This document shows positions 1 through 63,728 of a stretch of 63,728 nucleotides of DNA, piece after piece. The notes beneath the pieces were generated by a model. It was not told the origin of the DNA. It searched no databases and worked only from the letters and a program-made list of their open reading frames with translations. A program made the position numbers and the translations under genes. The stretch covers positions 1 through 63,728 of the forward strand of contig JAHFCT010000017.1 in the NCBI GenBank assembly GCA_023249375.1, read 5' to 3'. How positions within the stretch are numbered: the first letter of the stretch is position 1; the number at the start of each line of letters is the position of its first letter. Source of the DNA: Gemmatimonadota bacterium (GTDB lineage Bacteria > Gemmatimonadota > Gemmatimonadetes > Gemmatimonadales > Gemmatimonadaceae).

Positions 1-580
1 CGCCGCCGATGTTCTGCACGTTGATCGTGATGTCCTGCGAGATCTGCGCGGTGTCCAGCTGCAGCCGGATGCCCACCGCGTTCTCCTGGAACGTGCGGGC
101 CGGAACGGCACCGCTCGAGGAGAATTGGCTGTTCTTGCCGACGCGCAGGTCGAGCAGGGTGAACGAGCCCGCGATGTCGCTGGGCACGATCAGCCGCTCA
201 CCACGGAACGGCACCTGCGGCCGGCTCGTGATCGAGGCCGTCTGGCCCGGGTTCACCGGGATCGACGACTCGAAGCCCAGCGGGAACTCACGCGCACGGG
301 TCGGCTGGGTCTGGGTCACGACCAGGCCCGAGTTGACCATGCGCTGAGCGACCGCCGCCTGCATCGCCGGCGTCATCGCGGGGTTCGCGGCAGCAGCCGC
401 ACCCGAGATGGCCGAGCGCGCCAGGTAGTGCTCGCGGCTCAGCTCGTCCATGCCGGCGGCAGCCGCCAGCAAGTCCGAGAGGTTGGAGGCACCCGCAGTC
501 ACCAGGGACTGCTGGGGGTTGAAGCCGCTGATCGAGTACATGCCCGACGCGGCGCGGAGGAGGTCTTCGTAGACAGCCAT
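1..580 (-). CDS. Probable jelly-roll major coat protein, C-terminus beyond window edge
   Basis: The 193 visible residues start with MAVYEDLL after an AAAGGA ribosome site and run off the left edge without a stop. An Ala-rich helical first half (about residues 1-90) is followed by a beta-rich half with PLGFESS, RGERLIVPSDIAGSF, VGKNSQF and VPARTFQENAVG. The later pattern of alternating hydrophobics, DTAQISQDITINV, fits the second sheet of a jelly roll. The same motif order recurs in at least six other proteins of this window, and this copy is the most regular. Its neighbour at 764 is a small membrane protein, as expected in a capsid module of a membrane-containing phage. Coat identity is inferred from fold-like pattern and context; no structure was compared. 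Confidence 0.6.
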   Translation of the reverse strand, partial: MAVYEDLLRAASGMYSISGFNPQQSLVTAGASNLSDLLAAAAGMDELSREHYLARSAISGAAAAANPAMTPAMQAAVAQRMVNSGLVVTQTQPTRAREFPLGFESSIPVNPGQTASITSRPQVPFRGERLIVPSDIAGSFTLLDLRVGKNSQFSSSGAVPARTFQENAVGIRLQLDTAQISQDITINVQNIGG

Positions 581-763
581 GGGAGAGGTTTCCTTTGCAA
601 GTTGAGGGCACCGTGCCCTCGGATTAGTGAGCAATCACAAGTGGTTACGCACTGAATCTCGTATCACTGCAAAGTCCGTGCATCGTTCGGGGGGACGACC
701 AAGAGGCCAGTCTCTTGGTCGGCCACGTTATTCACACGCCAGCCGCGGAAGTGCCCTTACGGA
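581..763. other. Intergenic gap before coat gene
   Basis: The 183-base gap between two structural-looking minus-strand genes is one of the longer gaps in the left part. It is somewhat AT-richer near 640-680 and probably carries the promoter for the coat gene. I see no convincing -35/-10 pair or terminator hairpin. Confidence 0.3.
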
Positions 764-1135
764 CTACTTCGCAGCAGGCGCCTTGGCGGCGTCCATGGCC
801 ATGCGCGCGCCCACGCCGTTGCCCAGCGTGGTGAGGTACGCGGCCAGAGAGCCGTTGGCGAAGTTGTGCATGTGCGTGGGAGCCACGCCGAGGAAGCCGA
901 GCAGGTGGCCCGAGCCCGCGACGAGCAGGCTCAGCGGCACGCCGACCAGCTCGACGCCGCCCCAGCGACCGTCGACCACGCCCATCGTGAAGGCGGCAGT
1001 CGCCATCTCGGTGGCGCCGACCAGGCTTTCGACCTGCTCGGTGCTCTTGGCGCGCATCTTCGCGATGCGAGCCTTCATGCTGAGCGCGTTGTTCTCGAGC
1101 TCGGTGACTTGGGTTGCGGTGAGGGCGTGGGCCAT
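764..1135 (-). CDS. Small membrane protein next to coat gene
   Basis: This 123-residue protein has a helical, charged N-terminal part (about 5-45), then a Gly-rich hydrophobic segment (about 61-84) that would cross a membrane, and a mixed tail. The start follows an AGGAGA ribosome site. Its position directly upstream of the coat-like gene suggests a minor capsid or virion-membrane protein. That role comes from context only. Confidence 0.7.
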   Translation of the reverse strand: MAHALTATQVTELENNALSMKARIAKMRAKSTEQVESLVGATEMATAAFTMGVVDGRWGGVELVGVPLSLLVAGSGHLLGFLGVAPTHMHNFANGSLAAYLTTLGNGVGARMAMDAAKAPAAK

Positions 1136-1299
1136 CGTTGGATTCTCCTGTTACCAGAAATATCGGGTGAGGTTGGATGTGCCCGCGCGTAACCGCTGGG
1201 CGTGCAAAAGGTAGTGTCCACGGAACTCACGCGGGTTTGTAGTGTGCGCAGTCGCACAGCAGACTTGAACTTTGGCTGTTTCGCGCCGAAACTGCCGAA
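1136..1299. other. Divergent intergenic region
   Basis: This gap lies between the minus-strand membrane/coat pair and the plus-strand regulator gene, so it should hold two outward promoters. The regulator at 1300 is a natural candidate to bind here. I cannot point to a specific operator. Confidence 0.35.
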
Positions 1300-1860
1300 A
1301 TGGAGCGCAGAAAGAGCCGCCCAAAACCTTTGATGACCGCGACTCGCATGCCGTGTTTGACCCGGCACGAGACAGCACGGCGCCTCGGAATCCCGCGTGG
1401 AACGCTGCGCCAGTGGGAAAAGGACGGGCGCATCCGAGCGACGGTCTGTGAGGCCGGCTGGCACTGGTTCGATCCAGAGGAGGTCGCAGCGCTGCAAGAG
1501 CGCGTCCGGCCGCAAAGCGCGCGCGCGTTCGATCTCTTCGCCCAAGGCAAGAGCACCGTGGATGTGATCATCGCGCTCAAGTGCGAGCACCACGTCGTGC
1601 GCGGCTGGAAAGAAGCCTTCGAGCGCTACCAGATGGCCGACAGCCAGCAGCTGGTGATCAAGCTCCCGCTCGGCATCGAGCACTGGGCCAAGGCTTTCAA
1701 CTGCTCGGTCGAAGACCTGCGCTCGCCGCTGAAGCTGTTGTGCGCGCTCGAAATCTGCATGGCCGTGCCCGAGTTGCGCCGCAGCCTCGAGCAAGCCGTG
1801 GAGCAGGCCAGTAAGCCCGTCGAGCCGTCGATGTCGGTCGGTAAACAGGAGGCTGAATGA
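1300..1860 (+). CDS. MerR-type helix-turn-helix regulator
   Basis: The 186-residue protein begins with a winged-helix DNA-binding segment, LTRHETARRLGIPRGTLRQW, followed by EKDGRIRA and a Trp/Phe-containing wing, as in MerR-like excisionase and regulator proteins. A second helical part (about 70-170) lacks a known effector domain. The ATG at 1333 is an in-frame alternative start. The gene is divergent from the coat-protein operon and ends in an ATGA overlap with the next gene. Inference: it regulates the flanking promoters. Confidence 0.75.
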   Translation: MERRKSRPKPLMTATRMPCLTRHETARRLGIPRGTLRQWEKDGRIRATVCEAGWHWFDPEEVAALQERVRPQSARAFDLFAQGKSTVDVIIALKCEHHVVRGWKEAFERYQMADSQQLVIKLPLGIEHWAKAFNCSVEDLRSPLKLLCALEICMAVPELRRSLEQAVEQASKPVEPSMSVGKQEAE

Positions 1861-2096
1861 ACGGCTGGGAAACCAACGAGCGCGGGGACTGGCTCGTGAC
1901 GCAGGTTCTCACCCTGCGCGTGTTCGAGTGCAGCGGAGGCTTCGCGTGGAGCATCACCAACGATGAGGGCGGGCACATGGCCGAGTGCAGCGAGGCATCG
2001 ACGAGCCGGCAGATGGCGCGCGAGGCCGCTACGGACGCTGCCTGCGAGCTGCTCGACGCCGCGCGCGCGCTCTTGCTCGCTGCTCGAGCGCCGTAG
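1857..2096 (+). CDS. Small unknown protein coupled to the MerR-like regulator
   Basis: This 79-residue protein overlaps the stop of the regulator by ATGA, so it is translationally coupled. It has Trp-rich beta-like strands in its first half and an Ala/Arg helix at the end. No family is recognised. It ends 31 bases before the first parS site. Confidence 0.65.
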   Translation: MNGWETNERGDWLVTQVLTLRVFECSGGFAWSITNDEGGHMAECSEASTSRQMAREAATDAACELLDAARALLLAARAP

Positions 2097-2127
2097 GCAC
2101 GCAGGCCCTGGCTCGGTAGAGCAGGAC

Positions 2128-2143
2128 TGTTTCACGTGAAACA
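2128..2143. other. parS: parS site 1
   Basis: TGTTTCACGTGAAACA is an exact copy of the ParB-binding consensus known from Bacillus and Caulobacter chromosomes. Here the palindrome extends to 22 bases (2125-2146). It lies between two convergent gene ends, outside coding sequence. Confidence 0.9.
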
Positions 2144-2146
2144 GTC

Positions 2147-2863
2147 TCAGAACGGCACGTCTTGGCCTGACGCCGAGCGCTGGCCCAGCTCCCAGGCAGC
2201 CTGCTCTTCTTGCTGCGCCAGCTGCCGCTCGTACCGATCGGACTCGGACTCGAGCATCGCGTAGACCTCGGACTCGTGCTCGGCGACCCACTCGAGGAAC
2301 GCCTCGGTGCGCGACTTGCGGCTGGTCTCCACGATCTTGTGCTTGACCCGATGCCAGATCGGCACGAGCTCGTGCTCGATGTTGCGCTCGACGACCTCGT
2401 CCGCCTCGTCCTGCTGCTCGGCGCGGGCGAGGGCTGCCTGCCTGCGGCCACGGCCGCGAGCGGCGCCCGTCGGCTCACCGAAGGGCCGCGGGCGCGTGTA
2501 GATCGCCTCGGTGCGCTGACCCGCGCGCTCCTCGTGCACCGTGCGCCTGGCAGTGTCCAGAGCCTCGGTGCCGCGGCGGCGCGCGCGGGCGGTCGCCAGC
2601 CGGCACTGCTCGTCCGCTGCTTCGCGTTCGACCGCCAGCTCACGCTCGAGCTGCGCGCGGCGAGCGGCCCCGGTGCGCTGCAGGCGGCGCTGAGCCAACT
2701 CGCACAGGGCACGTACTTCGGCGATGAACTCGCCGCGGCGGCGCTGAGCAGCCTTCAGGTCGCTGCGGAGCTCGGCCAGACGCTGGCGCTTCTGCACGGC
2801 GCGGGCGCGCTCTTGCTCGCGCAGGATGGTGGAACGCTGCTGACGGGGGGTCTGGGCGGCCAT
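2147..2863 (-). CDS. Arg/Glu-rich coiled-coil protein between parS sites
   Basis: This 238-residue protein is dominated by charged heptad-like helices (about 1-120), then an Arg/Gly-rich linker, then a more ordered C-terminal part with LVPIWHRVKHKI and SRTEAFLEWVAEHE. The last motif resembles proteins I recall from other GC-rich bacterial elements. There is no DNA-binding motif of the ParB type. Two parS sites flank the gene (2128 and 2884), so a structural or segregation role is conceivable, but this is inference. Confidence 0.7.
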   Translation of the reverse strand: MAAQTPRQQRSTILREQERARAVQKRQRLAELRSDLKAAQRRRGEFIAEVRALCELAQRRLQRTGAARRAQLERELAVEREAADEQCRLATARARRRGTEALDTARRTVHEERAGQRTEAIYTRPRPFGEPTGAARGRGRRQAALARAEQQDEADEVVERNIEHELVPIWHRVKHKIVETSRKSRTEAFLEWVAEHESEVYAMLESESDRYERQLAQQEEQAAWELGQRSASGQDVPF

Positions 2864-2883
2864 GGCCCACGATAGCAGGGGTC

Positions 2884-2899
2884 TGTTTCACGTGAAACA
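2884..2899. other. parS: parS site 2
   Basis: Second exact TGTTTCACGTGAAACA, extended to an 18-base palindrome. It lies 20 bases upstream of the coiled-coil gene start. The position could also let bound protein affect that gene's transcription. Confidence 0.9.
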
Positions 2900-2900
2900 G

Positions 2901-3122
2901 TCAGCGACCACCGGCGCTCGACGGACGGCGCCAGCGCCCCGGCGCGCAGCCCGAGCAGCGGGCGTCGGGGTGACTGCAGCGGCAGAGCATCCTTCTGGGC
3001 ATCATCAGCCATGCCACGAGCGCCGCGCCCGCCGCAAAGGCAGCCAGATAGCCCAGCGCCGGCACCAGCAACGCCACCAACCACTGCAGGGACTCGTGGC
3101 TGGCGGCTGGGTCGAGCAGCAT
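2901..3122 (-). CDS. Membrane-anchored small Cys protein
   Basis: This 73-residue protein has a hydrophobic segment at about 14-42 and a Cys-rich tail (CRCSHPDARCSGC) that could bind zinc. The third parS site lies only two bases upstream of its ATG, leaving no ribosome site, so translation may begin at an internal GTG or by a leaderless route. The reading frame is plausible but not certain. Confidence 0.5.
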   Translation of the reverse strand: MLLDPAASHESLQWLVALLVPALGYLAAFAAGAALVAWLMMPRRMLCRCSHPDARCSGCAPGRWRRPSSAGGR

Positions 3123-3124
3123 GG

Positions 3125-3140
3125 TGTTTCACGTGAAACA
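3125..3140. other. parS: parS site 3
   Basis: Third exact TGTTTCACGTGAAACA, 241 bases from site 2 and 997 bases from site 1. The cluster of three within 1.0 kb resembles the centromere-like cluster of ParABS systems. Confidence 0.9.
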
Positions 3141-3147
3141 GTCGCGG

Positions 3148-3498
3148 TCAGGGCAGCGGCAAGAGCCCGCCCGAGATGCGCAGCAGGAACTGCGCAAGGC
3201 TCTCGCCCACGGCTTGCGCCACGCGCACATGCGTACGGTCAGCTGAGACCGCGTCCAGATGCCACTTGCCGGCGGCATAGCCCAGCACCACGACCTCGGC
3301 AGGCGCTTCGCCGTCGGCGTCTATCAGCCTGTCCTGCAAAAAGTCAGCAATCTCAGCCACTTGCACAAGCTGGTCGCAGTGCGCTGGACCCTGGTGGTAG
3401 GGCATGCCCCCAACCATCGTGGGTCGGTCGACCACGTATCCGCAACGCTCGCAGCGAACTTCGTGTTTGGTTTCGACCACTTGCTGTTCATTACTCAT
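3148..3498 (-). CDS. Zinc-ribbon small protein
   Basis: This 116-residue protein has CERCGYVVD and a later HQGPAHC that could complete a zinc site near the N-terminus, followed by a compact alpha/beta part. No catalytic motif is seen. It is one of more than thirty small Cys-pair proteins in this window. Confidence 0.75.
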   Translation of the reverse strand: MSNEQQVVETKHEVRCERCGYVVDRPTMVGGMPYHQGPAHCDQLVQVAEIADFLQDRLIDADGEAPAEVVVLGYAAGKWHLDAVSADRTHVRVAQAVGESLAQFLLRISGGLLPLP

Positions 3499-3505
3499 GT
3501 AGGTT

Positions 3506-3838
3506 CTAGCTTTCTCGGTGGTCAGGGCAGCGCGGAAGATCGTCCGCCGTGAAACGACCGCAGACCTCGCAGGTCACCGTGGTCGGGTTGGTCAGTGCTG
3601 GCAGCTCACCAGCCGCGAGCTCAGGGTCCGCGCCGCCCCAACTCACCGCGCCGCCTTCGGGCGCAGGCTCCTGCGCGTCAGGCGTCAGCGGCAGCGCCGC
3701 CGCCAACGCCGCGTGCACCAGCCCGCGCTGGCAGCCCGTGCACAAGTGCCAGGTCCACATCCCGATGCCGATCACGTTGAGCTGGCAGCTGTGCAGCTGC
3801 TGCTCGTTCTGGTGACAGCGCGCGCAAGTACCCTGCAT
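3506..3838 (-). CDS. Double zinc-ribbon protein
   Basis: The 110-residue protein carries CARCHQNEQQLHSC with CTGC (about 5-37), an Ala/Pro/Gly linker, and a second site CEVCGRF...CPDH at the C-terminus. The start has a GGAGAAG ribosome site. The layout of two zinc sites joined by a flexible linker suggests a protein-protein adaptor; function unknown. Confidence 0.75.
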   Translation of the reverse strand: MQGTCARCHQNEQQLHSCQLNVIGIGMWTWHLCTGCQRGLVHAALAAALPLTPDAQEPAPEGGAVSWGGADPELAAGELPALTNPTTVTCEVCGRFTADDLPRCPDHRES

Positions 3839-3851
3839 CTGCTTCTCCGAA

Positions 3852-4433
3852 TCACCTACGCGTGAGCGCGAGCGCAGTCAGCGTGACCACCAACGCGCCC
3901 ATCGCCACCACCGCAAGGCCCATGCCGATGCCAGTGTTCGAGCGCGGCGTCAAGATCGTCGCCGGCCCGATCACCACCTCGTACTGTGGCAGCAGCTGCG
4001 CCGGACCGATCGTCACGTCCAGCACCTTGTCGAAGTTCGGCACCGAGCCCGGCACCCAGCGCGAGAACACCTTGCGCACGTAGCTCTTCACGTCGGAGCC
4101 CCAGCTGCCGGGGTCGGGCTTCTTGGCCACGTAGCCCGCGCCCGCGTTGTAGCCAGCCAGCACCTTCTCCCACGAGTCGGGGAACTGACGCAGGAGATCC
4201 GCGAGGTAGCGCGCGCCGGCAGATAAGCTCTGCGCCGGGTCGAACGGGTCGGTGACCTTCAGCGTCGTGATCGTGTCGGGCATGAGCTGCATCAGTCCCA
4301 TCGCGCCAGCCTCGGATACCGCCGTGCGATCACCCTCAGACTCGGTCGACATCACGGCATTCACCAGCGCGCGCGGCAGGCCGTGCTTGTCGGCGGCCAG
4401 GTTCGCGAGCTGCACGTACTGAGGATCGATCAT
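3852..4433 (-). CDS. Lytic transglycosylase with C-terminal membrane anchor
   Basis: The first ~115 of 193 residues form an SLT (goose-lysozyme-like) domain: STESEGD with the catalytic Glu, SEAGAMGLMQLMP, and LAGYNAGAGYV. This domain cleaves the glycan strand of peptidoglycan. Residues about 169-191 are a hydrophobic helix followed by TRR, giving a C-terminal anchor. A membrane-held transglycosylase in a virus-like gene set resembles PRD1 P7, which sits in the virion membrane and helps DNA entry (family knowledge). It overlaps the next upstream gene by ATGA. Confidence 0.88.
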   Translation of the reverse strand: MIDPQYVQLANLAADKHGLPRALVNAVMSTESEGDRTAVSEAGAMGLMQLMPDTITTLKVTDPFDPAQSLSAGARYLADLLRQFPDSWEKVLAGYNAGAGYVAKKPDPGSWGSDVKSYVRKVFSRWVPGSVPNFDKVLDVTIGPAQLLPQYEVVIGPATILTPRSNTGIGMGLAVVAMGALVVTLTALALTRR

Positions 4434-4780
4434 CGGTGGCCTCCGTAGCTGTTGCCCACTCGCACTCGTACCACGTAGACCGAGACGAGGGCTCGAGCGT
4501 AGATACCGCCGCAGCGGCAGAAGTAGTCGGCCAGCTGACGTGCCAGCCGATCTGCATCATGCGCGTCAGTCGGGCGCAACTCAATCCAGGCTTCGACCCT
4601 GGGCGCCTCGCGGCCGATGCGCATCGTGCCGTCGGAGCAGGACCGCTGCTCGAAGCACGCGTGCACGCTGGCTTCGTAGCTGGTGGTCAGCTCGCACACG
4701 AAGCGCTCGTGATCACGCACAAAGCCGTTCCAGTCGTCGCCGTCCACGTCGTAGACGCGCACGACCACCGGAGCCGCCAT
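4430..4780 (-). CDS. Unknown alpha/beta protein coupled to transglycosylase
   Basis: This 116-residue protein runs from MAAPVVVRVYDVDGDD to a basic tail and overlaps its neighbours on both sides by ATGA. Five Cys are scattered through it, not in clear zinc pairs. The ATG at 4778-4780 was preferred over longer reading because it meets the upstream stop. Confidence 0.7.
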   Translation of the reverse strand: MAAPVVVRVYDVDGDDWNGFVRDHERFVCELTTSYEASVHACFEQRSCSDGTMRIGREAPRVEAWIELRPTDAHDADRLARQLADYFCRCGGIYARALVSVYVVRVRVGNSYGGHR

Positions 4781-5115
4781 CACTGCACCTCGAGATCGTG
4801 CAGCTTGATCCGCAGGCCGTACAGGAGCGACCACGCGAGCGCTGCGGCCACGAAGTCCTCGCGCACCCACGCCAGCCGAAACGCGTCGATCGCATCGAGG
4901 ATGTGCCGACGCTGCGGAACATCAAGCGACTGCAGGTACTCGGAGAAATCGGGCGAGCCCGTGCGCTCCTGCAGCGTGTCGACGCAGCCGCTGAGCAGCT
5001 TGCGCATGAACTGCGTTGCCCCGTCATGGGTTGCAAAAGCACTGACGGCAGGTGCATCTGTCGACTCGCCGAACACACGGACTTCTACGACCCATACGCG
5101 CATGAGCACCTCCAA
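4780..5115 (-). CDS. Unknown small helical protein
   Basis: This 111-residue protein has a short beta start (MRVWVVEVRVF, an alternative start at 5103) and then mainly helices. It is coupled to the gene at 4430. No known motif. Confidence 0.65.
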   Translation of the reverse strand: MEVLMRVWVVEVRVFGESTDAPAVSAFATHDGATQFMRKLLSGCVDTLQERTGSPDFSEYLQSLDVPQRRHILDAIDAFRLAWVREDFVAAALAWSLLYGLRIKLHDLEVQ

Positions 5116-5157
5116 CAGATTGATGCACCAGGATCGAGTGCTCAGGCAATAGAGCCG

Positions 5158-5718
5158 TCAGCGGCGGCGGGGTCGGTTGGCGGCGGGCAGAGCGCGACGA
5201 GTGCTGCCGCGGCGCTTGCCATCAGCGATGGCGTCGTCGATCTCGGCCTTGGTGTAACCCTCGTCAGCGACGCGCCTGAGTACGTTGCGAAGATCGTAGC
5301 TGGCTCTCTCCCACTGAGCGCTGAGCGGTCGAGCCGACGTGACGTCGGCCTGGGCGCGACTGAGATCGTCGAGCAGCGGATCGATGTCGGCCGTGTGCTC
5401 GAACGACATCCCGCGCCGAATACGCTCGTGGCGCAGCATCGAGCGGTGCTCGCCCTTGCGCAGCGCCCAGTCATTCTTGGCGAGATTCTTGGCGTGCTGC
5501 TCGATCTCATCGGTCGTCTCACCGAACGAAAGCGCAACGCTGCGATGGACCACGGGGCGCCCGTCGATGCTGAGCGTGACGCTCACGAAGACCTCGGGGC
5601 CCATGCCGGATTGGTTCTCGCGAACCTCGGACTCGTAGAGCACGCCCTCTTCGGGAGACCAGTGAAGGGGTCGCACCGCGCGCGTCGCGGCGTGTCGAGC
5701 GAATCGTTCAGGACGCAT
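5158..5718 (-). CDS. Unknown 186-residue protein
   Basis: The middle part has beta strands (EVFVSVTLSIDGRPVV) and the second half is helical and charged, ending in an Arg-rich tail (RRALPAANRPRRR). The basic tail could contact nucleic acid. No family is recognised. Confidence 0.7.
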   Translation of the reverse strand: MRPERFARHAATRAVRPLHWSPEEGVLYESEVRENQSGMGPEVFVSVTLSIDGRPVVHRSVALSFGETTDEIEQHAKNLAKNDWALRKGEHRSMLRHERIRRGMSFEHTADIDPLLDDLSRAQADVTSARPLSAQWERASYDLRNVLRRVADEGYTKAEIDDAIADGKRRGSTRRALPAANRPRRR

Positions 5719-5730
5719 GGGAGACTCCGA

Positions 5731-6384
5731 TCAGCGCTTGCGCGTGGGTTTGCCAGTGGGCTTGCGTGGGGTGGCACGGCGAGTCGGCTTGGGCGCCGCG
5801 CGGCGCGTGGCGGTTGTCGGAGCACGTTGATCGGGGTGCTCACGATCGTACTTCTCACCGAGCGCCAAATAATGACGATCCTGCGCAAGCCGTTCACGGC
5901 GCCAACGCCTGACGTACTGATCTCTCGTCTCACCGGGCAACACGTTGAGACCCTCGTGGTATTGGCGCCGAAGATCCGCGTCGCTCGCGGTGTCGCGGCG
6001 TTGTATGCGCATGAGTTCGCGGCCGACCGGATCCGATGGCTCGTCATCATCCTCTTCGTCTTGCTCTTCGGCTTCCGCGTCCCTGGCTTCTTGCTTGGCC
6101 TCCTGCAGCCACTCGTGGCCGGCTTGGAGCAAGCGCTCGTAGATCGCGATCTGGATACGCTTCCAGATGTCGGCGTCCGCAGGGACAAGGTCTGGTTCGT
6201 CGAGCGTCGCGAGCCCCGGATCGTCGGCGAGCAGCTCGGCCAGCTCGCGGTTGTAGACCGGCACCGCGCTGTCCGCGTACTCGTGCAACTCGTCCTCGGG
6301 ATACCGAGACTCGAGGATGCGTGCCTTGTCGGTGTTGAGCGTGTCGATGAAGTCGGCGATCTCAGCGCGCATCGTGGAGGCCAT
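5731..6384 (-). CDS. Unknown protein with acidic centre and very basic tail
   Basis: This 217-residue protein begins MASTMRAEIADFIDTL, has a strongly acidic stretch (EEQDEEDDDEPSD, about 105-118) and ends in a Lys/Arg/Thr/Pro-rich tail of about 40 residues resembling histone-like or DNA-condensing tails. The split charge suggests a nucleic-acid-binding or virion-interior protein. This is inference from composition only. Confidence 0.7.
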   Translation of the reverse strand: MASTMRAEIADFIDTLNTDKARILESRYPEDELHEYADSAVPVYNRELAELLADDPGLATLDEPDLVPADADIWKRIQIAIYERLLQAGHEWLQEAKQEARDAEAEEQDEEDDDEPSDPVGRELMRIQRRDTASDADLRRQYHEGLNVLPGETRDQYVRRWRRERLAQDRHYLALGEKYDREHPDQRAPTTATRRAAPKPTRRATPRKPTGKPTRKR

Positions 6385-6436
6385 GGCGACGGGTCCTTTC
6401 GCGTGTCGTGATGTCGTGTCGAGAGACTCGCGCTGC

Positions 6437-6772
6437 CTACAGGCCCGCGGTTTTGAGCTTCTGGTAGTAGTCGGCGTCTTGCTTCAAGTGATCGAGCGCG
6501 ATCTGCATCGCCACAGCCGGGTCCTTGGTGTGTTCGAGCTCGCGCTGCGCGCCAAGCACCAGCTGATCCATCGCGCCCTTGCCGCCCGTCGACGGGGACT
6601 CGATCATCGCCTTGACGCCCACGCCGATCGCCGCCACGCCGATCACCGCCATCGTGATGCGGCCCCACAACGGCAGCGCGTCCTCGGACTGCACCGCGCC
6701 GATGATGAGCGCGGGCCCGATGATGGCAACAGACATGACGGGCAGGATGTCGGCGGCACTGGAGCTGGTCAT
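6437..6772 (-). CDS. Two-helix membrane protein
   Basis: Starting at MTSSSAADILP, the 111-residue protein has two hydrophobic helices (about 10-28 and 40-58) and a charged helical tail. The longer reading to 6916 was rejected because its extra N-terminus is low in structure. Possible virion-membrane or holin-like protein. Confidence 0.65.
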   Translation of the reverse strand: MTSSSAADILPVMSVAIIGPALIIGAVQSEDALPLWGRITMAVIGVAAIGVGVKAMIESPSTGGKGAMDQLVLGAQRELEHTKDPAVAMQIALDHLKQDADYYQKLKTAGL

Positions 6773-6912
6773 GGCAGGTAGGATAACCGGGAACGCCCTT
6801 CGCGTAAATCCGGCTCTTGACAACGGAGATTTCAGCAGCACCAACCCGGAGCCAGGGCCAGCGCCTGCGGCCGGGCACAGGAGCACACATGGCCAGCCGA
6901 GCTTGATCACGG

Positions 6913-7227
6913 TCATCTCAGGCTCTGTACCCAGCGCAGGAACGAAGCGCGGTGCTCAGCATCCCACCACAAGAGCGCCTCGAAGAGATCAAAGCGCCCC
7001 GCCTTCCATGGGTGCTCGCAGGACCAGACGCTGAGCACGAGCCGGCCCGCATGCAACTCGGGCTCGCAAATGGTCAGATGACTCAGCTGCTGATCGATCA
7101 GCTTGGGCATGAACGGCCGCACCCCGGCCATCACGCGCAGCGATGGGAACGACTCGGCCAACGCCGACATCCGCCGAGCGTCCGCGCCACGAGGCACCAT
7201 CCGAAGATCGATGACGTTGTCGATCAC
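6913..7227 (-). CDS. Unknown 104-residue protein, GTG start
   Basis: The start is GTG at 7227 within GTGA, overlapping the stop of the 24-residue gene next door. The protein has a basic helix early (RMVPRGADARRM) and an aromatic C-terminal half (FEALLWWDAEHRASFLRW). No family is recognised. Confidence 0.6.
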   Translation of the reverse strand: MIDNVIDLRMVPRGADARRMSALAESFPSLRVMAGVRPFMPKLIDQQLSHLTICEPELHAGRLVLSVWSCEHPWKAGRFDLFEALLWWDAEHRASFLRWVQSLR

Positions 7228-7298
7228 GGGGCGTCTGCCTGGCAGTGAGGGCAGCCGGGGACCGACCCGGAGATCGCAATCGTGATTCGCTCGGTCAC
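7224..7298 (-). CDS. 24-residue zinc-knuckle microprotein
   Basis: A GTG start preceded by a strong GGAGG ribosome site opens a 24-codon frame ending CPHCQADAP. Both ends overlap the adjacent genes as GTGA (7224-7227 and 7295-7298), so it sits exactly as a link in the coupled chain. The CPHC pair matches the zinc-knuckle theme of the region. It could instead be only a coupling leader. Confidence 0.55.
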   Translation of the reverse strand: MTERITIAISGSVPGCPHCQADAP

Positions 7299-7507
7299 GG
7301 TGACTCCTCCGAATCTGACAGCATGTCATCGAGCACGTCGTCGCATGGCGGACAGACGCGACCACGTAGGTAGTCGACGCGCACCATGGATGAGTCTGAT
7401 CCGTCACAGTGTTCGCACTGCGAACTGGCGGGCCAGCAACACAGCCTCGTATCGTAGTACACGCGCTCGGGGAAGCGCTTGCGGATCACGAGAGATGAGA
7501 AGGTCAC
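7295..7507 (-). CDS. Small Cys-pair protein, GTG start
   Basis: This 70-residue protein (GTG at 7507) has CEHC and CPPC pairs that could form one zinc ribbon around a short hairpin, and a very acidic end (DDVLDDMLSDSEE). It overlaps both neighbours by GTGA. Confidence 0.65.
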   Translation of the reverse strand: MTFSSLVIRKRFPERVYYDTRLCCWPASSQCEHCDGSDSSMVRVDYLRGRVCPPCDDVLDDMLSDSEESP

Positions 7508-7776
7508 TGGCCCAGCCTCTTGTCGGCGTCGGCCAGAGAGATCTGCGCACTGTTCTCGGGGCACGACGTGAACAAGTCCCAGCCACCACGGTTGGCGTGC
7601 ACGATGATCACAAAGAGCTGGCCGCCTATCAGCCATCCCTCCACGGACATGCTGGGAGCGGAGACTGGGCCAGCGGGCAGCTTCCACGCGCGGCGTGCAC
7701 TGTGCTTTGCCAGCCACTCGTCGAGCGGAGGGTAGTTGCTGACGATGGGATCATTCTCGGTCGCTCGGTTCGCCAT
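7504..7776 (-). CDS. Unknown 90-residue protein
   Basis: It starts MANRATEND after an AGGAGA site and contains a beta stretch (EGWLIGGQLFVIIVHAN). The single Cys does not form a zinc pair. Its stop overlaps the next GTG start. Confidence 0.7.
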   Translation of the reverse strand: MANRATENDPIVSNYPPLDEWLAKHSARRAWKLPAGPVSAPSMSVEGWLIGGQLFVIIVHANRGGWDLFTSCPENSAQISLADADKRLGQ

Positions 7777-7816
7777 GCTCGGGTCTCCTTGTGTTGCTGC
7801 TGTCGGTGGCAAACGA

Positions 7817-8029
7817 TCACCGGCGTCGATGATCTGCGCGCAGACGCGTGACGTTGGATTCGATCGCCCAGCGCAGCGCGCGCAGCGTGGGCTTGTGCTC
7901 GAGGTCGAGCAGCACGCCGTCAGGGCCGACGCCGTACCAGTGACGAGCGGGACTGCCACCGTCACGAGCGAGAGGCTCTTGTCGGGCTTCACAGACGAAG
8001 TCACCGACGCGGATCGCACGCTTGTCCAT
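7817..8029 (-). CDS. Unknown 70-residue basic protein
   Basis: It begins MDKRAIRVGDFVCEAR, has a small beta-like core with HWYGVGPDGVLLDLEH, and ends in basic helix and RRR. It could be a small SH3-like or nucleic-acid-binding module; no family match is known to me. Confidence 0.65.
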   Translation of the reverse strand: MDKRAIRVGDFVCEARQEPLARDGGSPARHWYGVGPDGVLLDLEHKPTLRALRWAIESNVTRLRADHRRR

Positions 8030-8059
8030 GCACGTTAGACGTGCACGGATCGCGTTGAT

Positions 8060-8392
8060 TCAAAACGCATCTTTGGGGATCTTCCGGTAGATCGCGCTTG
8101 CGCTGCGATGCAGCGCTCGCGCTTCAAGACGCGTCAGCGAGTAGTGCTGCATCGAGCGGCCGGATTCGATGGCGTCGTCGATCGCGTTCATCTCGTCGAG
8201 GATGAGACTGCGCAAGAGCGGCGCGTCTACAACCGCCAAGCCTGCGTGGCCCATGCGCGTCGTGCGCTCGAAGTGGTCAGCCACCGTCGCGATCACCTCG
8301 GCCACATGCTCTTGTTCGTCGTCGAAGTGGCGGGAGATGATCTCGAGCTCGACGAACGAAGCCTGCATCGGCGTCAGCGGGATGATCATCAT
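8060..8392 (-). CDS. Unknown helical protein
   Basis: This 110-residue, mostly helical protein (MMIIPLTPMQASFVELEII) shares an ATGA-type overlap with the membrane gene to its right. No cysteines or enzyme motif. Confidence 0.7.
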   Translation of the reverse strand: MMIIPLTPMQASFVELEIISRHFDDEQEHVAEVIATVADHFERTTRMGHAGLAVVDAPLLRSLILDEMNAIDDAIESGRSMQHYSLTRLEARALHRSASAIYRKIPKDAF

Positions 8393-8718
8393 GGAGAGCT
8401 TGGCCCGGTCGGCGCTGTCGGCGAAGGCGGGGGCGGGCGCTTACTGTCCTTGAGCGCCTTGCGCACCGCTTGCTCGCGCGTCGCAGGCGACGCCAGGCGC
8501 CCCACGATCGTGCGCGCCAGCTGACCCACAGCCGCCTGGATCGTGTCCGCCTCGGGCGCGTCCACCGAGTTGGGCGTGTTGCCCACAGCCTTGCGCGCCG
8601 CCGTGAGCAGCGCCGTGCGGTGCATGAACCAGGCAGTCACGAACGAGACGGCCGCGAAGACCAGATGAGGAATGTAGGGCAAAGCCGCGTCCGCAATCGC
8701 CTTCATGATCTCGTCCAT
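8389..8718 (-). CDS. Single-helix membrane protein with Pro-rich tail
   Basis: This 109-residue protein has a hydrophobic helix at about 15-33 (PHLVFAAVSFVTAWFM), then a basic helical cytoplasmic-like part and a PPPPSPTAPTGPSSP end. Size and shape fit a holin or virion-membrane protein, which the sequence alone cannot settle. Confidence 0.7.
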   Translation of the reverse strand: MDEIMKAIADAALPYIPHLVFAAVSFVTAWFMHRTALLTAARKAVGNTPNSVDAPEADTIQAAVGQLARTIVGRLASPATREQAVRKALKDSKRPPPPSPTAPTGPSSP

Positions 8719-8810
8719 GTCCTACCGTACTTCCGTGTGGCAAGCCGGCCCTGCGCCGAGCTGCTCGTGGGCAGACTAACACAGGCCAGCTGCAACTCCG
8801 AAGGTGGGTG

Positions 8811-9293
8811 TCAGCCGTACTCAGACAGGTAGGCGCAGAATGGCCGGGGCTTGTCCGAGACGTTGCGAACCTCGAGCATGAACAGCTTGCCGGGTTCGCA
8901 CGTGTCGAGCTCCAGGGTGACGTCATTACGCCGGAAGATCCAGCATGGGATCTCCCCCTCGGACACGAACTGGGAAGCGCCGTCGATCGTCAGCCCGCGA
9001 ATCACAAAATGGCGAGCCGGCGAGGGCGGCACCTTGATCATGCTGACCTTGAAGGCACGCTCGAGCTGAAAGAAGAGCTTGCAGGTAGTGCCCGCGGGAA
9101 CAGGCTCAGCGCTGTCGATGCGCAGACCCTCGAGCAAGCAGCGCTTACACAGCACGCTACCATCGATGCTCGCATCGGCCATGCGGCGGATACGCGGCGT
9201 CGGCATCTTGCTGAACCGCAGCGCCGGCTCCGTCGCGCATGAGCACAGCGTGTGCAGCGAGTTGATGTCGAGGATGTGGACCGCGTAGCTCAT
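8811..9293 (-). CDS. Jelly-roll-like coat paralog with N-terminal Cys sites
   Basis: In this 160-residue protein the C-terminal ~100 residues follow the coat-like pattern: ARHFVIRGLTIDGASQF, EIPCWIFRRNDVTLELDTC, FMLEVRNVSDKPRPF. These align by eye with GSFTLLDLRVGKNSQF, VPARTFQENAVGIRLQLDTA and DITINVQNIG of the gene at 1-580. The N-terminus carries LCSC and LCKRC, possibly a zinc site. Probably a minor capsid or vertex protein. Confidence 0.6.
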   Translation of the reverse strand: MSYAVHILDINSLHTLCSCATEPALRFSKMPTPRIRRMADASIDGSVLCKRCLLEGLRIDSAEPVPAGTTCKLFFQLERAFKVSMIKVPPSPARHFVIRGLTIDGASQFVSEGEIPCWIFRRNDVTLELDTCEPGKLFMLEVRNVSDKPRPFCAYLSEYG

Positions 9294-9320
9294 CGATACT
9301 TTCCACTCAGAGACTACCGC

Positions 9321-9378
9321 TCAGACCCAGATGCGGATCACACGGTCGTTCTGGTCGAGCAGATCAGCGTTGCCGAGC
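9321..9378. repeat. Partial duplicate of the 3' end of the 9770 gene
   Basis: This ~58-base stretch matches 9770-9826 with roughly a dozen differences. On the minus strand it encodes a stray ELGNADLLDQNDRVIRIWV followed by a stop, against ERGNTDLLDQNGRVIRSWV at 9770. It has no start of its own and begins one base out of frame after the stop of the gene at 9379, so it reads as a gene remnant. Confidence 0.65.
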
Positions 9379-9666
9379 TCAGTAGATGTACAGCGTCTGG
9401 ATCACGTCCAGCGGGATGAACCGCTGAGACTCGGGCGAGTCGGTGCGCTCGTTGATCGGATACACCCATATGCCGAACTCTCCGTGCTCCACGCCCGGCG
9501 ACCAAAGCGTGGCGTCGAAGCTACGGCGGCCCATGTTGTCGTAGAATCTCGGCTGGCGCATCTGCTGACGGCTGAGATCGATGCGCACGCGGTAGTCGCG
9601 CAGGCCACCGAAAATCGTCTCGAGCGTGTCCTGATCCGTGCCTTCTCCGAAGTCGATGTTCATCAT
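9379..9666 (-). CDS. Unknown 95-residue protein
   Basis: The start is MMNIDFGEG (either ATG at 9666 or 9663) after a GGAGA site. The protein is beta-rich with several Tyr and Arg (RQPRFYDNMGRRSFD). Its stop lies against the duplicated fragment at 9321-9378. Confidence 0.65.
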   Translation of the reverse strand: MMNIDFGEGTDQDTLETIFGGLRDYRVRIDLSRQQMRQPRFYDNMGRRSFDATLWSPGVEHGEFGIWVYPINERTDSPESQRFIPLDVIQTLYIY

Positions 9667-9769
9667 GGTCTCCTGTCGTAGTGAATAGCTGGCGCGCTCA
9701 GTCTTTCGCTCGCGCGAACTGCCCGGAGTCGCCGTCACGAAGAGTGTGGGGCCTCATCGTGGTTTACTT

Positions 9770-10288
9770 TCAGACCCAGCTGCGGATCACGCGGCCGTTC
9801 TGGTCGAGCAGATCGGTGTTGCCGCGCTCGTTGACGTACCAGACGTTGGGGTAGAGCCCGCCAGCCTGCATCGCTGCGTCGATCGCGCGCAGCGCTGCAC
9901 GCGTGGTCTCGAACTTGCCGAACAGGCGCTGGCCTCGGTAGACCTCTTTGCCCATGCCACGTCGGGCGTCTTGGATCACGTAGTCGTCATCGGCGATGAC
10001 CGGGCCCTGCGCGTGCTCGTCGGACTCGATGAGCGCCTGCTCGGGAACAGCCACCTCGCGCCAGTCCCAGCTGCCACGGCCCAAGGAGCGGTTCTCGAAC
10101 GCGATCTGCGTCTTGTCACCAAGCTCCGGGAACATCGCGCGCTCGCGCTCGTCGACGTCGAACACGTGCACGTCGACACCATCGACGTCGTAGAGCGTGC
10201 CCCAGCCGTTGAGCATCACCGTGTGGAAGTGCTCCTCGGCAGCACTGTCAGCACGATGCAAACGAATCGGCCTGCGTGACCTCGGCAT
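9770..10288 (-). CDS. Unknown 172-residue protein with GNxDLLD...VIRxWV end
   Basis: It starts MPRSRRPIRLHRADS. The centre is acidic and beta-like (VDGVDVHVFDVDERERA) and the C-terminus, YVNERGNTDLLDQNGRVIR, is the part repeated at 9321. The central YDVDGVDVHVFDVD segment suggests a small beta domain. No function is assigned. Confidence 0.7.
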   Translation of the reverse strand: MPRSRRPIRLHRADSAAEEHFHTVMLNGWGTLYDVDGVDVHVFDVDERERAMFPELGDKTQIAFENRSLGRGSWDWREVAVPEQALIESDEHAQGPVIADDDYVIQDARRGMGKEVYRGQRLFGKFETTRAALRAIDAAMQAGGLYPNVWYVNERGNTDLLDQNGRVIRSWV

Positions 10289-10290
10289 AG

Positions 10291-10740
10291 CTATCTCCTA
10301 CGTGGCGGCTGACGTGGTGGTTGACGTGGCGCAGGCCCAGGTCCCGGCTCGCGCTGGGCCAACTCCATGAGCGTGTGCAGCATGTGAGCCGTCAGCTCGA
10401 CGCCCGAATCCTCGATCTGCCAGTCGCCGTCTTCGTCTTGCGTGCGCAGCACGAAGTACAGCGGCTCGTAGAGATCGCCCTCGCTCCACACGAGGAATAC
10501 TTCGCCTGCGCGCAGCAGCCGACGATCCACGACGAGCCGCAGGTCAGCAGGCAGCCGCCAGACGTATCTCGCCGACCAGTCTGCGCCGCCCGTGCGCTGC
10601 GGGGTCATCAGACCGTTGATGGCTCGCACCAGAGCGTCGCGCCACACGTCTCGACGCCGAGCGCCATGCGCATCGTACCCATCGAGATCAACGTCTCCTG
10701 GGCGAAAGTAGTGCAGGATGTCGCGCGCTGTCTCGGACAT
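10291..10740 (-). CDS. Unknown 149-residue protein
   Basis: From MSETARDILHYFRPG it has an alpha/beta middle (LRLVVDRRLLRAGEVFLVW) and a Pro/Arg repeat tail (RQPPRQPPRRR). The tail suggests binding to nucleic acid or to a surface. It lies four bases from the upstream gene. Confidence 0.65.
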   Translation of the reverse strand: MSETARDILHYFRPGDVDLDGYDAHGARRRDVWRDALVRAINGLMTPQRTGGADWSARYVWRLPADLRLVVDRRLLRAGEVFLVWSEGDLYEPLYFVLRTQDEDGDWQIEDSGVELTAHMLHTLMELAQREPGPGPAPRQPPRQPPRRR

Positions 10741-10744
10741 GGCC

Positions 10745-11158
10745 TCAGTATTCCGCTTGCGAGAACTCGTCGAAGTCCGCACCGAGCAGCCGGTGCACCT
10801 TGGGCGCGAGCGCCTGCACCGACTTGAAGATCGCTTCGGCTGCGCGCGAGTCGGTGTCGTAGCCGAGCTCGCCCGCCCAGTCCTCGAAGCTGCGCGACGC
10901 ATCGATGCCGCTGACGTCGCTCAGGAGCGCGCCGATGACTTCGTACGCCTGCGGCTCTTCGCCGTGGTGTCCAGAGCCCATGAAGAACGGCACGGTCAGC
11001 TTGCGGCCCTTGTAGCTCAGCGTGACCATCCACGCGTCCGCGCCACCTTCGCGCGCCCAGCTGGGGATGAGACGCTCGGGCACGCCGTACTTCGATGCGG
11101 ACTTCAGGCCCTTTTGATCGGCCAGATTCTTCAGCTGAACCGTGTCGTGTGGGTGCAT
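10745..11158 (-). CDS. Conserved phage/plasmid protein with GSGHxGxxP...GYDTDSR motifs
   Basis: This 137-residue protein has a beta half (DAWMVTLSYKGRKLTVPFFM) followed by GSGHHGEEPQAYEVIGALLSD, FEDWAGELGYDTDSRAAEA and LGADFDEFS. I recall this architecture from many phages, where it remains of unknown function. Length is typical. It is the first gene downstream of the G-rich intergenic stretch. Confidence 0.75.
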   Translation of the reverse strand: MHPHDTVQLKNLADQKGLKSASKYGVPERLIPSWAREGGADAWMVTLSYKGRKLTVPFFMGSGHHGEEPQAYEVIGALLSDVSGIDASRSFEDWAGELGYDTDSRAAEAIFKSVQALAPKVHRLLGADFDEFSQAEY

Positions 11159-11316
11159 GATCTACCTCGTCTGGTGTGGCGTCGGGGAGACGAATCCAGC
11201 AGCAGAGGATTCATTGTCGCCCAAGACGCTGGCACCCACAAGCCGGCCGGCCAGAGAGCACTGGGCGGGCAGTGACGGGCGCGGGCCCGGGCGGGCGCTG
11301 GCGGGCGCGTGCCGCC
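11159..11316. other. Intergenic stretch with G-quadruplex-type motif
   Basis: The plus strand carries seven GGG runs between 11263 and 11305, separated by one to seven bases, enough for a G-quadruplex. The region lies upstream of the gene ending at 10745 and downstream of the gene at 11317. No start codon is better placed here. Confidence 0.55.
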
Positions 11317-11538
11317 TCAGTCGGGACGCTTGGCGCCGTGCTCTTCTTGCCACGCCTCCATGGCGTCCGCGAGCTTGTGGGCCTCCTGGGTCTTGGCCTT
11401 GGGGGCGCCCGCCTGGTGCGCCAGCTGCGCCCACTTGCGCACGATGATCGGAGCCAGTTGATCTTGCGCGCGCAGCACGAAGATCGGTTCGGACTCGCCG
11501 CACTTCTTTAGGCACTCATCGGTATGCTTGGTGGCCAT
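11317..11538 (-). CDS. Small conserved phage-type protein
   Basis: The 73-residue protein contains EPIFVLRAQDQLAPIIVRKW, a stretch I recall from small phage proteins of unknown role, followed by a charged helical tail. Its start lies inside the end of the C5-methyltransferase gene (23-base overlap). Confidence 0.75.
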   Translation of the reverse strand: MATKHTDECLKKCGESEPIFVLRAQDQLAPIIVRKWAQLAHQAGAPKAKTQEAHKLADAMEAWQEEHGAKRPD

Positions 11539-12655
11539 GTTGCTCCTCGAGTAAGTGGATCACGTAGCCGATCACTTCTGCGACCTGCGGGACAACCGCG
11601 TTGCCGAGAGCTCGGAGGCGAGGGCCGCTCGAGACTCCGCGGTTAGCTCCGTCCACCCCATGGGGAATCCTTGCAGCCACTCGACAAAACGAGGGTTGAG
11701 CGCTGGCTTGCACTCGCCGCCATGCGTGCACGTCGTTGGGGGCTGGTGGCCAGCACGGCAAGTTGCATCCGTCAGGCTCGTGCCCGGATGAGCCTCCGAG
11801 TCCGGATTGGCGTTGCGCGAGCCCGACGCTTCGGCATCGCCCGCTGTCGGCGTCGGCCAGCTCGCCGCTAGCGCGTTGAGCGGCTTGCTGTTGCGCTCTT
11901 GCTGCGATGTCGAGCCGTGGTTCGAGCCGTCCTGCTTCGTGGGCGTCGGCCAAGACTTCAGCGCTTGACCCGCCAGCAACGGTTCGCCCTGACGGTCGTG
12001 ACTTCTGCTCAGCTGATTGCTGCGCGAGGCCGTCGGCGTCGGCCACTGCTCCGGGTTCGGGGCCAACGATCTGGCCCACGTGCTCAGGCTCGGCGTGCCC
12101 GCTGTCGGACGCTCGTGCGGGACCTCGCCCTCGTTCTGACTGGTGCCGTAGTCCGTCGCGCTGGGAGTCGGATACTCGCCACGCGACCATGTAGAGCCGG
12201 TCTCGACGGTGAGGGGCGCCGACGGCGGCAGCGGGTATGCAGTCCCACCACGCATCGTACCCGAGCGCGGCCAGGTCACCGAGCACTCGGTCAACGCCTC
12301 GAATAAGGAGAGCTGCGACGTTTTCCACGACGACGTACCTGGGTCGTAGCTCGCCAACGATCCTTGCGTACTGGGTCCACAGCCCAGAGCGCGCGCCATC
12401 GAGGCCCTCACCTTTTCCAGCAAGGCTGATGTCCTGACACGGAAACCCTCCGCAGAGGATGTCGACTCGCTCGGCGCTGTCAGCTGTGACATCTCGGACA
12501 TCGGCATAGCGTTTTGCCCCTGGGTAGTGTTGTGCCAGCACCGCGCGGCAGAAGAGATCGTTCTCAGCCTGCCAGAGCACGCGAGCGCCTAGCGCGCGCT
12601 CGAGACCTAGCTCGAGCCCGGCGATCCCGCTGAAGAGTGAGCCGATGGTCAGCAT
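11516..12655 (-). CDS. DNA (cytosine-5) methyltransferase
   Basis: This 379-residue enzyme has the C5-methylase motifs in order: SAM loop FSGIAGLELG (about 8-17), catalytic GGFPCQDIS (Cys about 73), VVENVAALL (about 110), PHRRDR (about 146), and the C-terminal RLRALGNAVVPQ. The region between about 160 and 300 is a run of short repeats of the V/LADAD type, as seen in phage methylases. It would protect DNA from host restriction. The same bases also encode a family-like protein in the +1 frame (see 11572-12507). It overlaps both neighbours. Confidence 0.88.
   Translation of the reverse strand: MLTIGSLFSGIAGLELGLERALGARVLWQAENDLFCRAVLAQHYPGAKRYADVRDVTADSAERVDILCGGFPCQDISLAGKGEGLDGARSGLWTQYARIVGELRPRYVVVENVAALLIRGVDRVLGDLAALGYDAWWDCIPAAAVGAPHRRDRLYMVAWRVSDSQRDGLRHQSERGRGPARASDSGHAEPEHVGQIVGPEPGAVADADGLAQQSAEQKSRPSGRTVAGGSSAEVLADAHEAGRLEPRLDIAARAQQQAAQRASGELADADSGRCRSVGLAQRQSGLGGSSGHEPDGCNLPCWPPAPNDVHAWRRVQASAQPSFCRVAARIPHGVDGANRGVSSGPRLRALGNAVVPQVAEVIGYVIHLLEEQHGHQAYR
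11572..12507 (-). CDS. Overlapping-frame protein with WPRSGTM and WPTPxAxD repeats
   Basis: Read one base out of frame with the methyltransferase, 311 codons give a protein with SWKTSQLSLFEALTECS, TWPRSGTMRGGTAYPLPP, four YPTP/WPTP repeats (YPTPSATD, WPTPTASR, WPTPTKQD, WPTPTAGD) and LNPRFVEWLQGFPMGWTEL. From memory, exactly this architecture occurs as annotated proteins in many phages. Each WPTP copy is the other frame of the methylase repeat (V/L)ADA. It may be a true dual-coded gene or a frame conserved only by the methylase; I favour coding with moderate confidence. Confidence 0.5.
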   Translation of the reverse strand: MPMSEMSQLTAPSESTSSAEGFRVRTSALLEKVRASMARALGCGPSTQGSLASYDPGTSSWKTSQLSLFEALTECSVTWPRSGTMRGGTAYPLPPSAPLTVETGSTWSRGEYPTPSATDYGTSQNEGEVPHERPTAGTPSLSTWARSLAPNPEQWPTPTASRSNQLSRSHDRQGEPLLAGQALKSWPTPTKQDGSNHGSTSQQERNSKPLNALAASWPTPTAGDAEASGSRNANPDSEAHPGTSLTDATCRAGHQPPTTCTHGGECKPALNPRFVEWLQGFPMGWTELTAESRAALASELSATRLSRRSQK

Positions 12656-13827
12656 CACTTCTCCATGATCAGGCCAAGCTGCGAAGGCTGGCTGCTGCGG
12701 TCGGACTTCTGCTGCGACAACTCGGGCGTGAGCACGCCCTTGGACTCGGCGGCGCCCAGCACGCGCTTGTGCGCCAGCTCGATGTACTCGGCTTTCAGGT
12801 CGATGCCGATGAAATGCCGGCCCAACTCGAGCGCCACCGCGCCGGTCGTACCACTGCCACAGAATGGATCGAGCACCACGCCGGACTTGGGAGAGCCCGC
12901 CAACACGCAGGGCCGGACAAGCTGCGGCGGGAACGTCGCGAAGTGCGCCTCGTCGTACGGCTCGCTCTGCACGGTCCACACGTCGCGCTTGTTGCGCTTG
13001 TCCACGAGCTTGGTCACGGCCTTGTTCCAACTCTCGTTGTTCTTCACGCCCTGACCTTTTTTGTGCGACTTGGGCGTGACGCCATGGCCACGCGCATGCG
13101 CAGTGCCCGCGACCTTTTCCATGATCGCAGCCTTGTCGTAGAAGTAGCTCGCGCTCTTGGTCAGCAGGAACAGCTGCTCGTGCGCGCGCGTGGGCCGGTC
13201 TTCGATGCTCTCGGGCATCGGGTTGGGCTTGTGCCAGATGATCTCAGAGCGCAGATACCAGCCGCGCCTGCGCGCCTCGAACGCGAACATCCACGGCACG
13301 CCGACCATGTCCTTGGGCTTGAGATCGCCGCCGCGCTTGGGCCGGTCGATGCGCGCCGTGAATGTGCGACTGAAACGGTCGCCAGTGAGACCCTGGCCGC
13401 CACCGGCGTTGCCACAGTACGAGTCGCCAAGGTTTACCCAGCAGGTGCCGTCTGGACGCAGCACGCGGCGCACCTCGTCGAAGATCGTGGCGAGCTTGTC
13501 GATGAACTCGTCGACCGACTCCTCGAGCCCAAGCTGCTGATCAACGCGCTTGGCTCCGCAGCGCTTGCACACGCTCTTGTAGCTGGCGCAGCCGTTGGCG
13601 GCGAGGGTCTCAGCGTCGTTCTGAGCCGAGCCGTTGAGCGTGGACTTGGCCGTGCCGCCCTTGTTGATCTGGTGCTTGCACTCGGGATTGGTGCCGCCCT
13701 CCCAGCGGCCGGTGCCGTAGTCGCGCAGGCCCCAGTACGGGGGAGACGTCACCACGCAGTGCACGCTGTCGTCGGGCAGCGTGCGCAGCACCTCGAGCGC
13801 CTCACCGTGATGCAGCTGGTAGCTCAT
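12655..13827 (-). CDS. SPPY-type DNA methyltransferase (N4-cytosine or N6-adenine)
   Basis: This 390-residue protein has catalytic TSPPYWGLRD near residue 30 and the SAM site DPFCGSGTTG near 330, an order typical of class beta amino-methyltransferases. PNPMPES and FFL/FLLTKSASYFYD-type segments are usual in this family. A central CKRC pair and CKH could bind zinc. It overlaps the C5-methylase stop (ATGA) and the next gene. Probable role: self-protection or epigenetic marking of the element. Confidence 0.88.
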   Translation of the reverse strand: MSYQLHHGEALEVLRTLPDDSVHCVVTSPPYWGLRDYGTGRWEGGTNPECKHQINKGGTAKSTLNGSAQNDAETLAANGCASYKSVCKRCGAKRVDQQLGLEESVDEFIDKLATIFDEVRRVLRPDGTCWVNLGDSYCGNAGGGQGLTGDRFSRTFTARIDRPKRGGDLKPKDMVGVPWMFAFEARRRGWYLRSEIIWHKPNPMPESIEDRPTRAHEQLFLLTKSASYFYDKAAIMEKVAGTAHARGHGVTPKSHKKGQGVKNNESWNKAVTKLVDKRNKRDVWTVQSEPYDEAHFATFPPQLVRPCVLAGSPKSGVVLDPFCGSGTTGAVALELGRHFIGIDLKAEYIELAHKRVLGAAESKGVLTPELSQQKSDRSSQPSQLGLIMEK

Positions 13828-14426
13828 GGCAGCGACACCCACCGGCTGTGCTCGGGGTTCCAGTAGGCGCCAACTGGGTGTGCCTCGGAGCCCCGCTCCC
13901 AACGAACGCGATCGATGATCTCAGTGGATGGCTCGTAGAAGCCGGGGAGCCATGCGCGATCGCGATTGCCGGTGTCGTGTTGGCGGCCGACGGTCAGACC
14001 CACGGGGATCCAGTTGGCAGCGAGGTAGCAGCTGCCACGCTCATCCACGCGCGTGTAGCTGATACCCAGACGAACACCGGCTGCGTCCATGACGCGCCCA
14101 CACGCGCCGAGTAGCCGACTCGCGGTGTACTTCGGTGCTGCCGGGCCGCAGCACAAACGGGACACCTCCCAGACGTCCGAGCCGGTATCGCTTGGCGCAA
14201 CGGCTTCAGTCATGATCGCCACCGCCACTCTGTGCTCACCAACGAACGCCGAGAGCCGAAAGACGTCAGCCGCCTGCGTCTTACGCCTGTGATGGCTGTG
14301 GTGCTCAGCGACGAACGCACGCGCATCGCTGCGCCGACACGGCCGGATGCGTAGAGGCAAGCGCTCAGCGATGACCGCGTTCGGATCATCCGCCCCCCCC
14401 GGCGACCGCGGATCAACAGCGGTCAC
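13824..14426 (-). CDS. Acetyltransferase-like protein (XF1762/Mom-like)
   Basis: The 200-residue protein carries RRSDARAFVAEHHSHHRR, then AVAIMTEAVAP, EVSRLCCGP and LGISYTRVDERGS. These are the signatures I know from XF1762-type phage proteins of the GNAT superfamily. Mom of phage Mu, a DNA-base modifier, is a distant relative. Its place between methyltransferases and an MmcB-like protein supports a DNA-modification role, unproven. Confidence 0.72.
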   Translation of the reverse strand: MTAVDPRSPGGADDPNAVIAERLPLRIRPCRRSDARAFVAEHHSHHRRKTQAADVFRLSAFVGEHRVAVAIMTEAVAPSDTGSDVWEVSRLCCGPAAPKYTASRLLGACGRVMDAAGVRLGISYTRVDERGSCYLAANWIPVGLTVGRQHDTGNRDRAWLPGFYEPSTEIIDRVRWERGSEAHPVGAYWNPEHSRWVSLP

Positions 14427-15247
14427 GTCTTTGCGGGCTCCTCTTTGGATGCCGGCTGCGGCTTCAACTCGCTCGCGATCTTCTCAGCCACGGTAGCCAG
14501 CTCGCGCGCTCTGTAGGCGATGCCCTCAAACTGGTGAGAGGGGATCTGCAGCACCAGCCGCACGGCGTTGCCAAGCGTGGCCTGGTCCCAACCACGAGCG
14601 ATGTCCAGGCCAGAGGCTTTCTCGAACGCGCTCACGTCAGCCCTGAGAGCGCGCAGATCCATCAGCTCCAGTTGCATCTGTTGCTGCTCTTGACGCATCG
14701 CTTGCACGTCCGCGCCAACCTGCGCGACCTCTACGGAAGCTGCGCCCTGCCGCTTGGCCTCCGACAGCAGCGCGCTTTGAGACGCACCAAGCTGACGCAT
14801 CACCGAAGCCACGAACTCCACCGACAGCGGCTCGGCTTGCAGCTTTGGGGCCTGCTTCACGACTCGGCACTTGGCGCCGACTTCGATGTGGCCCCACGTC
14901 TCAGGCACCTCTCCAGGCTCCACGACGCCGGATGGCGCAGCGATGTACCAGTAGTCGCAGAACCGCTGGACCTCGTGGGACTTGCCTGGCTTCTTGAGCT
15001 CGGAGAGCCAGTCCGACCTCGACACCTTGACCTCGACACCTGCAAACCAGATCCCACGCGATGGCCACACGCTGGTGACCAGCGCGTCAGCAGTGCGCAC
15101 CGGACGCGCGTAGCCTGTGCCGTTGCGTACCTCGCGCAGCATCACGTGCGCGGGCGCACTGAAGAGACCGGCGGCGAGCTTGTCGAGCAGCTTGCTGGCC
15201 GTCATGGACGGCGCCGGCTTTGGCTTACTGCGCTTCTTGGCGCTCAC
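14423..15247 (-). CDS. MmcB-like (restriction-endonuclease-fold) protein
   Basis: GTG start in a GTGA overlap. Residues about 70-125 contain IWFAGVEVKVSRSDWLSELK, CDYWYIAAPSGVVEPGEVP and WGHIEVG. In this MmcB/DUF-type fold the E-x-K with following D marks the PD-(D/E)XK core, though nuclease activity is often unproven. The second half is a long helix (QEQQQMQLELMDLRAL). At 274 residues it is longer than plain MmcB proteins (about 150) because of that tail. It closes the modification island. Confidence 0.75.
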   Translation of the reverse strand: MSAKKRSKPKPAPSMTASKLLDKLAAGLFSAPAHVMLREVRNGTGYARPVRTADALVTSVWPSRGIWFAGVEVKVSRSDWLSELKKPGKSHEVQRFCDYWYIAAPSGVVEPGEVPETWGHIEVGAKCRVVKQAPKLQAEPLSVEFVASVMRQLGASQSALLSEAKRQGAASVEVAQVGADVQAMRQEQQQMQLELMDLRALRADVSAFEKASGLDIARGWDQATLGNAVRLVLQIPSHQFEGIAYRARELATVAEKIASELKPQPASKEEPAKT

Positions 15248-15438
15248 TGGCCGCTGCCGCTACTGCTGGGCATCTGCGCCGCGATGAAACCCTGCGCGGC
15301 AGCCGCCGCCACCAGAGAGCCCAGACCCACCACCGAGCGCGTCAGCGACTCGTTTTCCTTGGTCAGCCGATCGACCAGCTTGATCAGATCCTCACGCTCC
15401 ATGGTCATGCGGGCAGACACTGGGCTGGCGACACTCAT
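15244..15438 (-). CDS. Small coiled-coil/hydrophobic protein
   Basis: The 64-residue protein has a charged helix (REDLIKLVDRLTKENESL) followed by an Ala/Gly hydrophobic helix (about 35-55). It could be a small membrane-associated coiled coil. It overlaps neighbours at both ends by ATGA/GTGA. Confidence 0.7.
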   Translation of the reverse strand: MSVASPVSARMTMEREDLIKLVDRLTKENESLTRSVVGLGSLVAAAAAQGFIAAQMPSSSGSGQ

Positions 15439-15848
15439 GAGGCACCTCCGTGATGCGGTAAATGAAGCGGGCAGTAGTAGCGAAACGATGGGACCACGTC
15501 GCGATCGATCACAAAGCCCCAGCCGTCTGGACCGACAAGCTCGGTCGGGTATTCAGGCAGCTCACCCACTGGATGCTGCGCGGCGCAGATCTCACACTGC
15601 TCGAGCGCCAGCACATCGTTGGTACAGCGTAAGCACAGGTACGATCCGCAACGGCCATTCACGATCATCCATTCACGCACTGCACGGCCCGGCCTGATCT
15701 CTTCTCGGATCCGCTTGTGGCATCCAAGACAGCGCACCTTGGCGATGCGGTAGCCAAGCAACGACAGCAGCCAGCCCATCAGGATGCTGGCGGCGGCGAT
15801 GCCGGTGAACAGACCCACGAGCATCGCCACTGGTAGAGCTTGGTGCAT
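15435..15848 (-). CDS. Membrane protein with cytoplasmic zinc-ribbon part
   Basis: An N-terminal hydrophobic helix (about 6-30) precedes CLGCHKR, CLRC, CEIC and CPLH, enough for two zinc sites. The 137-residue layout (membrane helix plus zinc ribbons) recurs at 18411 and 20008. Unknown role. Confidence 0.75.
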   Translation of the reverse strand: MHQALPVAMLVGLFTGIAAASILMGWLLSLLGYRIAKVRCLGCHKRIREEIRPGRAVREWMIVNGRCGSYLCLRCTNDVLALEQCEICAAQHPVGELPEYPTELVGPDGWGFVIDRDVVPSFRYYCPLHLPHHGGAS

Positions 15849-15849
15849 C

Positions 15850-16101
15850 TTAGACTCCGCGCGAGATCACGAACACCACCAGAGCCGAGCCCAGCAGCAC
15901 CAGCGTCACTACCAGGATCGCCAGCATGCGAAAGAGCGCGCCGTCGTGACCGTCGATCTCCGCGCGCTCGAGCGCATCCAAGATCCGTTCCCGAAGATGC
16001 GCGAGGTCTTCGGGATCACGGGCGTCGGCGACGGTGATCTCCTTGGTGATCAAGTCGGCCGCGTTGATGTGGCTGCGACGAGCGTTAGAGGGGTGAGGCA
16101 T
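15850..16101 (-). CDS. C-terminally anchored membrane protein
   Basis: This 83-residue protein has a charged helical N-terminus and a hydrophobic helix at about 59-81 (MLAILVVTLVLLGSALVVFV). Single-pass tail-anchored layout. Confidence 0.72.
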   Translation of the reverse strand: MPHPSNARRSHINAADLITKEITVADARDPEDLAHLRERILDALERAEIDGHDGALFRMLAILVVTLVLLGSALVVFVISRGV

Positions 16102-16104
16102 CGG

Positions 16105-16302
16105 TCAGCCCTTCAGCGGATGAGGCACCAGGCGCGGCCGGGCGACCAGGCGCGGCTGCGGCTTGTAGAACAGAGCGCAGTGCAGATCGAGCACCTCCTC
16201 TTTGAGCTCGCGCGGCGGCGAGCCCGAAGGCGCGCTAGCCTGCTTCAGCAGCGCGCGCTTTTTCTGGTACTTCTCGTAGATCCTGTCATCGACGGCGATC
16301 AT
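16105..16302 (-). CDS. Small basic protein
   Basis: 65 residues, Lys/Arg-rich, mostly helical with a basic Pro-containing end (RLVARPRLVPHPLKG). It overlaps the next gene by 17 bases. No motif. Confidence 0.62.
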   Translation of the reverse strand: MIAVDDRIYEKYQKKRALLKQASAPSGSPPRELKEEVLDLHCALFYKPQPRLVARPRLVPHPLKG

Positions 16303-16717
16303 TGAGCTTCACCTCCACCAGATCCGCAATGGTCAGCAGCAAACGGCTGCAGTTGTGAAAGTGTACCGCACATGCCCGCATCTCTTCGATCATGCTCACC
16401 ACCATCTTGCGCGGGTCGACAGGCGGCGGGGGCGGCGGTAGGCGCGGCGCGTCGTACGCAGGGCCTTGCCAGCCACGCGGGTCGTTGAAGGCGCCACGGT
16501 GTGCGTACGGGCCTGTGGCTGGCCTTGGCGGCGGCACCGCGGCCGGGGGCGGCTCGGTAGGCTTCGGGCTCGCACCGGCCCACGCCCAGCCCGCTTCGCC
16601 TGGCACGCGCGCCTGCGCGCCGGCTGCAACCACTGAGCGCGTCTCGACCAGGAGCGCTTGGAGCGTGCGCTCGAGCTGGCTGAGCGAGCGCCGAATGTCT
16701 TTGAGTTGCTGGAACAT
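16286..16717 (-). CDS. Pro-rich linker protein with helical ends
   Basis: The 143-residue protein has an N-terminal coiled-coil-like helix (KDIRRSLSQLERTLQALL), a long Pro/Ala/Gly middle ending in PRLPPPPPPVDPRK, and a C-terminal helix with one His/Cys cluster. It looks like a spacer or structural tether. Confidence 0.68.
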   Translation of the reverse strand: MFQQLKDIRRSLSQLERTLQALLVETRSVVAAGAQARVPGEAGWAWAGASPKPTEPPPAAVPPPRPATGPYAHRGAFNDPRGWQGPAYDAPRLPPPPPPVDPRKMVVSMIEEMRACAVHFHNCSRLLLTIADLVEVKLNDRRR

Positions 16718-17059
16718 TCACGGTTGACCACTCTCAGCGGTGGGTGGTGACGAGGGCAGAGGCAGCGGCCGGGGAGTCTCAAGCTCCTCGATGGCCACGC
16801 TCAGCGCTCGGATCGAGTGCATCTCGTCATCGGAGCCGTGCACCGAGTGCGCGCTCTCGCCCAACAGGTGCCCGCGCAACATGCGCAGCTGCATCGCGGC
16901 GTCGGTGAGCCGCTTGACGAGGCCCTGCGGCGCCGCCAGCTCTTCAGAGGCTTCACGCATCGCACGCACGAGGAGGTTGTCGGGAGCGAAACCCACGAAG
17001 AGCTCGTGGGACTCGAGCAGCAAGCGGCTCAACTCCTGGCGGCTGAGACGATCACTCAT
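16718..17059 (-). CDS. Unknown helical protein
   Basis: 113 residues, largely helical (SRQELSRLLLESHELF), with a Pro/Ser-rich C-terminus. It overlaps the next gene by eight bases. Not recognised. Confidence 0.68.
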   Translation of the reverse strand: MSDRLSRQELSRLLLESHELFVGFAPDNLLVRAMREASEELAAPQGLVKRLTDAAMQLRMLRGHLLGESAHSVHGSDDEMHSIRALSVAIEELETPRPLPLPSSPPTAESGQP

Positions 17060-17339
17060 GGCGGTCCAGCTCCGAAGCCAGACGATCGAAGAGCACTGCG
17101 AGCACTTCGGGGGTCACATTGTCAGGCCGACCAGCGCGCAGCTGCGCCGCCGTGCTTCGCAGCTCGAGCGCCAGGCGCTGCGAAACAGAAGGCTCGGCTT
17201 GCCCGTCGGCCGACTCTTGCGCCATCGCCGTCAGCTTCATGCGCAGCCATGCAGCCACCGACTCGGGCTTGGCCTGACGCTCGATCCAGCGCAGCACCTT
17301 GAGCGGCACGCGCGTCTGTACCAGCGAGCGCTCAGCCAT
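17052..17339 (-). CDS. Ribbon-helix-helix-like small protein
   Basis: The N-terminus SLVQTRVPLKVLRWIERQA followed by ESVAAWLRMKL fits a short strand plus two helices, as in Arc/CopG repressors. The remaining ~45 residues are helical. If correct, it would be a small DNA-binding regulator of this operon. Confidence 0.6.
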   Translation of the reverse strand: MAERSLVQTRVPLKVLRWIERQAKPESVAAWLRMKLTAMAQESADGQAEPSVSQRLALELRSTAAQLRAGRPDNVTPEVLAVLFDRLASELDRHE

Positions 17340-17946
17340 TGGAGTGCTCCTGGCCGTCTCTACCCACGCTGATCATCGGCTCGGGTTTGGGATCGGGCGG
17401 CAGCGGAGCCACCGGCGCGCAGAACGCGCAGCTGGCGATGCTGGCCTTCCACTCCGGGCCGTGCTCGGGGTAGCCCCACAAGAGACCGTAGGCGTGCGCC
17501 AAAGCGTTGACGCAGCGCTCGCAGCTGCGGGCGGCAATCAGGATGGCTTGCTCAAGCGTGTAGCGCGGCGGCAACTCGACGCGCGAGATCGATGCCTGCG
17601 TCCCTTGCGCGATGCGCTCGGCCATCGCACGCACGCCATGACCCGCTGGCTCGGAGAGCCGACGACGCATGAGCGCGCGGCGCAGCGCGTGGTTCGCTTC
17701 CTGGATGCTCGGCCGGCACATCGCCAATACGAGATCAGGATGGCAGCCCTTGCTCAAGAGCGGAGCATCCGAGCGCCAGCCGTCGGCGGCTTGCGTGGAG
17801 GTCTCGCGGTGCAGCACCAGCGGCGACTCGTGCAGCATGCGCGTGAAGCCGGCAGGCGGGTCAGTCCTGTCCGCCGTCGGCAGCCAACGCTCGCCCGCCG
17901 CGTTCTCGAACCACAGCGTGATCAGACTTTGGGGATCGATGTGCAT
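17332..17946 (-). CDS. Unknown 204-residue protein with late Cys pair
   Basis: The front half is beta-like (LITLWFENAAGERWLP), the middle helical with many Arg. CERC near the middle and CAFC near the end may pair to bind zinc. It abuts its upstream neighbour by one base. Confidence 0.68.
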   Translation of the reverse strand: MHIDPQSLITLWFENAAGERWLPTADRTDPPAGFTRMLHESPLVLHRETSTQAADGWRSDAPLLSKGCHPDLVLAMCRPSIQEANHALRRALMRRRLSEPAGHGVRAMAERIAQGTQASISRVELPPRYTLEQAILIAARSCERCVNALAHAYGLLWGYPEHGPEWKASIASCAFCAPVAPLPPDPKPEPMISVGRDGQEHSNG

Positions 17947-18164
17947 CAGTGACCTCGCGCTTGTCGAGCCAGCGTTTCCAACGCGCAGTTGTAGGCCATG
18001 TCAAGGCCATGATGCAGCTCGTCTCGACTGTAATCAGGCACCGCGCCTATAACCAAGACCGTGAACAGCGCGGTGATCACGGTCTCTTTATGGACGCCGT
18101 CAGGGACGGCGTTGGCGATCTTGACCGCCAGATTGGCTGCTTCTTCTTGCTGGGGATCGCTCAC
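17946..18164 (-). CDS. Small helical protein
   Basis: 72 residues, helical throughout with a short hydrophobic run (VITALFTVLVIGAV, about 29-42) that is short for a membrane span. Coupled to the gene at 18161 by ATGA-type overlap. Confidence 0.68.
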   Translation of the reverse strand: MSDPQQEEAANLAVKIANAVPDGVHKETVITALFTVLVIGAVPDYSRDELHHGLDMAYNCALETLARQARGH

Positions 18165-18418
18165 TTGTCGGCTCCTTTTTTCGGCGGCTCCGAACCGAGA
18201 GCTTTGTTGGTGCCCGTCTTGAGCGTGCTGAATACTCGGCCCGCCAGGCGCGCGGTGCGCATGAAGTCGTCCATGCAGCCGGGACAGACGGGTTTACGAA
18301 CCTCGAACAGACCCAGCGGTTTCCACACGCAGCGCCACGTCGTCTTGTTCGAGCAGACCTCGCACGACTCCGCTGGATCGAGCGTGTTGACGTGAGAGAC
18401 TTTGGTGAAGTCAGCCAT
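18161..18418 (-). CDS. Zinc-ribbon small protein
   Basis: This 85-residue protein has CEVCSNKTTWRC and CPGC, matching a four-Cys ribbon, followed by a basic helical tail. The ATG at 18416-18418 was chosen because it overlaps the stop of the upstream gene. Confidence 0.75.
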   Translation of the reverse strand: MADFTKVSHVNTLDPAESCEVCSNKTTWRCVWKPLGLFEVRKPVCPGCMDDFMRTARLAGRVFSTLKTGTNKALGSEPPKKGADK

Positions 18419-18794
18419 GGAAGATCCTCTCGTCGTAGAGCCGGTGGCACTGGATGCAGCGCCGAAAGCTGATCGAGTCGTGCATCGAAGCTTCGTAGCG
18501 GAAGGGGTTGCTGAGTTGGCCGTCGCAGCGAGCGCAGCGCAGCCGAGAGAGCCGGCCCAGCGCCAGCCGCCGTAGCTGCAGGAACGCTGCTGCGAACGTG
18601 ATCGCCGCAAACGCGAACACCAGCGACCAGAGCACCGAATGCACAACGACCGCTTGGATTACCACCTGCGGCAGCGTGATGCAGAACGCGAGGCTGCACA
18701 GGTGCTCGGTCAGGCCCATGCCGGCAGTCAGCCAACCGAGTGAGCGTCTGGTCGTGGCGTTGTTCCTTTCACGGCGCGGATTCGGCTCAGCCAT
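18411..18794 (-). CDS. Two-helix membrane protein with zinc ribbon
   Basis: 127 residues from MAEPNPRRE after an excellent GGAGGTGA site. Two hydrophobic helices (about 22-72) are followed by CARCDGQ and CIQC, a C-terminal zinc ribbon. Same plan as 15435 and 20008. Confidence 0.78.
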   Translation of the reverse strand: MAEPNPRRERNNATTRRSLGWLTAGMGLTEHLCSLAFCITLPQVVIQAVVVHSVLWSLVFAFAAITFAAAFLQLRRLALGRLSRLRCARCDGQLSNPFRYEASMHDSISFRRCIQCHRLYDERIFHG

Positions 18795-19200
18795 GGTCAC
18801 CTCCGGTGTGGTCGCAGACCTCCCCGAATACGCGCCCCAGTCCAAGACAGCGTTTGCATTCCGCTTGTACACGCAGCCGCTTCATCAGATCTTGCGGATC
18901 GATGGCTGTTGCCTCCAGAGCCGCCACGCGCTCCTGCAACCTGCGCTCGTTGTCTACGGAACGCACGAGAGCGATCCGCAGCTCCGATTCGGTACGATGA
19001 TGCGGGATCTGCCCGGCAGCGAAGCTCACGCGCTGCGCGTCATACCGCAGCCGCGCGACCTCGGCCAGCGTCGCGTACACGCGAGTCATCATCGACGAGT
19101 GCAACGGGCCGTGAAGAGTCGTCGTCAACAGGTTGCGGATCTCGGCGTCGGTGAGCGGCGCGTGATCACGGATGTACTGCTCACGGGCTTCGTCAGTCAT
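18787..19200 (-). CDS. Coiled-coil protein with C-terminal Cys/His
   Basis: This 137-residue protein is helical and charged (EARLRYDAQRVSF-type), and ends with CKRCLGLGRVFGEVCDH, a DnaJ-like CxxCxG zinc motif. It overlaps both neighbours. Confidence 0.7.
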   Translation of the reverse strand: MTDEAREQYIRDHAPLTDAEIRNLLTTTLHGPLHSSMMTRVYATLAEVARLRYDAQRVSFAAGQIPHHRTESELRIALVRSVDNERRLQERVAALEATAIDPQDLMKRLRVQAECKRCLGLGRVFGEVCDHTGGDHG

Positions 19201-19580
19201 TGCTGGCACTCCGGGCAGCCAAGACGACCGCACTCATTGCCGCCACCGCAGTGATCGCCGGCTATCCCTGGATCAAGAAACTTCTGCTGCAACGAGCCGT
19301 CGACACCTGTGCGGTGGCAAAACTCGCCACCCCAGTGTTCGGAGCGTCGTTTTCCGCAGTCTTCGCGGCCACAGATCGTCGCTGCGCATGTCAGAGCCGC
19401 ATGCTGAGTTGCAAGTTGGACAGCGCGCGCCCGCTCGTCGGACTCGCATTGATCGAGGAAAGCATACAGCTGGTCGCGTGCGTCCTGCGCCAGCTGCAAC
19501 TGTGGCTCAGGGGCAACCGTGTGTTGGTACTGCCGCCGCACCAGCACCCGCGCCTGCTCGATCGTGATCCTGTCGTTCAT
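19197..19580 (-). CDS. Cys-rich protein
   Basis: 127 residues, helical N-terminal two thirds, then a Cys/His/Gly-rich end with CGREDCGKRR, CHRTG, CGGG, CGRLGCPEC. Several zinc sites are possible. Confidence 0.7.
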   Translation of the reverse strand: MNDRITIEQARVLVRRQYQHTVAPEPQLQLAQDARDQLYAFLDQCESDERARAVQLATQHAALTCAATICGREDCGKRRSEHWGGEFCHRTGVDGSLQQKFLDPGIAGDHCGGGNECGRLGCPECQQ

Positions 19581-20011
19581 GGCTTATCCTCGATCTCGAC
19601 CTTGGCTTCCCACACGCACGAGACGTGGAGCACCTTCCAGGACGTGTTCTGCACGCGCATGGTCAACGACACCCCTGGCGCGAGCCATCCGATCGCGGTG
19701 TCCCAGTTCTCGATGCCGAGCAGATGAGAGCACAGAGACTCCCAGCTGAAGGCGGGCCGGCCGAACGGCTTGGTCTGCCCGCCCTGGACATGCAGCACAA
19801 GCAGATCGCGCGCCATCTCGATGTCCATGCGCAAGCGCGTCGGCACCCATGGACCGTCTTGGGGTGTAACGACGAGCTCGCCATGCTCGAGCGGATTGAG
19901 CACGAGCGTGTTGCTCGCCAGCAGCACGCCCTTGATCGGACGCTCCGAGCGCGCACGCTTCTCTGCATCCATCCTTACCAGCATCTTTTTGAGCGCAGCA
20001 GGATAGGTCAT
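19577..20011 (-). CDS. Jelly-roll-like coat paralog
   Basis: In this 144-residue protein, PTRLRMDIEMARDLLVLHV, then PFGRPAFSWESL and SLTMRVQNTSWKVLHVSCVW follow the same order as in the coat-like gene. The TRLRMDxxxARxLLV stretch and the VQNTS...CVWE end closely match the protein at 30143 (ALRMDRQIASNLIV; EVSNTSQQPIKVACIWE). Probably a minor structural protein. Confidence 0.6.
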   Translation of the reverse strand: MTYPAALKKMLVRMDAEKRARSERPIKGVLLASNTLVLNPLEHGELVVTPQDGPWVPTRLRMDIEMARDLLVLHVQGGQTKPFGRPAFSWESLCSHLLGIENWDTAIGWLAPGVSLTMRVQNTSWKVLHVSCVWEAKVEIEDKP

Positions 20012-20346
20012 GGATCACAACTTTCCCGAGAGCGCTTCGCCTCGTAGTAGATGCCGGCCTTCGGCGCGCAGCTCACGCATGTGAAGCGAGCCCCGTGCAG
20101 GCCCTTCGAGCGCGGCAGGAACTCGAGGGCCGAGCCGCAGCAAGCGCAGTCGCCAGGCTCGACGAACGCCGGCTGCGCGCTCGAGTGCCGCTCGTACACC
20201 CAACCCACCATCGCCAGTAAAGCACCGGCAATCCCTAGACCCAGCCCGACCGAGAAGCGGATGTGCTGCTCGTACAGCACGCCGTCGATCACGATGGGCA
20301 CGCCTAGCCCCGTCATGAACGTGCCCGCCGACTTAGCGATCTTCAC
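20008..20346 (-). CDS. Membrane protein with zinc ribbon
   Basis: 112 residues with a hydrophobic helix at about 32-50 and a second weaker one before it, then CACCGS and CVSC. Third example of the membrane-plus-ribbon plan. ATGA overlap on its left. Confidence 0.75.
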   Translation of the reverse strand: MKIAKSAGTFMTGLGVPIVIDGVLYEQHIRFSVGLGLGIAGALLAMVGWVYERHSSAQPAFVEPGDCACCGSALEFLPRSKGLHGARFTCVSCAPKAGIYYEAKRSRESCDP

Positions 20347-20512
20347 GGGTGACTCCTGCCGTCGACTTGCCGTGCACGAAGCTCGCGATCCTCGAGACGC
20401 TCACGCCCAGCACGCCGCCCACGATCCACCCCGAAGCAGCCGATCGATCGCCGACCGCAAGCAGGCCCAGCGCCGGCAAGTTCACGATGAACAGCATGCC
20501 GAGGTAGCTCAT
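20333..20512 (-). CDS. 59-residue membrane protein
   Basis: MSYLGMLFIVNLPALGLLAV begins a two-helix hydrophobic protein ending GVTREDR and a TAA stop. The start overlaps the upstream stop by ATGA and the end overlaps the next start by 14 bases. It is easily missed because of its size. Confidence 0.68.
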   Translation of the reverse strand: MSYLGMLFIVNLPALGLLAVGDRSAASGWIVGGVLGVSVSRIASFVHGKSTAGVTREDR

Positions 20513-20655
20513 ACGATGGCCACCATGACCAGTTGCAGCACCGCAGGCTGAGCTTCCCGGTCAAGACACAGCGACAGGATCTGCAGGCGCGAGCCGTCGA
20601 GCGAGTCGAAGTAGAGCTTGCCGTGGATGCAGTGATAGACGCCGAGTCGGTTCAT
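20509..20655 (-). CDS. 48-residue protein
   Basis: MNRLGVYHCIHGKLYFDSL opens a small beta-like protein with CIH and a second Cys. It overlaps both neighbours by ATGA. Function unknown. Confidence 0.62.
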   Translation of the reverse strand: MNRLGVYHCIHGKLYFDSLDGSRLQILSLCLDREAQPAVLQLVMVAIV

Positions 20656-20891
20656 GGGGGAGCAGCTTTCGCTAAAGCTCGCGCGCCAGCCGCGCACTTG
20701 GCGCACACGCATCGCCTGTGCACGCAGCCAGCCGCGGCTGGCTCGATGTCGAGAAACGCAAGCGCGTACTTCACATCGCAGTTGGCAGACTGCGGATCGA
20801 AGCTCAACTCACCGCGCACCAGAGCAAGGCAGCTTTGGTAGCGGATGCCGGTCGCCTCCTGGATCATCACCGCTTTTTTGTCCCGGCTCAC
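20652..20891 (-). CDS. Small Cys-tail protein, GTG start
   Basis: 79 residues from a GTG at 20891 in a GTGA overlap. DKKAVMIQEATGIRYQSCLAL resembles a short helical hairpin; the tail CVHRRCVCAKC is a likely zinc site. Confidence 0.68.
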   Translation of the reverse strand: MSRDKKAVMIQEATGIRYQSCLALVRGELSFDPQSANCDVKYALAFLDIEPAAAGCVHRRCVCAKCAAGARALAKAAPP

Positions 20892-21178
20892 GAGCCCTCC
20901 TCGTGCAGCTCGACGCACTCGACGTCGTAGTGAGGGACCACGGCGTCCAGCAGGCACGCCTCGTCGTCGTACGGCGACTCGAACCGCACGAAGTTGCTGC
21001 CAGGATCTGCCTCGAGCTCGCCCTCGTTGAGCAACTCCTCGGCCTTGTCAGCGATGCCCTGAGCCAAGGATGCGTGCAGCCGAGCTCGACGCTCGCAAGT
21101 GTACGCGCACAGCGTCCTGCGCTCGTCGTCCTCGGGAGCGACGTCGCCACGCGTCACGAAGACGATGTAGATCCTCAT
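20888..21178 (-). CDS. Unknown acidic protein
   Basis: 96 residues, beginning MRIYIVFVTRGDVAPEDDER and ending with a hydrophobic/acidic VPHYDVECVELHEEGS. Net acidic. Overlaps both neighbours. Confidence 0.68.
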   Translation of the reverse strand: MRIYIVFVTRGDVAPEDDERRTLCAYTCERRARLHASLAQGIADKAEELLNEGELEADPGSNFVRFESPYDDEACLLDAVVPHYDVECVELHEEGS

Positions 21179-21528
21179 CGCCGATGCTCCGCAAGGCCCA
21201 GGACCTCCTGCGTCATCACCACACCGTGATCGCAGCGCCGGCACGGCTGGCGCATCCCAACCACGCCCACGGCCGTGCGCTCGGAGTGCTTGCAGGTGTC
21301 GCAGATCCAGAAGATCGCTTTGACCGGCGCGCAGCAGCCGGCGTGAGGCACGTGCACCGTGTGGCCGTTGGAGTGCAGCAGATCGTGCCTGCGCTCGACG
21401 TGCTGACGCGCCAGCGCACGGAACGCCGCGTCGTCGTCGCCCACCGAGTCATCCAGCGTGTCGATGTCGTCGAGCAGCTGCCACAGAGCTTCCTCGCGAC
21501 CGCCCGGTCGGTTGGGATCAATTCTCAT
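21175..21528 (-). CDS. Zinc-ribbon protein
   Basis: The 117-residue protein has a helical acidic front and CDTCKH...CRRC at about 75-98, a typical ribbon around a hairpin. HAGCC adds extra Cys. Coupled to both neighbours. Confidence 0.72.
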   Translation of the reverse strand: MRIDPNRPGGREEALWQLLDDIDTLDDSVGDDDAAFRALARQHVERRHDLLHSNGHTVHVPHAGCCAPVKAIFWICDTCKHSERTAVGVVGMRQPCRRCDHGVVMTQEVLGLAEHRR

Positions 21529-21923
21529 GGCGAAAACTCCCCCGACTCGTGCGTGGGCGCTAGATGCTCCACCACGATGTTGCACAGTCGGCGGAAGGTG
21601 ACGTTGAGCAGATCGTGGCCGAAACTCGGGATGACCATGACGAGGTTCATGGAGCCCTCCATGAACACCGCCTCGACAAACGTGCCCTCGATGAGCGCAG
21701 GATCGATGTTGCGCAACGGAGCAGGCACCTCACCGAGATCTGGCCGGTCACTTTGCGGGTCGCCCGCCTCGATTGCGCCGGCAAAGAAGTCGCGCACCGA
21801 GATGAGAGCGAGCAGGCCCTGCTGCCATGGCCACGCGAAGCCCGGCTTGATCACGAGCGTGATGCGGACGAAGCGCTCGTCGTGACCGCAGGTCTCTATC
21901 GTGAGCGAACGCAGCGCGGTCAT
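21525..21923 (-). CDS. Beta-rich protein, possible distant jelly-roll paralog
   Basis: 132 residues with FVRITLVIKPGFAWPW, LLALISVRDFFAGAI and NVTFRRLCNIVVEHL. The strand/loop rhythm resembles the coat-like family but the GSQF/VPxxxF landmarks are not clear, so membership is uncertain. Confidence 0.5.
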   Translation of the reverse strand: MTALRSLTIETCGHDERFVRITLVIKPGFAWPWQQGLLALISVRDFFAGAIEAGDPQSDRPDLGEVPAPLRNIDPALIEGTFVEAVFMEGSMNLVMVIPSFGHDLLNVTFRRLCNIVVEHLAPTHESGEFSP

Positions 21924-22114
21924 CGCACGGCCTTCGTGTCCAGAGCCGGCATGCAGCGGTCGCAGTGGCCATCGTCGTGTGCACACGAGCACTGCATGCA
22001 CCGGCCACCATAGGCTTCGTAGCCGGTGCGCACGCAGGCCAGGTGCACGCAGCAACCCTGCGGCTTTGGGAGCCCCACCGGGTGAGGATTGGGCGAGCGC
22101 TGCGGATCCGGCAT
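21920..22114 (-). CDS. Small Cys-rich protein
   Basis: 64 residues from MPDPQRSPN with CCVHLAC, CMQCSC and CDRC, capable of two zinc sites. The Cys-rich core is preceded by a Pro-rich start. Confidence 0.65.
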   Translation of the reverse strand: MPDPQRSPNPHPVGLPKPQGCCVHLACVRTGYEAYGGRCMQCSCAHDDGHCDRCMPALDTKAVR

Positions 22115-22173
22115 GGTGATGCAGCGTGCATCACACGGGCGCCAAGCGCAAGAGGTCAGGGCCCGCGGCCGGC

Positions 22174-22443
22174 TCAGGTCTCGGGCTCGATGCGCGTGCC
22201 CTGCCAGCCGCACGAGCAGGCATACCCAAACCAGGCACTACCTCGGCCCGCGTCTTCGTTACGGGTTTTGGTGCCGATGCGCGAGCCGCACTGCGGACAG
22301 CAGCCCACGTCGAGCGCCGCGTTCATGGCCTGCAGCTGGCTCATGAGCAGCGCTACCTGCTCAGCCGGCAGCCCGATGGCGTGCAGACGCCGACGGTACT
22401 CGTCGTCCAGCAGCTGCCGCTCGATCGGGTTGCAACAGGCCAT
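22174..22443 (-). CDS. Zinc-ribbon protein
   Basis: From MACCNPIERQ (an ATG at 22461 is the alternative) this 89-residue protein is helical, then ends in CCPQCGSR and CSCGW, a classical ribbon. It overlaps the end of the XRE-type gene. Confidence 0.68.
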   Translation of the reverse strand: MACCNPIERQLLDDEYRRRLHAIGLPAEQVALLMSQLQAMNAALDVGCCPQCGSRIGTKTRNEDAGRGSAWFGYACSCGWQGTRIEPET

Positions 22444-22699
22444 GGCGGACAGAAACGTCATCCAGCACGAGCGTAACGTCCCTGAAGCTGCCGCCGCAAG
22501 CCTCGGCGTGGCAGATCGCATTCCACAGTGTCAGCGTGTGCGTGCCGCGCTCGAGCCGGCACACGATCGCTCGGTGACTGCCGGTGAGCGTTGCAACGGC
22601 GCGCTGCGACAGACCGGCTCTGTTGCGCAGCCGGATGAACAGCTTGGCCAGCGCGAGCCCTAGATCGCGCTCGAAGTCGCTGCGCGCTCTGCGCGTCAT
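22361..22699 (-). CDS. XRE-type helix-turn-helix regulator
   Basis: The N-terminal ~65 of 112 residues, LRNRAGLSQRAVATLTGSHR, AIVCRLERGTHTL, form a Cro/CI-type helix-turn-helix. The rest is low in order and rich in Arg/Ala. It is one of three or four recognisable DNA-binding regulators in the window. Its start overlaps the upstream stop by ATGA. Confidence 0.78.
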   Translation of the reverse strand: MTRRARSDFERDLGLALAKLFIRLRNRAGLSQRAVATLTGSHRAIVCRLERGTHTLTLWNAICHAEACGGSFRDVTLVLDDVSVRHGLLQPDRAAAAGRRVPSASARHRAAG

Positions 22700-23082
22700 C
22701 GGGACGCGGACTCGATCATCGCTGCCATCTGCAGCGTCGGCTGCACCAGAGCCGCTTGCTCGTTGTCGTCAGGACCAAGCTGCTCGGTCAGCCGATCGAG
22801 ACACGGCAGGCACAGCCGCAGATCGAGGCTGTGCGTGCGCTTTACGAACAGCACGTGAGCTGCCTCGGGGTTGCAGCAGACGATGCCGCAGTCGTGACAG
22901 TGCTGCCCAGAGCGGAAACAAAGCGCCTTTTCGACGACCAGCTGGACGGGCTGCACGCACAGATCGCACAGCGCCGAGTAGATGCGCACGCCATCGGAGC
23001 GATACCGCGACGCGGGGACGATGGCGACGATGGTGCGCAGAATCTCACTGCACGCAACTAGGTGGCATCGAGAACATCTCAC
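22696..23082 (-). CDS. Protein with three Cys/His pairs
   Basis: 128 residues with CSRCHLVAC, CDLC, CHDCGIVCC and CLPC. Likely binds two zinc ions. It lies at the head of the XRE gene. Confidence 0.7.
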   Translation of the reverse strand: MRCSRCHLVACSEILRTIVAIVPASRYRSDGVRIYSALCDLCVQPVQLVVEKALCFRSGQHCHDCGIVCCNPEAAHVLFVKRTHSLDLRLCLPCLDRLTEQLGPDDNEQAALVQPTLQMAAMIESASR

Positions 23083-23092
23083 GGATCACCTC

Positions 23093-23446
23093 TTAGGCTT
23101 GGGGCAGAGACATCGGGCCTTGATGCGGCCACGTGAACCTGTAGCGCACCTCGGGCGGCGGCGTCTTCACCGCGCTGGTGAGCTCGTGGCGCGGGATGTC
23201 GAGCGCTTGAGCGATCTCACCCAAGAGCTGCCAGTCCTCGTTGAGATCGGGGTCGAACGACTCCGCGATCAGCCGCCACATCGGACAGGCATACGTCGTC
23301 CACTGGTTCAGGGAGAGACTCAGGCGCCACGAGCACATCCACCAGATCTGCGGCTTACCCACGTGGATGAACGCTCGGCGTTTCATCGCCTCAAGAAACT
23401 GCAGGTGATGAGGGCCAACGGCGCTGCGAGGAGCTTGTTCGGGCAT
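23093..23446 (-). CDS. Unknown 117-residue protein
   Basis: From MPEQAPRSAV it has an aromatic middle (KPQIWWMCSWRLSLSLNQW) and a helix resembling a short HTH (LGEIAQALDIPRHELTSAV). Function not recognised. Confidence 0.62.
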   Translation of the reverse strand: MPEQAPRSAVGPHHLQFLEAMKRRAFIHVGKPQIWWMCSWRLSLSLNQWTTYACPMWRLIAESFDPDLNEDWQLLGEIAQALDIPRHELTSAVKTPPPEVRYRFTWPHQGPMSLPQA

Positions 23447-23451
23447 GACGG

Positions 23452-23937
23452 CTACGCCTGGTCCACGACGCGCAGGACCATCGTTGCAGCGAACGGACGC
23501 GGATATTTCGACACGCTCTTGATCGTGAGCGTGATCTCCTGATCCTTGTTGCACCTGTCGAGCGGCATGTGGATCGTCGGAGCGTTTTCTTGAAACGTCC
23601 GGCCCGGGACTTCTCCCGTCGCTCCACCGAGCTGCGGGACTCCGTTGACGCTGATCTGCAGCAGCACGAAGTTCGAGGCGATGTCGCTTGGGATCAAGAG
23701 CCGACCGCCTTGGACGTCGAGTTGGGGCTTGGCGGTGACGTTGACGACGGCGTCTGGCATCACGTTGTCCAGCTGAAATCCCAGCGGCAACTGGCAGTAA
23801 AGGCGCGGTGATCGGCTCGAAGAGAGCCTTCGCTCGTCGAGGTAGTCGAGCACCTCGGTCGTGACGATGCGGATGAACGCGCGCACCGATGGGTACTCGG
23901 TGCTCAGCGCGTCAAGAAGATCTGTGATCATGGTCAT
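23452..23937 (-). CDS. Jelly-roll coat paralog closest to the left-end coat protein
   Basis: The 161-residue protein contains PLGFQLDN, GGRLLIPSDIASNFVLLQ, EVPGRTFQENAPTI and EITLTIKSVSKYPRPF. These match PLGFESS, GERLIVPSDIAGSFTLLD, AVPARTFQENAVGI and DITINVQN of the gene at 1-580 almost word for word. The N-terminus differs, with less Ala-rich helix. Strong candidate for a second capsid protein from gene duplication. Confidence 0.65.
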   Translation of the reverse strand: MTMITDLLDALSTEYPSVRAFIRIVTTEVLDYLDERRLSSSRSPRLYCQLPLGFQLDNVMPDAVVNVTAKPQLDVQGGRLLIPSDIASNFVLLQISVNGVPQLGGATGEVPGRTFQENAPTIHMPLDRCNKDQEITLTIKSVSKYPRPFAATMVLRVVDQA

Positions 23938-23975
23938 CGGTGTTCTCGCTGGGCAGTAGGACAAGGGGCAGGTTT

Positions 23976-24374
23976 TCAGCAAGCGCTCTTGGACACCAGC
24001 TTCGAGCGCGCCAGCTTGAAGCATGGGTCGCACAGCCGGTAGTCACGATCAACCACATTGCGATCGTGCTCCATTGGATCGAGCGTCATCGCCGAGATCG
24101 TAAAGTCGTTCAACTTCTCACGTGGCGCGGGCTCGCCGCAGAGCGTGCAGCGGTGTTCGATGGGGTCGCCCAGCTCGAACGACAGGAGAGCTTCGCACGC
24201 AGGGCACAGATTCACGTGGGCCATGCGCGCTTGGCTTTCAGCCAGCGTGAAGTGTGCGGTGTACAAGACCACGGTATCGGCCGAGACGCTCGGCGGATCG
24301 TAGCGCGGAGGCTGGGCTCCGCAGCGCTTGCAGCGGAGAGAGATGGTCGACTCTGCGTCGTCAGGCTTTCTCAT
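23976..24374 (-). CDS. Double zinc-ribbon protein beside the replication gene
   Basis: 132 residues with CKRCGA, CPAC, CTLCGE and CDPC, i.e. two four-Cys sites about 40 residues apart. It follows the replication gene and shares its Cys-rich character. Confidence 0.72.
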   Translation of the reverse strand: MRKPDDAESTISLRCKRCGAQPPRYDPPSVSADTVVLYTAHFTLAESQARMAHVNLCPACEALLSFELGDPIEHRCTLCGEPAPREKLNDFTISAMTLDPMEHDRNVVDRDYRLCDPCFKLARSKLVSKSAC

Positions 24375-24406
24375 CGCGTTGGCTCCTTGGCTGTGACCGT
24401 GGCGGC

Positions 24407-26239
24407 TCACAGCGACAACTCCTGCTGCAGCGGGGGTCCGCGCTTCTCGTTGGCGTGCGTGGACTCGATCCAGCGCTTGTAGACCGTGCCACACGCCTCG
24501 CAGAAGCAGCCCCGCGTCGGCAACGGGGTGAGAAAGCCCAGCGTCGCTGCGATGGCGCGGCGGCCCTCGAGCGCGGCGTAGATGCGCGCGTAGATGCTCG
24601 GATCGAGCAGCTCGAGATGGCCCTCGACCTTGCTGCCGTCTTTGATCAGGTACTTGCACAGCTCTTCGGCAACGTCCTTGCCGCAGGCGCGCACGTCGAC
24701 GACGGGCTTGTAGAGCGACTCGAGGGGCTTACTTGATCCGCCGCGCCGGTTTCTGTACCAGACCCGCTCGCGCTCGATGATCGCGTCTGCGGTCTTCTCG
24801 CTCAACCCCGAACGCAGGAGCCTGCAGCGCTGAGCCTGCAGCGCGTGATCCAGGCCCTGCACGCCAGCTGCAAACGTGTGCCGCTCGCCGCATGGGCAGC
24901 CAACGAACTCCGGGTCGATCTCGTCCAGGCGCGGGATCGCCTCGATGCCGACCATCCACAGCTTGTCGCGGTAGCCCTGCGACAACGACTCGCCCCACAG
25001 ATGCGCGATGCGCGCTTGATCGATGTACGGGCCGAGAAACCAAAGGTGCAGATGCGCGTGGCCTTCGCCTGCGAGGCCCTCGGTCACTTCGATCACGCGG
25101 CAGTAGCGCAAGAGCTTCACCAAGCGCCTTGACTCGCCCAGCCGCTTACCCTGGCGCTCTTGAAGATCGGACAAGAGCGCGGACCAGCGCTTACGCTGCT
25201 CCTGCGTCTTGGGCGTGTTCTCGAGCGCTGCAAGGTCGCGCTCGAGCGAAGCGATCTGCTTACCGACCTGCGCTGCGCCAGGGTCAGCCAGCAGATCGCA
25301 CTGCACGTGCTTACGCAGCAGCCGCCAGAAGCGCCGGAACGCCTTGGGCAGCTCGGCGACGTCTTTGACGATGTCGCCCGAGTGCGGAAGCGTCAGCGTG
25401 ATGAACTTCTGATCCCACTTGCCGCCGCGCACCGCTCGGCCGCTCTCGATGCGAGTCGGCGCGAGCAGCTGCTCTCGCCACAGCATCTGCATCGATTGCT
25501 GCTGGGCCGGGTAGAAGCGCTTGCGGAACTTCTTGATGCGACGATCACGGCAGTGCAGGCACAGCCGGTGGTTGTCGCAGGTCATCGCGATCTTGGGGCC
25601 CTTGCGGTTGCAGGCGCCGCAGAACTGCACCATCTGCTCAGCACCGCACTGACGCACGCGATCGAAGCGCTCCTGCTGACCCTTCTGCCGGCTCTTGTGC
25701 CAGTGGTAGCCCGAGATCTTGCCGCGCGGATGCTCCTTGTCACCGGGCTTGGGCCGACGGTGAGAGCGCGGATCGAGCGTCACGCCAAGCTCGCCTGCCA
25801 GCTCGACAGCGCGAGGGCTTGGCTTGCCCGAGAGCACGTCGAGCTGGTCGCCGACGGCTTTCATCTCGAGCTCGTCGATCATCTGCGCGTTGAAGGGCGA
25901 GTCCCAGTGATGAGGGTTGTCGCGCATCTTCTTGAACTTCTTGAAGTCGATTCCCTTGACGCGATCGTTGCTGGGGATGTCCAGCGAGAGCTCAGCCTGC
26001 AACGCGTGGTGCATCGCTCTGCGGTGTCGGTGCTCCTTGGTTTTCACCTCGAGCGCTTCGAGCCATGCGTTGCGATCGATGCGTGGACCGATGTGCGGCT
26101 GACGCTCGGGGATCACATCGACGATGTCGAGCTGCACACCCGACGTGTGGCCAGGCACGTAGCGCTCGGCCTGCAGAGCCGGCGCGCTCGCCGACTCGAC
26201 CGCCGCCAACGCGGTCAGCACAAGCTCAACGACGGCCAT
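24407..26239 (-). CDS. Rolling-circle replication initiator (HUH endonuclease)
   Basis: The 610-residue protein carries the HUH set: motif I FITLTLP (279-285), motif II HAHLHLW (394-400, the metal-binding His pair), and motif III ELCKYLIKD with Tyr530 and Lys533. Zinc-type Cys pairs lie at about 207-230 (CGAC, CLHC) and 448-450. Such enzymes nick one strand at an origin and stay bound through the Tyr. About 200 N-terminal residues are extra to the core; the total length is large for plasmid Rep proteins. The candidate origin lies about 1 kb to the right. Confidence 0.85.
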   Translation of the reverse strand: MAVVELVLTALAAVESASAPALQAERYVPGHTSGVQLDIVDVIPERQPHIGPRIDRNAWLEALEVKTKEHRHRRAMHHALQAELSLDIPSNDRVKGIDFKKFKKMRDNPHHWDSPFNAQMIDELEMKAVGDQLDVLSGKPSPRAVELAGELGVTLDPRSHRRPKPGDKEHPRGKISGYHWHKSRQKGQQERFDRVRQCGAEQMVQFCGACNRKGPKIAMTCDNHRLCLHCRDRRIKKFRKRFYPAQQQSMQMLWREQLLAPTRIESGRAVRGGKWDQKFITLTLPHSGDIVKDVAELPKAFRRFWRLLRKHVQCDLLADPGAAQVGKQIASLERDLAALENTPKTQEQRKRWSALLSDLQERQGKRLGESRRLVKLLRYCRVIEVTEGLAGEGHAHLHLWFLGPYIDQARIAHLWGESLSQGYRDKLWMVGIEAIPRLDEIDPEFVGCPCGERHTFAAGVQGLDHALQAQRCRLLRSGLSEKTADAIIERERVWYRNRRGGSSKPLESLYKPVVDVRACGKDVAEELCKYLIKDGSKVEGHLELLDPSIYARIYAALEGRRAIAATLGFLTPLPTRGCFCEACGTVYKRWIESTHANEKRGPPLQQELSL

Positions 26240-26405
26240 GACGACCTCGTGAAGCTCGCATGCCGATCGGGATCACCACGCAGTGCACCGCCAGCGTGAA
26301 CCACCAAGCGCACTCAGCCGCGCGGTCATAACCCGTCGTCAGGCCAAGTGCGTGCGCCACGACCAGAGCGATCAGAAGCGCGGATGTTTGCAGGTGGAGC
26401 GGCAT
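26226..26405 (-). CDS. 59-residue two-helix membrane protein
   Basis: MPLHLQTSALLIALVVAHAL starts a small hydrophobic protein with a second helix (WWFTLAVHCVVIPIG). It overlaps the initiator start by 14 bases. The ribosome site is weak, so confidence is moderate. Confidence 0.55.
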   Translation of the reverse strand: MPLHLQTSALLIALVVAHALGLTTGYDRAAECAWWFTLAVHCVVIPIGMRASRGRHGRR

Positions 26406-26421
26406 GAGCGGCTTTCGACTC

Positions 26422-26805
26422 TCAGTGGATGTCTGGAAGTCGAAGGCCGCAGGATCGAAGAAAGTGGTGAAGCGACTGGCGCTCCTTGAACGCGTTGGTG
26501 GCTTGGTAGAGCGCGAGCAGCATGCGCTCGCGCTCTTCGTGCTCGGGCTGATTCGCGGGCTTCTGCGCGACGTGCTTGATCCACCGCTCGAGTTGCTGCC
26601 AGAAGATCTCTTTACTGACAGGCACGATGCCGCAGTTGATCGGGATGGCCTTGTCGCCCTGCTTGACGACGACGGCGACCAGATCCTTGCCTGGGTCGCT
26701 TGGGTGCTTTCCGAACTGCACCACGACGTTCTCGGCAGGGACGCGCCAGTCGCCTAGCAGAACGTGGACGGCCCACACCTCGTGTACGAGCGGCATGACG
26801 TGCAT
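26422..26805 (-). CDS. Unknown 127-residue protein
   Basis: MHVMPLVHEVWAVHVLLGDW, then a beta/alpha middle (DLVAVVVKQGDKAIPINCG), then a basic helix. Ribosome site GAAGGGGA. Not recognised. Confidence 0.68.
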   Translation of the reverse strand: MHVMPLVHEVWAVHVLLGDWRVPAENVVVQFGKHPSDPGKDLVAVVVKQGDKAIPINCGIVPVSKEIFWQQLERWIKHVAQKPANQPEHEERERMLLALYQATNAFKERQSLHHFLRSCGLRLPDIH

Positions 26806-26815
26806 GAAGTCCCCT

Positions 26816-27094
26816 TCACATGTGAAACGAAGCAAGCTCTTGTGCGACTGCGAGCAAGTCGTCGACGCGGTCGGTGTCGCTGGCGATGATCGCCACGGGG
26901 TTGTTCCCTTGGAAACCCCGCCTCATCTCGCTCAGGCGCCACAGCGCGTAGCTTCCGCCAGCACGACGCCGCGTCACGAAGTAGATGTCCAGCGATTCCG
27001 AATCGAAGGCGTCAACCAACTCGTGGCTCATGTGCTGATCGAAGAATCCCGAACTCTTGATCACCGAGTGCATCGTTCCAAGGCTTCGCGACAT
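26816..27094 (-). CDS. Unknown protein, first gene left of the candidate origin
   Basis: 92 residues, MSRSLGTMHSVIKSSGFFDQ, alpha/beta with a basic middle (VTRRRAGGSY). It has a very good GGAGG site and is the first minus-strand gene reading away from the origin region. Confidence 0.7.
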   Translation of the reverse strand: MSRSLGTMHSVIKSSGFFDQHMSHELVDAFDSESLDIYFVTRRRAGGSYALWRLSEMRRGFQGNNPVAIIASDTDRVDDLLAVAQELASFHM

Positions 27095-27540
27095 CGTGAC
27101 CTCCTGCTGAGACGAAACGAGCTAGCGACGAGACGACCTGCACACGCAGCCGGCGCGACGGCGAAAAACACGGCCCCTACTCGAGCGCGCGGTGCTGCGC
27201 ATGCGCGACGAGAAGCTCGTCAGCGCGCGGGCCCGCGAAGCGCGCCGAGCTCGACGCGCGCCGGCGCCCAGCCCGATCACCACCCGCGCCGACCCCGCTG
27301 AAAGCTCACCGCCGAAACGCCGGCTGAAACCGGGGGCAGGCGAGCTTGGAGCGGGATTAGGCATCGGCGAAAACCTCAATAACTGCGCGACTTGCACACT
27401 ATGTCGCCCCTCTAAGGCTCTCCGTGTCCTGGGGGGGCCTGGTCCGCCGGTCGGTGCACTTATGCCGAGCGAGGGTATGGACGGAAGAGGGCAGAGGCAG
27501 ACGAGTCGAGAGGGATCGGGATAAGGCATCCCCGGGCTCG

Positions 27541-27549
27541 TTGTCCACA
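27541..27549 (+). other. DnaA-box-like site
   Basis: TTGTCCACA differs by one base from the consensus TTATCCACA and is inverted relative to the pair at 27623 and 27634. Confidence 0.45.
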
Positions 27550-27622
27550 AGCTTGCACAGGGGCCGTTGAAGAAATCTGGTGTCAAGAGAGTCGGCGCCA
27601 AGATCAACGCGGAACCGTTGCG

Positions 27623-27631
27623 TGTGGACAA
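27623..27631 (-). other. DnaA-box-like site
   Basis: TGTGGACAA (reverse TTGTCCACA), one mismatch to consensus, two bases from the exact box. Confidence 0.45.
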
Positions 27632-27633
27632 CC

Positions 27634-27642
27634 TGTGGATAA
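27634..27642 (-). other. Exact consensus DnaA box
   Basis: TGTGGATAA is the reverse of TTATCCACA, the strict E. coli DnaA box. Confidence 0.6.
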
Positions 27643-27775
27643 CTTCATGTGGAACCTGAGTTGTGTCAGCTAAGTGTCCGTGTCCACTTGTGTATTTGTG
27701 TCATGTCCTGTCGCGACGGCATGTGGGATACGCGATGGCCTGTACCGTGGCATCGAAGATCGCTAGGGTGGTCGA

Positions 27776-28036
27776 ATGCGATTGACGAAACCCACGATCC
27801 ATCTGAACGGCACCAGCGCCGAGCGGTTGTACAACGATCTGGACGAAGCCCGCCGCGCAGCTCGAGATCTGCTGCGTGCGCTCGAGGACTGCGCGCCCAA
27901 CGCGCGCGACTACTACCCGCAAGGCGCCGACGCGTTCAGCCGAGCACGCATGGAGCACCAAGTGCGCATCGAAGCGGTGCGGCAGATCCAGTACGAGTTG
28001 AACGAGCTGCACGAGCACGTGGCCGACAGCGTGTAA
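27776..28036 (+). CDS. Small conserved helical protein (paralog of 28311)
   Basis: 86 residues, MRLTKPTIHLNGTSAERLYN, then APNARDYYPQG. The IHLNGTS opening and APNARDY core recur in phage proteins I recall. It is clearly related to the gene at 28311. Confidence 0.75.
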   Translation: MRLTKPTIHLNGTSAERLYNDLDEARRAARDLLRALEDCAPNARDYYPQGADAFSRARMEHQVRIEAVRQIQYELNELHEHVADSV

Positions 28037-28082
28037 TCGAAGCACCCATGCCTATCTGGTTGCTTGCCAAAGGAAGCTTTCA

Positions 28083-28289
28083 ATGACGAACAGATGCAAA
28101 GGCTGCGGATCATCCGTAAATCAAGATGAGCGGCGATGTCGCCGACGACATTGGTGTCGACGATGCGAGGAGACACCGGCGCTGCGGAAAGCCTATCGGC
28201 TTGGCTTCAATGCGGGTCTGAGAACGATCGTCAATGGCGTTACGGCACTCCACAGTGACATCCGAAAAGCCATGATGACTGACGAGTAA
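28083..28289 (+). CDS. Small zinc-ribbon protein
   Basis: 68 residues with CKGCGSSV and CRRCEE, then a basic helix (RKAYRLGFNAG). First gene of the visibly AT-richer plus-strand block. Confidence 0.68.
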   Translation: MTNRCKGCGSSVNQDERRCRRRHWCRRCEETPALRKAYRLGFNAGLRTIVNGVTALHSDIRKAMMTDE

Positions 28290-28310
28290 AACATCACTGC
28301 GGACGGGAGA

Positions 28311-28598
28311 TTGAACACCATGATGCCAACGATTCGACCAAACGGAACACCGCCACAAGATCTCGTCGATCAACTGACCGAAACGGTTGGCGCTGCACGC
28401 CAGCTACTCAGGGCACTTCAGCTGTCCGCACCCAACGCCAGGGATTACCAGCCATGGAACGGACATCAGCAATGGCGAGTAGCTACACAAGAGCACGCCA
28501 AACGCGTGCACGCCGCAGATCAACTCATGCGTGAGTTGGACGCGATGCGCGAGTCGGTGATTGAGCAGACTGAGGATCAACGACGTCAGCGGCGCTAG
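28311..28598 (+). CDS. Paralog of the 27776 protein
   Basis: 95 residues (start MNTMMPTIRPNGT, or MMPTIRP). APNARDYQPWN and the helical frame match the gene 0.5 kb upstream; the tail is longer and more basic. Confidence 0.72.
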   Translation: MNTMMPTIRPNGTPPQDLVDQLTETVGAARQLLRALQLSAPNARDYQPWNGHQQWRVATQEHAKRVHAADQLMRELDAMRESVIEQTEDQRRQRR

Positions 28599-28625
28599 CC
28601 TGTACTGGAACCATCCGACAGCACC

Positions 28626-28991
28626 ATGGAACAATCACTCAACGACAATCACAGGTGTTATGGCGCGGGTTGCGCGCACTGCAGCGAAGTCGCCAAGGTC
28701 AACCCACGACAGCGGCAGGCTTTTCTGAAAGGCAAGCGGCACATCGAAGACGTGTTCGGAAACAGATTCGAGTACGTGGTGGACGTGCCCACAGAGTTTG
28801 CGGATACGCTCACCTATCGTGTGCTGATCAAGAAAGGTCATGAGGTCGACTTCACGGATCTGAGTCGTCTGTCGGAAGTCTTCAAGACCAAGAAGATCAA
28901 CATCATGCACGATCGTGGTTTCTGCGGCAGCGACGTCACCCCGGCTTCCCCGGATGAGTTTTGGATCTACATCGACACGAGCTCTTCGTGA
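28626..28991 (+). CDS. Cys/His protein
   Basis: 121 residues: CYGAGCAHCSE near the start resembles a zinc knuckle; the middle is alpha/beta (FEYVVDVPTEFADTLTYRV). GC is lower than the window average. Confidence 0.68.
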   Translation: MEQSLNDNHRCYGAGCAHCSEVAKVNPRQRQAFLKGKRHIEDVFGNRFEYVVDVPTEFADTLTYRVLIKKGHEVDFTDLSRLSEVFKTKKINIMHDRGFCGSDVTPASPDEFWIYIDTSSS

Positions 28992-29308
28992 AAAGCCGCT
29001 GCGCACGAAAGATGGCGCGTCGGCAAATACGAATCGACCCGGCCGTTGTGCAGAAGCTGCGACGCAGATTTGCAGCGCAGCGGTCCGTGCTGCGCGAGAT
29101 CGCGCGCGGTGAAAAGAGCGTGCGCGTCGGCGTGAAGTCCTGCTGGTGCAAGCGTCAGTGGACCTGCGCGAAGTGCTCGAAGCCTTTTCAGTGCTGGTCC
29201 ACGTGGAACACACTATGGATGATGATGCCTCGGCCATGGCGCACCACGAAGCTGTGCAGGCGGTGTTATGGCCAGAAGCTGCTCACGGCTGTCAGGAGAT
29301 ACCGATGA
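28988..29308 (+). CDS. Basic zinc-binding protein, GTG start
   Basis: The GTG at 28988 lies in a GTGA overlap. The 106-residue protein is Arg-rich at the front (CARKMARRQIR, KLRRRF) and has CAKCSKPFQC and CRRC, so it could bind nucleic acid. Confidence 0.62.
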   Translation: MKSRCARKMARRQIRIDPAVVQKLRRRFAAQRSVLREIARGEKSVRVGVKSCWCKRQWTCAKCSKPFQCWSTWNTLWMMMPRPWRTTKLCRRCYGQKLLTAVRRYR

Positions 29309-29574
29309 CGCGCGGCGTTCGGCGAGGGGTGTGCCTGTACTGCGGCAACGTGATCACCGAGTGCACGTGCTGGGCTTTGGCCAGGGAGATCGTGCACAAC
29401 CTGCTCGAGCCCGGCGTCCTAGACCGCGACAAGTGGCTGCGGCAGTACACGCGGCTGAGACCACGGTTTGATGATCCCACGTGGGGAGATCTCTTCGTCG
29501 AAGAGTTGCAGGAGCAGTCCGCGCGCACGGCGCGGCAGCCTGCCGAAGATCGTGCGCCGGCTACGACAAGCTGA
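29305..29574 (+). CDS. Cys-pair protein, C-terminus near the IS remnant
   Basis: 89 residues from MTRGVRRGVCLYCGNV with a second pair CTC. The end runs straight toward the transposase fragment, so the last ~10 residues may have been altered by the insertion. Confidence 0.6.
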   Translation: MTRGVRRGVCLYCGNVITECTCWALAREIVHNLLEPGVLDRDKWLRQYTRLRPRFDDPTWGDLFVEELQEQSARTARQPAEDRAPATTS

Positions 29575-29885
29575 GCGACCTTGGGTATCAACACTTGCCA
29601 GTGGCCGAACGTGGCGACCCGCAGGTGGCCGAAGACTACTTGCCGATCGTCCACCTGATTTTCAGCAACATGAAGGCGTGGCTGAACGGCGTACATCACG
29701 GAGTCGCACCACAGCATCTTCAGGCGTACCTCAACGAGTTCACGTTCCGCTTCAACCGCCGCTTCTACCCGTTCAACGCCTTCCGGTCGTTGCTTGGTAT
29801 TGGCGGCGACACTGAAGCCCCCACCTACGCGGAGCTTTACTCGGGCGAATGGTCGCATCCGACTACGGCTAGCGGTCATGGTTGA
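29559..29885 (+). pseudogene. Truncated ISXO2-type (IS1595 family) transposase
   Basis: The frame YDKLSDLGYQHLP, DYLPIVHLIFSNMKAWL, GVHHGVAPQHLQAYLNEF, RFNRRFYPFNAFRSLLGI is the C-terminal part of an IS1595/ISXO2 transposase (DDE superfamily). Only the last ~108 residues remain; the N-terminus and the left end of the element are missing. Downstream, to about 29905, there may be a relic of the right terminal repeat. Confidence 0.82.
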
Positions 29886-30040
29886 CAACCGGATAAGCAT
29901 GCAAAGAACTTCTTGAGCTCGCTCACCGTGCGCAGCTGCATCGGGAACGTCACCCGCAGAAAGCAGCGCTTGCAGACGAGCGCACACACCGTCGGCGTCA
30001 CGTTGACCGCGAACACCTCGCCCTCGCAGGTGACGTGCAT
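29876..30040 (-). CDS. Short Cys protein truncated toward the IS remnant
   Basis: A 54-residue frame, MHVTCEGEVFAVNVTPT, CALVCKRCF, ends GCQP inside the IS relic. The CxxC pair and beta start look real, while the tail is probably new, created by the insertion. It overlaps the frame at 29998. Confidence 0.5.
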   Translation of the reverse strand: MHVTCEGEVFAVNVTPTVCALVCKRCFLRVTFPMQLRTVSELKKFFACLSGCQP

Positions 30041-30150
30041 GGCAAGGCGCCGCCAAGCGGCTCGTTGAGCCAGAGATCAGCAGAGTCTTTCTCGTGGATG
30101 AGGATCTCTTCGCCGTCGGGCGTGACTTGGATGACGGTGTTGTCAGACAT
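29998..30150 (-). CDS. 50-residue small protein
   Basis: MSDNTVIQVTPDGEEILIHE opens a short acidic protein whose second half (PARARCSRST) is in a different frame from the next gene and may be a read-through artefact. Its start overlaps the stop of the jelly-roll gene at 30143 by eight bases. Confidence 0.5.
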   Translation of the reverse strand: MSDNTVIQVTPDGEEILIHEKDSADLWLNEPLGGALPCTSPARARCSRST

Positions 30151-30502
30151 TGATGCCCTCCCAGATGCAGGCGACCTTGATCGGCTGCTGGCTCGTGTTG
30201 GAGACCTCGATCGTGATCTCGTCGCCCGCCTCGATCAGAGCGGTCGGCCAAGTCTGCACGGTCAGCAGGTGAATCAGATCGAAAGGATCGTACCTGCAAA
30301 GATCCATGTCGAACACGTTGTTCATGCGCCCGAAGAAGAGTTGATGGACGATGAGGTTACTTGCGATCTGCCGGTCCATACGCAGCGCTGTCGGCTTCCA
30401 CGGGTTGCGATGCCGAGCGCGCAGAGAGCCACGGTGCAAGCCGTTGGGAGAGCTTTGCTCTGCCAGCTCGAGCGTGTTGGAGCGCGTCAGCATGTTACTC
30501 AT
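30143..30502 (-). CDS. Jelly-roll-like coat paralog
   Basis: In this 119-residue protein, WKPTALRMDRQIASNLIVHQ, LIEAGDEITIEVSNTS and PIKVACIWEG follow the family order and pair closely with the protein at 19577. N-terminal 35 residues are polar. Probably a minor capsid protein. Confidence 0.62.
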   Translation of the reverse strand: MSNMLTRSNTLELAEQSSPNGLHRGSLRARHRNPWKPTALRMDRQIASNLIVHQLFFGRMNNVFDMDLCRYDPFDLIHLLTVQTWPTALIEAGDEITIEVSNTSQQPIKVACIWEGINV

Positions 30503-30716
30503 GGTTGTGTCCTACCCTTTGTGAACGACGATCTGCTCTGAGCTGCGCGACGGCCAGCTGAGCAACCGCGTGCAGCTGTGCGTGGCGCGCTTCTACCTCT
30601 GACTCCAAGCGAGAGTCCTGGTCGGAAACGATCTCGACGAAGATGAGCAGGATCGGCAACAGGAACAAGAGCGCCACCGCACACACCAGGGCGAGGATGT
30701 CGAAGACGGCGATCAT
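30495..30716 (-). CDS. N-terminally anchored small membrane protein
   Basis: 73 residues with a strong hydrophobic helix at 3-27 (AVFDILALVCAVALLFLLPI) and a basic helical tail. Overlaps both neighbours. Confidence 0.72.
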   Translation of the reverse strand: MIAVFDILALVCAVALLFLLPILLIFVEIVSDQDSRLESEVEARHAQLHAVAQLAVAQLRADRRSQRVGHNHE

Positions 30717-31162
30717 GGCGTGGCCTTACCGAGCTCGTCACGCCACTGCCGAAACGGCGTCACGCTTTGGGCATCCTCGGGCAGCGACTCGACCCAGCGC
30801 CACAACTCGGGTCCGCACTGCCGAGAGAGCTTGTCGATGCTCGAGCGATCGGTGGTGTTGGGGTCGACCCTGGACCAGCGCGACATCTCATCGGCCACCA
30901 TGAGCGCCACGCTCAGAGCGTCGAACGGCCAGGAGAAGCCGGTGTTGATGTGGTTGACGTACCATTCGCGCGCCGGGCTCTTCTCGCCGTTCACGCCAAA
31001 GCAGTGATCCTCGTGGTCGATGCGACCACGCACGAAGAATCTGCCGACCAGCAGGCCGTGCACGTGCTTGCGGATCGCGCGACCGTTCTTGATGAACCGC
31101 AACTCGGCGACGTCGCAGCCGAACTGCGCGGGCGGTCCGTGGTGATGAGCTGCGCCGTTCAC
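30713..31162 (-). CDS. Unknown 149-residue protein, GTG start
   Basis: GTG at 31162 in GTGA. Contains HVHGLLVGRFFVRGRIDHED (beta) and FSWPFDALSVALMVADEM (helix). No family recognised. Confidence 0.65.
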   Translation of the reverse strand: MNGAAHHHGPPAQFGCDVAELRFIKNGRAIRKHVHGLLVGRFFVRGRIDHEDHCFGVNGEKSPAREWYVNHINTGFSWPFDALSVALMVADEMSRWSRVDPNTTDRSSIDKLSRQCGPELWRWVESLPEDAQSVTPFRQWRDELGKATP

Positions 31163-31497
31163 CGAGTCACCGGCTCGGCGTCGGGGACGTCGGCCACGAT
31201 CAGCTTGGCGAACACCGCTTCAGTCTCAGACTGATAGAGAAAGCGGCCGTCGGTTGCGTACATGAGGCCCCCGTTGCCCGAGAGCGCGACGCGAGCGACA
31301 GAGAGCCGAGCGGGCACCTCGGCGTACTGCCGAGAACGAAAGTAGACCAGATACAGCCCTGGCTCGTGTGGCCAGCTCTCGCTGGCCATCCACGCGCCCA
31401 CGGAGATCGCAGGAGCAACGAGCGCAGCGACTGGGTTTGTGTCCGGCATCGCGATGAACCTCGGGCTGCCGACGACGGCGGCAGCTGGATGATTCAT
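31159..31497 (-). CDS. Unknown 112-residue protein
   Basis: MNHPAAAVVGSPRFIAMPDT, then beta strands (GLYLVYFRSRQYAEVPARL). Coupled to 30713. Could be a small beta-barrel. Not recognised. Confidence 0.65.
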   Translation of the reverse strand: MNHPAAAVVGSPRFIAMPDTNPVAALVAPAISVGAWMASESWPHEPGLYLVYFRSRQYAEVPARLSVARVALSGNGGLMYATDGRFLYQSETEAVFAKLIVADVPDAEPVTR

Positions 31498-31605
31498 TTT
31501 GATGGCTCTTGCAGCAACCGTCCAGCCCGCTGTCAGGCCGAAGATGCACCCTGCGTCAGTGGGGCTCTACCCTGAGCATCGGCAGCGCGAGCCGCCGCCG
31601 CGGGC

Positions 31606-32256
31606 TCAATACAGGCGCACGACGACGGCCGAGCCGCCGAACGCCGCGGGGCCCTGGTACTGGCAGATCACGTCCGGGTGGTACTGGTCGGGCCCGGACT
31701 TGCAGCCGTCCTTGCCAGGACTCATGCCGCAGGGCGGGCTCTGCCGAGCCACGCAGATGTCGCAGCCCAGCGGGAACACGCCGGACGCTTTCTGGTTTCC
31801 CTGCGCGGTCTTGGCCTCGAAGCTGTGCGCGCCGGCGCTGTCCGCGACCGCCAGCTCCACGTCGCGGTTGAAGCCGTCCACGAGGCTCACGTCGAGCGTG
31901 TCGTGCCAGTCGGGGTTGTTGAGGTTGAGCTCGGCCTTCGTCGAGCCGCAGCCCACCTGCGCATCGAACGCCAGCGTGGCGTTCAGGTAGCTGCTGCCGA
32001 TATCGAGCACCTGGGTCGCGTTTGCCGCCAGCGGAAACTGACAGGTCAGCGGGGCCTTCGAGACGCAGAACGGCCAGCGGCTCGGCAGCACCTGAGAGTC
32101 GGCGCCGAAGGCCAGGTACACCGTCGCGACCCTGTCCGTGGTGTTCTGCACCGATGCCGTGCTGGACGTCTTGCAGCCGTGGATCGCGAGCACGGTGCCA
32201 AACGCCACGGCAGCCGCCGTGACGAAGAAAGCAGAGACGGCCTCTTTGGTGTCCAT
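31606..32256 (-). CDS. Thaumatin-like secreted or membrane-anchored protein
   Basis: From MDTKEAVSAFFVTAAAVAFG this 216-residue protein has an N-terminal hydrophobic helix ending AIHGC (possible lipobox-like Cys), then VQNTTDRVATVYLAFGADS, ELNLNNPDWHDTLDVSLVDG and FNRDVELAV, the strand pattern of thaumatin/osmotin proteins. Many Cys (CQFP, CGSTK, CDIC, CGMS) would form disulphides outside the cytoplasm. Such proteins bind or degrade glucans in eukaryotes; here a surface or virion role is guessed. Confidence 0.7.
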   Translation of the reverse strand: MDTKEAVSAFFVTAAAVAFGTVLAIHGCKTSSTASVQNTTDRVATVYLAFGADSQVLPSRWPFCVSKAPLTCQFPLAANATQVLDIGSSYLNATLAFDAQVGCGSTKAELNLNNPDWHDTLDVSLVDGFNRDVELAVADSAGAHSFEAKTAQGNQKASGVFPLGCDICVARQSPPCGMSPGKDGCKSGPDQYHPDVICQYQGPAAFGGSAVVVRLY

Positions 32257-32314
32257 GGCCCCGAGCCTACCACAAGGCCCGTGCTTGATACAGCGCACCT
32301 CGAGAGCCGCTGGG

Positions 32315-32752
32315 CTAGCTCGCGGTCGCGCGCTTGAGGAACGCCACGAACGCCGGGTTGGCCAGCACCAGCTCGCCGCTGGGAAGCTTGCGCTGGGCGC
32401 GCACGGCCGAGATCGCCTGCTGCGCGGACAGGCCCTCGGCCAGCATCAGCGCGATCGCGGCGACCAGCGCGGATCGGTTGCGGCCTTGGATGCAGCTCAC
32501 CAGCACGCGCCGGCCGCGCGCGCGCTGCACGTTGACAGCCTTGGCGGCGTCGAGCGCCGTTCTGAGATCTTCCGAGCTCGGGTGAGCCGTGTCATCGAAC
32601 GGGGCGTGGATCGTGCGGCAGGGCAGGCTCGGCTGGTACTCGACAGCGCACAGCACGATCACGTCGAACGCGGCGCAGTGCGCGGCGCCCGGAGCGCTGC
32701 CCACCCACAGCTTTGGCGCGATGCGGTGCGCGTCGATCGGATCACTGGTCAT
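32315..32752 (-). CDS. Dual-specificity-phosphatase-like protein
   Basis: 145 residues. KLWVGSAPG near the start, then SCIQGRNRSALVAA: the P-loop C-x5-R-S (Cys about 87, Arg about 93) of cysteine phosphatases; the usual His before Cys is Ser. The general acid may be an Asp in HAPFDDT (about 50). It could act on host phosphoproteins or RNA 5' ends; substrate unknown. Confidence 0.78.
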   Translation of the reverse strand: MTSDPIDAHRIAPKLWVGSAPGAAHCAAFDVIVLCAVEYQPSLPCRTIHAPFDDTAHPSSEDLRTALDAAKAVNVQRARGRRVLVSCIQGRNRSALVAAIALMLAEGLSAQQAISAVRAQRKLPSGELVLANPAFVAFLKRATAS

Positions 32753-33108
32753 CGGCCACTGGGCGCGTTGGCGTAGTAGTCGTTGGCGTACTGCACGAGC
32801 TGACGATCAGAAGCGTGCATGATCTGGTCGCGCAGCTCGTTCCAGATGGTCTCTCGGTCGGACTCGAACACCGCCCACTGCGGATGCTTGGAGCCGAGCA
32901 ACGCGATCGACATCTGGGTAGCGTCGAGCACCTCGTCCAGATCGAGCAGCACCGGCACGAATCTCGGATCGAGCACCTCGTGCTTTCCCTGGCGCAGCCA
33001 AGGGCTGCTGCCTGGGTCCAGATCTTCCAACAGCTGCTGGCTCCACCACTGGGCTCGCTCGCCCATCGATGCGCCGTGCAACCCGACCTCTTTCCAGATG
33101 CTCGACAT
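32749..33108 (-). CDS. Unknown helical protein coupled to phosphatase
   Basis: 119 residues, MSSIWKEVGLHGASMGERAQ, helical and rich in Trp/Gln. Overlaps the phosphatase by ATGA, so the two are co-translated. Confidence 0.66.
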   Translation of the reverse strand: MSSIWKEVGLHGASMGERAQWWSQQLLEDLDPGSSPWLRQGKHEVLDPRFVPVLLDLDEVLDATQMSIALLGSKHPQWAVFESDRETIWNELRDQIMHASDRQLVQYANDYYANAPSGR

Positions 33109-33120
33109 GGTCAGACCGTT

Positions 33121-33549
33121 TCAGGGCACCAGAAAGATGCGGCCGTTGTAGGAGATGCGAGCGATGACCACGCGGCCCTCGAGCACCTCGCCAGCGTGCT
33201 CACCGAGATCGCGCGCGCCCAAGCCTTGCTCGTCACGCCACTTCTCGAACTTCTCCTGAGCACCCTCGAGCGTGAACACCGGAACCTTCATCGGCGGCTC
33301 ACCATGCAGCTGGAGCACCAGCCACTGCTTGGCGGGCCCACGACGCGATGACGTCGGCCGCGACGCGCGGCTCGGCGCCTGCGGGGAACCGATCGCTCGA
33401 CTGATCTTTGCGAGCGTCACGCGTGCGTTGTTCAGCAGCTCCCAGACCTCGTCGGTGTCGGTGTGCTCCGCGGCGTTGGAGCGCTGGTCGAAGTCGTCGA
33501 TCCAATCCACCAGCCGGTTCAGCTCCAGCTTGATCTCTGCTGTGTCCAT
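33121..33549 (-). CDS. Unknown 142-residue protein
   Basis: An acidic helix at the front (DTAEIKLELNRLVDWIDDFD), a basic Ser/Arg linker, then a beta-like end (KQWLVLQLHGE, VVIARISYNGRIFLVP). Not recognised. Confidence 0.65.
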   Translation of the reverse strand: MDTAEIKLELNRLVDWIDDFDQRSNAAEHTDTDEVWELLNNARVTLAKISRAIGSPQAPSRASRPTSSRRGPAKQWLVLQLHGEPPMKVPVFTLEGAQEKFEKWRDEQGLGARDLGEHAGEVLEGRVVIARISYNGRIFLVP

Positions 33550-33562
33550 CGAAGCGCTCTTT

Positions 33563-33907
33563 CTACGCCGCAGCGTTCAGTCCGCGCTGCGTTGGGCGCG
33601 GTGTCAGATCGGTATCCAGGGCCAGCGACTTTTTGCCATCTGGCATCTGCACCTGCCAGTAGTGTTTGCCATCGCTAGAAGTGTACCCGTAGCTCAGCAC
33701 GCGCACCGGCGACCAAGCCAGCGCCCATCTACCGAAGAAGACCTTGTAGATGGGAGAACTCGTTGGGATGTTCCAACGGGTGTTGAAGCCGGGGATCTGA
33801 GCGGCAAAGCCCTGCTGCCATAAAGCCGAAGAAGCAGAAGCTGCGCTCAACGAGATGGCGTGTCCGGTCGCGATCATCAGGGCAACAACGGCTAATGCAA
33901 ATGGCAT
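33563..33907 (-). CDS. Exported small protein with signal peptide
   Basis: 114 residues with a signal-peptide-like start (ALAVVALMIATGHAISLSA, cleavage about residue 20-25), followed by an aromatic, beta-like domain (NTRWNIPTSSPIYKVFFG). It probably works in the periplasm or virion. Confidence 0.68.
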   Translation of the reverse strand: MPFALAVVALMIATGHAISLSAASASSALWQQGFAAQIPGFNTRWNIPTSSPIYKVFFGRWALAWSPVRVLSYGYTSSDGKHYWQVQMPDGKKSLALDTDLTPRPTQRGLNAAA

Positions 33908-33948
33908 GTGCAGATCCTCGTTACGGGACAGGAGTAAGCGTAACCCAT

Positions 33949-33979
33949 GCCGGGGCCCGTTGGAAACCGGGGGCCCGGC
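33949..33979. terminator. Hairpin, possible terminator
   Basis: GCCGGGGCCC and GGGCCCGGC can pair (9 of 10 pairs, one G-G mismatch) around a short loop in the gap between the acetyltransferase gene and the next gene. No T-run follows, so it is a pause or factor-assisted site at best. Confidence 0.4.
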
Positions 33980-33985
33980 AGCCTC

Positions 33986-34441
33986 TCACTTGGGCAGGAT
34001 CTTGACCCCGGTGGCGAGCATGAGCGCTCGGCCGCCCGCCGAAAACGGTCCTACGGCGTACAACACGCGTCGCGACCGGCCCTCATCAGTGCCGCGTGGC
34101 GGCAACGGCAACCAGCGCTGGTACAGCGCGATGAGCAGCCGGCCAATGCCCTTGCCTCGCTCGGGCTTGTCGACCCACACGTGAGTGATCCGAAAGCGGC
34201 CGTGCTCCTTGGAGTAGAGCAGAGCACCGAGCGGGTCGGTCGGGGGGCCGATGAGAATGCGGCCTGCGGGCATGATCCCGTACGGTGGTGCAAAGCCCCT
34301 GTAGATCCACACGTCCCAGCGCTCGGGAAGGCCAGACACCAACTCGATGTCGACGAAGCTCGAGCCGGTCAGATCTTCGCGCTCGAGCGGCTCGAGCACG
34401 CGCAGACGCGCAGCGCGATCGAAGTCACCCGGCTCGGTCAC
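33986..34441 (-). CDS. GNAT-family acetyltransferase
   Basis: GTG start at 34441 (GTGA overlap). The 151-residue protein has ITHVWVDKPERGKGIGRLLI, the acetyl-CoA motif (Q/R-x-x-G-x-G/A) of GNAT enzymes, and a preceding beta strand RFRITHV. Substrate is unknown. Ends with VGPFSAGGRALMLA. Confidence 0.82.
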   Translation of the reverse strand: MTEPGDFDRAARLRVLEPLEREDLTGSSFVDIELVSGLPERWDVWIYRGFAPPYGIMPAGRILIGPPTDPLGALLYSKEHGRFRITHVWVDKPERGKGIGRLLIALYQRWLPLPPRGTDEGRSRRVLYAVGPFSAGGRALMLATGVKILPK

Positions 34442-34821
34442 AGCACACCTGCGCTGCGCACGCAGACGAAGCTGCGACTGGGCTCATCCCAGTCGTAGAG
34501 CATGAACTTCGACAAGAGCGTGGTGTCACCTGCGAAAGCTTCCTGCGCGCGCTTGTAGATCGCCAAAGCTTCGGCGCGATTCTTGTCTGACACCCACGGG
34601 CTGTCCGTGTCGAACTCGTCTGGATGTGCAACTGCGTCGAGCGCATGCACACCCTTGGCGGGCACACCGAACCCGCGCAAAAGCGCGTGCATGGCTGGCA
34701 CGATCACGCGACTGCTGACAGCGTTGCGCCGATTACCGCGCCTGCCCTTAGCTGGCACACGGACGATGATCAGCGGCCCTTCGCTGATCACGGCAGCGTA
34801 GATGTAAAGCTGATCGATCAT
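34438..34821 (-). CDS. Unknown 127-residue protein coupled to acetyltransferase
   Basis: MIDQLYIYAAVISEGPLIIV, then PAKGRRGNRRNAVSSR (basic) and a helical rear half. Overlaps the GNAT gene by GTGA and may act with it. No family recognised. Confidence 0.65.
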   Translation of the reverse strand: MIDQLYIYAAVISEGPLIIVRVPAKGRRGNRRNAVSSRVIVPAMHALLRGFGVPAKGVHALDAVAHPDEFDTDSPWVSDKNRAEALAIYKRAQEAFAGDTTLLSKFMLYDWDEPSRSFVCVRSAGVL

Positions 34822-34894
34822 CGATGGCTCCGTGCATGTGCAAGGCGGCATGGATGAGACGCTGCTGCCGGCGATCGATTCATAGCGAGTGTGC

Positions 34895-35140
34895 TCAGCG
34901 TGCGAACAGGTCGCTGAGACTGTCGCCTTGTGTACTCATCCAGCAGTAGGGCGCGTCGAGACTGCCGCAGCTGCACAGTGGAGCGATCAGACCGCGCAGC
35001 TTTCCACTGGCGATGGGAATGCTCACGGTGCGCTCAGCTCCGCAGCCAGAGCACGGCGACGAGAACGGCTGCAGATCGTAGCGCTGCATCCAGCGCTGGG
35101 GGTCGGCACCCAACACGCGCAGGAAGCGATCACGGTTCAT
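34895..35140 (-). CDS. Zinc-ribbon small protein
   Basis: 81 residues with CSGCGAE and CSCG, plus a basic front. Overlaps the kinase-like gene by ATGA. Confidence 0.7.
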   Translation of the reverse strand: MNRDRFLRVLGADPQRWMQRYDLQPFSSPCSGCGAERTVSIPIASGKLRGLIAPLCSCGSLDAPYCWMSTQGDSLSDLFAR

Positions 35141-36144
35141 CGCCGGCTCCGCGCATGGGCAAGGCTGCCTGGAACGATCACGCCAAGATCATCGTAGAGA
35201 CCGTTGAGCCAGTCTTCGAGCTCCCGGTGCTCATCGTCCGGGTGATCGGACAGGAGCTCCTTTTCGTAGCGCTCGAGTAGCACGCGGATCGCCTCGTTGT
35301 TTTTTCCGTCGTCGATCAGCCGCTGGGCCGTGCGCTTGGCCATGTCCAGGTGCAGGCCCATGAGAGAGGGCGGCCTAAGCTCGCGCGGGTACGGCACGTG
35401 GTGCTTTTTGTAGAGGTAGCGCAGGTGCCTCACGTCTTGGTCGCGCTCGGCATCGCCGCTACGCCCCTTGCCCGCGCGAGCCACCTTGCCGATGTCGTAG
35501 AGCACCGTCTTGCCGTGCTCATCGACGCCAATCTGCACGTCGTCGTTCAGCACGTAGCCACGGGCGTGCAGCGCCTTGAGCGCTTCATGCGCGTCAGCGA
35601 GTTGTTCTGCCGTGAGTTGCTCGGGGATCTCGACGTAGCCCTTGATCTGAAAGCCCCTGTCGCCGTGCCACACGAACTCGCTCTGCTGAAGGTGAGGCAC
35701 GCCAGCGCGCGCAAGCACGTTGCCCAACTTGGCCTGCCTGCGCAGCATGCGGCCGGCTTGCTGCGGCGTTCGGTGTCCTGGGTTGAAGGGCTGGTAGGGG
35801 ACGGTCGTGCTCACCTTCACGACGCGGTTGCCAACGCGGTACACAATCCCGTCGTCGCCCTTGCCGAGCAGCTCGGCTTCGCCTCGAGCTACCGCGTCGA
35901 TGTCGGCGCGATTTGCCGGCGGCAACTTCAGCTTGCCCGAGACGTCGCGCTTGAAGTGCTTGAACGCCTGCCGGGTCATCACCGGCCCGTACTTGGCGGC
36001 AGCCGCTGGGTCGGCGTGTTGCGACACGCGCACCTTGCCCTGGCCGAGCGGAGTCACCATCACCGGCACGTCGCGATCCTCGCCACCGTAGATGCGCCCG
36101 CTGAAGCGCATGGTCATCGGGACGGGCTTAGGTGCTCGCGGCAC
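35137..36144 (-). CDS. Protein-kinase-fold protein
   Basis: 335 residues. The N-lobe glycine-rich loop is GKGDDGIVYRV (about 94-104) with Lys110 in RVVKVST. The C-lobe has LHARGYVLNDDVQIG (about 192-206), where the HRD motif is degenerate and Asp201/202 may be catalytic, and YDIGKV (216-221) in place of DFG. A helical region and a C-terminal tail follow. It resembles phage kinase-like proteins that act on host targets; substrate unknown. Confidence 0.75.
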   Translation of the reverse strand: MPRAPKPVPMTMRFSGRIYGGEDRDVPVMVTPLGQGKVRVSQHADPAAAAKYGPVMTRQAFKHFKRDVSGKLKLPPANRADIDAVARGEAELLGKGDDGIVYRVGNRVVKVSTTVPYQPFNPGHRTPQQAGRMLRRQAKLGNVLARAGVPHLQQSEFVWHGDRGFQIKGYVEIPEQLTAEQLADAHEALKALHARGYVLNDDVQIGVDEHGKTVLYDIGKVARAGKGRSGDAERDQDVRHLRYLYKKHHVPYPRELRPPSLMGLHLDMAKRTAQRLIDDGKNNEAIRVLLERYEKELLSDHPDDEHRELEDWLNGLYDDLGVIVPGSLAHARSRR

Positions 36145-36184
36145 AGATCACCTCCTGCTTGTGCCTGTAGATCGGCGTGGACCG

Positions 36185-36853
36185 CTAGCTGCGCTGACGA
36201 ACCACGATCGCGGGATCGAATCCGTCGTGTTCGATCAGGCTTCGGCGCACTTCGTCGCTGCTCTCGCCCGTCCAGAACACGGTGTCGATCTCTTTGCCAT
36301 GCAGGTACACGTCGAACGCCTGCTGCTTTTGCAGGACGCGCCGCTGCGAGCGCCGGGGCTCGTGATTGACGACGTCGTACGGGCGCACGATGTTGCTGTG
36401 CACAAGGCCCGTGCGCGGCCAGCCCACCGGCACCGAGCCAACGATGCGGATCTCGATGTCGCGATCGCCGTGGTCGGCGATCACGGTTGCCTCGACGAAC
36501 CGCTGCTCGGCCGCGGCCCACACGTCCACGCGTGTGCCAGGGCGGTATACGCCCTCGGGCTTGGCGTTGAGCAACTGCTCGATGGCATCGACCGCAACGC
36601 TGTACGGATCGATCTCGTTGAACGCGAACAGCTGCTGCGTCAGCAGGTTGAACTGATCGGCGTAGTCAGCCGAGAACAGCTGCTCGCCCGTCTTTGCGCT
36701 GACGTAGTGGTGGGCGTCGGTGTCAGGGTTGTAGCCGGCACCGAGGTAGCCAACCATCGTAAGCACAAACGCTTCGGCATCTTCCGGGCTGCGCAGCGAG
36801 CGCGGAAGCGTTGGCGGGCCGGAGAGTAACAACTGGCGTGTTTTGCGAGGCAT
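36185..36853 (-). CDS. Conserved phage-type protein with FDVYLHGKEIDTVFW end
   Basis: 222 residues. The C-terminal ~40 residues, AFDVYLHGKEIDTVFWTGES and EVRRSLIEHDGFDP, match a short module I recall from phage proteins. A beta segment in the middle (GTRVDVWAAAEQRFVEATVI) looks like a Tudor/SH3 barrel. Confidence 0.72.
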   Translation of the reverse strand: MPRKTRQLLLSGPPTLPRSLRSPEDAEAFVLTMVGYLGAGYNPDTDAHHYVSAKTGEQLFSADYADQFNLLTQQLFAFNEIDPYSVAVDAIEQLLNAKPEGVYRPGTRVDVWAAAEQRFVEATVIADHGDRDIEIRIVGSVPVGWPRTGLVHSNIVRPYDVVNHEPRRSQRRVLQKQQAFDVYLHGKEIDTVFWTGESSDEVRRSLIEHDGFDPAIVVRQRS

Positions 36854-36865
36854 GGCTTTTCCTAC

Positions 36866-37561
36866 TCAGCGACGGAACCGGGGGCGCGTGTCGATGTCGA
36901 ACGCAGCTTGGCGCTCACTCACTGGCAGCTGACGCGCCGGGCGCTCAGGCCGGCTCGGTGCGGTCGGATGCGTCAGAGCAAAGCTCTCGACGCCCGTGTC
37001 CATGCGCAGCTGACGCCTGTGCGCAGGCTCGCGTGGCGCAGGCGCAACGCTCGGCGGGCGCACGGATCGGCCAACCCGCTGACTGGAAGCGCGGGGATCA
37101 AGATCTCGAACCAGTACGAATCGACCGTCGTACGAAGCGTGCAAGCCTCGATCTTGCGCCGTCGCGATGAGGCGCTGCACATGAGACTCGGTGTAGCCTT
37201 CGGTGTCGAACGTGATCTCGCGCTGACCAGCCTGCACGCGATCCAAGAGGCGATCCAACACGGTCGTGCTGGCTGCGCGCTCGCGCGGCGCGCTCTGCGC
37301 GAACAGGTGAGGCGCGATCGCCGAAGCCTGCTCGAGCACGAGCTCGGCCTGTGCAGCAGGCAGCACCAGCGCCTTGCGACTGGCGGGCGTGATCGCGTAG
37401 ACGCGCCCGGAGTCGATGACGTAGCCCTTGCCGGCGTTGTCGGAGACGCGCATGGCCGCAAACGAGAAGCGCCGCCCGGCGTCCTCGATGTAGCTCATGT
37501 CGACGACCTTGCCGTCGTAGAAGGCCAAGATCTTGGAGTGTGCTTTGGGCTTACGTCGCAT
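36866..37561 (-). CDS. Unknown 231-residue protein with basic disordered tail
   Basis: A beta-rich first half (ILAFYDGKVVDMSYI, YVIDSGRVYAITPA) is followed by a helical middle and a long Pro/Arg-rich tail (about 150-231). Role unknown. Confidence 0.68.
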   Translation of the reverse strand: MRRKPKAHSKILAFYDGKVVDMSYIEDAGRRFSFAAMRVSDNAGKGYVIDSGRVYAITPASRKALVLPAAQAELVLEQASAIAPHLFAQSAPRERAASTTVLDRLLDRVQAGQREITFDTEGYTESHVQRLIATAQDRGLHASYDGRFVLVRDLDPRASSQRVGRSVRPPSVAPAPREPAHRRQLRMDTGVESFALTHPTAPSRPERPARQLPVSERQAAFDIDTRPRFRR

Positions 37562-37573
37562 CGACTCTGCTTT

Positions 37574-37903
37574 CTACGCTTCAAATCCAGCGCCGTGGTT
37601 CTTACCACCGCAGGCGCACTCGCAGTGATGACCCGTCGCACCGAGGCACTTGGCGTTGCAGGGTCGGTCAGAACGGATGACGCCGATCACTCGGCTGGTC
37701 GATCGCAGCCGGCCACAGCCGCGACACGGCATCAAGAGCCGGCCGTTCTGGTAGACGTACTCGACCCCCGTATCGGCGGAGACCATCTGATCCATGCCGT
37801 GCTTTCCTGGCACAAGGCGGTAGTTGCGGCTGGGCTCGAGCGGGATGAATACGCTCGTCACCGTGCCGCAGGTCACACACTTCTTGCTGTTGAAGCGCGG
37901 CAT
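37574..37903 (-). CDS. Conserved phage protein with CGGKNHG end
   Basis: 109 residues. CVTCGT near the start, CRGCGR in the middle, and CNAKCLGATGHHCECACGG with KNHG at the end are a pattern I recall from many phage proteins of unknown role. It probably binds two or three zinc ions. Confidence 0.78.
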   Translation of the reverse strand: MPRFNSKKCVTCGTVTSVFIPLEPSRNYRLVPGKHGMDQMVSADTGVEYVYQNGRLLMPCRGCGRLRSTSRVIGVIRSDRPCNAKCLGATGHHCECACGGKNHGAGFEA

Positions 37904-37909
37904 CGAAAC

Positions 37910-38485
37910 TCACTGCTCGGAGTCGAGGATCGCTTCGATCGCGCTGTAGACCCAGTCGCGAAAGTGCTGCGAGAACTCGGGCCATGCCGGGTGGTTCGGC
38001 AGGTTGGTGATCTCATCGTCGGTGAGCACGTCGCGCAGACCCACCAGCTTGTTCGTCGGCAGCGCGTCCGGGAAGATCAGCCGGTTGATCTCGCGCTCGG
38101 TCATGTCGTGCAGGTCGCGCACCAACACTCGGGTGCCGCGCGCGGTATGCGAGTAGAGATCGCGGGTGCGGCCACGCGGGCGCATGGGAGGGTTGTCGCG
38201 CCGGTGAGCCAGATCACTGGCTGGATGCACCGGAGAGCCATGCAACCTGCTCGCTTCGCGCATCGCCCAACGAGTCTCAGCTTCGTCGGCCACACGCGCC
38301 CGGCGGTCGTGCTCGAGCCAGTAGGCTGCGCTCGGCGTACCGCTCATGTTCACGATCACTGCGACAGCCGTGGTGTCGGGCACGTACCTACGTGCGAAGT
38401 CGTCGGCTTCCCCGTACAGCCGGAAGTTCCGGCTGACCGTGCCACGCAGATGAGGCTCGACCACGATGACGGTGTAACGCGGCAT
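37910..38485 (-). CDS. Unknown 191-residue protein
   Basis: Starts MPRYTVIVVEPHLRGTVSRN with a beta segment, then Arg-rich helices and an acidic helix at the end. First gene left of the divergent gap. Confidence 0.66.
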   Translation of the reverse strand: MPRYTVIVVEPHLRGTVSRNFRLYGEADDFARRYVPDTTAVAVIVNMSGTPSAAYWLEHDRRARVADEAETRWAMREASRLHGSPVHPASDLAHRRDNPPMRPRGRTRDLYSHTARGTRVLVRDLHDMTEREINRLIFPDALPTNKLVGLRDVLTDDEITNLPNHPAWPEFSQHFRDWVYSAIEAILDSEQ

Positions 38486-38616
38486 GCCCCTTTATACCCC
38501 GGCTGCAATGCCCGGTCTACGTCCGGGGCGCCGCAGTCCAGACCGCCGCTAGGTCCGCCCCTTGGCGGCTGCCAGCGCCTGCCGTAGCCTTGAGGCTCAC
38601 CACCATCGGAGGCCCC
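38486..38616. promoter_or_regulatory. Divergent promoter region
   Basis: The 131-base gap separates the minus-strand run ending at 38485 from the plus-strand enzyme block. It includes a short palindrome CCCGG-N7-CCGGG at 38511-38527, a possible operator. No clear -35/-10 elements. Confidence 0.35.
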
Positions 38617-39444
38617 ATGCTGATTGCTCTCGTCAACCAAAGCGCCCACGTGAAGCCCGCAGACGCCGTGCTCATCGCTGCCGCCATCACGGCACAGATG
38701 CAGCAGGAGTACGCGACCATCTGGGGCAAGCCGTCGAGCACCATGGTCGCCGTGCCCGACATCGCCCACATCCCGGCCAACGCGCGGCCGATGTTCCTGC
38801 TGGACAAGAATCCTGATCCGGGCGCGCTGGGCGACCACGAAGAGACCGCCAGCGGCGTGCCCGTCGCAAGGATCTTCGTGCCGGACATCCTCGGCGCGCC
38901 CGGCGCTGGCATGGTCAGCGGCTCGCAAGGCTTCTCGGTCTCGAGCGTCGTCTCGCACGAGGCCCTCGAAATGGATGGCAACCCCTACATCGACCTGTGG
39001 GCGTCCGGGCCCGACGGCTACGACCACGCGCGCGAGATGTGCGATGCCGTCGAGAGCTCGGGCTACCAGAAGCACATCACCGTGCTGGGCAAGACCAGCA
39101 GCGTGCTGGTCTCCAACTTCCTCACGCCGCGCTGGTTCGATTGCAGCCCGCCCAGCACCGCGCAGTTCGACTACCTCGGGCACCTCAAGTCGGCGTTCAG
39201 CATCGAGCGCAACGGCTACGAGATCGTCAAGCCCACCGACAACGAGAGCCAGCGCTACGGCACCGTGACCGGCAAGGCGTTTCACTTCGGAGCGGAGCTG
39301 CCCCAGTGGCGGCTGGACTTCAAGAAGCGCTCGGCCGGGCGCGGCGCGCGCATGGCGGCCGGACGTCCGCAGATCCAGACGCACGCCTGCAACAAAGAGT
39401 GCTGCGCCAAGTCGAGCAGCGCGACCTCGGCCGTCGCGCAGTAG
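38617..39444 (+). CDS. Protein with SHEALEM metal-site-like motif
   Basis: 275 residues from MLIALVNQSAHVKPAD after a GGAGG site. The middle has VSSVVSHEALEMDGNPYIDL, and CDAVESSGYQKH further on; the His-Glu-x-x-Glu and the later Asp/Glu resemble the zinc site of some uncharacterised peptidase-like proteins. The C-terminus holds CNKECC. A hydrolase or structural protein is possible. It heads the plus-strand block with the M23 gene. Confidence 0.68.
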   Translation: MLIALVNQSAHVKPADAVLIAAAITAQMQQEYATIWGKPSSTMVAVPDIAHIPANARPMFLLDKNPDPGALGDHEETASGVPVARIFVPDILGAPGAGMVSGSQGFSVSSVVSHEALEMDGNPYIDLWASGPDGYDHAREMCDAVESSGYQKHITVLGKTSSVLVSNFLTPRWFDCSPPSTAQFDYLGHLKSAFSIERNGYEIVKPTDNESQRYGTVTGKAFHFGAELPQWRLDFKKRSAGRGARMAAGRPQIQTHACNKECCAKSSSATSAVAQ

Positions 39445-39486
39445 CCGATCGATCTTCCATCCACACCAAGCCCGATCGAGAAGCCC

Positions 39487-39603
39487 ATGGAACGACCACT
39501 CATCCTTGGAACCGTCACGCTGCTCCCAGCAGAGGAGCCCGTGACTGCGCGCGGTAAGAAGATCGTACGCGTGCCAGCGCGCGAGCACGGGCAAGAGCCA
39601 TGA
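39487..39603 (+). CDS. 38-residue small protein
   Basis: MERPLILGTVTLLPAEEPVT to HGQEP, a short frame ending ATGA inside the start of the M23 gene. It may be a true microprotein or a leader for coupled translation. Confidence 0.5.
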   Translation: MERPLILGTVTLLPAEEPVTARGKKIVRVPAREHGQEP

Positions 39604-40196
39604 CCCCAGAGACCAAGCAGCTCGTCACCATCGGAGTCGGCGCCGTCGCGCTCTTGGCGCTGTCGTTCAAGAAGCCGCGCGTGGCAGCGGCTGCGTTGTA
39701 CGGTGGCCCGATCCTCGGCAGTAAGGGCGTGCTGCCCACGGGCCACGTCAGCTCGCCGTTTGGCCTACGCACGCTGCCCGGCGAAGAACAGAAGATGCAC
39801 ATGGGCATCGACATCTCGGCGCCCGCCGGCACGCCCGTGCGCTCTGCGCTGGCGGGCGTCGTCGTCGACGTCTCGCCCGATGGCCTGCGCAGCAACTACG
39901 GCAACGTCGTGATGGTGCAGCACACCGAAGGCACCGTCAGCATGTACGCGCACCTCGGAGGCTTCGCGCCAGGTCTGCACGTCGGCCAGGTCGTGCGCCA
40001 AGGCGAGTTGCTCGGCTACGTCGGAACGACGCACGCGCCCAGCTCGAACGCGATCTCGCCGCACCTGCACATGGAAGTGCACGAGCACGCCGCCACCGAC
40101 GCAACCGGCCGGCTCATCGTCAACCCAGAGACGCCGGGTCGCTACGATCCGCAGGCGTGGCTCGCACAGCACGGACGGCTGCCCTCGGACAGCTGA
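39600..40196 (+). CDS. M23 endopeptidase with N-terminal membrane anchor
   Basis: The 198-residue protein has a hydrophobic helix (about 9-25, VTIGVGAVALLALSF), then the LytM-type peptidase: GHVSSPFGLRTLPG, MHMGIDISAPAGTPVRSA (H-x3-D zinc site), GNVVMVQHTEG, SMYAHLGGF and HLHMEVHE (H-x-H). It cuts peptide cross-links of peptidoglycan. The anchor would hold it at a membrane, as for lysis or virion-entry enzymes. The start overlaps the previous stop. Confidence 0.9.
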   Translation: MTPETKQLVTIGVGAVALLALSFKKPRVAAAALYGGPILGSKGVLPTGHVSSPFGLRTLPGEEQKMHMGIDISAPAGTPVRSALAGVVVDVSPDGLRSNYGNVVMVQHTEGTVSMYAHLGGFAPGLHVGQVVRQGELLGYVGTTHAPSSNAISPHLHMEVHEHAATDATGRLIVNPETPGRYDPQAWLAQHGRLPSDS

Positions 40197-40227
40197 ATAC
40201 GCGCCGGCCCAAGACGTCGAGCGGAAC

Positions 40228-40536
40228 ATGCGCACGATCTTCGATCAGAGGCTACTGAAGCTGCGCGCCGCCACCGGCGACTTCGACCGGCAGGCGATGA
40301 TCACAGCCGCAGGGCTCGAGCACATGAGCGACTCGGTCAGGGTCTACTGGCTCGATCCGGCAGACGCCATGAGCTCGGCCGCGCGAGCTGGGATCAAGGT
40401 GCGCGGTGTCGAAGCCAAAGACGACTTCTACGCCGTCGCCGTGTTCGAGGGCGAGCATGGGGAGCACGACCGCGCGTACATCGTGCACCTGCGGCGCGGA
40501 GATCTTGGGCTCGATCACAACTACTGCGTGCTGTAG
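40228..40536 (+). CDS. Unknown 102-residue protein
   Basis: MRTIFDQRLLKLRAATGDFD, alpha/beta with an acidic/basic mix; ends HNYCVL. Follows the M23 gene by 31 bases. Confidence 0.65.
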   Translation: MRTIFDQRLLKLRAATGDFDRQAMITAAGLEHMSDSVRVYWLDPADAMSSAARAGIKVRGVEAKDDFYAVAVFEGEHGEHDRAYIVHLRRGDLGLDHNYCVL

Positions 40537-40539
40537 ACC

Positions 40540-40791
40540 ATGCGCCCGAAGTACAAAGCCAAGCCCAAGCGCCGAGGTCGCAAGCTGACGGTGCACGGCA
40601 TCACGATCGAGGATCTCGGCGTGGTCGTCACGTACATCTGCTTTCTTTGCGATGCCGAGGTACACTCAGCCTTCGGGATGATCGTGCACCTGAAGGCGCA
40701 CGAGTCTGAGGGCTACGCAATCAGCGAGAGAAAATACACGATGCTGCGGCGCGACTGCATCGCGCACGGCCGCGCGGATGGGACGCTGTGA
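40540..40791 (+). CDS. Zinc-finger-like small protein
   Basis: 83 residues: very basic front (KPKRRGRK), then CFLCDAEVHSAFGMIVHLKA, a C2H2-like spacing. Probably DNA-binding. Confidence 0.65.
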   Translation: MRPKYKAKPKRRGRKLTVHGITIEDLGVVVTYICFLCDAEVHSAFGMIVHLKAHESEGYAISERKYTMLRRDCIAHGRADGTL

Positions 40792-41060
40792 AGCCAAAGA
40801 AGAATCCGCACATGCTGCTCACCGCGCTTGACCCGCCCGTCGATCGCAACGGGACGATGCGTCGATGGCGATGTGACTACTGCCGCGAGGTCGGAACGCT
40901 GGACGTCCTGCAAGACGAGCCATGCAGCTACGTGTACTTGCCGTGCAGCGTGTGCGGCCAGAGCCCCGAGTGCGCGCCCGACTGCAAAGGCATCCGCGAT
41001 CTCCTGCGCCAGCCCGGCATCTACATCGCGGGACTCGACAGGCCCAAGAGCAGACACTAG
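40788..41060 (+). CDS. Zinc-ribbon protein, GTG start
   Basis: 90 residues from GTG at 40788 (GTGA overlap). CDYCRE and CSVCGQSPECAPDC supply two zinc sites. Its stop shares the CTAG at 41057-41060 with the opposite gene. Confidence 0.68.
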   Translation: MKPKKNPHMLLTALDPPVDRNGTMRRWRCDYCREVGTLDVLQDEPCSYVYLPCSVCGQSPECAPDCKGIRDLLRQPGIYIAGLDRPKSRH

Positions 41061-41773
41061 AAGCCGTCGTCTCGGATGCGAAGCTCGACCACTTCCCACA
41101 CGCAGCGGAAGTTGATTGGCTTGAGGCTGTCGTTTCCAAGCTGGAACGTCACATCAACAGCGGTCTGAACCGGCCCGAACAACTCGTCCCACTTGTCGAA
41201 GAGCACCAGCGTGCTGATCGGCGTGCCGCTGGCGGGACTCGGCGACTGCGCCGAAAACATCGACCGATTACCAACCCTGGCTTCGAGCACGACGACCCAA
41301 GCGAGCGAGTCGGGCTCAGACACGATCAGCCGGCGAAAGAGCGTGGGTGCACTCACGCGCACGTAGGCGCGCGCGGAACCGGACGGTGGAATGAGCACCT
41401 GCATCTCCAGCAGCGCTGGCTTGGCGTCGTCGCTCTCGTAGACGTGATCGTAGCGATGGCCGATCACTGGGTTGCCACCGGCCCACGGGTGGAGGTCGTG
41501 GCTTCCCCGTTGGATGCCCGACGAAGAGAGATCCGAGTAAGCCAGTCGATGTGATTGTGGTTGCGCGAGCACCACGTCAGGTGGATGGGTCGCCAACGCC
41601 TCGGGCTCGGCGTCGAGCGCCGCGGTAGACCCGCGCTGCCTTGTGAGCTGCTGGCACGCTTGGCACTCGCTCATGCCACACAGCTGCTGGTGCGGGCAGA
41701 AGTGCCGCTCGCCTGCGTGCCGCAGCGTCCGAAAGCAGAGCTCGCACGATGTCTGATCGGGCAGCGCCATCAC
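41057..41773 (-). CDS. Zinc-finger plus jelly-roll-like structural protein
   Basis: 238 residues. N-terminal part: CELCFRTLRH, FCPHQQLCGMSECQACQQL, at least two zinc sites (about 10-42). The rear ~130 residues have AYVRVSAPTLFRRLIVSEPD, EARVGNRSMFSAQS and PINFRCVWEVVELRI, the family order seen at 30143 and 52196 (VGN.SxF, PI.F.CVWE). The start may be GTG at 41773 or ATG at 41770. A virion protein with an added metal-binding foot is plausible. Confidence 0.6.
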   Translation of the reverse strand: MMALPDQTSCELCFRTLRHAGERHFCPHQQLCGMSECQACQQLTRQRGSTAALDAEPEALATHPPDVVLAQPQSHRLAYSDLSSSGIQRGSHDLHPWAGGNPVIGHRYDHVYESDDAKPALLEMQVLIPPSGSARAYVRVSAPTLFRRLIVSEPDSLAWVVVLEARVGNRSMFSAQSPSPASGTPISTLVLFDKWDELFGPVQTAVDVTFQLGNDSLKPINFRCVWEVVELRIRDDGF

Positions 41774-42090
41774 GCCTCGATCGGAGATTGAGGTCCTGCG
41801 AAGATCGCGTCGTAGTTCTGCCGGTACGCCGGGTTCGCCACGCGCGCCGGACCCTTGTGCGGGCTGTAGATCGTGCGCTTGCGGCAGACACCGGGCGCGG
41901 CGTCTGGAACCTGATCGAACACGAACACCTCGGCGCCGGGCGCCATCGGCTTGCCATCCTGCAGCTCGCAGTAGCTGTGCAGGTTCGGGCTGCGCGATCC
42001 ATCGTCGCTCGGCTCGAGCGTGTGGATCTGGTGGCTGCAGCGTGCCACCACGTTCACCAAGGGGTCGGTCTTCTTAGGCTGGTCACTCAT
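41770..42090 (-). CDS. Small conserved-looking protein
   Basis: 106 residues, MSDQPKKTDPLVNVVARCSH, EPSDDGSRSPNLHSYCEL, then VFVFDQVPDAAPG. Preceded by the recurring GGAGGGACAGCATG leader. No family recognised. Confidence 0.7.
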   Translation of the reverse strand: MSDQPKKTDPLVNVVARCSHQIHTLEPSDDGSRSPNLHSYCELQDGKPMAPGAEVFVFDQVPDAAPGVCRKRTIYSPHKGPARVANPAYRQNYDAIFAGPQSPIEA

Positions 42091-42202
42091 GCTGTCCCTC
42101 CACGTAAGTCAGGCAAGTGCCGTGAGCCAGCGTGACGCGGTCAGCACACGGCTCATTCAAGACGCAGATGTCGACGAGGTCGCGCCGCGGCGCGTGGCGC
42201 AA
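42083..42202 (-). CDS. 39-residue Cys protein, TTG start
   Basis: A TTG start with AGGT upstream opens RHAPRRDLVDICVLNEPCAD to EGQHE, whose stop overlaps the next ATG. CVLNEPC and a later Cys could hold a small zinc or disulphide motif. The non-ATG start keeps confidence low. Confidence 0.4.
   Translation of the reverse strand: MRHAPRRDLVDICVLNEPCADRVTLAHGTCLTYVEGQHE
42088..42103 (-). promoter_or_regulatory. Recurring translation leader, copy A
   Basis: GTGGAGGGACAGCATG carries a strong GGAGG and the start codon of the gene ending at 41770. The same 16 bases occur at 42692-42707. Confidence 0.7.
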
Positions 42203-42203
42203 C

Positions 42204-42485
42204 TCATGACCTACGGGTTGATCTGCGCTGCGGACGCGGCGACGGCTCGGATGGCACGACGAGCAAATGCCAGAAGTCGAGCAACTCTTCGACGCTCATG
42301 TCCGAGTCCTCGGCCACTCCATGAATGAAGCCAAGAGCAAAGAACACGCGCGGAGCTGACTCTCGACCGACGTATCCTGGATCATCGATCCACGCTGCAA
42401 GCTCACTGCCGCGCAGGCCAGTGTGCTCAGCAAGATCATCGACATGATGCGCGAGTAGTTCTTGCACACGCATGCCTTGCCTCAC
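42204..42485 (-). CDS. Unknown helical protein, GTG start
   Basis: 93 residues from a GTG at 42485 (GTGA) or from MRVQELLAHH. Helical acidic front and Arg/Ser-rich tail. Ends ATGA-like at 42204. Confidence 0.6.
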   Translation of the reverse strand: MRQGMRVQELLAHHVDDLAEHTGLRGSELAAWIDDPGYVGRESAPRVFFALGFIHGVAEDSDMSVEELLDFWHLLVVPSEPSPRPQRRSTRRS

Positions 42486-42694
42486 GTCGGCTTTGGAGTT
42501 GGAATCGCGTCAGCGTGCTCTGGGCACAGATCGATCACAACACTGCGCACCGGCGACTGCGCCTTGTCGTCGAGAGACGTCTTGACGACGTGCACCGCAG
42601 TCCAGCCAGCAGGGATCATGTTGGCTGAGTTGGCAGTGAGCGGCGCGCGCGCGTTGGCTTCGCATTTCTCACACACGATGGTCACGTAACGCAT
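42482..42694 (-). CDS. Small Cys-pair protein
   Basis: 70 residues, MRYVTIVCEKCEANARAPLT and later LCPEHADA, one CxxC pair plus C..H, with a beta middle. Starts after the recurring leader. Confidence 0.7.
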   Translation of the reverse strand: MRYVTIVCEKCEANARAPLTANSANMIPAGWTAVHVVKTSLDDKAQSPVRSVVIDLCPEHADAIPTPKPT

Positions 42695-42707
42695 GCTGTC
42701 CCTCCAC
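42692..42707 (-). promoter_or_regulatory. Recurring translation leader, copy B
   Basis: Identical to copy A at 42088: GTGGAGGGACAGCATG in front of the gene ending at 42482. Confidence 0.7.
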
Positions 42708-42761
42708 ACGAACGCTGATTAGATGCTCGACGAGCACACCACCAGCCCTGCGCCGTTGCGA

Positions 42762-44450
42762 CTACTTCGCGACCCAACCGAGGTTTGTGGCAACACCCGA
42801 TTCCTTCACCCAGAACGTCGTGCCAGGCACAGCCGCCGGATCGAGACTCGAGTAGAGATCACCAGGCGATCCAACAACCACACCGTTGGGACCGCCGACC
42901 GTCGTGCCCGAGCTCCACACCGCACCGGCAGGGCCGCCCGTGCGCACGGTGCCGAAGAAGCCTGCGCCCGTCGCGCGCACCACCTCGAACGTCTTGGTGT
43001 CGGTGTCGTCCGCGAGGAACAAGCTCGTGGGGTCCGCTCGGAAATAGTAGAAGAGGTTGTTGCCGTTGACGCCGGTGATGATGTTCGCCAACCCAAAGCG
43101 GTTGGACTTGATGCGCGCGTAGCCGCCGTCGGTCGGACCAGGGCCCGTACCCTGAGCGTTGGGGCCGTAGATGACGAAGCCCTCGCCCGTGACGTTGGGA
43201 AGCGGATCGCCGTCGGTCTGCCATGCGCCCTGCTTCCACACGGCACCCGTGCCGGCTGCAGTGCGCACGTCGCGAAAGATTGGGCGGCCGAACGCATCGA
43301 CGGGCGCTGCCGTCAGACCTGCATCAGTGATCGCACCAGCGCCGCCCGGGTTCTCGAAGAGCAGAGCGTTGGGCGAGCCGGGGATCGCTCCCGGAGAGCA
43401 CGCAACCCAGCCGGTGTTCGTGGAGACACCCGACTCCTTGACCCAGAGCGTCGCACCGGCGCCGCCCGTGGTGCTCAGGTAGTAGTCGCCGGGCGAGCCC
43501 GTGACGAACGTGTTGGGGTCGGCCTGCGCGCCCGAGCTCCACACCGATCCGCCGGACGTCATGAACGTGCGTCCGAAGATCTCGTTATTGGAGCGCTTCA
43601 CCTGGAAGATGCGCGCGGCGTTGTTGTCGTTGACGATGAAACCGTCGAGACCGAACGGCGCGTTGGCGCCGCCGTCCTCGAAGCCACACAGGTAGAAGCT
43701 GTTTCCGCCGTTGACGCCGGGGATGACTGCCAGCTCGCCGAATCCGTTGGGCTCGTAGAAGCCGAAGGCGCCCTGGGTTGCATCGGGATCTGCACCCGCG
43801 GGCTGCAGCGGGCTCGCGCCGTACGCCACGAAGCCTTCGCTCGTGGCATCGCCCGCGTCACCATCCACTTGCCAGCGGCCGAGCCGATGTACCACGCCGC
43901 GGCCGGTCGGGTAGCCTGGCAGCGGCGCGCTCTTGCGGTAGTCGTGGACCTGCGGACGCGAGAAAGCATCGGGCACGCCCGCCGTCAGCTTCGGATCGGT
44001 GATCGCGCCGTTGCCAGCAGGGTTCTCGAACAGGATCGAGTTGGGATCGCCAACGACGGGACCGCCGCTCGGGATCGGCGGCGGGATCGGCGGCACCGCC
44101 ACAACAGGGCCGATGCCCTCGCCCTCGTTGAACAGCAGCACCGTGAGGTTGAAGTAGGGCGGATCGACCGGCACGCCGGTGCCCACCTGCAGCACGCTGA
44201 TGAACACCGTGCCCGTGGGCGTCACCTGCGCACCCGGAGTCGCTTGGAAGTTGGGCGGCAATCCCACCGCCGGGTAGCCCTCGTGGAACGAGAGCGGCGA
44301 CGAGAGCGTCACCTCGTACTGACCGACCGCGAGCCGCGTGAAGCTCGTCACGCCCTTGGCCGCGGGCAGGTTACTGGTGAACGGCGGCGCCACCACCGGG
44401 ACGACGATTGCGGAGGCGTGGATGCGGTTTGGGGACTCGACGGCGCTCAT
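42762..44450 (-). CDS. Spike-like protein 1, N-terminal module plus two tandem repeats
   Basis: 562 residues. The N-terminal ~100 residues (MSAVESPNRIHAS; FTRLAVGQYEVTLSSPL) match the same part of the proteins at 44555 and 45443. A Pro-rich hinge (VPPIPPPIPSGGP) leads to two tandem units of about 210 residues, each opening with SILFENPAG or ALLFENPGG and ending GTTFWVKESGV or ATLWVKESGVSTN with GWV. Tail-fibre or spike proteins with such layout bind receptors. Frame selected by the N-terminal homology; a longer upstream reading was rejected. Confidence 0.72.
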   Translation of the reverse strand: MSAVESPNRIHASAIVVPVVAPPFTSNLPAAKGVTSFTRLAVGQYEVTLSSPLSFHEGYPAVGLPPNFQATPGAQVTPTGTVFISVLQVGTGVPVDPPYFNLTVLLFNEGEGIGPVVAVPPIPPPIPSGGPVVGDPNSILFENPAGNGAITDPKLTAGVPDAFSRPQVHDYRKSAPLPGYPTGRGVVHRLGRWQVDGDAGDATSEGFVAYGASPLQPAGADPDATQGAFGFYEPNGFGELAVIPGVNGGNSFYLCGFEDGGANAPFGLDGFIVNDNNAARIFQVKRSNNEIFGRTFMTSGGSVWSSGAQADPNTFVTGSPGDYYLSTTGGAGATLWVKESGVSTNTGWVACSPGAIPGSPNALLFENPGGAGAITDAGLTAAPVDAFGRPIFRDVRTAAGTGAVWKQGAWQTDGDPLPNVTGEGFVIYGPNAQGTGPGPTDGGYARIKSNRFGLANIITGVNGNNLFYYFRADPTSLFLADDTDTKTFEVVRATGAGFFGTVRTGGPAGAVWSSGTTVGGPNGVVVGSPGDLYSSLDPAAVPGTTFWVKESGVATNLGWVAK

Positions 44451-44486
44451 GGGCAGAGCGTGCCACCAACGGCCCCAAAACGAAAG

Positions 44487-44526
44487 CAGGCGCCCCATCA
44501 TCCATGTAGGACAACGGGGGCGCCTG
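44487..44526. terminator. Hairpin after the 44555 gene
   Basis: CAGGCGCCCC and GGGGCGCCTG pair over ten bases around a 20-base loop, 29 bases beyond the stop of the gene at 44555. No T-run follows. Confidence 0.45.
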
Positions 44527-44554
44527 GACCTGCTGCCTTGGCGAAGGACAGTGC

Positions 44555-45313
44555 TCAGGCGGCCGAGTAGCCAACCACGCGCCACACCGTGCCGTCGTAC
44601 TGGTACGCGAGGTACAGGCCAGTGGCGTTGCCGGGCGCGAACGTGGCCGCAAACAGGCCGGTCGTGGGGTCCTCGACCAGAGCTCCGTTGCCGTCGATGA
44701 CGAGTCCTGCTTCGACCGCCGCCACGATGTCCTTGAGCACGCGGCGCGTGTTGGGGAGCAGCGTGACGCCCGGCGCCGGCAACTGCACCGTGAGCGCCCC
44801 GTTGGCGTTGACTTGGTTGATCACGCCCGCCGCGAGCGGGAACGTGCCGGGGCCCGTGATGACCGCGGCCGAGAACGGCAGGCCCAAGCCGCCGGGCTCG
44901 GGCGCCGGAGCGACCGGCAGCGCCAGCGACTTGCTGCCGGGCACCTTCACCACGATGACGTCGAAGAACGTCACGTCGACCGGGTTCTGGTTCGCGTCGT
45001 ACGCGTTCACGAACACCGCCGTCTCGGGCGACAAGCTCGGCGGCACCAGCGGCAGGTCGTTGACCTGGGCCTGGATCGTGCCGGTGAAGTTCACGCCGGC
45101 CGAGCAGTGCACGATCGCCTCGGCGCCGTTGATGGGCTGCTCGAGCGTGATCTGGTAGCTGCCCACGCCGGTGCGCAGGAACGACTTGATGCCGTTGCTG
45201 GTGATCTGGTTGTCCGTCGGCTCGGGCGGAACCGAAGCGAACGGAGGAGGGACGGGAACGACGCCAACGAAGGCGCCACACGCGTGGATTGCATCGGGAG
45301 TCTCGAGGGCCAT
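44555..45313 (-). CDS. Spike-like protein 2
   Basis: 252 residues. The start MALETPDAIHACGAF and the SFLRTGVGSYQITLEQPI region match the other spikes; the C-terminal part (LKDIVAAVEAG, FAATFAPGNATGLYLAYQ, TVWRVVGY) resembles fibre-tip domains. The PVAPAPEPGG hinge is shorter than in the others. Confidence 0.72.
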   Translation of the reverse strand: MALETPDAIHACGAFVGVVPVPPPFASVPPEPTDNQITSNGIKSFLRTGVGSYQITLEQPINGAEAIVHCSAGVNFTGTIQAQVNDLPLVPPSLSPETAVFVNAYDANQNPVDVTFFDVIVVKVPGSKSLALPVAPAPEPGGLGLPFSAAVITGPGTFPLAAGVINQVNANGALTVQLPAPGVTLLPNTRRVLKDIVAAVEAGLVIDGNGALVEDPTTGLFAATFAPGNATGLYLAYQYDGTVWRVVGYSAA

Positions 45314-45442
45314 GACAGTCTCCTTGTGGATTGCACCGGCCGCTCAAGGCCGTGTCGACCGCAAGAGGATGCCACAGCACGGTTGCCGCTCACAAGGCCA
45401 GCAGCAGCCGCCGCTCACGCCGGCACGCCGGCCGACACGAGA

Positions 45443-46867
45443 CTACAGCGACTCTTGGTAGCCAGTGACCCAGAGCTCGACCGAGCTGCCTGGTGCGTCG
45501 GTGCGGTACTGAACCGAGCCTGCCGTCGGGCACTGAAACTGACCCGTCACCTCGGAGGAATCTGCGAACGTGGTCAGCACGTTGGGCGCGGTGTTTGCGC
45601 TGACACCGAAGTAGGCGTTGGCGCCTGCGCCGTTAGTGAAGTCGGCCTCGAAGTAGCCGATGGCGGGCCCCGCCGGCAGAACGGCCAGACACGAGACGCC
45701 CGTGGCGATGGTCGCGGCTCCACCAGAGAGAACACGAGTCTCGGTGTTGTCGCGATACTGGTAGGTGCGCTCGTTGCCGTTGCCGCGTTGGTCGAATGGG
45801 ATGATGTTGCCGGCGCTGTCGACCGCAAACGACCCGACTTGCTGGGTCGAATCCGAGTATCCGGCAGGCCCTGCACCCATCGGCGAGTTGAGAGACGCGA
45901 TGACGCCGACACCGGCGGTGCCCGCCACGGCGTAGACGTAGTAGAACGAGCTGTTGGTGGGGCCTGCGACGTCGAGTCCGCCGACGCCGACCGCTGAAGT
46001 GTCGATCGTGTGGGCAAACAGTGATTGCACCGTGCGTGCCGCCGCGTTGAGCGAGAAATCGAATACACGGTACTTGCCCTTCGCAACCGAAACGTGCGTG
46101 GCGTCGGTGTAGCTGAGTTGGAAGCCCGTGACGTAGTTGTCCGGCAGCACAGGATGTGCTTGGCCGAGCTGGCGCCAGACGCCGCCCGTAGCATCCCACT
46201 CCCACTCGCGATAGGTGCCGATAAGATCCGGCAGCTGCAACGAGTGTGCTGACTGGTTACCGATCTCGTTCTCGATGTTCGCAACCGACAAGACGCTCAG
46301 GCACTTGTCGCTGTTGTTGACGCACTTGAGGCCGAAGCGATCCTTGTCCGCAGGAGCAGCCGGCGGGTTCACCGTGAACGATCCGAAGGCGCACGAGTAC
46401 GGGTAGATGAAGTTGGCAGCGAGCGGTGCGCCTGGCGTCGTCGTCAGCGTCGGGCCGAACGGCAGCGCACCACCGCCCGAGGGCGGCGGGGGCGGCACCG
46501 GCACCGGAGGCAGCGCCACGTTGATGGGCAGGCCCGCCAGCGACAGCCGCAGCACCTGCACGTAGAAGAGCGGCATGTCCGCTGCGACGCCGAAGACGTC
46601 GAACGTCGTCACCACCACCGCGCTGCCGTCCGCGTTGAGCTGAGCTCCGATGCTGCCCAGCTGGTTCGCGGGCTGAGTCGCAAGCACCACGGACTCGTTC
46701 AGAGAAAGCCCCTGCTCGAGATCCAGCTCGTAGACGCCCGCGCTCTGCCGCGTGAAGCCAGCAAAGCCGTTGGAGTTGACGACCGCCGATGTGAACGGCG
46801 CAGGCACTGGATCGGTGCCCACGAACGTGCCGCAGGCGTGGATTGCATCAGGGGTCTCGAGAGCCAT
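45443..46867 (-). CDS. Spike-like protein 3
   Basis: 474 residues. It shares MALETPDAIHACGTF and the SAGVYELDLEQGLSL element with protein 2, and a PPVPVPPPPPSGGGA hinge. The long C-terminal part (about 140-474) is beta-rich with Asn/Thr/Gly patches (YTDATHVSVAKGKYRVFD, NSSFYYVYAVAGTAG). At DNA level the first ~45 bases resemble those of protein 2 (about four fifths identical), so the module was copied recently. Confidence 0.72.
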   Translation of the reverse strand: MALETPDAIHACGTFVGTDPVPAPFTSAVVNSNGFAGFTRQSAGVYELDLEQGLSLNESVVLATQPANQLGSIGAQLNADGSAVVVTTFDVFGVAADMPLFYVQVLRLSLAGLPINVALPPVPVPPPPPSGGGALPFGPTLTTTPGAPLAANFIYPYSCAFGSFTVNPPAAPADKDRFGLKCVNNSDKCLSVLSVANIENEIGNQSAHSLQLPDLIGTYREWEWDATGGVWRQLGQAHPVLPDNYVTGFQLSYTDATHVSVAKGKYRVFDFSLNAAARTVQSLFAHTIDTSAVGVGGLDVAGPTNSSFYYVYAVAGTAGVGVIASLNSPMGAGPAGYSDSTQQVGSFAVDSAGNIIPFDQRGNGNERTYQYRDNTETRVLSGGAATIATGVSCLAVLPAGPAIGYFEADFTNGAGANAYFGVSANTAPNVLTTFADSSEVTGQFQCPTAGSVQYRTDAPGSSVELWVTGYQESL

Positions 46868-46880
46868 GGCGAGATCCTAC

Positions 46881-46898
46881 ACCCGGCCCATGCCGGGT
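46881..46898. terminator. Short hairpin between small gene and spike 3
   Basis: ACCCGGC-CCAT-GCCGGGT is a perfect seven-pair hairpin just after the stop at 46899. No T-run. Confidence 0.35.
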
Positions 46899-47078
46899 TC
46901 AATCCTGCCAGGCAGCGTAGTGCTCAGCGTCGCGCCAGCGCGCCGGACAGCGCCGGCAGCTGGCGTCGCAGCCCGTGAGGTCGCTCGGCGAAAACCGCAC
47001 CAAGTTCGGAGCGATACGCGTGATCGCCCAGTCGTGGCCAACGAACAGACACCACAGGCCCGCCAACAGCGACAGCAC
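46899..47078 (-). CDS. 59-residue membrane protein with zinc-type Cys
   Basis: GTG at 47078 opens a hydrophobic helix (VLSLLAGLWCLFVG) and a CDASCRRCPARW end. The upstream gene stops only nine bases away. No good ribosome site, so moderate confidence. Confidence 0.5.
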   Translation of the reverse strand: MLSLLAGLWCLFVGHDWAITRIAPNLVRFSPSDLTGCDASCRRCPARWRDAEHYAAWQD

Positions 47079-47087
47079 CCGCAGAGC

Positions 47088-47399
47088 TTAGACCATCGCG
47101 CGCAACACTTCGAGCCCAGGGTCAGACGTGCAGATCAGGCACCATGCCACGAACTGACTGCGGTTGGGCAGCCAGCGCATGAAGTGCTCGACGTCGGGCG
47201 TGATCTCCGCGTGGCACCCGGCGCACACGTGCGCTTCGCGCCAGCAGCGCACGCACGCGAACGCCTCGCGCGATGGGTTTTTGCGCACCACGATCACCGC
47301 GAGATCGCCGACGATGAGCGTCACAGGACAGCAGCAGCACTGCACGCGCTGCTTCACGCGTTTGAACGGGGAGAGCGACTGCTCGGTGCGCGTCGTCAT
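47088..47399 (-). CDS. Cys-rich protein
   Basis: 103 residues with CCCCP, CVRCWREAHVCAGC and CLIC; several zinc sites. Basic front helix (KRVKQRVQ). Confidence 0.68.
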   Translation of the reverse strand: MTTRTEQSLSPFKRVKQRVQCCCCPVTLIVGDLAVIVVRKNPSREAFACVRCWREAHVCAGCHAEITPDVEHFMRWLPNRSQFVAWCLICTSDPGLEVLRAMV

Positions 47400-47542
47400 G
47401 AGCTAAGTGGCCGCCCAGCAAGAAGGGGGGGGACAGACTCGAGCAGCAAGCGGCCTAAAACGCCTGCGCTCTATCTGGATCCTGCCGAGCGGCCGAGCAC
47501 ACTGTAGCTACCACGCAGCCAAGCGTCGATAGCCGTGATCGA

Positions 47543-47896
47543 TCAGCCAAGCCGGCCGCGAACGCGACCAGGCCGAACCGAAGGGCTCGGCGTCGGACGA
47601 GCAGGCTCCGTGTTCCAGTAGTCGCGCATCGCCGCAGCTGCCGCCTTCTGCGGGCTGCCGTAGCCTGCCATCGATGCCACCTGCTCGACGAAGCTCTCTC
47701 CGTCGTGCAGCTCGCACTCGAAGTAGTCGCCCCTGCGCCATGCCTTCTTGAGTTCGCCCATCACGCCCGGAGCGTAGTCAGGATCGTCGAAGAGAATGGG
47801 ATCGTCGTACACGAGCACCACGCGGCCGTCAGCTGTTGGGAAACTGCCGCGCAGCGTCTTGGGCTGCTCGTCGATCACTTTGATTCGGCCTGCCAT
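47543..47896 (-). CDS. Unknown 117-residue protein
   Basis: MAGRIKVIDEQPKTLRGSFP, beta-like with GRVVLVYDDPILFDDPDYAP, then helical and a basic tail. ATG at 47896 has GGAG seven bases upstream. Confidence 0.66.
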   Translation of the reverse strand: MAGRIKVIDEQPKTLRGSFPTADGRVVLVYDDPILFDDPDYAPGVMGELKKAWRRGDYFECELHDGESFVEQVASMAGYGSPQKAAAAAMRDYWNTEPARPTPSPSVRPGRVRGRLG

Positions 47897-47907
47897 GATC
47901 ATTCTCC

Positions 47908-48465
47908 TCAGACTGGATCTTCGCCGTACTCTTGCCGGTACTTGTAGCGCGACCACTCGTACACCGAGTCGTATTCATCGGGATCGGTAACTTCGTGCCC
48001 GCCCCAGTGGTCGCTCTGAATGTGCGTGCCGTGATCGAGAGTCGTGTGACCGATGGGCGTGAAGCCCGACTCGGCATGCTCGATCACGCGTTCGAGGCGC
48101 GGGTCCTCGTCGGGGTAGCGCAACGGCCAGGGCACGCCGAGCTCGGCGGCCGACGCTGCCAACTCGGGCTCGCCGATCGTGTCGAGCACGCCGGGCGCGT
48201 GATCGTCCAGCCACTCGACGAACAACTCGAACGCCTGATCGAAGCTGCGCGCCCAAACGTAGACGTTGACGGCGCTGTAGCCACCCGTGCTGCCCCACAT
48301 CGCGTAGAGGCCGAGCCGCTCTCTTGCCGAGCGCGCGTCAGGAAGCTCGAGCGGGTTGGCCACCGGCGCATCCGGCGCTGGCGGGGACGGGCGCCGACGA
48401 TGGGTCAGAGCTGCCCTCGGGCGGGCAGCCGTCAGCCTGCGGCGGATGCGCTGGGATCGGTCCAT
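47908..48465 (-). CDS. Unknown 185-residue protein
   Basis: MDRSQRIRRRLTAARPRAAL is a basic front; the middle has an alpha/beta core (LYAMWGSTGGYSAVNVYVWA) and the end is acidic. No motif recognised. Confidence 0.66.
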   Translation of the reverse strand: MDRSQRIRRRLTAARPRAALTHRRRPSPPAPDAPVANPLELPDARSARERLGLYAMWGSTGGYSAVNVYVWARSFDQAFELFVEWLDDHAPGVLDTIGEPELAASAAELGVPWPLRYPDEDPRLERVIEHAESGFTPIGHTTLDHGTHIQSDHWGGHEVTDPDEYDSVYEWSRYKYRQEYGEDPV

Positions 48466-48502
48466 GAGAGCAGGATAGCCCTCCTGCGAGTCCGAGGGAA
48501 GA

Positions 48503-48937
48503 TCAGCCGGAAACGCGCCTTGGAGCACGGACGCGCGCGATCGCATCCTTGATGCCGGCGGCGAGCTCGGTCAGCGCGCGTAGCTCACGGCCCGCCGACG
48601 GCTCGCCCCGCACGCGCTCGATGACGCCCGCGAAGTTCTCGCACTCGGACGCAGGCTCGAAATCGCCCATGCCATTTCCGTCGAGCAGCTCCACTGCTCC
48701 GCAGTCGTCCATGCGCCACAACGCAAGCCCGGAGAACAGCAGGGTCAACGGCTCAGCCGACTCGACGTAGACGATCCAGATCGACGTGTCGCGCACCAGC
48801 GAGACGTACAGCACATCCTCGGCGCCCTCGTCGTCATCCTCATCTTCGTTGCCATCTTCATCACCCTCTTCGTCACCCTCGGGCTCGTCGAGATCATCGT
48901 CGTCTTCAGGCTCGTCGTTCTGGGGTTGCTTAGGCAT
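48503..48937 (-). CDS. Protein with extremely acidic N-terminus
   Basis: 144 residues. About residues 8-40 are almost all Asp/Glu/Gly (DEPEGDEEGDEDGNED), then a compact alpha/beta domain. DNA-mimic and histone-chaperone-like proteins have such stretches. It begins after a copy of the recurring leader (GTGGAGCGACAGCATG). Confidence 0.7.
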   Translation of the reverse strand: MPKQPQNDEPEDDDDLDEPEGDEEGDEDGNEDEDDDEGAEDVLYVSLVRDTSIWIVYVESAEPLTLLFSGLALWRMDDCGAVELLDGNGMGDFEPASECENFAGVIERVRGEPSAGRELRALTELAAGIKDAIARVRAPRRVSG

Positions 48938-48962
48938 GCTGTCGCTCCACTTGGAATGTGAC

Positions 48963-49601
48963 TCAGACGTTTGCGGTCGGCGTCGGCGCCTTCAGCACCG
49001 CGCACGCATCGCCGTACCACTTCGAGAACGAATCGAGCGCAGTCGAGTTGTCGGGGTGCACGTACGACACCAACCCGAACTTGTCGTGTTGATGGCTGGC
49101 GAGCACCGGCGAGCCCTCGTTGTACGACGCGTAGAGCATGATCGGATCACCACCGCAGCCGTAACGATGGTCGTTGCGACGCAGATATTCCGATGCGCAC
49201 TCGAACGCGATGTCCGCCCGGATGAGCAGAGCACGCCATGTCTTGACGTCCGGCAGCGTGAGGTCGGGCCCGAGCAGATGCAAAGAACGCGGATGCGGGA
49301 TGTCGCTGAGCAGACCAGCAGCCGTCGAGGTCAGGAGCTGGCACGGGCCAAAGCTGCAGTCGTGACAGCGCGGCTCGTAACGCGGCGTAGGGTCCATGTG
49401 CCCGCCCGACTCGGTCGCGATCAGCGCAGCCAGCACACGCCTGCGCTGCAGGTCAGCCACTGATTGAAGCTCGGGAGCGAACACCACCGCGATGCGCTCG
49501 AGCGTCGTCGGCAGACCTGGCGTGCGCCGAGCACTGGACTCACCGCGCGCCACGATGCCCGCGTCTGTCACCTGCCACGGGTAGCCGTTGGGAAAGAGCA
49601 T
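48963..49601 (-). CDS. Second lytic-transglycosylase-like protein
   Basis: 212 residues. LAALIATESGGHMDPTPRYE contains the probable catalytic Glu, followed by CSFGPCQLLTSTAAGLL and LYASYNEGS, the SLT pattern with replacements. CHDC and CQLL lie near the active site. No membrane helix. It would cut peptidoglycan, from virion or cytoplasm. Confidence 0.75.
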   Translation of the reverse strand: MLFPNGYPWQVTDAGIVARGESSARRTPGLPTTLERIAVVFAPELQSVADLQRRRVLAALIATESGGHMDPTPRYEPRCHDCSFGPCQLLTSTAAGLLSDIPHPRSLHLLGPDLTLPDVKTWRALLIRADIAFECASEYLRRNDHRYGCGGDPIMLYASYNEGSPVLASHQHDKFGLVSYVHPDNSTALDSFSKWYGDACAVLKAPTPTANV

Positions 49602-49642
49602 GCAGGAGATCTATCACGAGTCGTCAGCCACGCTCAACGCCG

Positions 49643-50062
49643 CTAGTCGCTATCCGGCTCGGTCATCCACGGCTGCCGAGGCAGCTTGCCAAGCGCGCTA
49701 GTCTCGATCTGCCGCACGCGCTCGCGCGTCATGTTCAGGATCAGTCCGAGATCACTCAGGACCACCGGGCCCTGGTCGGCGACGTCCAGCGTGCAGGTCG
49801 CCTGCAACTCGTGTAGCTCCTTGTCGGGAAAGTTCAGCTTCAAGCTCCCCTTGCGGCTGACGTCGATCGCCAGGTGCCACTTGCACGAGACGAATGGGCA
49901 TGGCCGAGCTTGGTTGAAGCCGCCCGCGAGGCAGTCGCTGCGCAGGCTCGGTCGCTGCACGTCCTGGGGATAGTCCACCACGGGCAACGAACGCCAGTGG
50001 CTGTGAGAGCGCACGCTGTAGGTGATCGCAGGCGCACTTGACGACTTGGAGCGGTTGCTCAT
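49643..50062 (-). CDS. Sigma-region-4-like DNA-binding protein
   Basis: 139 residues. The C-terminal end VVLSDLGLILNMTRERVRQI (with ETSALGKLPR) is the helix-turn-helix of sigma-70 region 4.2. The front has CPFVSCKWHLAIDVSRKG, a Cys pair and a basic strand, found in a myxobacterial family I recall. It lacks regions 2 and 3, so it is likely a transcription activator, not a full sigma factor. Confidence 0.78.
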   Translation of the reverse strand: MSNRSKSSSAPAITYSVRSHSHWRSLPVVDYPQDVQRPSLRSDCLAGGFNQARPCPFVSCKWHLAIDVSRKGSLKLNFPDKELHELQATCTLDVADQGPVVLSDLGLILNMTRERVRQIETSALGKLPRQPWMTEPDSD

Positions 50063-50064
50063 GC

Positions 50065-50709
50065 CTACGAGATGGCTTCGGCCGCCACGCGGATCGCGGG
50101 CTCGGTCGCGAGGTAGATCAGCCTTCTCTGCATCGCCGTCATGGCGTCCTGCGGGCCGAGCGTCGGCAGCACCGTGAAGTGAGCCGCGATGCTGTGCACA
50201 TCTTTCGAGTCCCAGCCATGGAGCGAAGGCCAGCGGATCAGCTTGAGCAGATCACGACGCTCGACGAAAAGAGCCAGCACGTCTGCCGTCTTGATCAACT
50301 CGCGATCCGCGGCCGTGAGCTCGATGTGAAAGTGCTCCTCGACAGCCGCTTCGACGCCGCGCTCCATGGCGCGGAACTCAGGCATCCCTAGCTTCAACGG
50401 GCGGATCATGTCGCCGGTGTACGCCTCGGCCGCGTCGTGCAACAAGGCCGCGTAACGCTGGCGCAGGTTGCCGCAGAGATAGTCCACGATGCTCTCGACC
50501 AGCACGCTGTGCTGCGCCACCGAGTAGAACTCGGCGCAGTGACCATTGAAGCGGCACTGCATCGACAACGAGCGCACGACGTCGACGACGTCCACTTCGC
50601 TCGCACGCGGGTCGTACGGCCAGAAGCGCTTGCCGGTGTACGTCTGGAACCAGTCGCCCCTACGATCCGATTCGTCTGCCACTGCGCCCTCCGCTACTTC
50701 TTGATCCAC
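50065..50709 (-). CDS. HD-domain 5'-nucleotidase-like protein
   Basis: 214 residues. SVAQHSVLVESIVDYL, LLHDAAEAYTGDMIRPLK and a later conserved Asp are the YfbR/HDDC2-type HD metal site. Members cleave deoxynucleoside 5'-monophosphates. RPLKLG and AMERGVE fit that family. Starts MDQEVAEG or a later GTG. It may tune nucleotide pools for replication. Confidence 0.82.
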   Translation of the reverse strand: MDQEVAEGAVADESDRRGDWFQTYTGKRFWPYDPRASEVDVVDVVRSLSMQCRFNGHCAEFYSVAQHSVLVESIVDYLCGNLRQRYAALLHDAAEAYTGDMIRPLKLGMPEFRAMERGVEAAVEEHFHIELTAADRELIKTADVLALFVERRDLLKLIRWPSLHGWDSKDVHSIAAHFTVLPTLGPQDAMTAMQRRLIYLATEPAIRVAAEAIS

Positions 50710-51173
50710 TGGATCACGGCCGCAAAATCACGCGCACCCATTTCATTTTCGATCGCAGCGCGCTCGGCGCGGGTCGTCGGCAACAGCGCCCGGACCTCGG
50801 GCTCGGGCAGGTAGGTGCCGATCACGATCATGTCGCGGCGATCGTCGACGCGCGCGTAGACCACCAGCTCGCTGCTGCCGACCGCGGCGACCGCCTGCAC
50901 CGGGACCTCGAGATGGTTTGTGTGACGCTGCGCCAGGATCGCCTTGATCGCGAGCGTGACGTTGAGAGGGATCGCCGCGATGTCACGCGCCTCGCTCATG
51001 TGACGTAGCTGCCGGATGTCGTGGCGCTCCACCTCAGCAACGTGCTCGGGAACCGCGTCGTCTTGCAGCTCGATCGGCTTGCCAGTGATCGAGTGCACGC
51101 GAACGGTGTCGGTCGACGAAACAAGCTGTGGACGGCGCACAGCGCGCCACCAGCGTTTTAGGCGGATGAACAT
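50694..51173 (-). CDS. Unknown 159-residue protein
   Basis: MFIRLKRWWRAVRRPQLVSS is basic and aromatic, followed by an alpha/beta body (LNVTLAIKAILAQRHTNHLE) with an acidic tail. Not recognised. Confidence 0.65.
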   Translation of the reverse strand: MFIRLKRWWRAVRRPQLVSSTDTVRVHSITGKPIELQDDAVPEHVAEVERHDIRQLRHMSEARDIAAIPLNVTLAIKAILAQRHTNHLEVPVQAVAAVGSSELVVYARVDDRRDMIVIGTYLPEPEVRALLPTTRAERAAIENEMGARDFAAVIQWIKK

Positions 51174-51407
51174 TTAGGCCACGACCTCTTCGGTCACTGG
51201 CTTCTCACAAGACACGCATTTGATCCAGACGTTTTTGTGGTCAAGGGCCTCGAAGATCCAGGCATCGAAGTTCCACTCGACGCCTCTCACCTGCCGGCCC
51301 TTGGGCAGCCACAACGAGTCCTTGACGCTTGGCGTCTCGTAGCGCAGCGCCACCAGCAGCACCGTCTTTGGATCGGGAGCAGGTTGGGGCTGTTTTAGCT
51401 TGGCCAT
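51174..51407 (-). CDS. Small protein with C-terminal Cys pair
   Basis: 77 residues from MAKLKQPQPAPDPKTVLLVA, ending CVSCEKPVTEEVVA. Probably a small beta domain with one zinc half-site. Confidence 0.62.
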   Translation of the reverse strand: MAKLKQPQPAPDPKTVLLVALRYETPSVKDSLWLPKGRQVRGVEWNFDAWIFEALDHKNVWIKCVSCEKPVTEEVVA

Positions 51408-51958
51408 GGCGTCCTTTGTGTCGTGTAGGCGACTCGAGACGGGTGACGCGGAGCACCGCTGCGCGTGCATCCTAGCGACTGCAGCTCGAGCCCAGCGCGC
51501 TCGACGAGCCCTCGGACCGCGAGCACGCGAGGCATGATCAACGGGTGATCGAAGCTGCCCCATGCCGCGATGAACAGGTTGTCGGGGCCGGCCGCTGCAC
51601 GCTCGATCGCCGCAGACACGAACGAGTCGTTGTGGATGCCCACGGGGTCAGGCGCCGAGATGAGCTCGTCTGGGTCGGTCGCGATCAGCGCAAAGAGGTT
51701 GATGACCACGAACTCGTGATAGCCCCAGCGAGCACAAAAGCCGCTGCACTTTCGGATCGTCATGTCGTCGGTCTCGCCGTCGGCCCTGCTGGGGTTGAGC
51801 ATGATCCACGTCACGTGTTTTCGTGGTCGCTGCTGCGCCAGGAGGGGCGCGTACTCTCGCGTAAGACTGTAGCGGTGAAGCAGATCCTCGCTGAACGACG
51901 CCGAGCCGTAAGGACCGCGAGACACGTGGATACCATCGAGCTCGGTCACGAAGATCAC
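51395..51958 (-). CDS. DUF1643-family protein
   Basis: 187 residues. YSLTREYAPLLAQQRPRKHV, WIMLNPSRADGETDDMTIRK, GYHEFVVINLFALIATDP and FIAAWGSFDHP are the DUF1643 hallmarks as I remember them. Members are unstudied; the family often travels with phage modification genes. The end is basic. Confidence 0.83.
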   Translation of the reverse strand: MIFVTELDGIHVSRGPYGSASFSEDLLHRYSLTREYAPLLAQQRPRKHVTWIMLNPSRADGETDDMTIRKCSGFCARWGYHEFVVINLFALIATDPDELISAPDPVGIHNDSFVSAAIERAAAGPDNLFIAAWGSFDHPLIMPRVLAVRGLVERAGLELQSLGCTRSGAPRHPSRVAYTTQRTPWPS

Positions 51959-52206
51959 TCTCTTTCAGCAGCGCAAACCTGGCAGATCCGCAGGTACGTC
52001 GAGACGCGGAACATCCTCGGCTCTCCCGTTCTCGGCATCACCACGGACTCCCACGAGCGCTCGATCCGGATGAACTGGTGCTTGGTCACATCGCTGCAGC
52101 GCAAGCACATCTCCCAGTCGAAGTAGTTGTCCGAGTCGTTGTCGGGCTGGTTGGGATCGGTGTCGGAGAAAGCACGCATGAAGCCCAACAGGACGTCACG
52201 TTGCAT
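51955..52206 (-). CDS. Small Cys-containing protein
   Basis: 83 residues, MQRDVLLGFMRAFSDTDPNQ; CLRCSDV and CQVCAAE form a ribbon. Overlaps the DUF1643 gene by ATGA. Confidence 0.66.
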   Translation of the reverse strand: MQRDVLLGFMRAFSDTDPNQPDNDSDNYFDWEMCLRCSDVTKHQFIRIERSWESVVMPRTGEPRMFRVSTYLRICQVCAAERE

Positions 52207-52771
52207 CGGGCGGTACCACGGCTTTGCGAAAGCGACGCAGCTCGGCTGCCATCCGGCGGATGTCGACCTCGGCATGTGGGTTGAGCTCGCCGTCAAACGG
52301 AAACGTCAGATCCTTCTTGTAGTGATGCTTCAAGCGCAGGTCGACCGCATCCAGATCGACGAGCTTTGACCAATCGTCTGGCTGGGCATCGGGGTCGACG
52401 ATGAAACGCGCCTCACCTTCCCAGATCGCCGAGAACGCCATGGGCTCGCGCGAGACGTTGGTGACGCAGAGCATGAGATCGTCGTCGACCTGCACTTCGC
52501 CGATCATCTTCGCCCAGTTGTGCACCAACTCGGCGTTCGCAAGCGAAGTGCCAGAGACACTCATGAACGTCGGCGAGACCGTGCCGATGCGCACGTCGTG
52601 AAGCTCGAAGGCCCGTCCGATCTCAGGCGACACGTGCAGCTGGTGCGGCGCGAACGGTACCCATATCCGAGCCGCGACGTTGATGCTCGCCTCGGGCTGG
52701 ACCACGAAGTGACCGCGCACGCTGATGAGTTTGGTGCTCAGAACGCAACGGTAGGGTGCGGGCTCGCTCAC
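52196..52771 (-). CDS. Jelly-roll-like coat paralog with helical tail
   Basis: 191 residues. FVVQPEASINVAARIWVPFA, ELHDVRIGTVSPTFMSVSG, ELVHNWAKMIGEVQVDDDLM, CVTNVSREPMAFSAIWEGEA follow the family order, closest to the proteins at 41057 and 30143. A C-terminal basic helical extension of ~60 residues is particular to this copy. Likely a minor capsid protein. Confidence 0.62.
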   Translation of the reverse strand: MSEPAPYRCVLSTKLISVRGHFVVQPEASINVAARIWVPFAPHQLHVSPEIGRAFELHDVRIGTVSPTFMSVSGTSLANAELVHNWAKMIGEVQVDDDLMLCVTNVSREPMAFSAIWEGEARFIVDPDAQPDDWSKLVDLDAVDLRLKHHYKKDLTFPFDGELNPHAEVDIRRMAAELRRFRKAVVPPDAT

Positions 52772-53112
52772 GCGCGCACCCGTTCTCTGCGCCGAGACAG
52801 CGCCTGCTCTTCTCGCGCCGTGATGGCTTCACCCACCATGAGGCTAATCAGAAAGTCCGCGTCGACTCGCACGCTGTGACCTTGGCCGATCGGCTCTTCT
52901 GGCAAGCTCGCCGCGTACGCGCTGACGGACTCGGCGATGCGGCGGTCACGGATGCGGTTGGCGCCGCCGTGGCCATCGTTGCTGACAATGCACGCACCAA
53001 CGCCGCTCACGCTCACCGTCGCGGTGAACGCGAACGTTTCTTCAGAGAGTCTTGGGGCGTAATCGATGTCGAGCAGCAGGACCGGACCACGAGATACGTT
53101 GGGCAACCTCAT
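52768..53112 (-). CDS. Unknown 114-residue protein
   Basis: MRLPNVSRGPVLLLDIDYAP, a beta-rich front (ETFAFTATVSVSGVGACIV) then a helix and an RRERVRA tail. Coupled to 52196. Confidence 0.65.
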   Translation of the reverse strand: MRLPNVSRGPVLLLDIDYAPRLSEETFAFTATVSVSGVGACIVSNDGHGGANRIRDRRIAESVSAYAASLPEEPIGQGHSVRVDADFLISLMVGEAITAREEQALSRRRERVRA

Positions 53113-53115
53113 CGC

Positions 53116-53379
53116 TCAGTCTCCTTTCAAATCAGCAACGTCCGTTGCGAGCGCAACTTCCTGATCGACCCTAGCCGACATCGCATCGAGCGCCATTTTC
53201 GCGTGCAGCATGCTCGCCAACCTCTTCGGCAGCAGCATCATGCCGAGCAAGGTTGCTTCGTTCTGCGTCAGCGTAACGCGCCCGACCGTTCCGTTGTCGC
53301 CGGAGATCACGATGATGTGCTCACGCGATGCCTCATCGACGAGCGCACCGATCAGCCTATAGTGGTCGATGCGGTTCAT
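53116..53379 (-). CDS. Unknown helical protein
   Basis: 87 residues, MNRIDHYRLIGALVDEASRE, helical with an acidic tail. Overlaps the lipoprotein gene by ATGA. Confidence 0.65.
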   Translation of the reverse strand: MNRIDHYRLIGALVDEASREHIIVISGDNGTVGRVTLTQNEATLLGMMLLPKRLASMLHAKMALDAMSARVDQEVALATDVADLKGD

Positions 53380-53921
53380 GGGCACTTGCACGCTGGGCAG
53401 ATGATCGAGTTGTGATCCGTCGGGCTGCACTCGTACTTCGTCGAAGCGCCAGGCACGACGATGTTGCACGGCGTTCCGCACTTGATGTTGCCGCCTAGAT
53501 CGGGGCCGGCACACATTTCTCCCAAGTGGTACGAGCAGTAGCGCGGGTCCGCTCCGTCCGAGCACACGATGGTGCCCGTGCCGCCGCAGACGTTCAGGGG
53601 GCCGGCGTCAGCAGATCCTGCTCCACCGCTACCGCCCGCGCCGCCCGCGCCACCATGGCCTGCCGCAGCCATAGAGGCGTCCACGCCGAGCGCGCCTGCG
53701 TCGGCGTCGAGCGTGCCCTGCGCGTCGGCCGCAGAGCCGTCTGGCACGCCTGCGTCCAGCAGAACGTCGTGCGCCCCCTTCGGGCCCAAGAGCGAGACGT
53801 CGCTACCGCCGCCGCCAGCTGCACCGACGTCGCCCGCGTCACGCTGCTGCGCTGCCATGGGACTGCGATCGATGCCGCACGCCGACAAACAGACTAGACC
53901 GATGAACAGCAAACTCTTCAT
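53376..53921 (-). CDS. Secreted lipoprotein of myxobacterial type
   Basis: 181 residues. MKSLLFIGLVCLSACGIDRS is a signal peptide with lipobox LSAC (Cys about 15). A long Ala/Asp/Gly/Ser linker (about 20-115) leads to a compact Cys-rich end (CGGTGTIVCSDGADPRYCSY, CGTPCNIV, CPACKCP). Such linkers are typical of Myxococcota surface lipoproteins. It may be displayed on the cell or block receptors. Confidence 0.85.
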   Translation of the reverse strand: MKSLLFIGLVCLSACGIDRSPMAAQQRDAGDVGAAGGGGSDVSLLGPKGAHDVLLDAGVPDGSAADAQGTLDADAGALGVDASMAAAGHGGAGGAGGSGGAGSADAGPLNVCGGTGTIVCSDGADPRYCSYHLGEMCAGPDLGGNIKCGTPCNIVVPGASTKYECSPTDHNSIICPACKCP

Positions 53922-54361
53922 GACTCTTGCTCCATGATTTCGTTGTAGGCGTCCACGCCGTGCAGCATGCCAGCTTCCATGGCTTGCTCGCGCTTGCACG
54001 CGGCGTCGTCGAGCTTGGCGCGTTTGGCGCTGAAGTGAGGGTTGGCCCGCACGATGGCCACGCCGGGCCCGTCGAGCGCGATGTAGGCGGTGTTGCACAC
54101 GTCGCCGGCAGCGCTGGCCAGCAGGTTCATGCGGACCATCTTCACCAACTCGTCATCGGACTGGCTGCGATGCAGATCTGCGAGGCGCCGCTCGATGCTT
54201 TCAGCGCGCCAGACGAGCATGAGCTCGTGCGGATCGGACTCGAAGGCCGTGATCGCATCCTGCAACGTCGCGTAGGACTCGCCCATCCAGCAGTCGTCGT
54301 TGCCGAGATCGGGGTGGCTGCCCCAGAAGTCGACGCGATAAGGCTTGGTGTCGTTCGTCAT
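53918..54361 (-). CDS. Unknown 147-residue protein
   Basis: MTNDTKPYRVDFWGSHPDLG, alpha/beta, with a Cys-bearing helix late on. Preceded by CGGAGGGACAGGATG, a variant of the recurring leader. Confidence 0.68.
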   Translation of the reverse strand: MTNDTKPYRVDFWGSHPDLGNDDCWMGESYATLQDAITAFESDPHELMLVWRAESIERRLADLHRSQSDDELVKMVRMNLLASAAGDVCNTAYIALDGPGVAIVRANPHFSAKRAKLDDAACKREQAMEAGMLHGVDAYNEIMEQES

Positions 54362-54416
54362 CCTGTCCCTCCGCGTGGTTAGACTACGGCCCCACCGGAA
54401 CATTCAAGTGTCCCCG

Positions 54417-54734
54417 TCAACCCTGACTCCAGGTCTTGCCCGTCGCCAGCCTCACCACCGCGCGTGCAAGCACCGTTGCGGTGTCGGGAAGACGGTTGCC
54501 ATGATCGAAGGCCAGCACCTCGCGCGCGATCCCAAGCGCCACGTCGCCGCCCCATGACTTGAGATCGCGCGCGCGATCCAACTCGCGCCTGAGCCGGCTC
54601 ACCTCGGCAAGCAGCCGGCACGCCGCGCAGCCCGGCCCGACGCAGCCGTGGTACTCGTCGAGCGCGCTCAACTCGGAGCTGCTCAGCGGCGCCTGCACAG
54701 GCTCGGAAGCGGCCTTGCTATCGATCTCTGACAT
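54417..54734 (-). CDS. Unknown protein with Cys pair
   Basis: 105 residues from MSEIDSKAASEPVQAPLSSS; CVGPGCAACR gives a possible zinc site next to an Arg-rich helix. Overlaps the next gene. Confidence 0.62.
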   Translation of the reverse strand: MSEIDSKAASEPVQAPLSSSELSALDEYHGCVGPGCAACRLLAEVSRLRRELDRARDLKSWGGDVALGIAREVLAFDHGNRLPDTATVLARAVVRLATGKTWSQG

Positions 54735-54984
54735 GCGTGGTCTCCAAGGGCTTCGCCCAGTGAGGCGGGTAGATCTTGCTGCGCAGCACAGTGACGTCAC
54801 GTGTGCCACCTGCGCGCAGCTGCACCGCGATGCGCACGCGCTTACCGACCTTGAGTACCGTGCACGGAACGAACTTCTGCCAGTTGTAACCGCCGCTCGA
54901 AGTGCGGAGCCACAACGCGGACTGGCCAGCCACCGGGAACTCGATGGGTACGACCGTCGGCGTGACATACGGACGTCGACTCAT
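54718..54984 (-). CDS. Small basic beta-barrel-like protein
   Basis: 88 residues, MSRRPYVTPTVVPIEFPVAG; KFVPCTVLKVGKRVRIAVQL resembles an SH3/Tudor barrel. Basic throughout. Confidence 0.65.
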   Translation of the reverse strand: MSRRPYVTPTVVPIEFPVAGQSALWLRTSSGGYNWQKFVPCTVLKVGKRVRIAVQLRAGGTRDVTVLRSKIYPPHWAKPLETTHVRDR

Positions 54985-55247
54985 CGGAGCAGCCCCAGCG
55001 AGCGAAAGAACGAGCTCGCGGCCGAGTAGCCTGCGCGAGCCAGCGCGATCAGCGCCTCTTGCATGGCGTCGTGACGCCTGCGCAGCGTGAGAGCCTCTTC
55101 GTAGAGATCGCTCCAACCAGACTCGCCAGGCACAAGCTGTGGAGCCTTCGGGTTGCGAAGAGCCCTGGCAACAGCATCGAGTTGAGCTTGCAGCTCGGCA
55201 GCGCTCACCACGACCGATGGCTTCAGCTTTTTTCGTGTCTCAACCAC
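54981..55247 (-). CDS. Helical protein, GTG start
   Basis: 88 residues from GTG at 55247 after GGAGAG. Two long helices (ELQAQLDAVARALR; DLYEEALTLRRRHDAMQEAL). Not recognised. Confidence 0.65.
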   Translation of the reverse strand: MVETRKKLKPSVVVSAAELQAQLDAVARALRNPKAPQLVPGESGWSDLYEEALTLRRRHDAMQEALIALARAGYSAASSFFRSLGLLR

Positions 55248-55273
55248 GCTGGCTCTCCGTGCGCCGTGACGAT

Positions 55274-55588
55274 CTAGTCGCTCAAGATCTTCAGGTAGAT
55301 GTCGACGTGGCAGGGCAGCGACAAGTGGCACCAGCAGACCAGATACTTGGCGTCGGCCAGCTCGCGCCTCACATCGTCGACCGTGACGCCCATGTGCATT
55401 CCCTCTCGGCCGTACAACGCAGCCTCGAAGTTGTAGACGGCGGACGCACGGGCTTGCACCTGACTCAAGGTCGGATGCTCGATGATCGGGAAAGGGTTTC
55501 CCCAGCGCGTCGGGCGTCCGACGTAGACCGCGCCCTCGGGCATCCGCCATCCTCGAGTGCGCTTACGCTGAAGGCGAACGGGCGGCAT
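55274..55588 (-). CDS. DUF4326-type protein
   Basis: 104 residues. MPPVRLQRKRTRGWRMPEGA, VYVGRPTRWGNPF and CWCHLSLPCHVDIYLKIL are the DUF4326 pattern. The family is small, Cys/His-bearing and often found in phages; its function is unknown to me. Confidence 0.85.
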   Translation of the reverse strand: MPPVRLQRKRTRGWRMPEGAVYVGRPTRWGNPFPIIEHPTLSQVQARASAVYNFEAALYGREGMHMGVTVDDVRRELADAKYLVCWCHLSLPCHVDIYLKILSD

Positions 55589-55591
55589 GAC

Positions 55592-55792
55592 TCATCGACC
55601 CCTGCGCTCAGAGAGCACAATGGCTGCGCCCAACTCGGTACTGACCTTGTCGATGATCGTGTAGGCGGTCTTGGTCAGCGCAAAGCGCTTGGTCTCTGCC
55701 GCCTGCTCGAGCAGAGATGCCGCAAGTCGCAGCTGCGCCGGCACAGAGAGTCGATTGATCTCGGCGGCGATGTCCCGTAGCTCCTCGTTCAT
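55592..55792 (-). CDS. Small helical protein
   Basis: 66 residues, MNEELRDIAAEINRLSVPAQ, helical. Overlaps the DUF5131 gene by ATGA. Confidence 0.65.
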   Translation of the reverse strand: MNEELRDIAAEINRLSVPAQLRLAASLLEQAAETKRFALTKTAYTIIDKVSTELGAAIVLSERRGR

Positions 55793-56847
55793 GCGGCCCT
55801 CTTCTCAGGGTAGTTGCGAACACGGATATCGATCGGCCACTCGGACGGGTCGGAGCCCTTGCGGTCGCGGCTGTCGTGCGCATCGCCGCGTTGACTCTGC
55901 GCGAACACGGCTCCGAGTTGCTTGACGAACACCGGAACATTCGCAGCCTCGCACTGACGCACGACGCTGCGGATCCACTCGACGTTGCACCGCCGAGCAC
56001 CAGGTCCGCTCTCGCCTCCGCAGACGATCCAGTCAAGCAACGCGGTCTGCTGCTGAGAGCTGTGCACGGTCCCGCCGGTGCAGTCCGGCTCGTACTCACA
56101 GCACTGGCCGCGAGCACTGTGTCGGCCACACGCCTTGCAGCGTGGCAGCATCCAATCCGCATCGAACGTGATCGATCCGAGCAGCGGCTCAGCCGACACC
56201 CACCGCACTGCGGCAGGCGTCGCGAGCAGGTCGGGGATGCGCTCGTCGGCGCGCTGCTGGTTTTCCGCACTCACGCCGAGCCACACGTTCGGCAGGGGCC
56301 AAGACAGCGACTTGGACGCGATGCACGGGACCTTACTGTCCGCGTGTTGCGCGTGCATCAGGCACTCGACGGCGGCGCAGTTGTCGCCCTGCTTCGCGCG
56401 TCGCCCTTCGATCCACGCAAACCACTCGCGCATGCGCTTCGAGCGCTTCGTCAGGATCTGAAACGTGTGCTGCGGGCACGCTGCCATGATCCCGAACACC
56501 GCGGCGATCTCTTCGTTGCTCAAGCTCTCGTGAAAGAGATCGGACATGCTGTTGACGAACACGCGGCAAGGCTTGCGCCATCGCAGCGGCTCGCTCAGCT
56601 TTTCTGGGACCAGCACCACCTTGCCGGTCCAGCGCGCGCCCTGCTTACCGCGGCGCACCAGGCCGTGGTAGGGGCCGGGCTTACTCTGCAGCTGCGGAGC
56701 AACGCCGTTGCCGATGAGCTTGCCGGCGCCAGCAAAGCGCGCCGCCTGTCGCTCGGCGTAGCAGTGCTCGCAGCCAGGCGACACGCGTGAGCAACCCCTG
56801 GTCGGATTCCATGTGCGGTTAGTCCACTGGATCTTCGTGCTGCTCAC
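55789..56847 (-). CDS. Gp37/Gp68-like (DUF5131) protein
   Basis: 352 residues. The front IQWTNRTWNPTRGCSRVSPG with CEHCYAERQAARF is the family hallmark; the Cys cluster resembles a radical-SAM binding site. DYR/LVPEKLSEPLRWRKPCRVFV, HTFQILTKRSKRM, WLGVSAENQQRADER and WIVCGGESGPGAR are the usual blocks. A zinc-type CKACGRHSARGQCC insertion is present. It probably modifies nucleic acid. Confidence 0.87.
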   Translation of the reverse strand: MSSTKIQWTNRTWNPTRGCSRVSPGCEHCYAERQAARFAGAGKLIGNGVAPQLQSKPGPYHGLVRRGKQGARWTGKVVLVPEKLSEPLRWRKPCRVFVNSMSDLFHESLSNEEIAAVFGIMAACPQHTFQILTKRSKRMREWFAWIEGRRAKQGDNCAAVECLMHAQHADSKVPCIASKSLSWPLPNVWLGVSAENQQRADERIPDLLATPAAVRWVSAEPLLGSITFDADWMLPRCKACGRHSARGQCCEYEPDCTGGTVHSSQQQTALLDWIVCGGESGPGARRCNVEWIRSVVRQCEAANVPVFVKQLGAVFAQSQRGDAHDSRDRKGSDPSEWPIDIRVRNYPEKRAA

Positions 56848-57128
56848 GCGCCGCCCTCGTCTTGCTCGTCTTCCTCGGGCTCGTAGTCATGAGCAGATTC
56901 AGAGGCAGCCAGAACACCCGTCATCCCCGGCAGCTGCGCATCGACGGTCAGCACGATCAGACACGACTTCGGCTTGCTCCACGGCCATCTCCCAAGATGC
57001 TCGATGAGGATCTCGATGGTGTTCTCTTTGGACGCAAGCGACACCAGCTGCGGATCACGCTGCACGATGCTGACGATCCGAAAGCGGTCATCGGCGCTTT
57101 GCATGCTGAGCTTCGAGAGTAGATTCAC
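56844..57128 (-). CDS. Small protein with acidic tail
   Basis: 94 residues, MNLLSKLSMQSADDRFRIVS, alpha/beta, ending EPEEDEQDEGGA. Coupled on both sides by ATGA-type overlaps. Confidence 0.66.
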   Translation of the reverse strand: MNLLSKLSMQSADDRFRIVSIVQRDPQLVSLASKENTIEILIEHLGRWPWSKPKSCLIVLTVDAQLPGMTGVLAASESAHDYEPEEDEQDEGGA

Positions 57129-57643
57129 GCAGATCTCCTTTCGCGTACGATCACCTGAGCTCGCAGATCAGGCGGAACGATCCACAAGCCCTGTGCGCCG
57201 CTGCACTCGACCGGGGAAGTGAGCGCGCTCACTTCGTCCAGCGCCCAGCCGATCGGACCCGAGAACCAGCCAGCGAGCATGGCTATGGCAGCGTCCTCGG
57301 CGGTGAGCCTTCCGCCGAACGCATCCGCCGCCACATTCACGGCGGGCGACACGTCGACCCAGCCAGCCACCACTGCCGTACCGATGATGCCGCCCTGCAG
57401 CGCCAGGTCGCGCTCGCGCTGGCTCGAGCGCGCAAGAGCGTCGGCGATCGGTGGAACATCGAACGCTGCCCTGTCCACGTGCTTGCCGGCGTGGATCGCG
57501 ATGCGCTTTCCTACGATCCACGCGGGCGGCTTCCATGTGCGGTTCTCGATGCGCTTGGCACGCTCAGGTGGCAGATGAAAGATCGCGTACGGCCACGGCT
57601 TGTACAGCGTCAACGCGTAGAGCGGAGATGGGATCTCGATCAT
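57125..57643 (-). CDS. ASCH-domain protein
   Basis: 172 residues. LYALTLYKPWPYAIFHLPPE, IENRTWKPPAW, GKRIAIHAGKH follow the ASCH fold (PUA-like), and the late LTSPVECSGAQGLWIVP fits its end. These proteins bind RNA or modified nucleosides. It lies beside the DUF5131 gene, as in other phages. Confidence 0.83.
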   Translation of the reverse strand: MIEIPSPLYALTLYKPWPYAIFHLPPERAKRIENRTWKPPAWIVGKRIAIHAGKHVDRAAFDVPPIADALARSSQRERDLALQGGIIGTAVVAGWVDVSPAVNVAADAFGGRLTAEDAAIAMLAGWFSGPIGWALDEVSALTSPVECSGAQGLWIVPPDLRAQVIVRERRSA

Positions 57644-57972
57644 GGGATGCTCCGGGAGAGCGCCGACTCAGCCACCACGATCAGGCCCTGCAGCTCGGCC
57701 GGCTTTGGATCGATCTTGGTGTTGAGGTAGAGCACCAGCTGGCGCGTAGCGTCGATCAGCGCCGGAGGATCGGTTGGCCTCACCCCGTGCAGACGATCAG
57801 CGGTTTGCGCGGCAAGCTTCTCGCACGCGAGCTGGAAACCAGCGTGGGTCTGGTGACCATCGTTCTCACGCTCCGACCACTCAGGATCCAGAGCAAACCA
57901 CTGCGTCTTGCGATCACGCAGCGCTGCTTCGAGCACCACGTGAAACGTGTTCCACCAGCGCTCAGAGCCCAT
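57640..57972 (-). CDS. Unknown helical protein
   Basis: 110 residues from MGSERWWNTFHVVLEAALRD. Helical, aromatic front. Overlaps both neighbours. Confidence 0.63.
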   Translation of the reverse strand: MGSERWWNTFHVVLEAALRDRKTQWFALDPEWSERENDGHQTHAGFQLACEKLAAQTADRLHGVRPTDPPALIDATRQLVLYLNTKIDPKPAELQGLIVVAESALSRSIP

Positions 57973-58483
57973 ACTGGTCCTCCGGGATGTAGCGCTTTGG
58001 CGTCCCCGCAAAGCGCGTGAGCGCGTCCAGGTTTTCGATGCGCGTCACCGCCACGTCCACCGGCAGGCCGATCTGCGGAGCGTTCACCTTCATGAAGCGA
58101 ATGAAGATCTCGAGCATGACGCTGGTGGGCACGTCGTCGGTCGCCTGGTAGATCACGCCCAAGAGCTTGTTGATCGCCTTGCGCTCAGGCTCGGAAGTGC
58201 GCGCGAGCCCAAGCCGGCCTTCGATCTTCTTGTGCAGAGCCGCCGACAACGACAGCGTGCCGTTGGTGGCGTGCTGGCGATCGTGCAGAAGATCCGACAG
58301 CTCTACCTGGCTCACGCCCGAGAACTGCGCTCGGTAGCACAGGGCGTGAGCCACGGCCTTGTACAGCACGGTCTTGTCCGTGTGCTGCGCCGCCATGTTG
58401 AGGCCGCGCACCGCTTGCGCCGCCTTCAGCTTCGCGTTGAGCGCCTTGCGCGCTGCCAGTACCTCTCGATCATTTGCGCTCAC
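57962..58483 (-). CDS. Unknown 173-residue helical protein
   Basis: MSANDREVLAARKALNAKLK, then QVELSDLLHDRQHATNGTLS. Helical, no motif recognised. Confidence 0.65.
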   Translation of the reverse strand: MSANDREVLAARKALNAKLKAAQAVRGLNMAAQHTDKTVLYKAVAHALCYRAQFSGVSQVELSDLLHDRQHATNGTLSLSAALHKKIEGRLGLARTSEPERKAINKLLGVIYQATDDVPTSVMLEIFIRFMKVNAPQIGLPVDVAVTRIENLDALTRFAGTPKRYIPEDQYGL

Positions 58484-58868
58484 TGTAGCCTCCGAAATAC
58501 AGATGCAGCATGCGGGATCGGTTGTGGATGTCCTGCGTCAGCGAGCGCTGCTCCTCTCGCTCGTGAGGCGGATGCGACAGCTGGCGCACCTGAGCGCATG
58601 CCTCTTCGATCTTCGAGAGAAGTTCCTCTTCGGGCTCGCCATCGCCGTGCGTCCACACCCGATCGATGCCGACCACGCCGCCCCAGTCGTAGCTCGCAAC
58701 CGTCGTCACGACCGCAGAGCTCGACTGCTCGAGATACCGCAGGTAGATGCGGTCGCCCACCGTCATGCTCAGCGCCGACTCGCGATCGATCACCACAAAG
58801 CGCTGACGGCCAGCACGGATGTCCTCGAACATCGCTGGGCCGCCGATCTCCCTGACGTGCGTGCGCAT
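58470..58868 (-). CDS. Possible ASCH/DUF3850-like protein
   Basis: 132 residues. FEDIRAGRQRFVVIDRESAL, MTVGDRIYLRYLEQ resembles the RNA-binding ASCH/DUF3850 start; a helical, Glu-rich tail follows. Assignment is tentative. Confidence 0.55.
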   Translation of the reverse strand: MRTHVREIGGPAMFEDIRAGRQRFVVIDRESALSMTVGDRIYLRYLEQSSSAVVTTVASYDWGGVVGIDRVWTHGDGEPEEELLSKIEEACAQVRQLSHPPHEREEQRSLTQDIHNRSRMLHLYFGGYSERK

Positions 58869-58882
58869 GGGTCTGGCTTGGC

Positions 58883-59317
58883 CTATCTCGGCAGGCCCGC
58901 GGCTTCGGCCGCGCGCTGCAGCGCAGCAAACGTCGAGACCACCGCCTGCGAAGCCACCACCGAGGCTTCGCGCGCTCCCTGCAGGAGCGCCATCACCTTG
59001 TCGTCAGCAGGCGGCGGTGCCGGCAGTGCCTGCGCCGGCGCAGCCACCGGCGGAACCAGACCGGAGAGCAGGGTCGCGATCTCGAGCGTCTGAAGGCCCA
59101 TCAGGTTCACGAAGCCCGCGCCCGGATGCTCGTTCGCATCCCGCTGCTTGAGCGTCAACGCCAGCTGCGTTCCGATCAGAGTCATCTTGTCGACGAAGTA
59201 GATGCGGTCGACGGCCGCCGCGCTGAGCTTGCGCTTACGCTTGGTGCGCTTAGCGCGCTTGCGCGTCGGCTCGAACTCCGCGTCGATTCTCTCGGTGACT
59301 TTGCGTGCTGCTTTCAT
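58883..59317 (-). CDS. Basic, then Ala/Pro-rich protein
   Basis: 144 residues. MKAARKVTERIDAEFEPTRK and KRAKRTKRKRK give a strongly basic front, while the rest is helical and Ala-rich. It could be a DNA-binding or core protein. It starts after an imperfect copy of the recurring leader. Confidence 0.65.
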   Translation of the reverse strand: MKAARKVTERIDAEFEPTRKRAKRTKRKRKLSAAAVDRIYFVDKMTLIGTQLALTLKQRDANEHPGAGFVNLMGLQTLEIATLLSGLVPPVAAPAQALPAPPPADDKVMALLQGAREASVVASQAVVSTFAALQRAAEAAGLPR

Positions 59318-59339
59318 GTGCTGTCCCTTCCCTCTTTGA

Positions 59340-60083
59340 TCATGGAGCCAAAGCAGCGCGCGCGTGAGCAGACCTCGATCCGCCAGGAGTTGCCACACCA
59401 GGAGGCGTCTGCTGAGCGCGCGCGCGCTGCTTTGGTTGCACGATCGACGTAACGCGAGCCATCGGAACCCTGCCGTCCGAACACTTGAGGAGCAGACCAT
59501 GCTCGCCGAACACTTGAGCAAAGCGAGCACACTGCTTTTCGTCGCCCCAGAAGAAAACCGCGTTGGGGAACATCGCGCCGTGCTTCTTCTTGCCTCCACG
59601 CACAAAGCGGATCCGACTGCCCAGCGTCGGAGAGCCCCACAGCAGGCAGTAGTTCGCGCTCGCCCACGCCGTCTTGAACCACACAGTCTCCGTGCGCGCA
59701 GGCACCAAGAGAAGCTGCTGGTAGTTGCGCAGGCCCTGGGCGCGCGCGTAGTCCGCGAACAAACACGCACGCTTCACCCAGATCGGCAACGCCTTTCCGT
59801 AGGGCGAGTTGATGAACGTGATCCCGACCGGGAGCGAGCGGCGCAGCCACGCACAGGCGCGCTTCCACTGCACCACCCAGTCGACGGTCAGACCGCTGCA
59901 CTTGGTGACGTGCTCGTCGCGGCTGAACAGGCCGCGACGCGTCGAGTAGATGAGCGCGCCAGTAGGGTTGTCGTCAGCCGTCGCAGGGTCGAACACGATC
60001 ACCGCCAGCAAGCGCACCAGATCCAGGAAGTAGCCGGGCGTGCGCCAGTCGTGGTTCTTGGAGCTGACGAGATCTTTGTTCAC
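59340..60083 (-). CDS. Phage-type Dam-like N6-adenine methyltransferase
   Basis: 247 residues. NHDWRTPGYFLDLVRLLAVI, FDPATADDNPTG, and GITFINSPYGKALPIW are the phage Dam family blocks; NSPY replaces NPPY/DPPY in motif IV. VKRACLFADYARAQG and TVWFKTAWASANYCLLW continue the pattern. The tail is basic and repetitive (RARAQQTPPGVATPGG). Confidence 0.8.
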   Translation of the reverse strand: MNKDLVSSKNHDWRTPGYFLDLVRLLAVIVFDPATADDNPTGALIYSTRRGLFSRDEHVTKCSGLTVDWVVQWKRACAWLRRSLPVGITFINSPYGKALPIWVKRACLFADYARAQGLRNYQQLLLVPARTETVWFKTAWASANYCLLWGSPTLGSRIRFVRGGKKKHGAMFPNAVFFWGDEKQCARFAQVFGEHGLLLKCSDGRVPMARVTSIVQPKQRARAQQTPPGVATPGGSRSAHARAALAP

Positions 60084-60337
60084 TTGAACGTTCCCTTCTG
60101 GATCAAGTCGCAGGCGTCGAGCAGCGCGACGTGTTGAGCTTGCATGTCAGTGCCGCAGCTTCGAGACGACCATGCGACGGTCTTGTCGCCTGGCACGCGA
60201 ACATGCAGAAACACCGTGACCCCGACGCCCTTGGGCAAGCTGATCACGAACTTCAACAGCAGCTTCGATTTCAGCGCCTCGACCAGCTTCTTCACAAGCT
60301 GCTCGGCTTCAGGATCGGTGACGACGCGCAGGTTCAT
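60080..60337 (-). CDS. Small alpha/beta protein
   Basis: 85 residues, MNLRVVTDPEAEQLVKKLVE, basic helix and strands. Overlaps both neighbours by ATGA. Confidence 0.65.
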   Translation of the reverse strand: MNLRVVTDPEAEQLVKKLVEALKSKLLLKFVISLPKGVGVTVFLHVRVPGDKTVAWSSRSCGTDMQAQHVALLDACDLIQKGTFK

Positions 60338-60657
60338 GGGGACTCTTGGATGTCCGCTGAGATCATGTCCGGGGCCGGCTCGCCCGAGGCGGATGCGGCG
60401 GCAGCGGCTTCAACGCTGGCGCTGGAACTCGAGCTGGGCGGATCGAGCTCGTTCGCCAGACCGCGCAGCACCAGGGCCAAGCCCTTGGGCTTGAGCGCGG
60501 ACTGGTAGCAGAGCTTGCCAGTCGAGCTCTCGAGCACCAGCAGCGTCAGGCCGAACTGCAGCGGCTGACGAGCCCGCTTCGCCTGCGCCAATAGAGCCTT
60601 GCGTACCGCGAGCGCCTGCACCTCGCAGGTGCGCCGCAACTTGTCCGTTTCACTCAT
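60334..60657 (-). CDS. Small protein with Ser/Ala tail
   Basis: 107 residues, MSETDKLRRTCEVQALAVRK, a compact first half and a low-complexity Ser/Ala/Pro second half. Confidence 0.62.
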   Translation of the reverse strand: MSETDKLRRTCEVQALAVRKALLAQAKRARQPLQFGLTLLVLESSTGKLCYQSALKPKGLALVLRGLANELDPPSSSSSASVEAAAAASASGEPAPDMISADIQESP

Positions 60658-60904
60658 GGAGAATCTCCGTTTTGCGTTTCATCCGAAAGCCTGCGGCTGC
60701 GAAGAATGGCACCGCCAACAGGATGCTGAGACTGATCGCGGTGAGCAGCGCAAACGCGATGGCCATGAAGCCAGTGAGCAGCACCAGCAGCACCGGCATC
60801 GCGCAGGCCAAGAGCACCGCGTAGCCGACGTTGCGCGCAATGTTGCGCCAGCTCGTCCACGGGTACAGGAACATCAGCTGCCTGTCGGTCGACATCGGGC
60901 TCAT
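60650..60904 (-). CDS. Two-helix membrane protein
   Basis: 84 residues, MSPMSTDRQLMFLYPWTSWR, with two hydrophobic helices (about 26-46 and 49-72) and a basic tail. Overlaps both neighbours. Confidence 0.75.
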   Translation of the reverse strand: MSPMSTDRQLMFLYPWTSWRNIARNVGYAVLLACAMPVLLVLLTGFMAIAFALLTAISLSILLAVPFFAAAGFRMKRKTEILHE

Positions 60905-61284
60905 TGCTTACTTCGCTTCTGCTGGGCATCGAGCTTGCAAGTCGCACAGAGCACCTCGCCTGACAGAGCATCCTCGGCGCAGCCCCAGCAGCTGCCTGTC
61001 GGCGCGTCGGTGATCGTCTCGAGCCGGCGCTCGTTGCCGCACTCCTGGCACGTGAGCACGTGGTGCTCACCCGAGCCGAACTGCGAGAACGATACCTTCG
61101 TCACCGCGTGTAGCGTGAACACAGCGCAGCCTCGACAGCGCGTGTCGATGATCGCAACCCGCTGCTGCTTTGGACGCACACGACCGACGAGGCCCGTGGT
61201 CACCGATGGCGCAGTGAACGTCGGCGAAGGTCGCGCCGGCGCGCGCTTGCTACGCGCCGCTGGCTTTTTCTTGCTCACGGTCAT
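60901..61284 (-). CDS. Basic zinc-ribbon protein
   Basis: 127 residues. Basic front (KKKPAARSKRAPARPSPT), then CRGCAVF, CQECGNE, CWGC and CATC: two four-Cys sites. DNA binding is possible. Confidence 0.73.
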   Translation of the reverse strand: MTVSKKKPAARSKRAPARPSPTFTAPSVTTGLVGRVRPKQQRVAIIDTRCRGCAVFTLHAVTKVSFSQFGSGEHHVLTCQECGNERRLETITDAPTGSCWGCAEDALSGEVLCATCKLDAQQKRSKQ

Positions 61285-61946
61285 GCCGAGAGCACCGCTT
61301 CGACCACGCGCTTGGTGTGGATGCCGGGGATACCGTCGGGGATGAGGCCCAAGACATCCTGCGCTCGAGCCACCGGATCGAGATGCACCGGCATGCGCAC
61401 CGTGCGCGGCTTTCGCACGAAGGCTGACGGCGTCGAGAGAATGTCGGAGAGGAACAGCGCCGCCGCGCGCTCTTCTTTGCTCCATGGCTCGGCAGCCACC
61501 ACGGCGTACGTGCCGCGCTCGGCGAGTATCGACTGACAAGGCCCAGCATCCGCTGGCGGCTCGCAGCGGATCTCCGTGAACGGCAACCGAGCCTTCAGGC
61601 AAGCAGCCCTCGCCACCGCCTTCGTCGAGACAAGATCGTCTCGCCAGAACCGCCGCTGCGTCGTCATCACCACGTGACCGCCCTCGATCTTCAAGTCGCT
61701 CTTGTCCACGGAGACCTCCTTGGTTGGCATGCCGACGCTGCTGACGCTGCCGACGATGCAGACGTCGAGGTCGTCGTAGCAATCAGAGTCGCAGAAGGAA
61801 CCGTCGTCAGGCGGATCGAAGTCGATCGCAGGCTGCGGAGTGCAGGCTTGCTTGATCAGCCTGTCGTACAGCGATTTTCCAAAAAACTCGGACGGCGACT
61901 GGTAGGTGAACCGAGATAAAACATCCACGAACGAAGGCTTGCTCAT
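61281..61946 (-). CDS. Unknown 221-residue protein, PG-binding-like end
   Basis: MSKPSFVDVLSRFTYQSPSE, FCDSDCYDDLDVCIVGS in the middle (three Cys in the acidic patch), and AQDVLGLIPDGIPGIHTKRV near the end, which resembles a peptidoglycan-binding repeat. Only one such repeat is present, so binding is uncertain. Confidence 0.6.
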   Translation of the reverse strand: MSKPSFVDVLSRFTYQSPSEFFGKSLYDRLIKQACTPQPAIDFDPPDDGSFCDSDCYDDLDVCIVGSVSSVGMPTKEVSVDKSDLKIEGGHVVMTTQRRFWRDDLVSTKAVARAACLKARLPFTEIRCEPPADAGPCQSILAERGTYAVVAAEPWSKEERAAALFLSDILSTPSAFVRKPRTVRMPVHLDPVARAQDVLGLIPDGIPGIHTKRVVEAVLSA

Positions 61947-62242
61947 CGGAACCTCTCGAGCCAACGGGAAAAGCGGAGCCACAGCATGTGAGTTCGCTCG
62001 CGCGGGCTGAGTCGCAGCGGGATCACAATCGGAATGCTCGGTGGCAACCGAGCAGGATCTACAACGGGCTCTTGAAACAGCCCCAGCTGCACGCAGTGCC
62101 GGCACCAGCGAAGCTTCTGCTGAAACGCCTGCGGGTAGTGCGTCGCGACGAAGAGCCCGTGGTTGATGGTCTCAGTCCTGGCAGCAGGCAGCTGACACCA
62201 CTGGTTGCAGCCGTTGCAGAGATACAGGGGTTTCACAGCCAT
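61943..62242 (-). CDS. Zinc-ribbon protein
   Basis: 99 residues. CNGCNQWC and CRHC give a zinc site; the C-terminal half is basic and helical (SPRERTHMLWLRFSRWLERF). Confidence 0.7.
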   Translation of the reverse strand: MAVKPLYLCNGCNQWCQLPAARTETINHGLFVATHYPQAFQQKLRWCRHCVQLGLFQEPVVDPARLPPSIPIVIPLRLSPRERTHMLWLRFSRWLERFR

Positions 62243-62706
62243 GCGTCGGCCCCCCTGCTGCGCAGCAGCCGCACCACGTCCGCACGCGTGAAGCGAGGGT
62301 CATCGGAGATCGAAGCCGCCGCTTGCACCTGCTGGATCAGCTTGCCGAACGGCGCGGCTTGACACCGAGCGCACGCGACGATCGGCGACCACTCGGCCGT
62401 GATCGTCTCGATGCGCGCGGGCTCGGCCCGCGTGTAGAACTCGCGATCGCAGAGATCGCACACCATCACCTCGGCCGCATGCGCCCACGCGTTGAGCGTC
62501 AGCATCTCAGGTGGCTTCGGCTCGGCGTCGAGCTTGCGACCGGACAGCAGCAAGTTCAGGACGCACGCCATGTGGTGCTCGCACAGGCGTACGTCCTGAG
62601 TGCGCAGACCCCATGGCGAGACAACGCTCGCGGTGAGCCTGCCGTAGTGTTTGACGGCAGGCTCTCCGCAAGCGATGCACCAGGGACTCTGTGGGTCGGT
62701 CGCCAC
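62233..62706 (-). CDS. Triple Cys-pair protein
   Basis: 157 residues: CIACGE, CEHH, CDLCDRE, CARC. Two zinc sites are likely. Helical tail. Confidence 0.72.
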   Translation of the reverse strand: MATDPQSPWCIACGEPAVKHYGRLTASVVSPWGLRTQDVRLCEHHMACVLNLLLSGRKLDAEPKPPEMLTLNAWAHAAEVMVCDLCDREFYTRAEPARIETITAEWSPIVACARCQAAPFGKLIQQVQAAASISDDPRFTRADVVRLLRSRGADAWL

Positions 62707-62712
62707 GTTGGA

Positions 62713-63138
62713 TTACTGGTTGGACTTGGCCTTGGCAGCAGCCGCAGCGGCGGCAGCAGCGATGCGCACCTCGAGCAGCCGCGCAATGGCCTTGTCGAGA
62801 TCGCTCTGCGGCTCGACCAGCTGCTCGGCCGTCGCGCCGTACTGCTTGGCGATCACGATCTGCTGGATCGCCACCAGACAGTGCACGAGGCAGTTTTCGT
62901 CCCAGCCCTGGAAGGCCGCGCCAAAGCGATGGCCCGCCACCGTGCCCTCGGGCAGCACCTCGGGCATGTTGGGAGCCGGCGTCGCAGCCGTCGGCAGCCG
63001 CGCACGCTGCATGAGCTTGATCGCCATCGTGGCAGCAGCCTCGCCCCACTGTTCGCCGGAGTAGCTGTCGTGGCGCACGGCCGGCAGCGCGGTCTTGTAG
63101 AGCTCGAAGTATTCCTCTTGCGGTGACATCGCCATCAT
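62713..63138 (-). CDS. Unknown helical protein with poly-Ala tail
   Basis: 141 residues, MMAMSPQEEYFELYKTALPA; ends with a run of about nine Ala before KAKSNQ. Contains CLVHC in the middle. Not recognised. Confidence 0.65.
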   Translation of the reverse strand: MMAMSPQEEYFELYKTALPAVRHDSYSGEQWGEAAATMAIKLMQRARLPTAATPAPNMPEVLPEGTVAGHRFGAAFQGWDENCLVHCLVAIQQIVIAKQYGATAEQLVEPQSDLDKAIARLLEVRIAAAAAAAAAKAKSNQ

Positions 63139-63145
63139 GAACCTC

Positions 63146-63427
63146 TCATTGAGTCGTTGCAGAAATCACAGGGCGGCGGCTCCGCGCCTGCGTACCAAGT
63201 GCGCGCAGCCCACTGCGAGCTGCACCCAGAATCCCGTTGCGCGAAGTTCCGGCGCGCAGCGTCGTGCGCTCGTCGATCACGCACCAAAGGCCAAGCCGGT
63301 TGATCAGCAGCGCGAGCGTCCCGAGCCGGATCCCGATCGAGGGCGGATGACCCGAGCCGTGATGCAAGGTCGTCCACACGCGCTCGGGGAGCGCGTAAAA
63401 GATGATCGAAGCGTCCATCTCGTGCAT
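63146..63427 (-). CDS. Unknown protein, possible frame change near the end
   Basis: 93 residues, MHEMDASIIFYALPERVWTT. The first ~65 residues look coherent, but the rest (GAARSGLRALGTQARSRRPV) does not, whereas another frame over 63135-63230 gives a Cys-pair end (CDFC) whose stop overlaps the next start by ATGA. A one-base change or a programmed shift is possible. Confidence 0.5.
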   Translation of the reverse strand: MHEMDASIIFYALPERVWTTLHHGSGHPPSIGIRLGTLALLINRLGLWCVIDERTTLRAGTSRNGILGAARSGLRALGTQARSRRPVISATTQ

Positions 63428-63723
63428 CACTCCAACCACCGAAACGGTGTGGCTCGCCAGTGTCCAGTTTCGGAGCGCGTGATCACGATGGTGCAACCCT
63501 TGCACGAGCCCTCCCACTCGCCCGCGATCGGCTGAGCCCTCAGACGCGCCCAAAGTCCACACGCTGGGCAGCGCTCGCGCAAAGCAATGCCAAGGTGCCA
63601 CAGCACACGCATGCCCAAGAGAGTTGCGGGAGCCACGAGCCTGCGGCCGATGAACGAGCGTGGCCCGACCGCGCTGCGCACGGCAAAACGGATCATCGAT
63701 CGCAGCTCCTGGTCATCCAGCAT
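63427..63723 (-). CDS. Small protein with Cys pairs
   Basis: 98 residues, MLDDQELRSMIRFAVRSAVG, a basic helical front, then CPACGLW and CKGC. It is complete, starting five bases from the window's right edge. Confidence 0.68.
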   Translation of the reverse strand: MLDDQELRSMIRFAVRSAVGPRSFIGRRLVAPATLLGMRVLWHLGIALRERCPACGLWARLRAQPIAGEWEGSCKGCTIVITRSETGHWRATPFRWLE

Positions 63724-63728
63724 TGGGC

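Follow-up and report, generated by a model that had tools for sequence, protein, structure and literature searches.

Chromosome-type parS sites on a mobile element without visible partition genes, and in viral genomes: possible loading of host ParB

Three exact copies of the 16-bp chromosomal centromere parS are clustered on a contig from a Gemmatimonadota MAG. The explanation we favour, at somewhat better than even, is that they are functional sites that would load the ParB of a host onto an element with no visible partition genes of its own. Viral parS without ParB recurs far above chance and, in one terminase family, occupies a conserved position.

Results

The window analysed here is the entire contig C46 (63,728 nt), in which TGTTTCACGTGAAACA occurs exactly at positions 2128–2143, 2884–2899 and 3125–3140, so that the cluster within 1.0 kb described in an earlier note on this DNA is confirmed. 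Each copy matches the 16-bp chromosome-type consensus TGTTNCACGTGAAACA in full, and TGTTNCACGTGNAACA was found in the 63.7-kb window at these three sites only. A 19-bp core (TGTTTCACGTGAAACAGTC) is common to all three, and a 22-bp perfect palindrome encloses the first site and is centred on it; no longer duplication was seen from which the three could have originated. The earlier note had considered chance occurrence negligible, and across 100 shuffles the mean number of matches at ≤3 mismatches was indeed 0.15, with none reaching four. The shuffles, combined with the rarity of control palindromes in IMG/VR (below), rule out a chance match for the three sites.

A home-made gene call based on coding potential places all three sites between predicted genes, which agrees with the earlier description of non-coding sites, one convergent and two before gene starts. 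Site 1 occupies the intergenic junction at which a 79-aa ORF without a Pfam match (1857–2096 (+)) converges on the gene for a 238-aa protein (2147–2863 (−)) that lies between sites 1 and 2 and has no Pfam or PHROG match. Site 2 begins 20 bp ahead of the start codon (ATG) of this second ORF, while 2 bp separate site 3 from the upstream side of the ATG of a 73-aa ORF between sites 2 and 3 (2901–3122 (−)), which has a hydrophobic stretch (judged by eye) and a weak coding score. A 116-aa ORF without a Pfam match (3148–3498 (−)) lies upstream of site 3.

The placement of sites 2 and 3, 20 and 2 bp ahead of start codons, would suit gene control, with host ParB loaded so that its sliding or spreading represses the flanking genes, for example as a silencer of a dormant state. 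We consider this rather unlikely as the main explanation for C46, since site 1, at a convergent junction, is in a poor place for an operator. Alternatively, the palindrome may be an operator for a regulator of the element and merely resemble parS; an HTH/MerR-like DNA-binding protein (1333–1860 (+), 175 aa), not a ParB by Pfam and a candidate local regulator, is encoded beside the sites. However, all 16 parS positions are matched three times over, the two chromosomal forms of parS stand side by side in some phages (L102), and palindromes of the same composition with a CACGTG core are rare, which together make a private operator highly improbable.

C46 is binned with a 3.8-Mb MAG of 120 contigs; no overlap was found between its ends, and the contig is not closed. 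The gene call yielded about 129 ORFs, mostly short and mostly without known function. A 610-aa HUH-type replication protein (24407–26239 (−)) matches Rep_1 with an E-value of 1e-8, which exceeds the curated cut-off, and REP_ORF2-G2P more weakly; as in HUH rolling-circle replicons, it is predicted to be the replication initiator of the element itself. No relatives of this Rep were found among 50,697 phage records and 72,556 plasmids, in an IMG/VR motif scan or in 98 related genomes. Likewise, the collections searched held no confirmed homologues of the 238-aa protein, of a 474-aa ORF or of the left-end ORF (2–580 (−)), which is cut by the contig end, has no family match and gave a single-sequence fold too poor for identification (mean pLDDT 49). 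The contig also encodes an SLT transglycosylase (3852–4433 (−)), a marker of mobile elements or virion entry; an ocr-like anti-restriction protein (5731–6384 (−)), another mobile-element marker; an M23 endopeptidase (39600–40196 (+)), like the transglycosylase a wall hydrolase; a Mom-like protein; and N6/N4 and C5 DNA methylases. This gene content marks C46 as a mobile element, probably a phage or a phage-like plasmid, and the Rep without relatives points to a class not described before and longer than 63.7 kb. Terminase, portal and HK97 capsid genes, expected in Caudoviricetes, were absent among the PHROG and Pfam families listed for this incomplete contig.

Two further observations concern the same genes. 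The ocr-like DNA mimic makes up a putative counter-restriction set with the Mom-like protein and the methylases, which fall within 9379–26239 (−). The M23 peptidase shares 41% identity with the product of L297:17382–17768 in a 111-kb virus record (G132); no further genes common to C46 were found in that record, which itself carries parS and a ParB_N protein.

The earlier note had also stated that the window encodes neither ParA nor ParB, and this stands for the unclosed contig. Its predicted proteins included no ParB_N match and, at E≤1e-4, none to the ParA-type, ParM or TubZ Pfam families, and neither integrase nor partition families appeared among the Pfam and PHROG families listed; a self-encoded type Ia ParABS cassette was thus not found on C46, which is incomplete. 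The parAB search that the note had proposed, extended to the whole MAG, returned a single ParB_N match, on contig C73, with ParA and mnmG adjoining. This ParB appears canonical: it aligns with solved ParBs across the ParB_N and HTH domains, carries an LGRGL motif and has the RSTVAN recognition helix common to solved ParBs. The location of parAB-mnmG on C73, and the HUH Rep, ocr, Mom, methylases and small ORFs of C46, rule out an oriC-proximal chromosome fragment as the source of the window.

Since the element has no visible ParB gene, the protein of the host is probably borrowed; the note's suggestion of host ParB loaded for segregation or for control of neighbouring genes is thus supported in part. 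The cognate partition genes may instead lie in the missing part of the contig, with the chromosome-type parS as their own centromere. The contig is open, with an ORF truncated at its left end, and ParB_N matches occur in 4 of 80 viral records with parS. Partition genes normally adjoin their parS, yet none is found in the 60 kb to the right of the sites, the single ParB_N match in the MAG is chromosomal, and parS without ParB_N is the rule across viral records. A self-encoded ParAB is therefore quite improbable.

The note had further proposed comparison with the host's own parS. Just upstream of parA on C73 lies TGTTTCACGTGGAACA, one mismatch from parS, and outside C46 this is the only MAG site at ≤2 mismatches. 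The sites in the window are of the same type as TGTTYCACGTGRAACA, the form of parS on the chromosomes of the MAG and its genus, and a TGTTCCACGTGGAACA site is present by sequence match in four congeners. As in an SGI1-type parasite, then, the contig carries mimics of the site type of its MAG and genus and no parAB. Across the phylum, exact parS was found in 107 of 395 genomes, nearly all with one or two sites, and a reversed control gave zero in every genome listed. The MAG species would be the host of the element if the binning is right. GC content is equal (0.65 in C46 and the MAG); the tetranucleotide correlation between C46 and the MAG is ~0.4–0.6, versus 0.75–0.88 within the MAG. A CRISPR route to the host found no Cas1 in the genus.

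With correct binning, three perfect sites on the element would face one imperfect site on the chromosome, an imbalance that could point to decoys, in which the perfect sites titrate ParB off the single chromosomal parS and disturb host segregation or division for the benefit of the element. The parS mimics of SGI1 do destabilise the replicon that they parasitise, in a dose-dependent manner (PMC10954446). However, parS-bearing phage contigs mostly carry a single site, and decoys seem an improbable primary explanation.

In IMG/VR, two chromosomal forms of parS were each found in at least 120 contigs, versus five contigs each, and no clusters, for two control palindromes of the same composition and CACGTG core. 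Contigs with three to five clustered parS exist. Among the matches listed, 86 of 146 sites lie outside ORFs of ≥100 aa, compared with 26 expected, and for the second form the corresponding count is 65 versus 26. ParB_N is absent from 76 of the 80 parS-bearing virus records tested (46/50 and 30/30), an absence that weighs less than it would in complete genomes because many records are fragments. The parS-bearing records fall into several groups with unrelated gene content.

The largest parS-bearing group encodes a terminase of PHROG 38 and a portal protein of PHROG 1216. From 80 relatives (L301–L380) chosen by the terminase protein alone, without reference to parS, 63 distinct upstream regions were obtained. 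An exact parS lies 19–116 bp before the terL match in 36 of these; in one further region the best match has one mismatch, and in the remaining 26 at least four. Six control palindromes achieved no better than three mismatches in the same regions, and the columns flanking the terL parS are only 33–39% identical. This all-or-none pattern is as expected from selection on the whole site. Column invariance in an earlier alignment (A3) was dropped as evidence in favour of this terminase-based test, because the contigs in that alignment had been picked by exact parS, making the argument circular.

The same terminase family includes the cultured SAR11 (Pelagibacter) phage HTVC027P, in which CGTTTCACGTGAAACA, one mismatch from parS, lies between terS and terL (L133:15873); the phage has no annotated ParB. 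Convincing parS was not found in the stretches examined of HTVC023P and DSL-LC04, and the Streptomyces phages Yara and Chymera, distant relatives of the 24-site phage described below, gave no site at ≤1 mismatch to the 14-bp cores used. These absences, where examined, indicate that parS carriage is patchy.

The conserved position of parS before terL lends further weight to gene control. Ahead of this gene, segregation is no likelier a use than gene control, positioning of the genome or ParB capture. Furthermore, the occurrence of parS in apparently lytic tailed phages suggests that partition is not the sole use of viral parS.

An array occurs in a 116-kb phage record (G120; IMGVR_UViG_3300037518_000322), in which 24 sites of TGTTTCACGTGRAACA fall within ~21 kb (L381:11700–15691 and L382:5761–12396), spread among small genes. 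Its phage genes include a primase, a Dda-like helicase and a polynucleotide kinase, and no ParB_N match was found in it. The array could represent phage-wide operators that exploit host ParB, and it too is in keeping with gene control. Such control has an experimental counterpart in Pseudomonas aeruginosa, where an artificial parS with ParB represses adjacent genes (PMC7022226).

Discussion

At parS, ParB is loaded onto DNA in the form of a sliding CTP clamp, which makes contact with ParA and SMC. If the three sites on C46 function in this way, the element would replicate by its own HUH Rep, while host ParB would bind each site, close as a CTP clamp and slide onto the flanking DNA. The host ParA machinery, and perhaps SMC, would then handle the element like part of the host origin region, so that it gains partition or positioning without the cost of carrying parAB. 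ParB clamps spread across the flanking few kilobases may also dampen adjacent genes.

Such loading of host ParB would bring together the exact sites and their non-coding placement, a contig without partition-family matches, a MAG whose single ParB is chromosomal and has a parS of the same type, and the recurrence and positional conservation of parS in viral genomes without ParB_N. This reading presumes binding, clamp loading, a partition benefit and the MAG species as host. As to purpose, partition or positioning is the best single candidate, at about even, for an element that supplies its own replicase and shows neither an integrase nor a partition-family match. Repression of flanking genes comes a tentative second and ParB titration third. 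Against the favoured explanation as a whole, the contig is not closed, the host is assigned by binning, the tetranucleotide profile of C46 is unlike that of the MAG chromosome, and no relatives of the element were found in which its own sites might be seen to be conserved. The tailed phages with parS before terL look lytic and have no obvious need of partition, and HUH replicons, where they reach a high copy number, can do without it.

Several known systems share features with C46. IMEX phages such as CTXphi use the host XerCD/dif system and, like C46, carry a copy of a chromosome-maintenance site, although theirs is the recombination site dif and not the segregation site parS. Chromosomal ParABS of the Spo0J-Soj type has the same 16-bp consensus in clusters, near oriC, whereas the C46 sites are on a mobile element with no parAB alongside. 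The phage-borne centromeres of P1 and of the mycobacteriophages RedRock and Miko serve extrachromosomal maintenance, as those of C46 may do, but these phages supply ParA and ParB themselves and rely on other sites, direct repeats in RedRock and Miko (PMC7157519). The nearest precedent is the SGI1 family, mobile elements that likewise use the ParAB of another replicon: the two parS mimics of SGI1 stabilise it via the ParABS of the IncC plasmid (PMC10954446). SGI1 mimics a plasmid parS (a 22-bp inverted repeat) and integrates into the chromosome, whereas C46 carries the chromosomal consensus and no integrase-family match; binding and stability are proven for SGI1 and predicted for C46. A chromosomal par operon with one parS can stabilise plasmids (PMC7022226).

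No report of phages with host chromosomal parS and without ParB was found in a search of open PMC full texts. A survey of the ParB fold in phages deals with proteins (PMC12704722), and a pelagiphage survey that includes HTVC023P-type genomes does not mention parS (PMC9599517).

More broadly, our data make it probable that centromere parasitism is widespread, with many unrelated phages and phage-like elements carrying exact host parS and no ParB, and loading the ParB-CTP clamp of the host so that their genomes are positioned, segregated or regulated; C46 would be an instance in a new HUH-Rep element. The conserved position of some sites, upstream of terL, and the arrangement of others in an array of 24 bear on this view. 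If it is correct, the chromosome-segregation clamp of the host is a routine phage target, and a 16-bp site suffices for coupling a foreign genome to the ParB/SMC machinery. The reading of ParB ChIP data, of phage late-gene control and of phage-plasmid stability would change accordingly, and the SGI1 result would extend from plasmid to chromosomal centromeres. The idea lends itself to direct tests, given a known site sequence and, in the cultured SAR11 phage HTVC027P, a near-perfect site.

Finally, the window holds one further match at ≤3 mismatches, TGGTCCACGTGGAACA at 29195–29210, which is one mismatch from the TGTTCCACGTGGAACA chromosomal parS of the genus and is possibly a weak fourth parS, or else a chance match.

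Follow-up and report, generated by a model that had tools for sequence, protein, structure and literature searches.

The window analysed here, a stretch of 63,728 nt, is the whole of one contig (C46) of a 120-contig, 3.81-Mb Gemmatimonadota genome, and approximately 125 genes were called on it, mostly small and nearly all on the minus strand. Among them lies rep (Table 1), whose frame starts with ATG preceded by an AGG and has a GC content by codon position of 0.67/0.44/0.85, coding-frame-like at 64% GC; the 610-codon frame is a genuine gene. Two small genes and then an intergenic region between divergent genes lie upstream of it, and three parS sites and a family of beta-domain paralogues are found elsewhere on the contig.

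Table 1. Coordinates of rep, its motifs and the other features of the window.
Feature	Position (nt)	Strand	Remark
rep	24407..26239	(-)	HUH Rep_1-type initiator, 610 aa
Rep motif I	25379..25405	(-)	FITLTLPHS, aa 279-287
Rep motif II	25040..25060	(-)	HAHLHLW, aa 394-400
Rep motif III	24638..24664	(-)	aa 526-534, including E526 (Y-4), Y530 and K533
Small gene upstream of rep	26422..26805	(-)	
Small gene upstream of rep	26816..27073	(-)	
Intergenic region between divergent genes	27074..27775	(.)	702 nt, candidate origin
Three-box DnaA cluster	27541..27642	(.)	within 102 nt
parS	2128..2143	(.)	perfect 16-mer TGTTTCACGTGAAACA
parS	2884..2899	(.)	perfect 16-mer TGTTTCACGTGAAACA
parS	3125..3140	(.)	perfect 16-mer TGTTTCACGTGAAACA
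Paralogous beta-domain family, seven members	2-580, 8811-9293, 19577-19972, 23452-23937, 30143-30502, 41057-41770, 52196-52771	(-)	

The three HUH motifs of Rep lie where the first-pass annotation had put them, with the HUH pair at H396/H398 and motif III reading KYLIK at residues 529-533, and among the long reading frames of the window this ordered triple occurs only in Rep. The several Cys pairs remarked on in the same annotation are likewise seen (e.g. C207/C210, C227/C230, C448/C450), as part of a wider set that includes C198, C221 and C578/C580/C583; residues 198-230 form a Cys-rich, zinc-like region, a helical insert occupies approximately residues 317-378 between motifs I and II, and the C-terminus carries CFCEACG (578-584). 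The Pfam profile Rep_1 (PF01446) matches Rep with E=1e-8 and 35.4 bits, exceeding its curated cut-off of 33.2 bits, and the match is split into two collinear segments at motifs II and III; REP_ORF2-G2P (7e-6) falls just under its own cut-off. Profile match, motifs and catalytic residues support the original proposal that a large element carries an HUH initiator of the rolling-circle type. Two other identities were considered and rejected: an IS91/ISCR transposase, for which there was no Pfam or NCBIfam IS91 match, and a relaxase, for which no relaxase-family profile matched at E<=1.

No Walker A motif is present in the Rep protein, and unwinding would therefore have to come from the host, as is established for helicase-less plasmid Reps. 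Among the latter, pC194 RepA has Tyr214, Glu210 and Glu142 as its essential residues, and pUB110 RepU has Tyr241, Glu237 and Glu163 (PMC5703833). Like these Rep_1 proteins, Rep combines the HUH with a single-Tyr YxxK motif, a Glu at Y-4 (Glu526, the position of pC194 Glu210) and the lack of a helicase domain. E384 sits in a conserved E/D-[VI]-[TS] strand preceding the HUH and is a putative counterpart of pC194 Glu142. Unlike them, Rep is 610 aa long and has a long N-terminal extension, the helical insert and extra Cys clusters, and it lies on an element of at least 63.7 kb rather than on a small plasmid. An AlphaFold model built from six sequences reached a mean pLDDT of only 60.6, with the motif III stretch below 50, and a structural comparison of this low-confidence model gave no fold match and listed no HUH chain; the model is too poor for this to be evidence against an HUH fold. 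The catalytic residues are intact, and Rep is therefore not a decayed relic; judged by its sequence, it is best read as a divergent HUH endonuclease of the Rep_1 superfamily (pC194/pUB110-like) with a complete catalytic set, predicted to nick DNA.

Close relatives of Rep were not encountered in any collection searched: tblastn returned no homologues from 50,697 phage records or 72,556 plasmid records, pattern scans gave none in IMG/VR viral or GTDB genome contigs, and none was seen in 298 genomes of the phylum. When 395 genomes of the phylum were searched with the Rep_1 profile, seven gave matches, including the window's own genome, with four over the cut-off; a profile match in G345 (L139) is spurious, the protein being malic-enzyme-like. 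In multiple alignments Rep is approximately 24-36% identical over the core to Rep_1 proteins from related genomes of the phylum (L006-L010), with which it shares a TLT-type motif I, an HLH-type motif II, a YxxK motif III and the upstream Cys pattern (C198-G, C227-x-x-C230). The closest in motif style is L010, on contig C91 of genome G371 (LTLTLP, VHLHV, EVLKYATK), which like Rep has TLTLP and a Glu at Y-4, yet the similarity is weak and a pairwise phmmer comparison gave no match; tblastn with the L010 protein against phages and plasmids also found no relatives. Unlike rep, the phylum Rep_1 genes sit in chromosomal islands, that of G040 beside a serine-recombinase-like gene and that of G371 among ordinary chromosomal genes and next to a type I restriction system. 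In the latter genome the Rep gene lies directly downstream of the type I restriction-modification operon (L014:9720-19092), which suggests that an RCR-type island carrying a defence system has integrated there.

The contig has no terminal repeat and genes are cut at both of its ends, and it is therefore a fragment. A circular contig was considered and rejected: one reading frame can be followed through the joined ends, yet its product fails to extend the paralogous C-terminus. The genome size of at least 63 kb given in the first-pass annotation holds for the length of the contig, which may not correspond to one complete replicon. The composition is uniform, 8-kb pieces correlating at 0.93-0.96 with the whole contig, and it is an outlier with respect to the remaining genome (0.74-0.88); it follows that the contig lies outside the chromosome, was acquired recently or has been binned with the wrong genome. 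Further contigs of the same element were sought among the starts (2-20 kb each) of the other contigs, none of which has the composition of the window. A lipoprotein-like gene at 53376-53921 (-) carries a Gly/Ala-rich tract in a style that we take to be Myxococcota-like, presumably a hint of wrong-host binning.

The recognised genes are phage-type accessories, namely an SLT transglycosylase, an M23 peptidase, N6_N4 and Dam methylases and an HD dNMP phosphatase, accompanied by DUF5131, DUF1643, DUF4326, a dual-specificity phosphatase and an ocr-like protein. Such a gene set, apart from the dual-specificity phosphatase, and the ends cut through genes would be consistent with the contig coming from a very large tailed phage or prophage that keeps its structural and replication genes outside the contig and in which Rep plays a minor part or serves late replication. 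Against this, gene scans of the window recognised no polymerase, helicase, terminase, portal, capsid, integrase or relaxase, although the contig is incomplete and the element may carry such genes outside it, and the only Walker-A candidates were two short chance-like strings; a stretch of 63.7 kb and approximately 125 genes with no convincing P-loop ATPase, replication or structural gene would be odd for such a phage. Nor is there a related virus in IMG/VR or the phage records, and a search for one through DUF5131 and HD-phosphatase neighbourhoods yielded contigs that share only a few accessory genes and were rejected as relatives. We consider a tailed phage possible but doubtful.

The intergenic region upstream of rep is the candidate origin. 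Three DnaA boxes lie within it (27541-27549 on the plus strand, 27623-27631 and 27634-27642 on the minus strand, the last a perfect TTATCCACA), at a distance of 1.3-1.4 kb on the upstream side of rep. Of 300 first-order shuffles, 0 reached three boxes in 110 bp. Around 27074-27775 there are no iteron-like direct repeats, and no obvious AT-rich unwinding stretch is present at the candidate origin, where AT content peaks at approximately 0.5 per 60 nt. An assumed pC194-type nick consensus had no match with <=3 mismatches; a divergent Rep may use another site. The first-pass annotation had named an independent DNA polymerase and theta origin in the flanks as evidence that would speak against rolling-circle replication; the DnaA-box cluster goes some way toward the latter, and no DNA polymerase is encoded in the window. 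Close to the candidate origin lies a probable decayed IS1595-type (ISXO2-like) transposase in broken frames (28961-29885, +); the Pfam match behind this identification came with no gene assignment.

The three parS sites are perfect copies, compared with 0.15 sites expected by chance in the window at <=3 mismatches, and zero-mismatch parS within this genome occurs only on this contig. The genome has a single ParB gene (C73:83045-83326), approximately 1 kb from a near-identical site, GTTTCACGTGGAAC, at C73:84355, and chromosomes of related genomes carry 0-2 copies of parS each, as expected for chromosomal parS. No ParA or ParB gene is present in the window, the contig being incomplete, and the host's only ParB could read the contig's three sites, an argument that wrong-host binning, which is possible, would undercut. 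Two viral contigs with an extended parS palindrome (L272, L273) were examined as relatives and set aside, sharing no protein with the window. The parS sites surround a coiled-coil-like gene (2147-2863).

These features bear on a second alternative, in which theta replication starts from the DnaA-box region and Rep is cargo, a captured gene or an auxiliary factor (e.g. in replication restart or as a late amplification switch). The divergent intergenic position of the box cluster near rep and the large size of the element would suit such a mode, and parS sites suit low-copy theta replicons. Rep_1 plasmids are of small size, and staphylococcal plasmids above 8 kb typically replicate by theta (PMC5703833), which speaks against a rolling-circle mode here. 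The chromosomal-island setting of the other Rep_1 genes in the phylum would likewise allow Rep to be cargo. However, no theta initiator was found, the candidate origin has neither iterons nor an obvious AT-rich unwinding stretch, and Rep, the only replication protein found, adjoins the DnaA-box region and retains its catalytic residues. We regard theta replication with Rep in such a secondary role as rather unlikely.

A third reading starts from the seven-member beta-domain family. The model of one member (23452-23937; pLDDT 75) is a jelly-roll-like sandwich, the best structural matches of which, at Z 8.0 and lower, mix viral capsids with unrelated proteins; the capsid jelly rolls among them are those of PR772, vaccinia D13, HHIV-2 and SPV1. 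The family is possibly structural, and the model is a lead for a tailless capsid rather than evidence of one. The genomes of known tailless DJR viruses measure 7-18 kb, and some of these viruses do without a packaging ATPase (PMC5894146). It is conceivable, if improbable, that the contig belongs to a virus-like element of a new, large class (>60 kb) that has neither a terminase nor a packaging ATPase; such an element would have a capsid of several paralogous single jelly-roll proteins, replicate with a Rep_1 HUH nickase and segregate by the host's chromosomal ParB through its own array of canonical parS sites.

Finally, that Rep acts in transfer, as the first-pass annotation had suggested as an option, is very improbable: HUH Reps of pC194, pUB110 and pTA1060 can serve as relaxases in ICEBs1-mediated transfer (PMC5714925), but Rep matches no relaxase family, and neither a relaxase, a coupling-protein or T4SS gene nor any other conjugation gene turned up in scans of the window.

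The simplest model using all of the parts is a phage-plasmid-like replicon, and we put the chance at about even that Rep is the replication initiator of a large phage-like element, extrachromosomal and incompletely assembled, with maintenance by DnaA and ParB and amplification by Rep. In such an element, Rep would bind a double-strand origin near its own gene, H396 and H398 would hold the metal, and Y530 would nick and stay on the 5' end while the strand is displaced by a host helicase and host polymerase; Glu526 may then permit hydrolytic termination, as proposed for pC194. With no helicase or polymerase encoded in the window, the element depends on its host, with the qualification that a polymerase or ParAB could lie outside the window since the contig is incomplete. 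In a quiet mode the element would be kept at low copy by host DnaA acting at the box cluster and host ParB acting at parS, and nicking by Rep would start rolling-circle amplification. Nicking, the rolling-circle mode, the use of host DnaA and ParB and the phage-plasmid life style are what we infer from these parts.

A phage-plasmid-like replicon of this kind has several points of comparison. HUH Reps are known in dsDNA viruses, among them P2-like Myoviridae, Corticoviridae and rudiviruses of approximately 35 kb (PMC6668415), and these are a precedent for HUH initiators in dsDNA genomes of moderately large size; the contig differs from them in being larger and in having no detected terminase, capsid or tail gene. 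Like phage-plasmids and low-copy parS plasmids, it joins phage-type genes with centromere-like sites; unlike them, it lacks ParA/ParB in the window, and its sites are of the chromosomal type. A partial parallel is SGI1, which is reported to hijack the parABS of IncC plasmids (PMC10954446): both would be mobile elements using a partition system that they do not encode, except that in the present case ParB would be supplied by the host chromosome, a use that is predicted only. An HUH Rep in a dsDNA element is therefore of a known kind, and the size, the divergence and the combination of parS with DnaA boxes make this one a variant.

Small RCR plasmids and ssDNA phages measure a few kb, in contrast to the contig at >=63.7 kb, which may not be a single physical replicon. 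Rolling-circle replication scaled up in a large element, as first proposed, is possible. If rolling circle truly drives a replicon of >60 kb, it would challenge the usual size limit of this mode, which is commonly ascribed to the exposure of single strands. Such an element would also be a test case for a dual life, being maintained by host DnaA and ParB and amplified by Rep. A mobile element that lacks ParAB and relies on the ParB of the host chromosome, recruited by perfect parS sites, would represent a simple, testable form of partition hijacking.

Several further features of the contig deserve mention. Three adjacent paralogous long proteins (579, 252 and 474 aa), two of which start MALETPDAIHACG, are encoded at 42762-46867 (-); they are possibly fibre-like, and the two of them that were tested had no match in PHROGs. 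An Rfam scan gave no match. CxxC pairs recur in many of the small genes (e.g. 18161-18418, 23976-24374, 47088-47399), an unusual zinc-ribbon-like abundance. Lastly, a 60-nt direct repeat, 90% identical between its copies (9321-9380 and 9770-9829), lies at the 3' ends of neighbouring genes and suggests a partial gene duplication.
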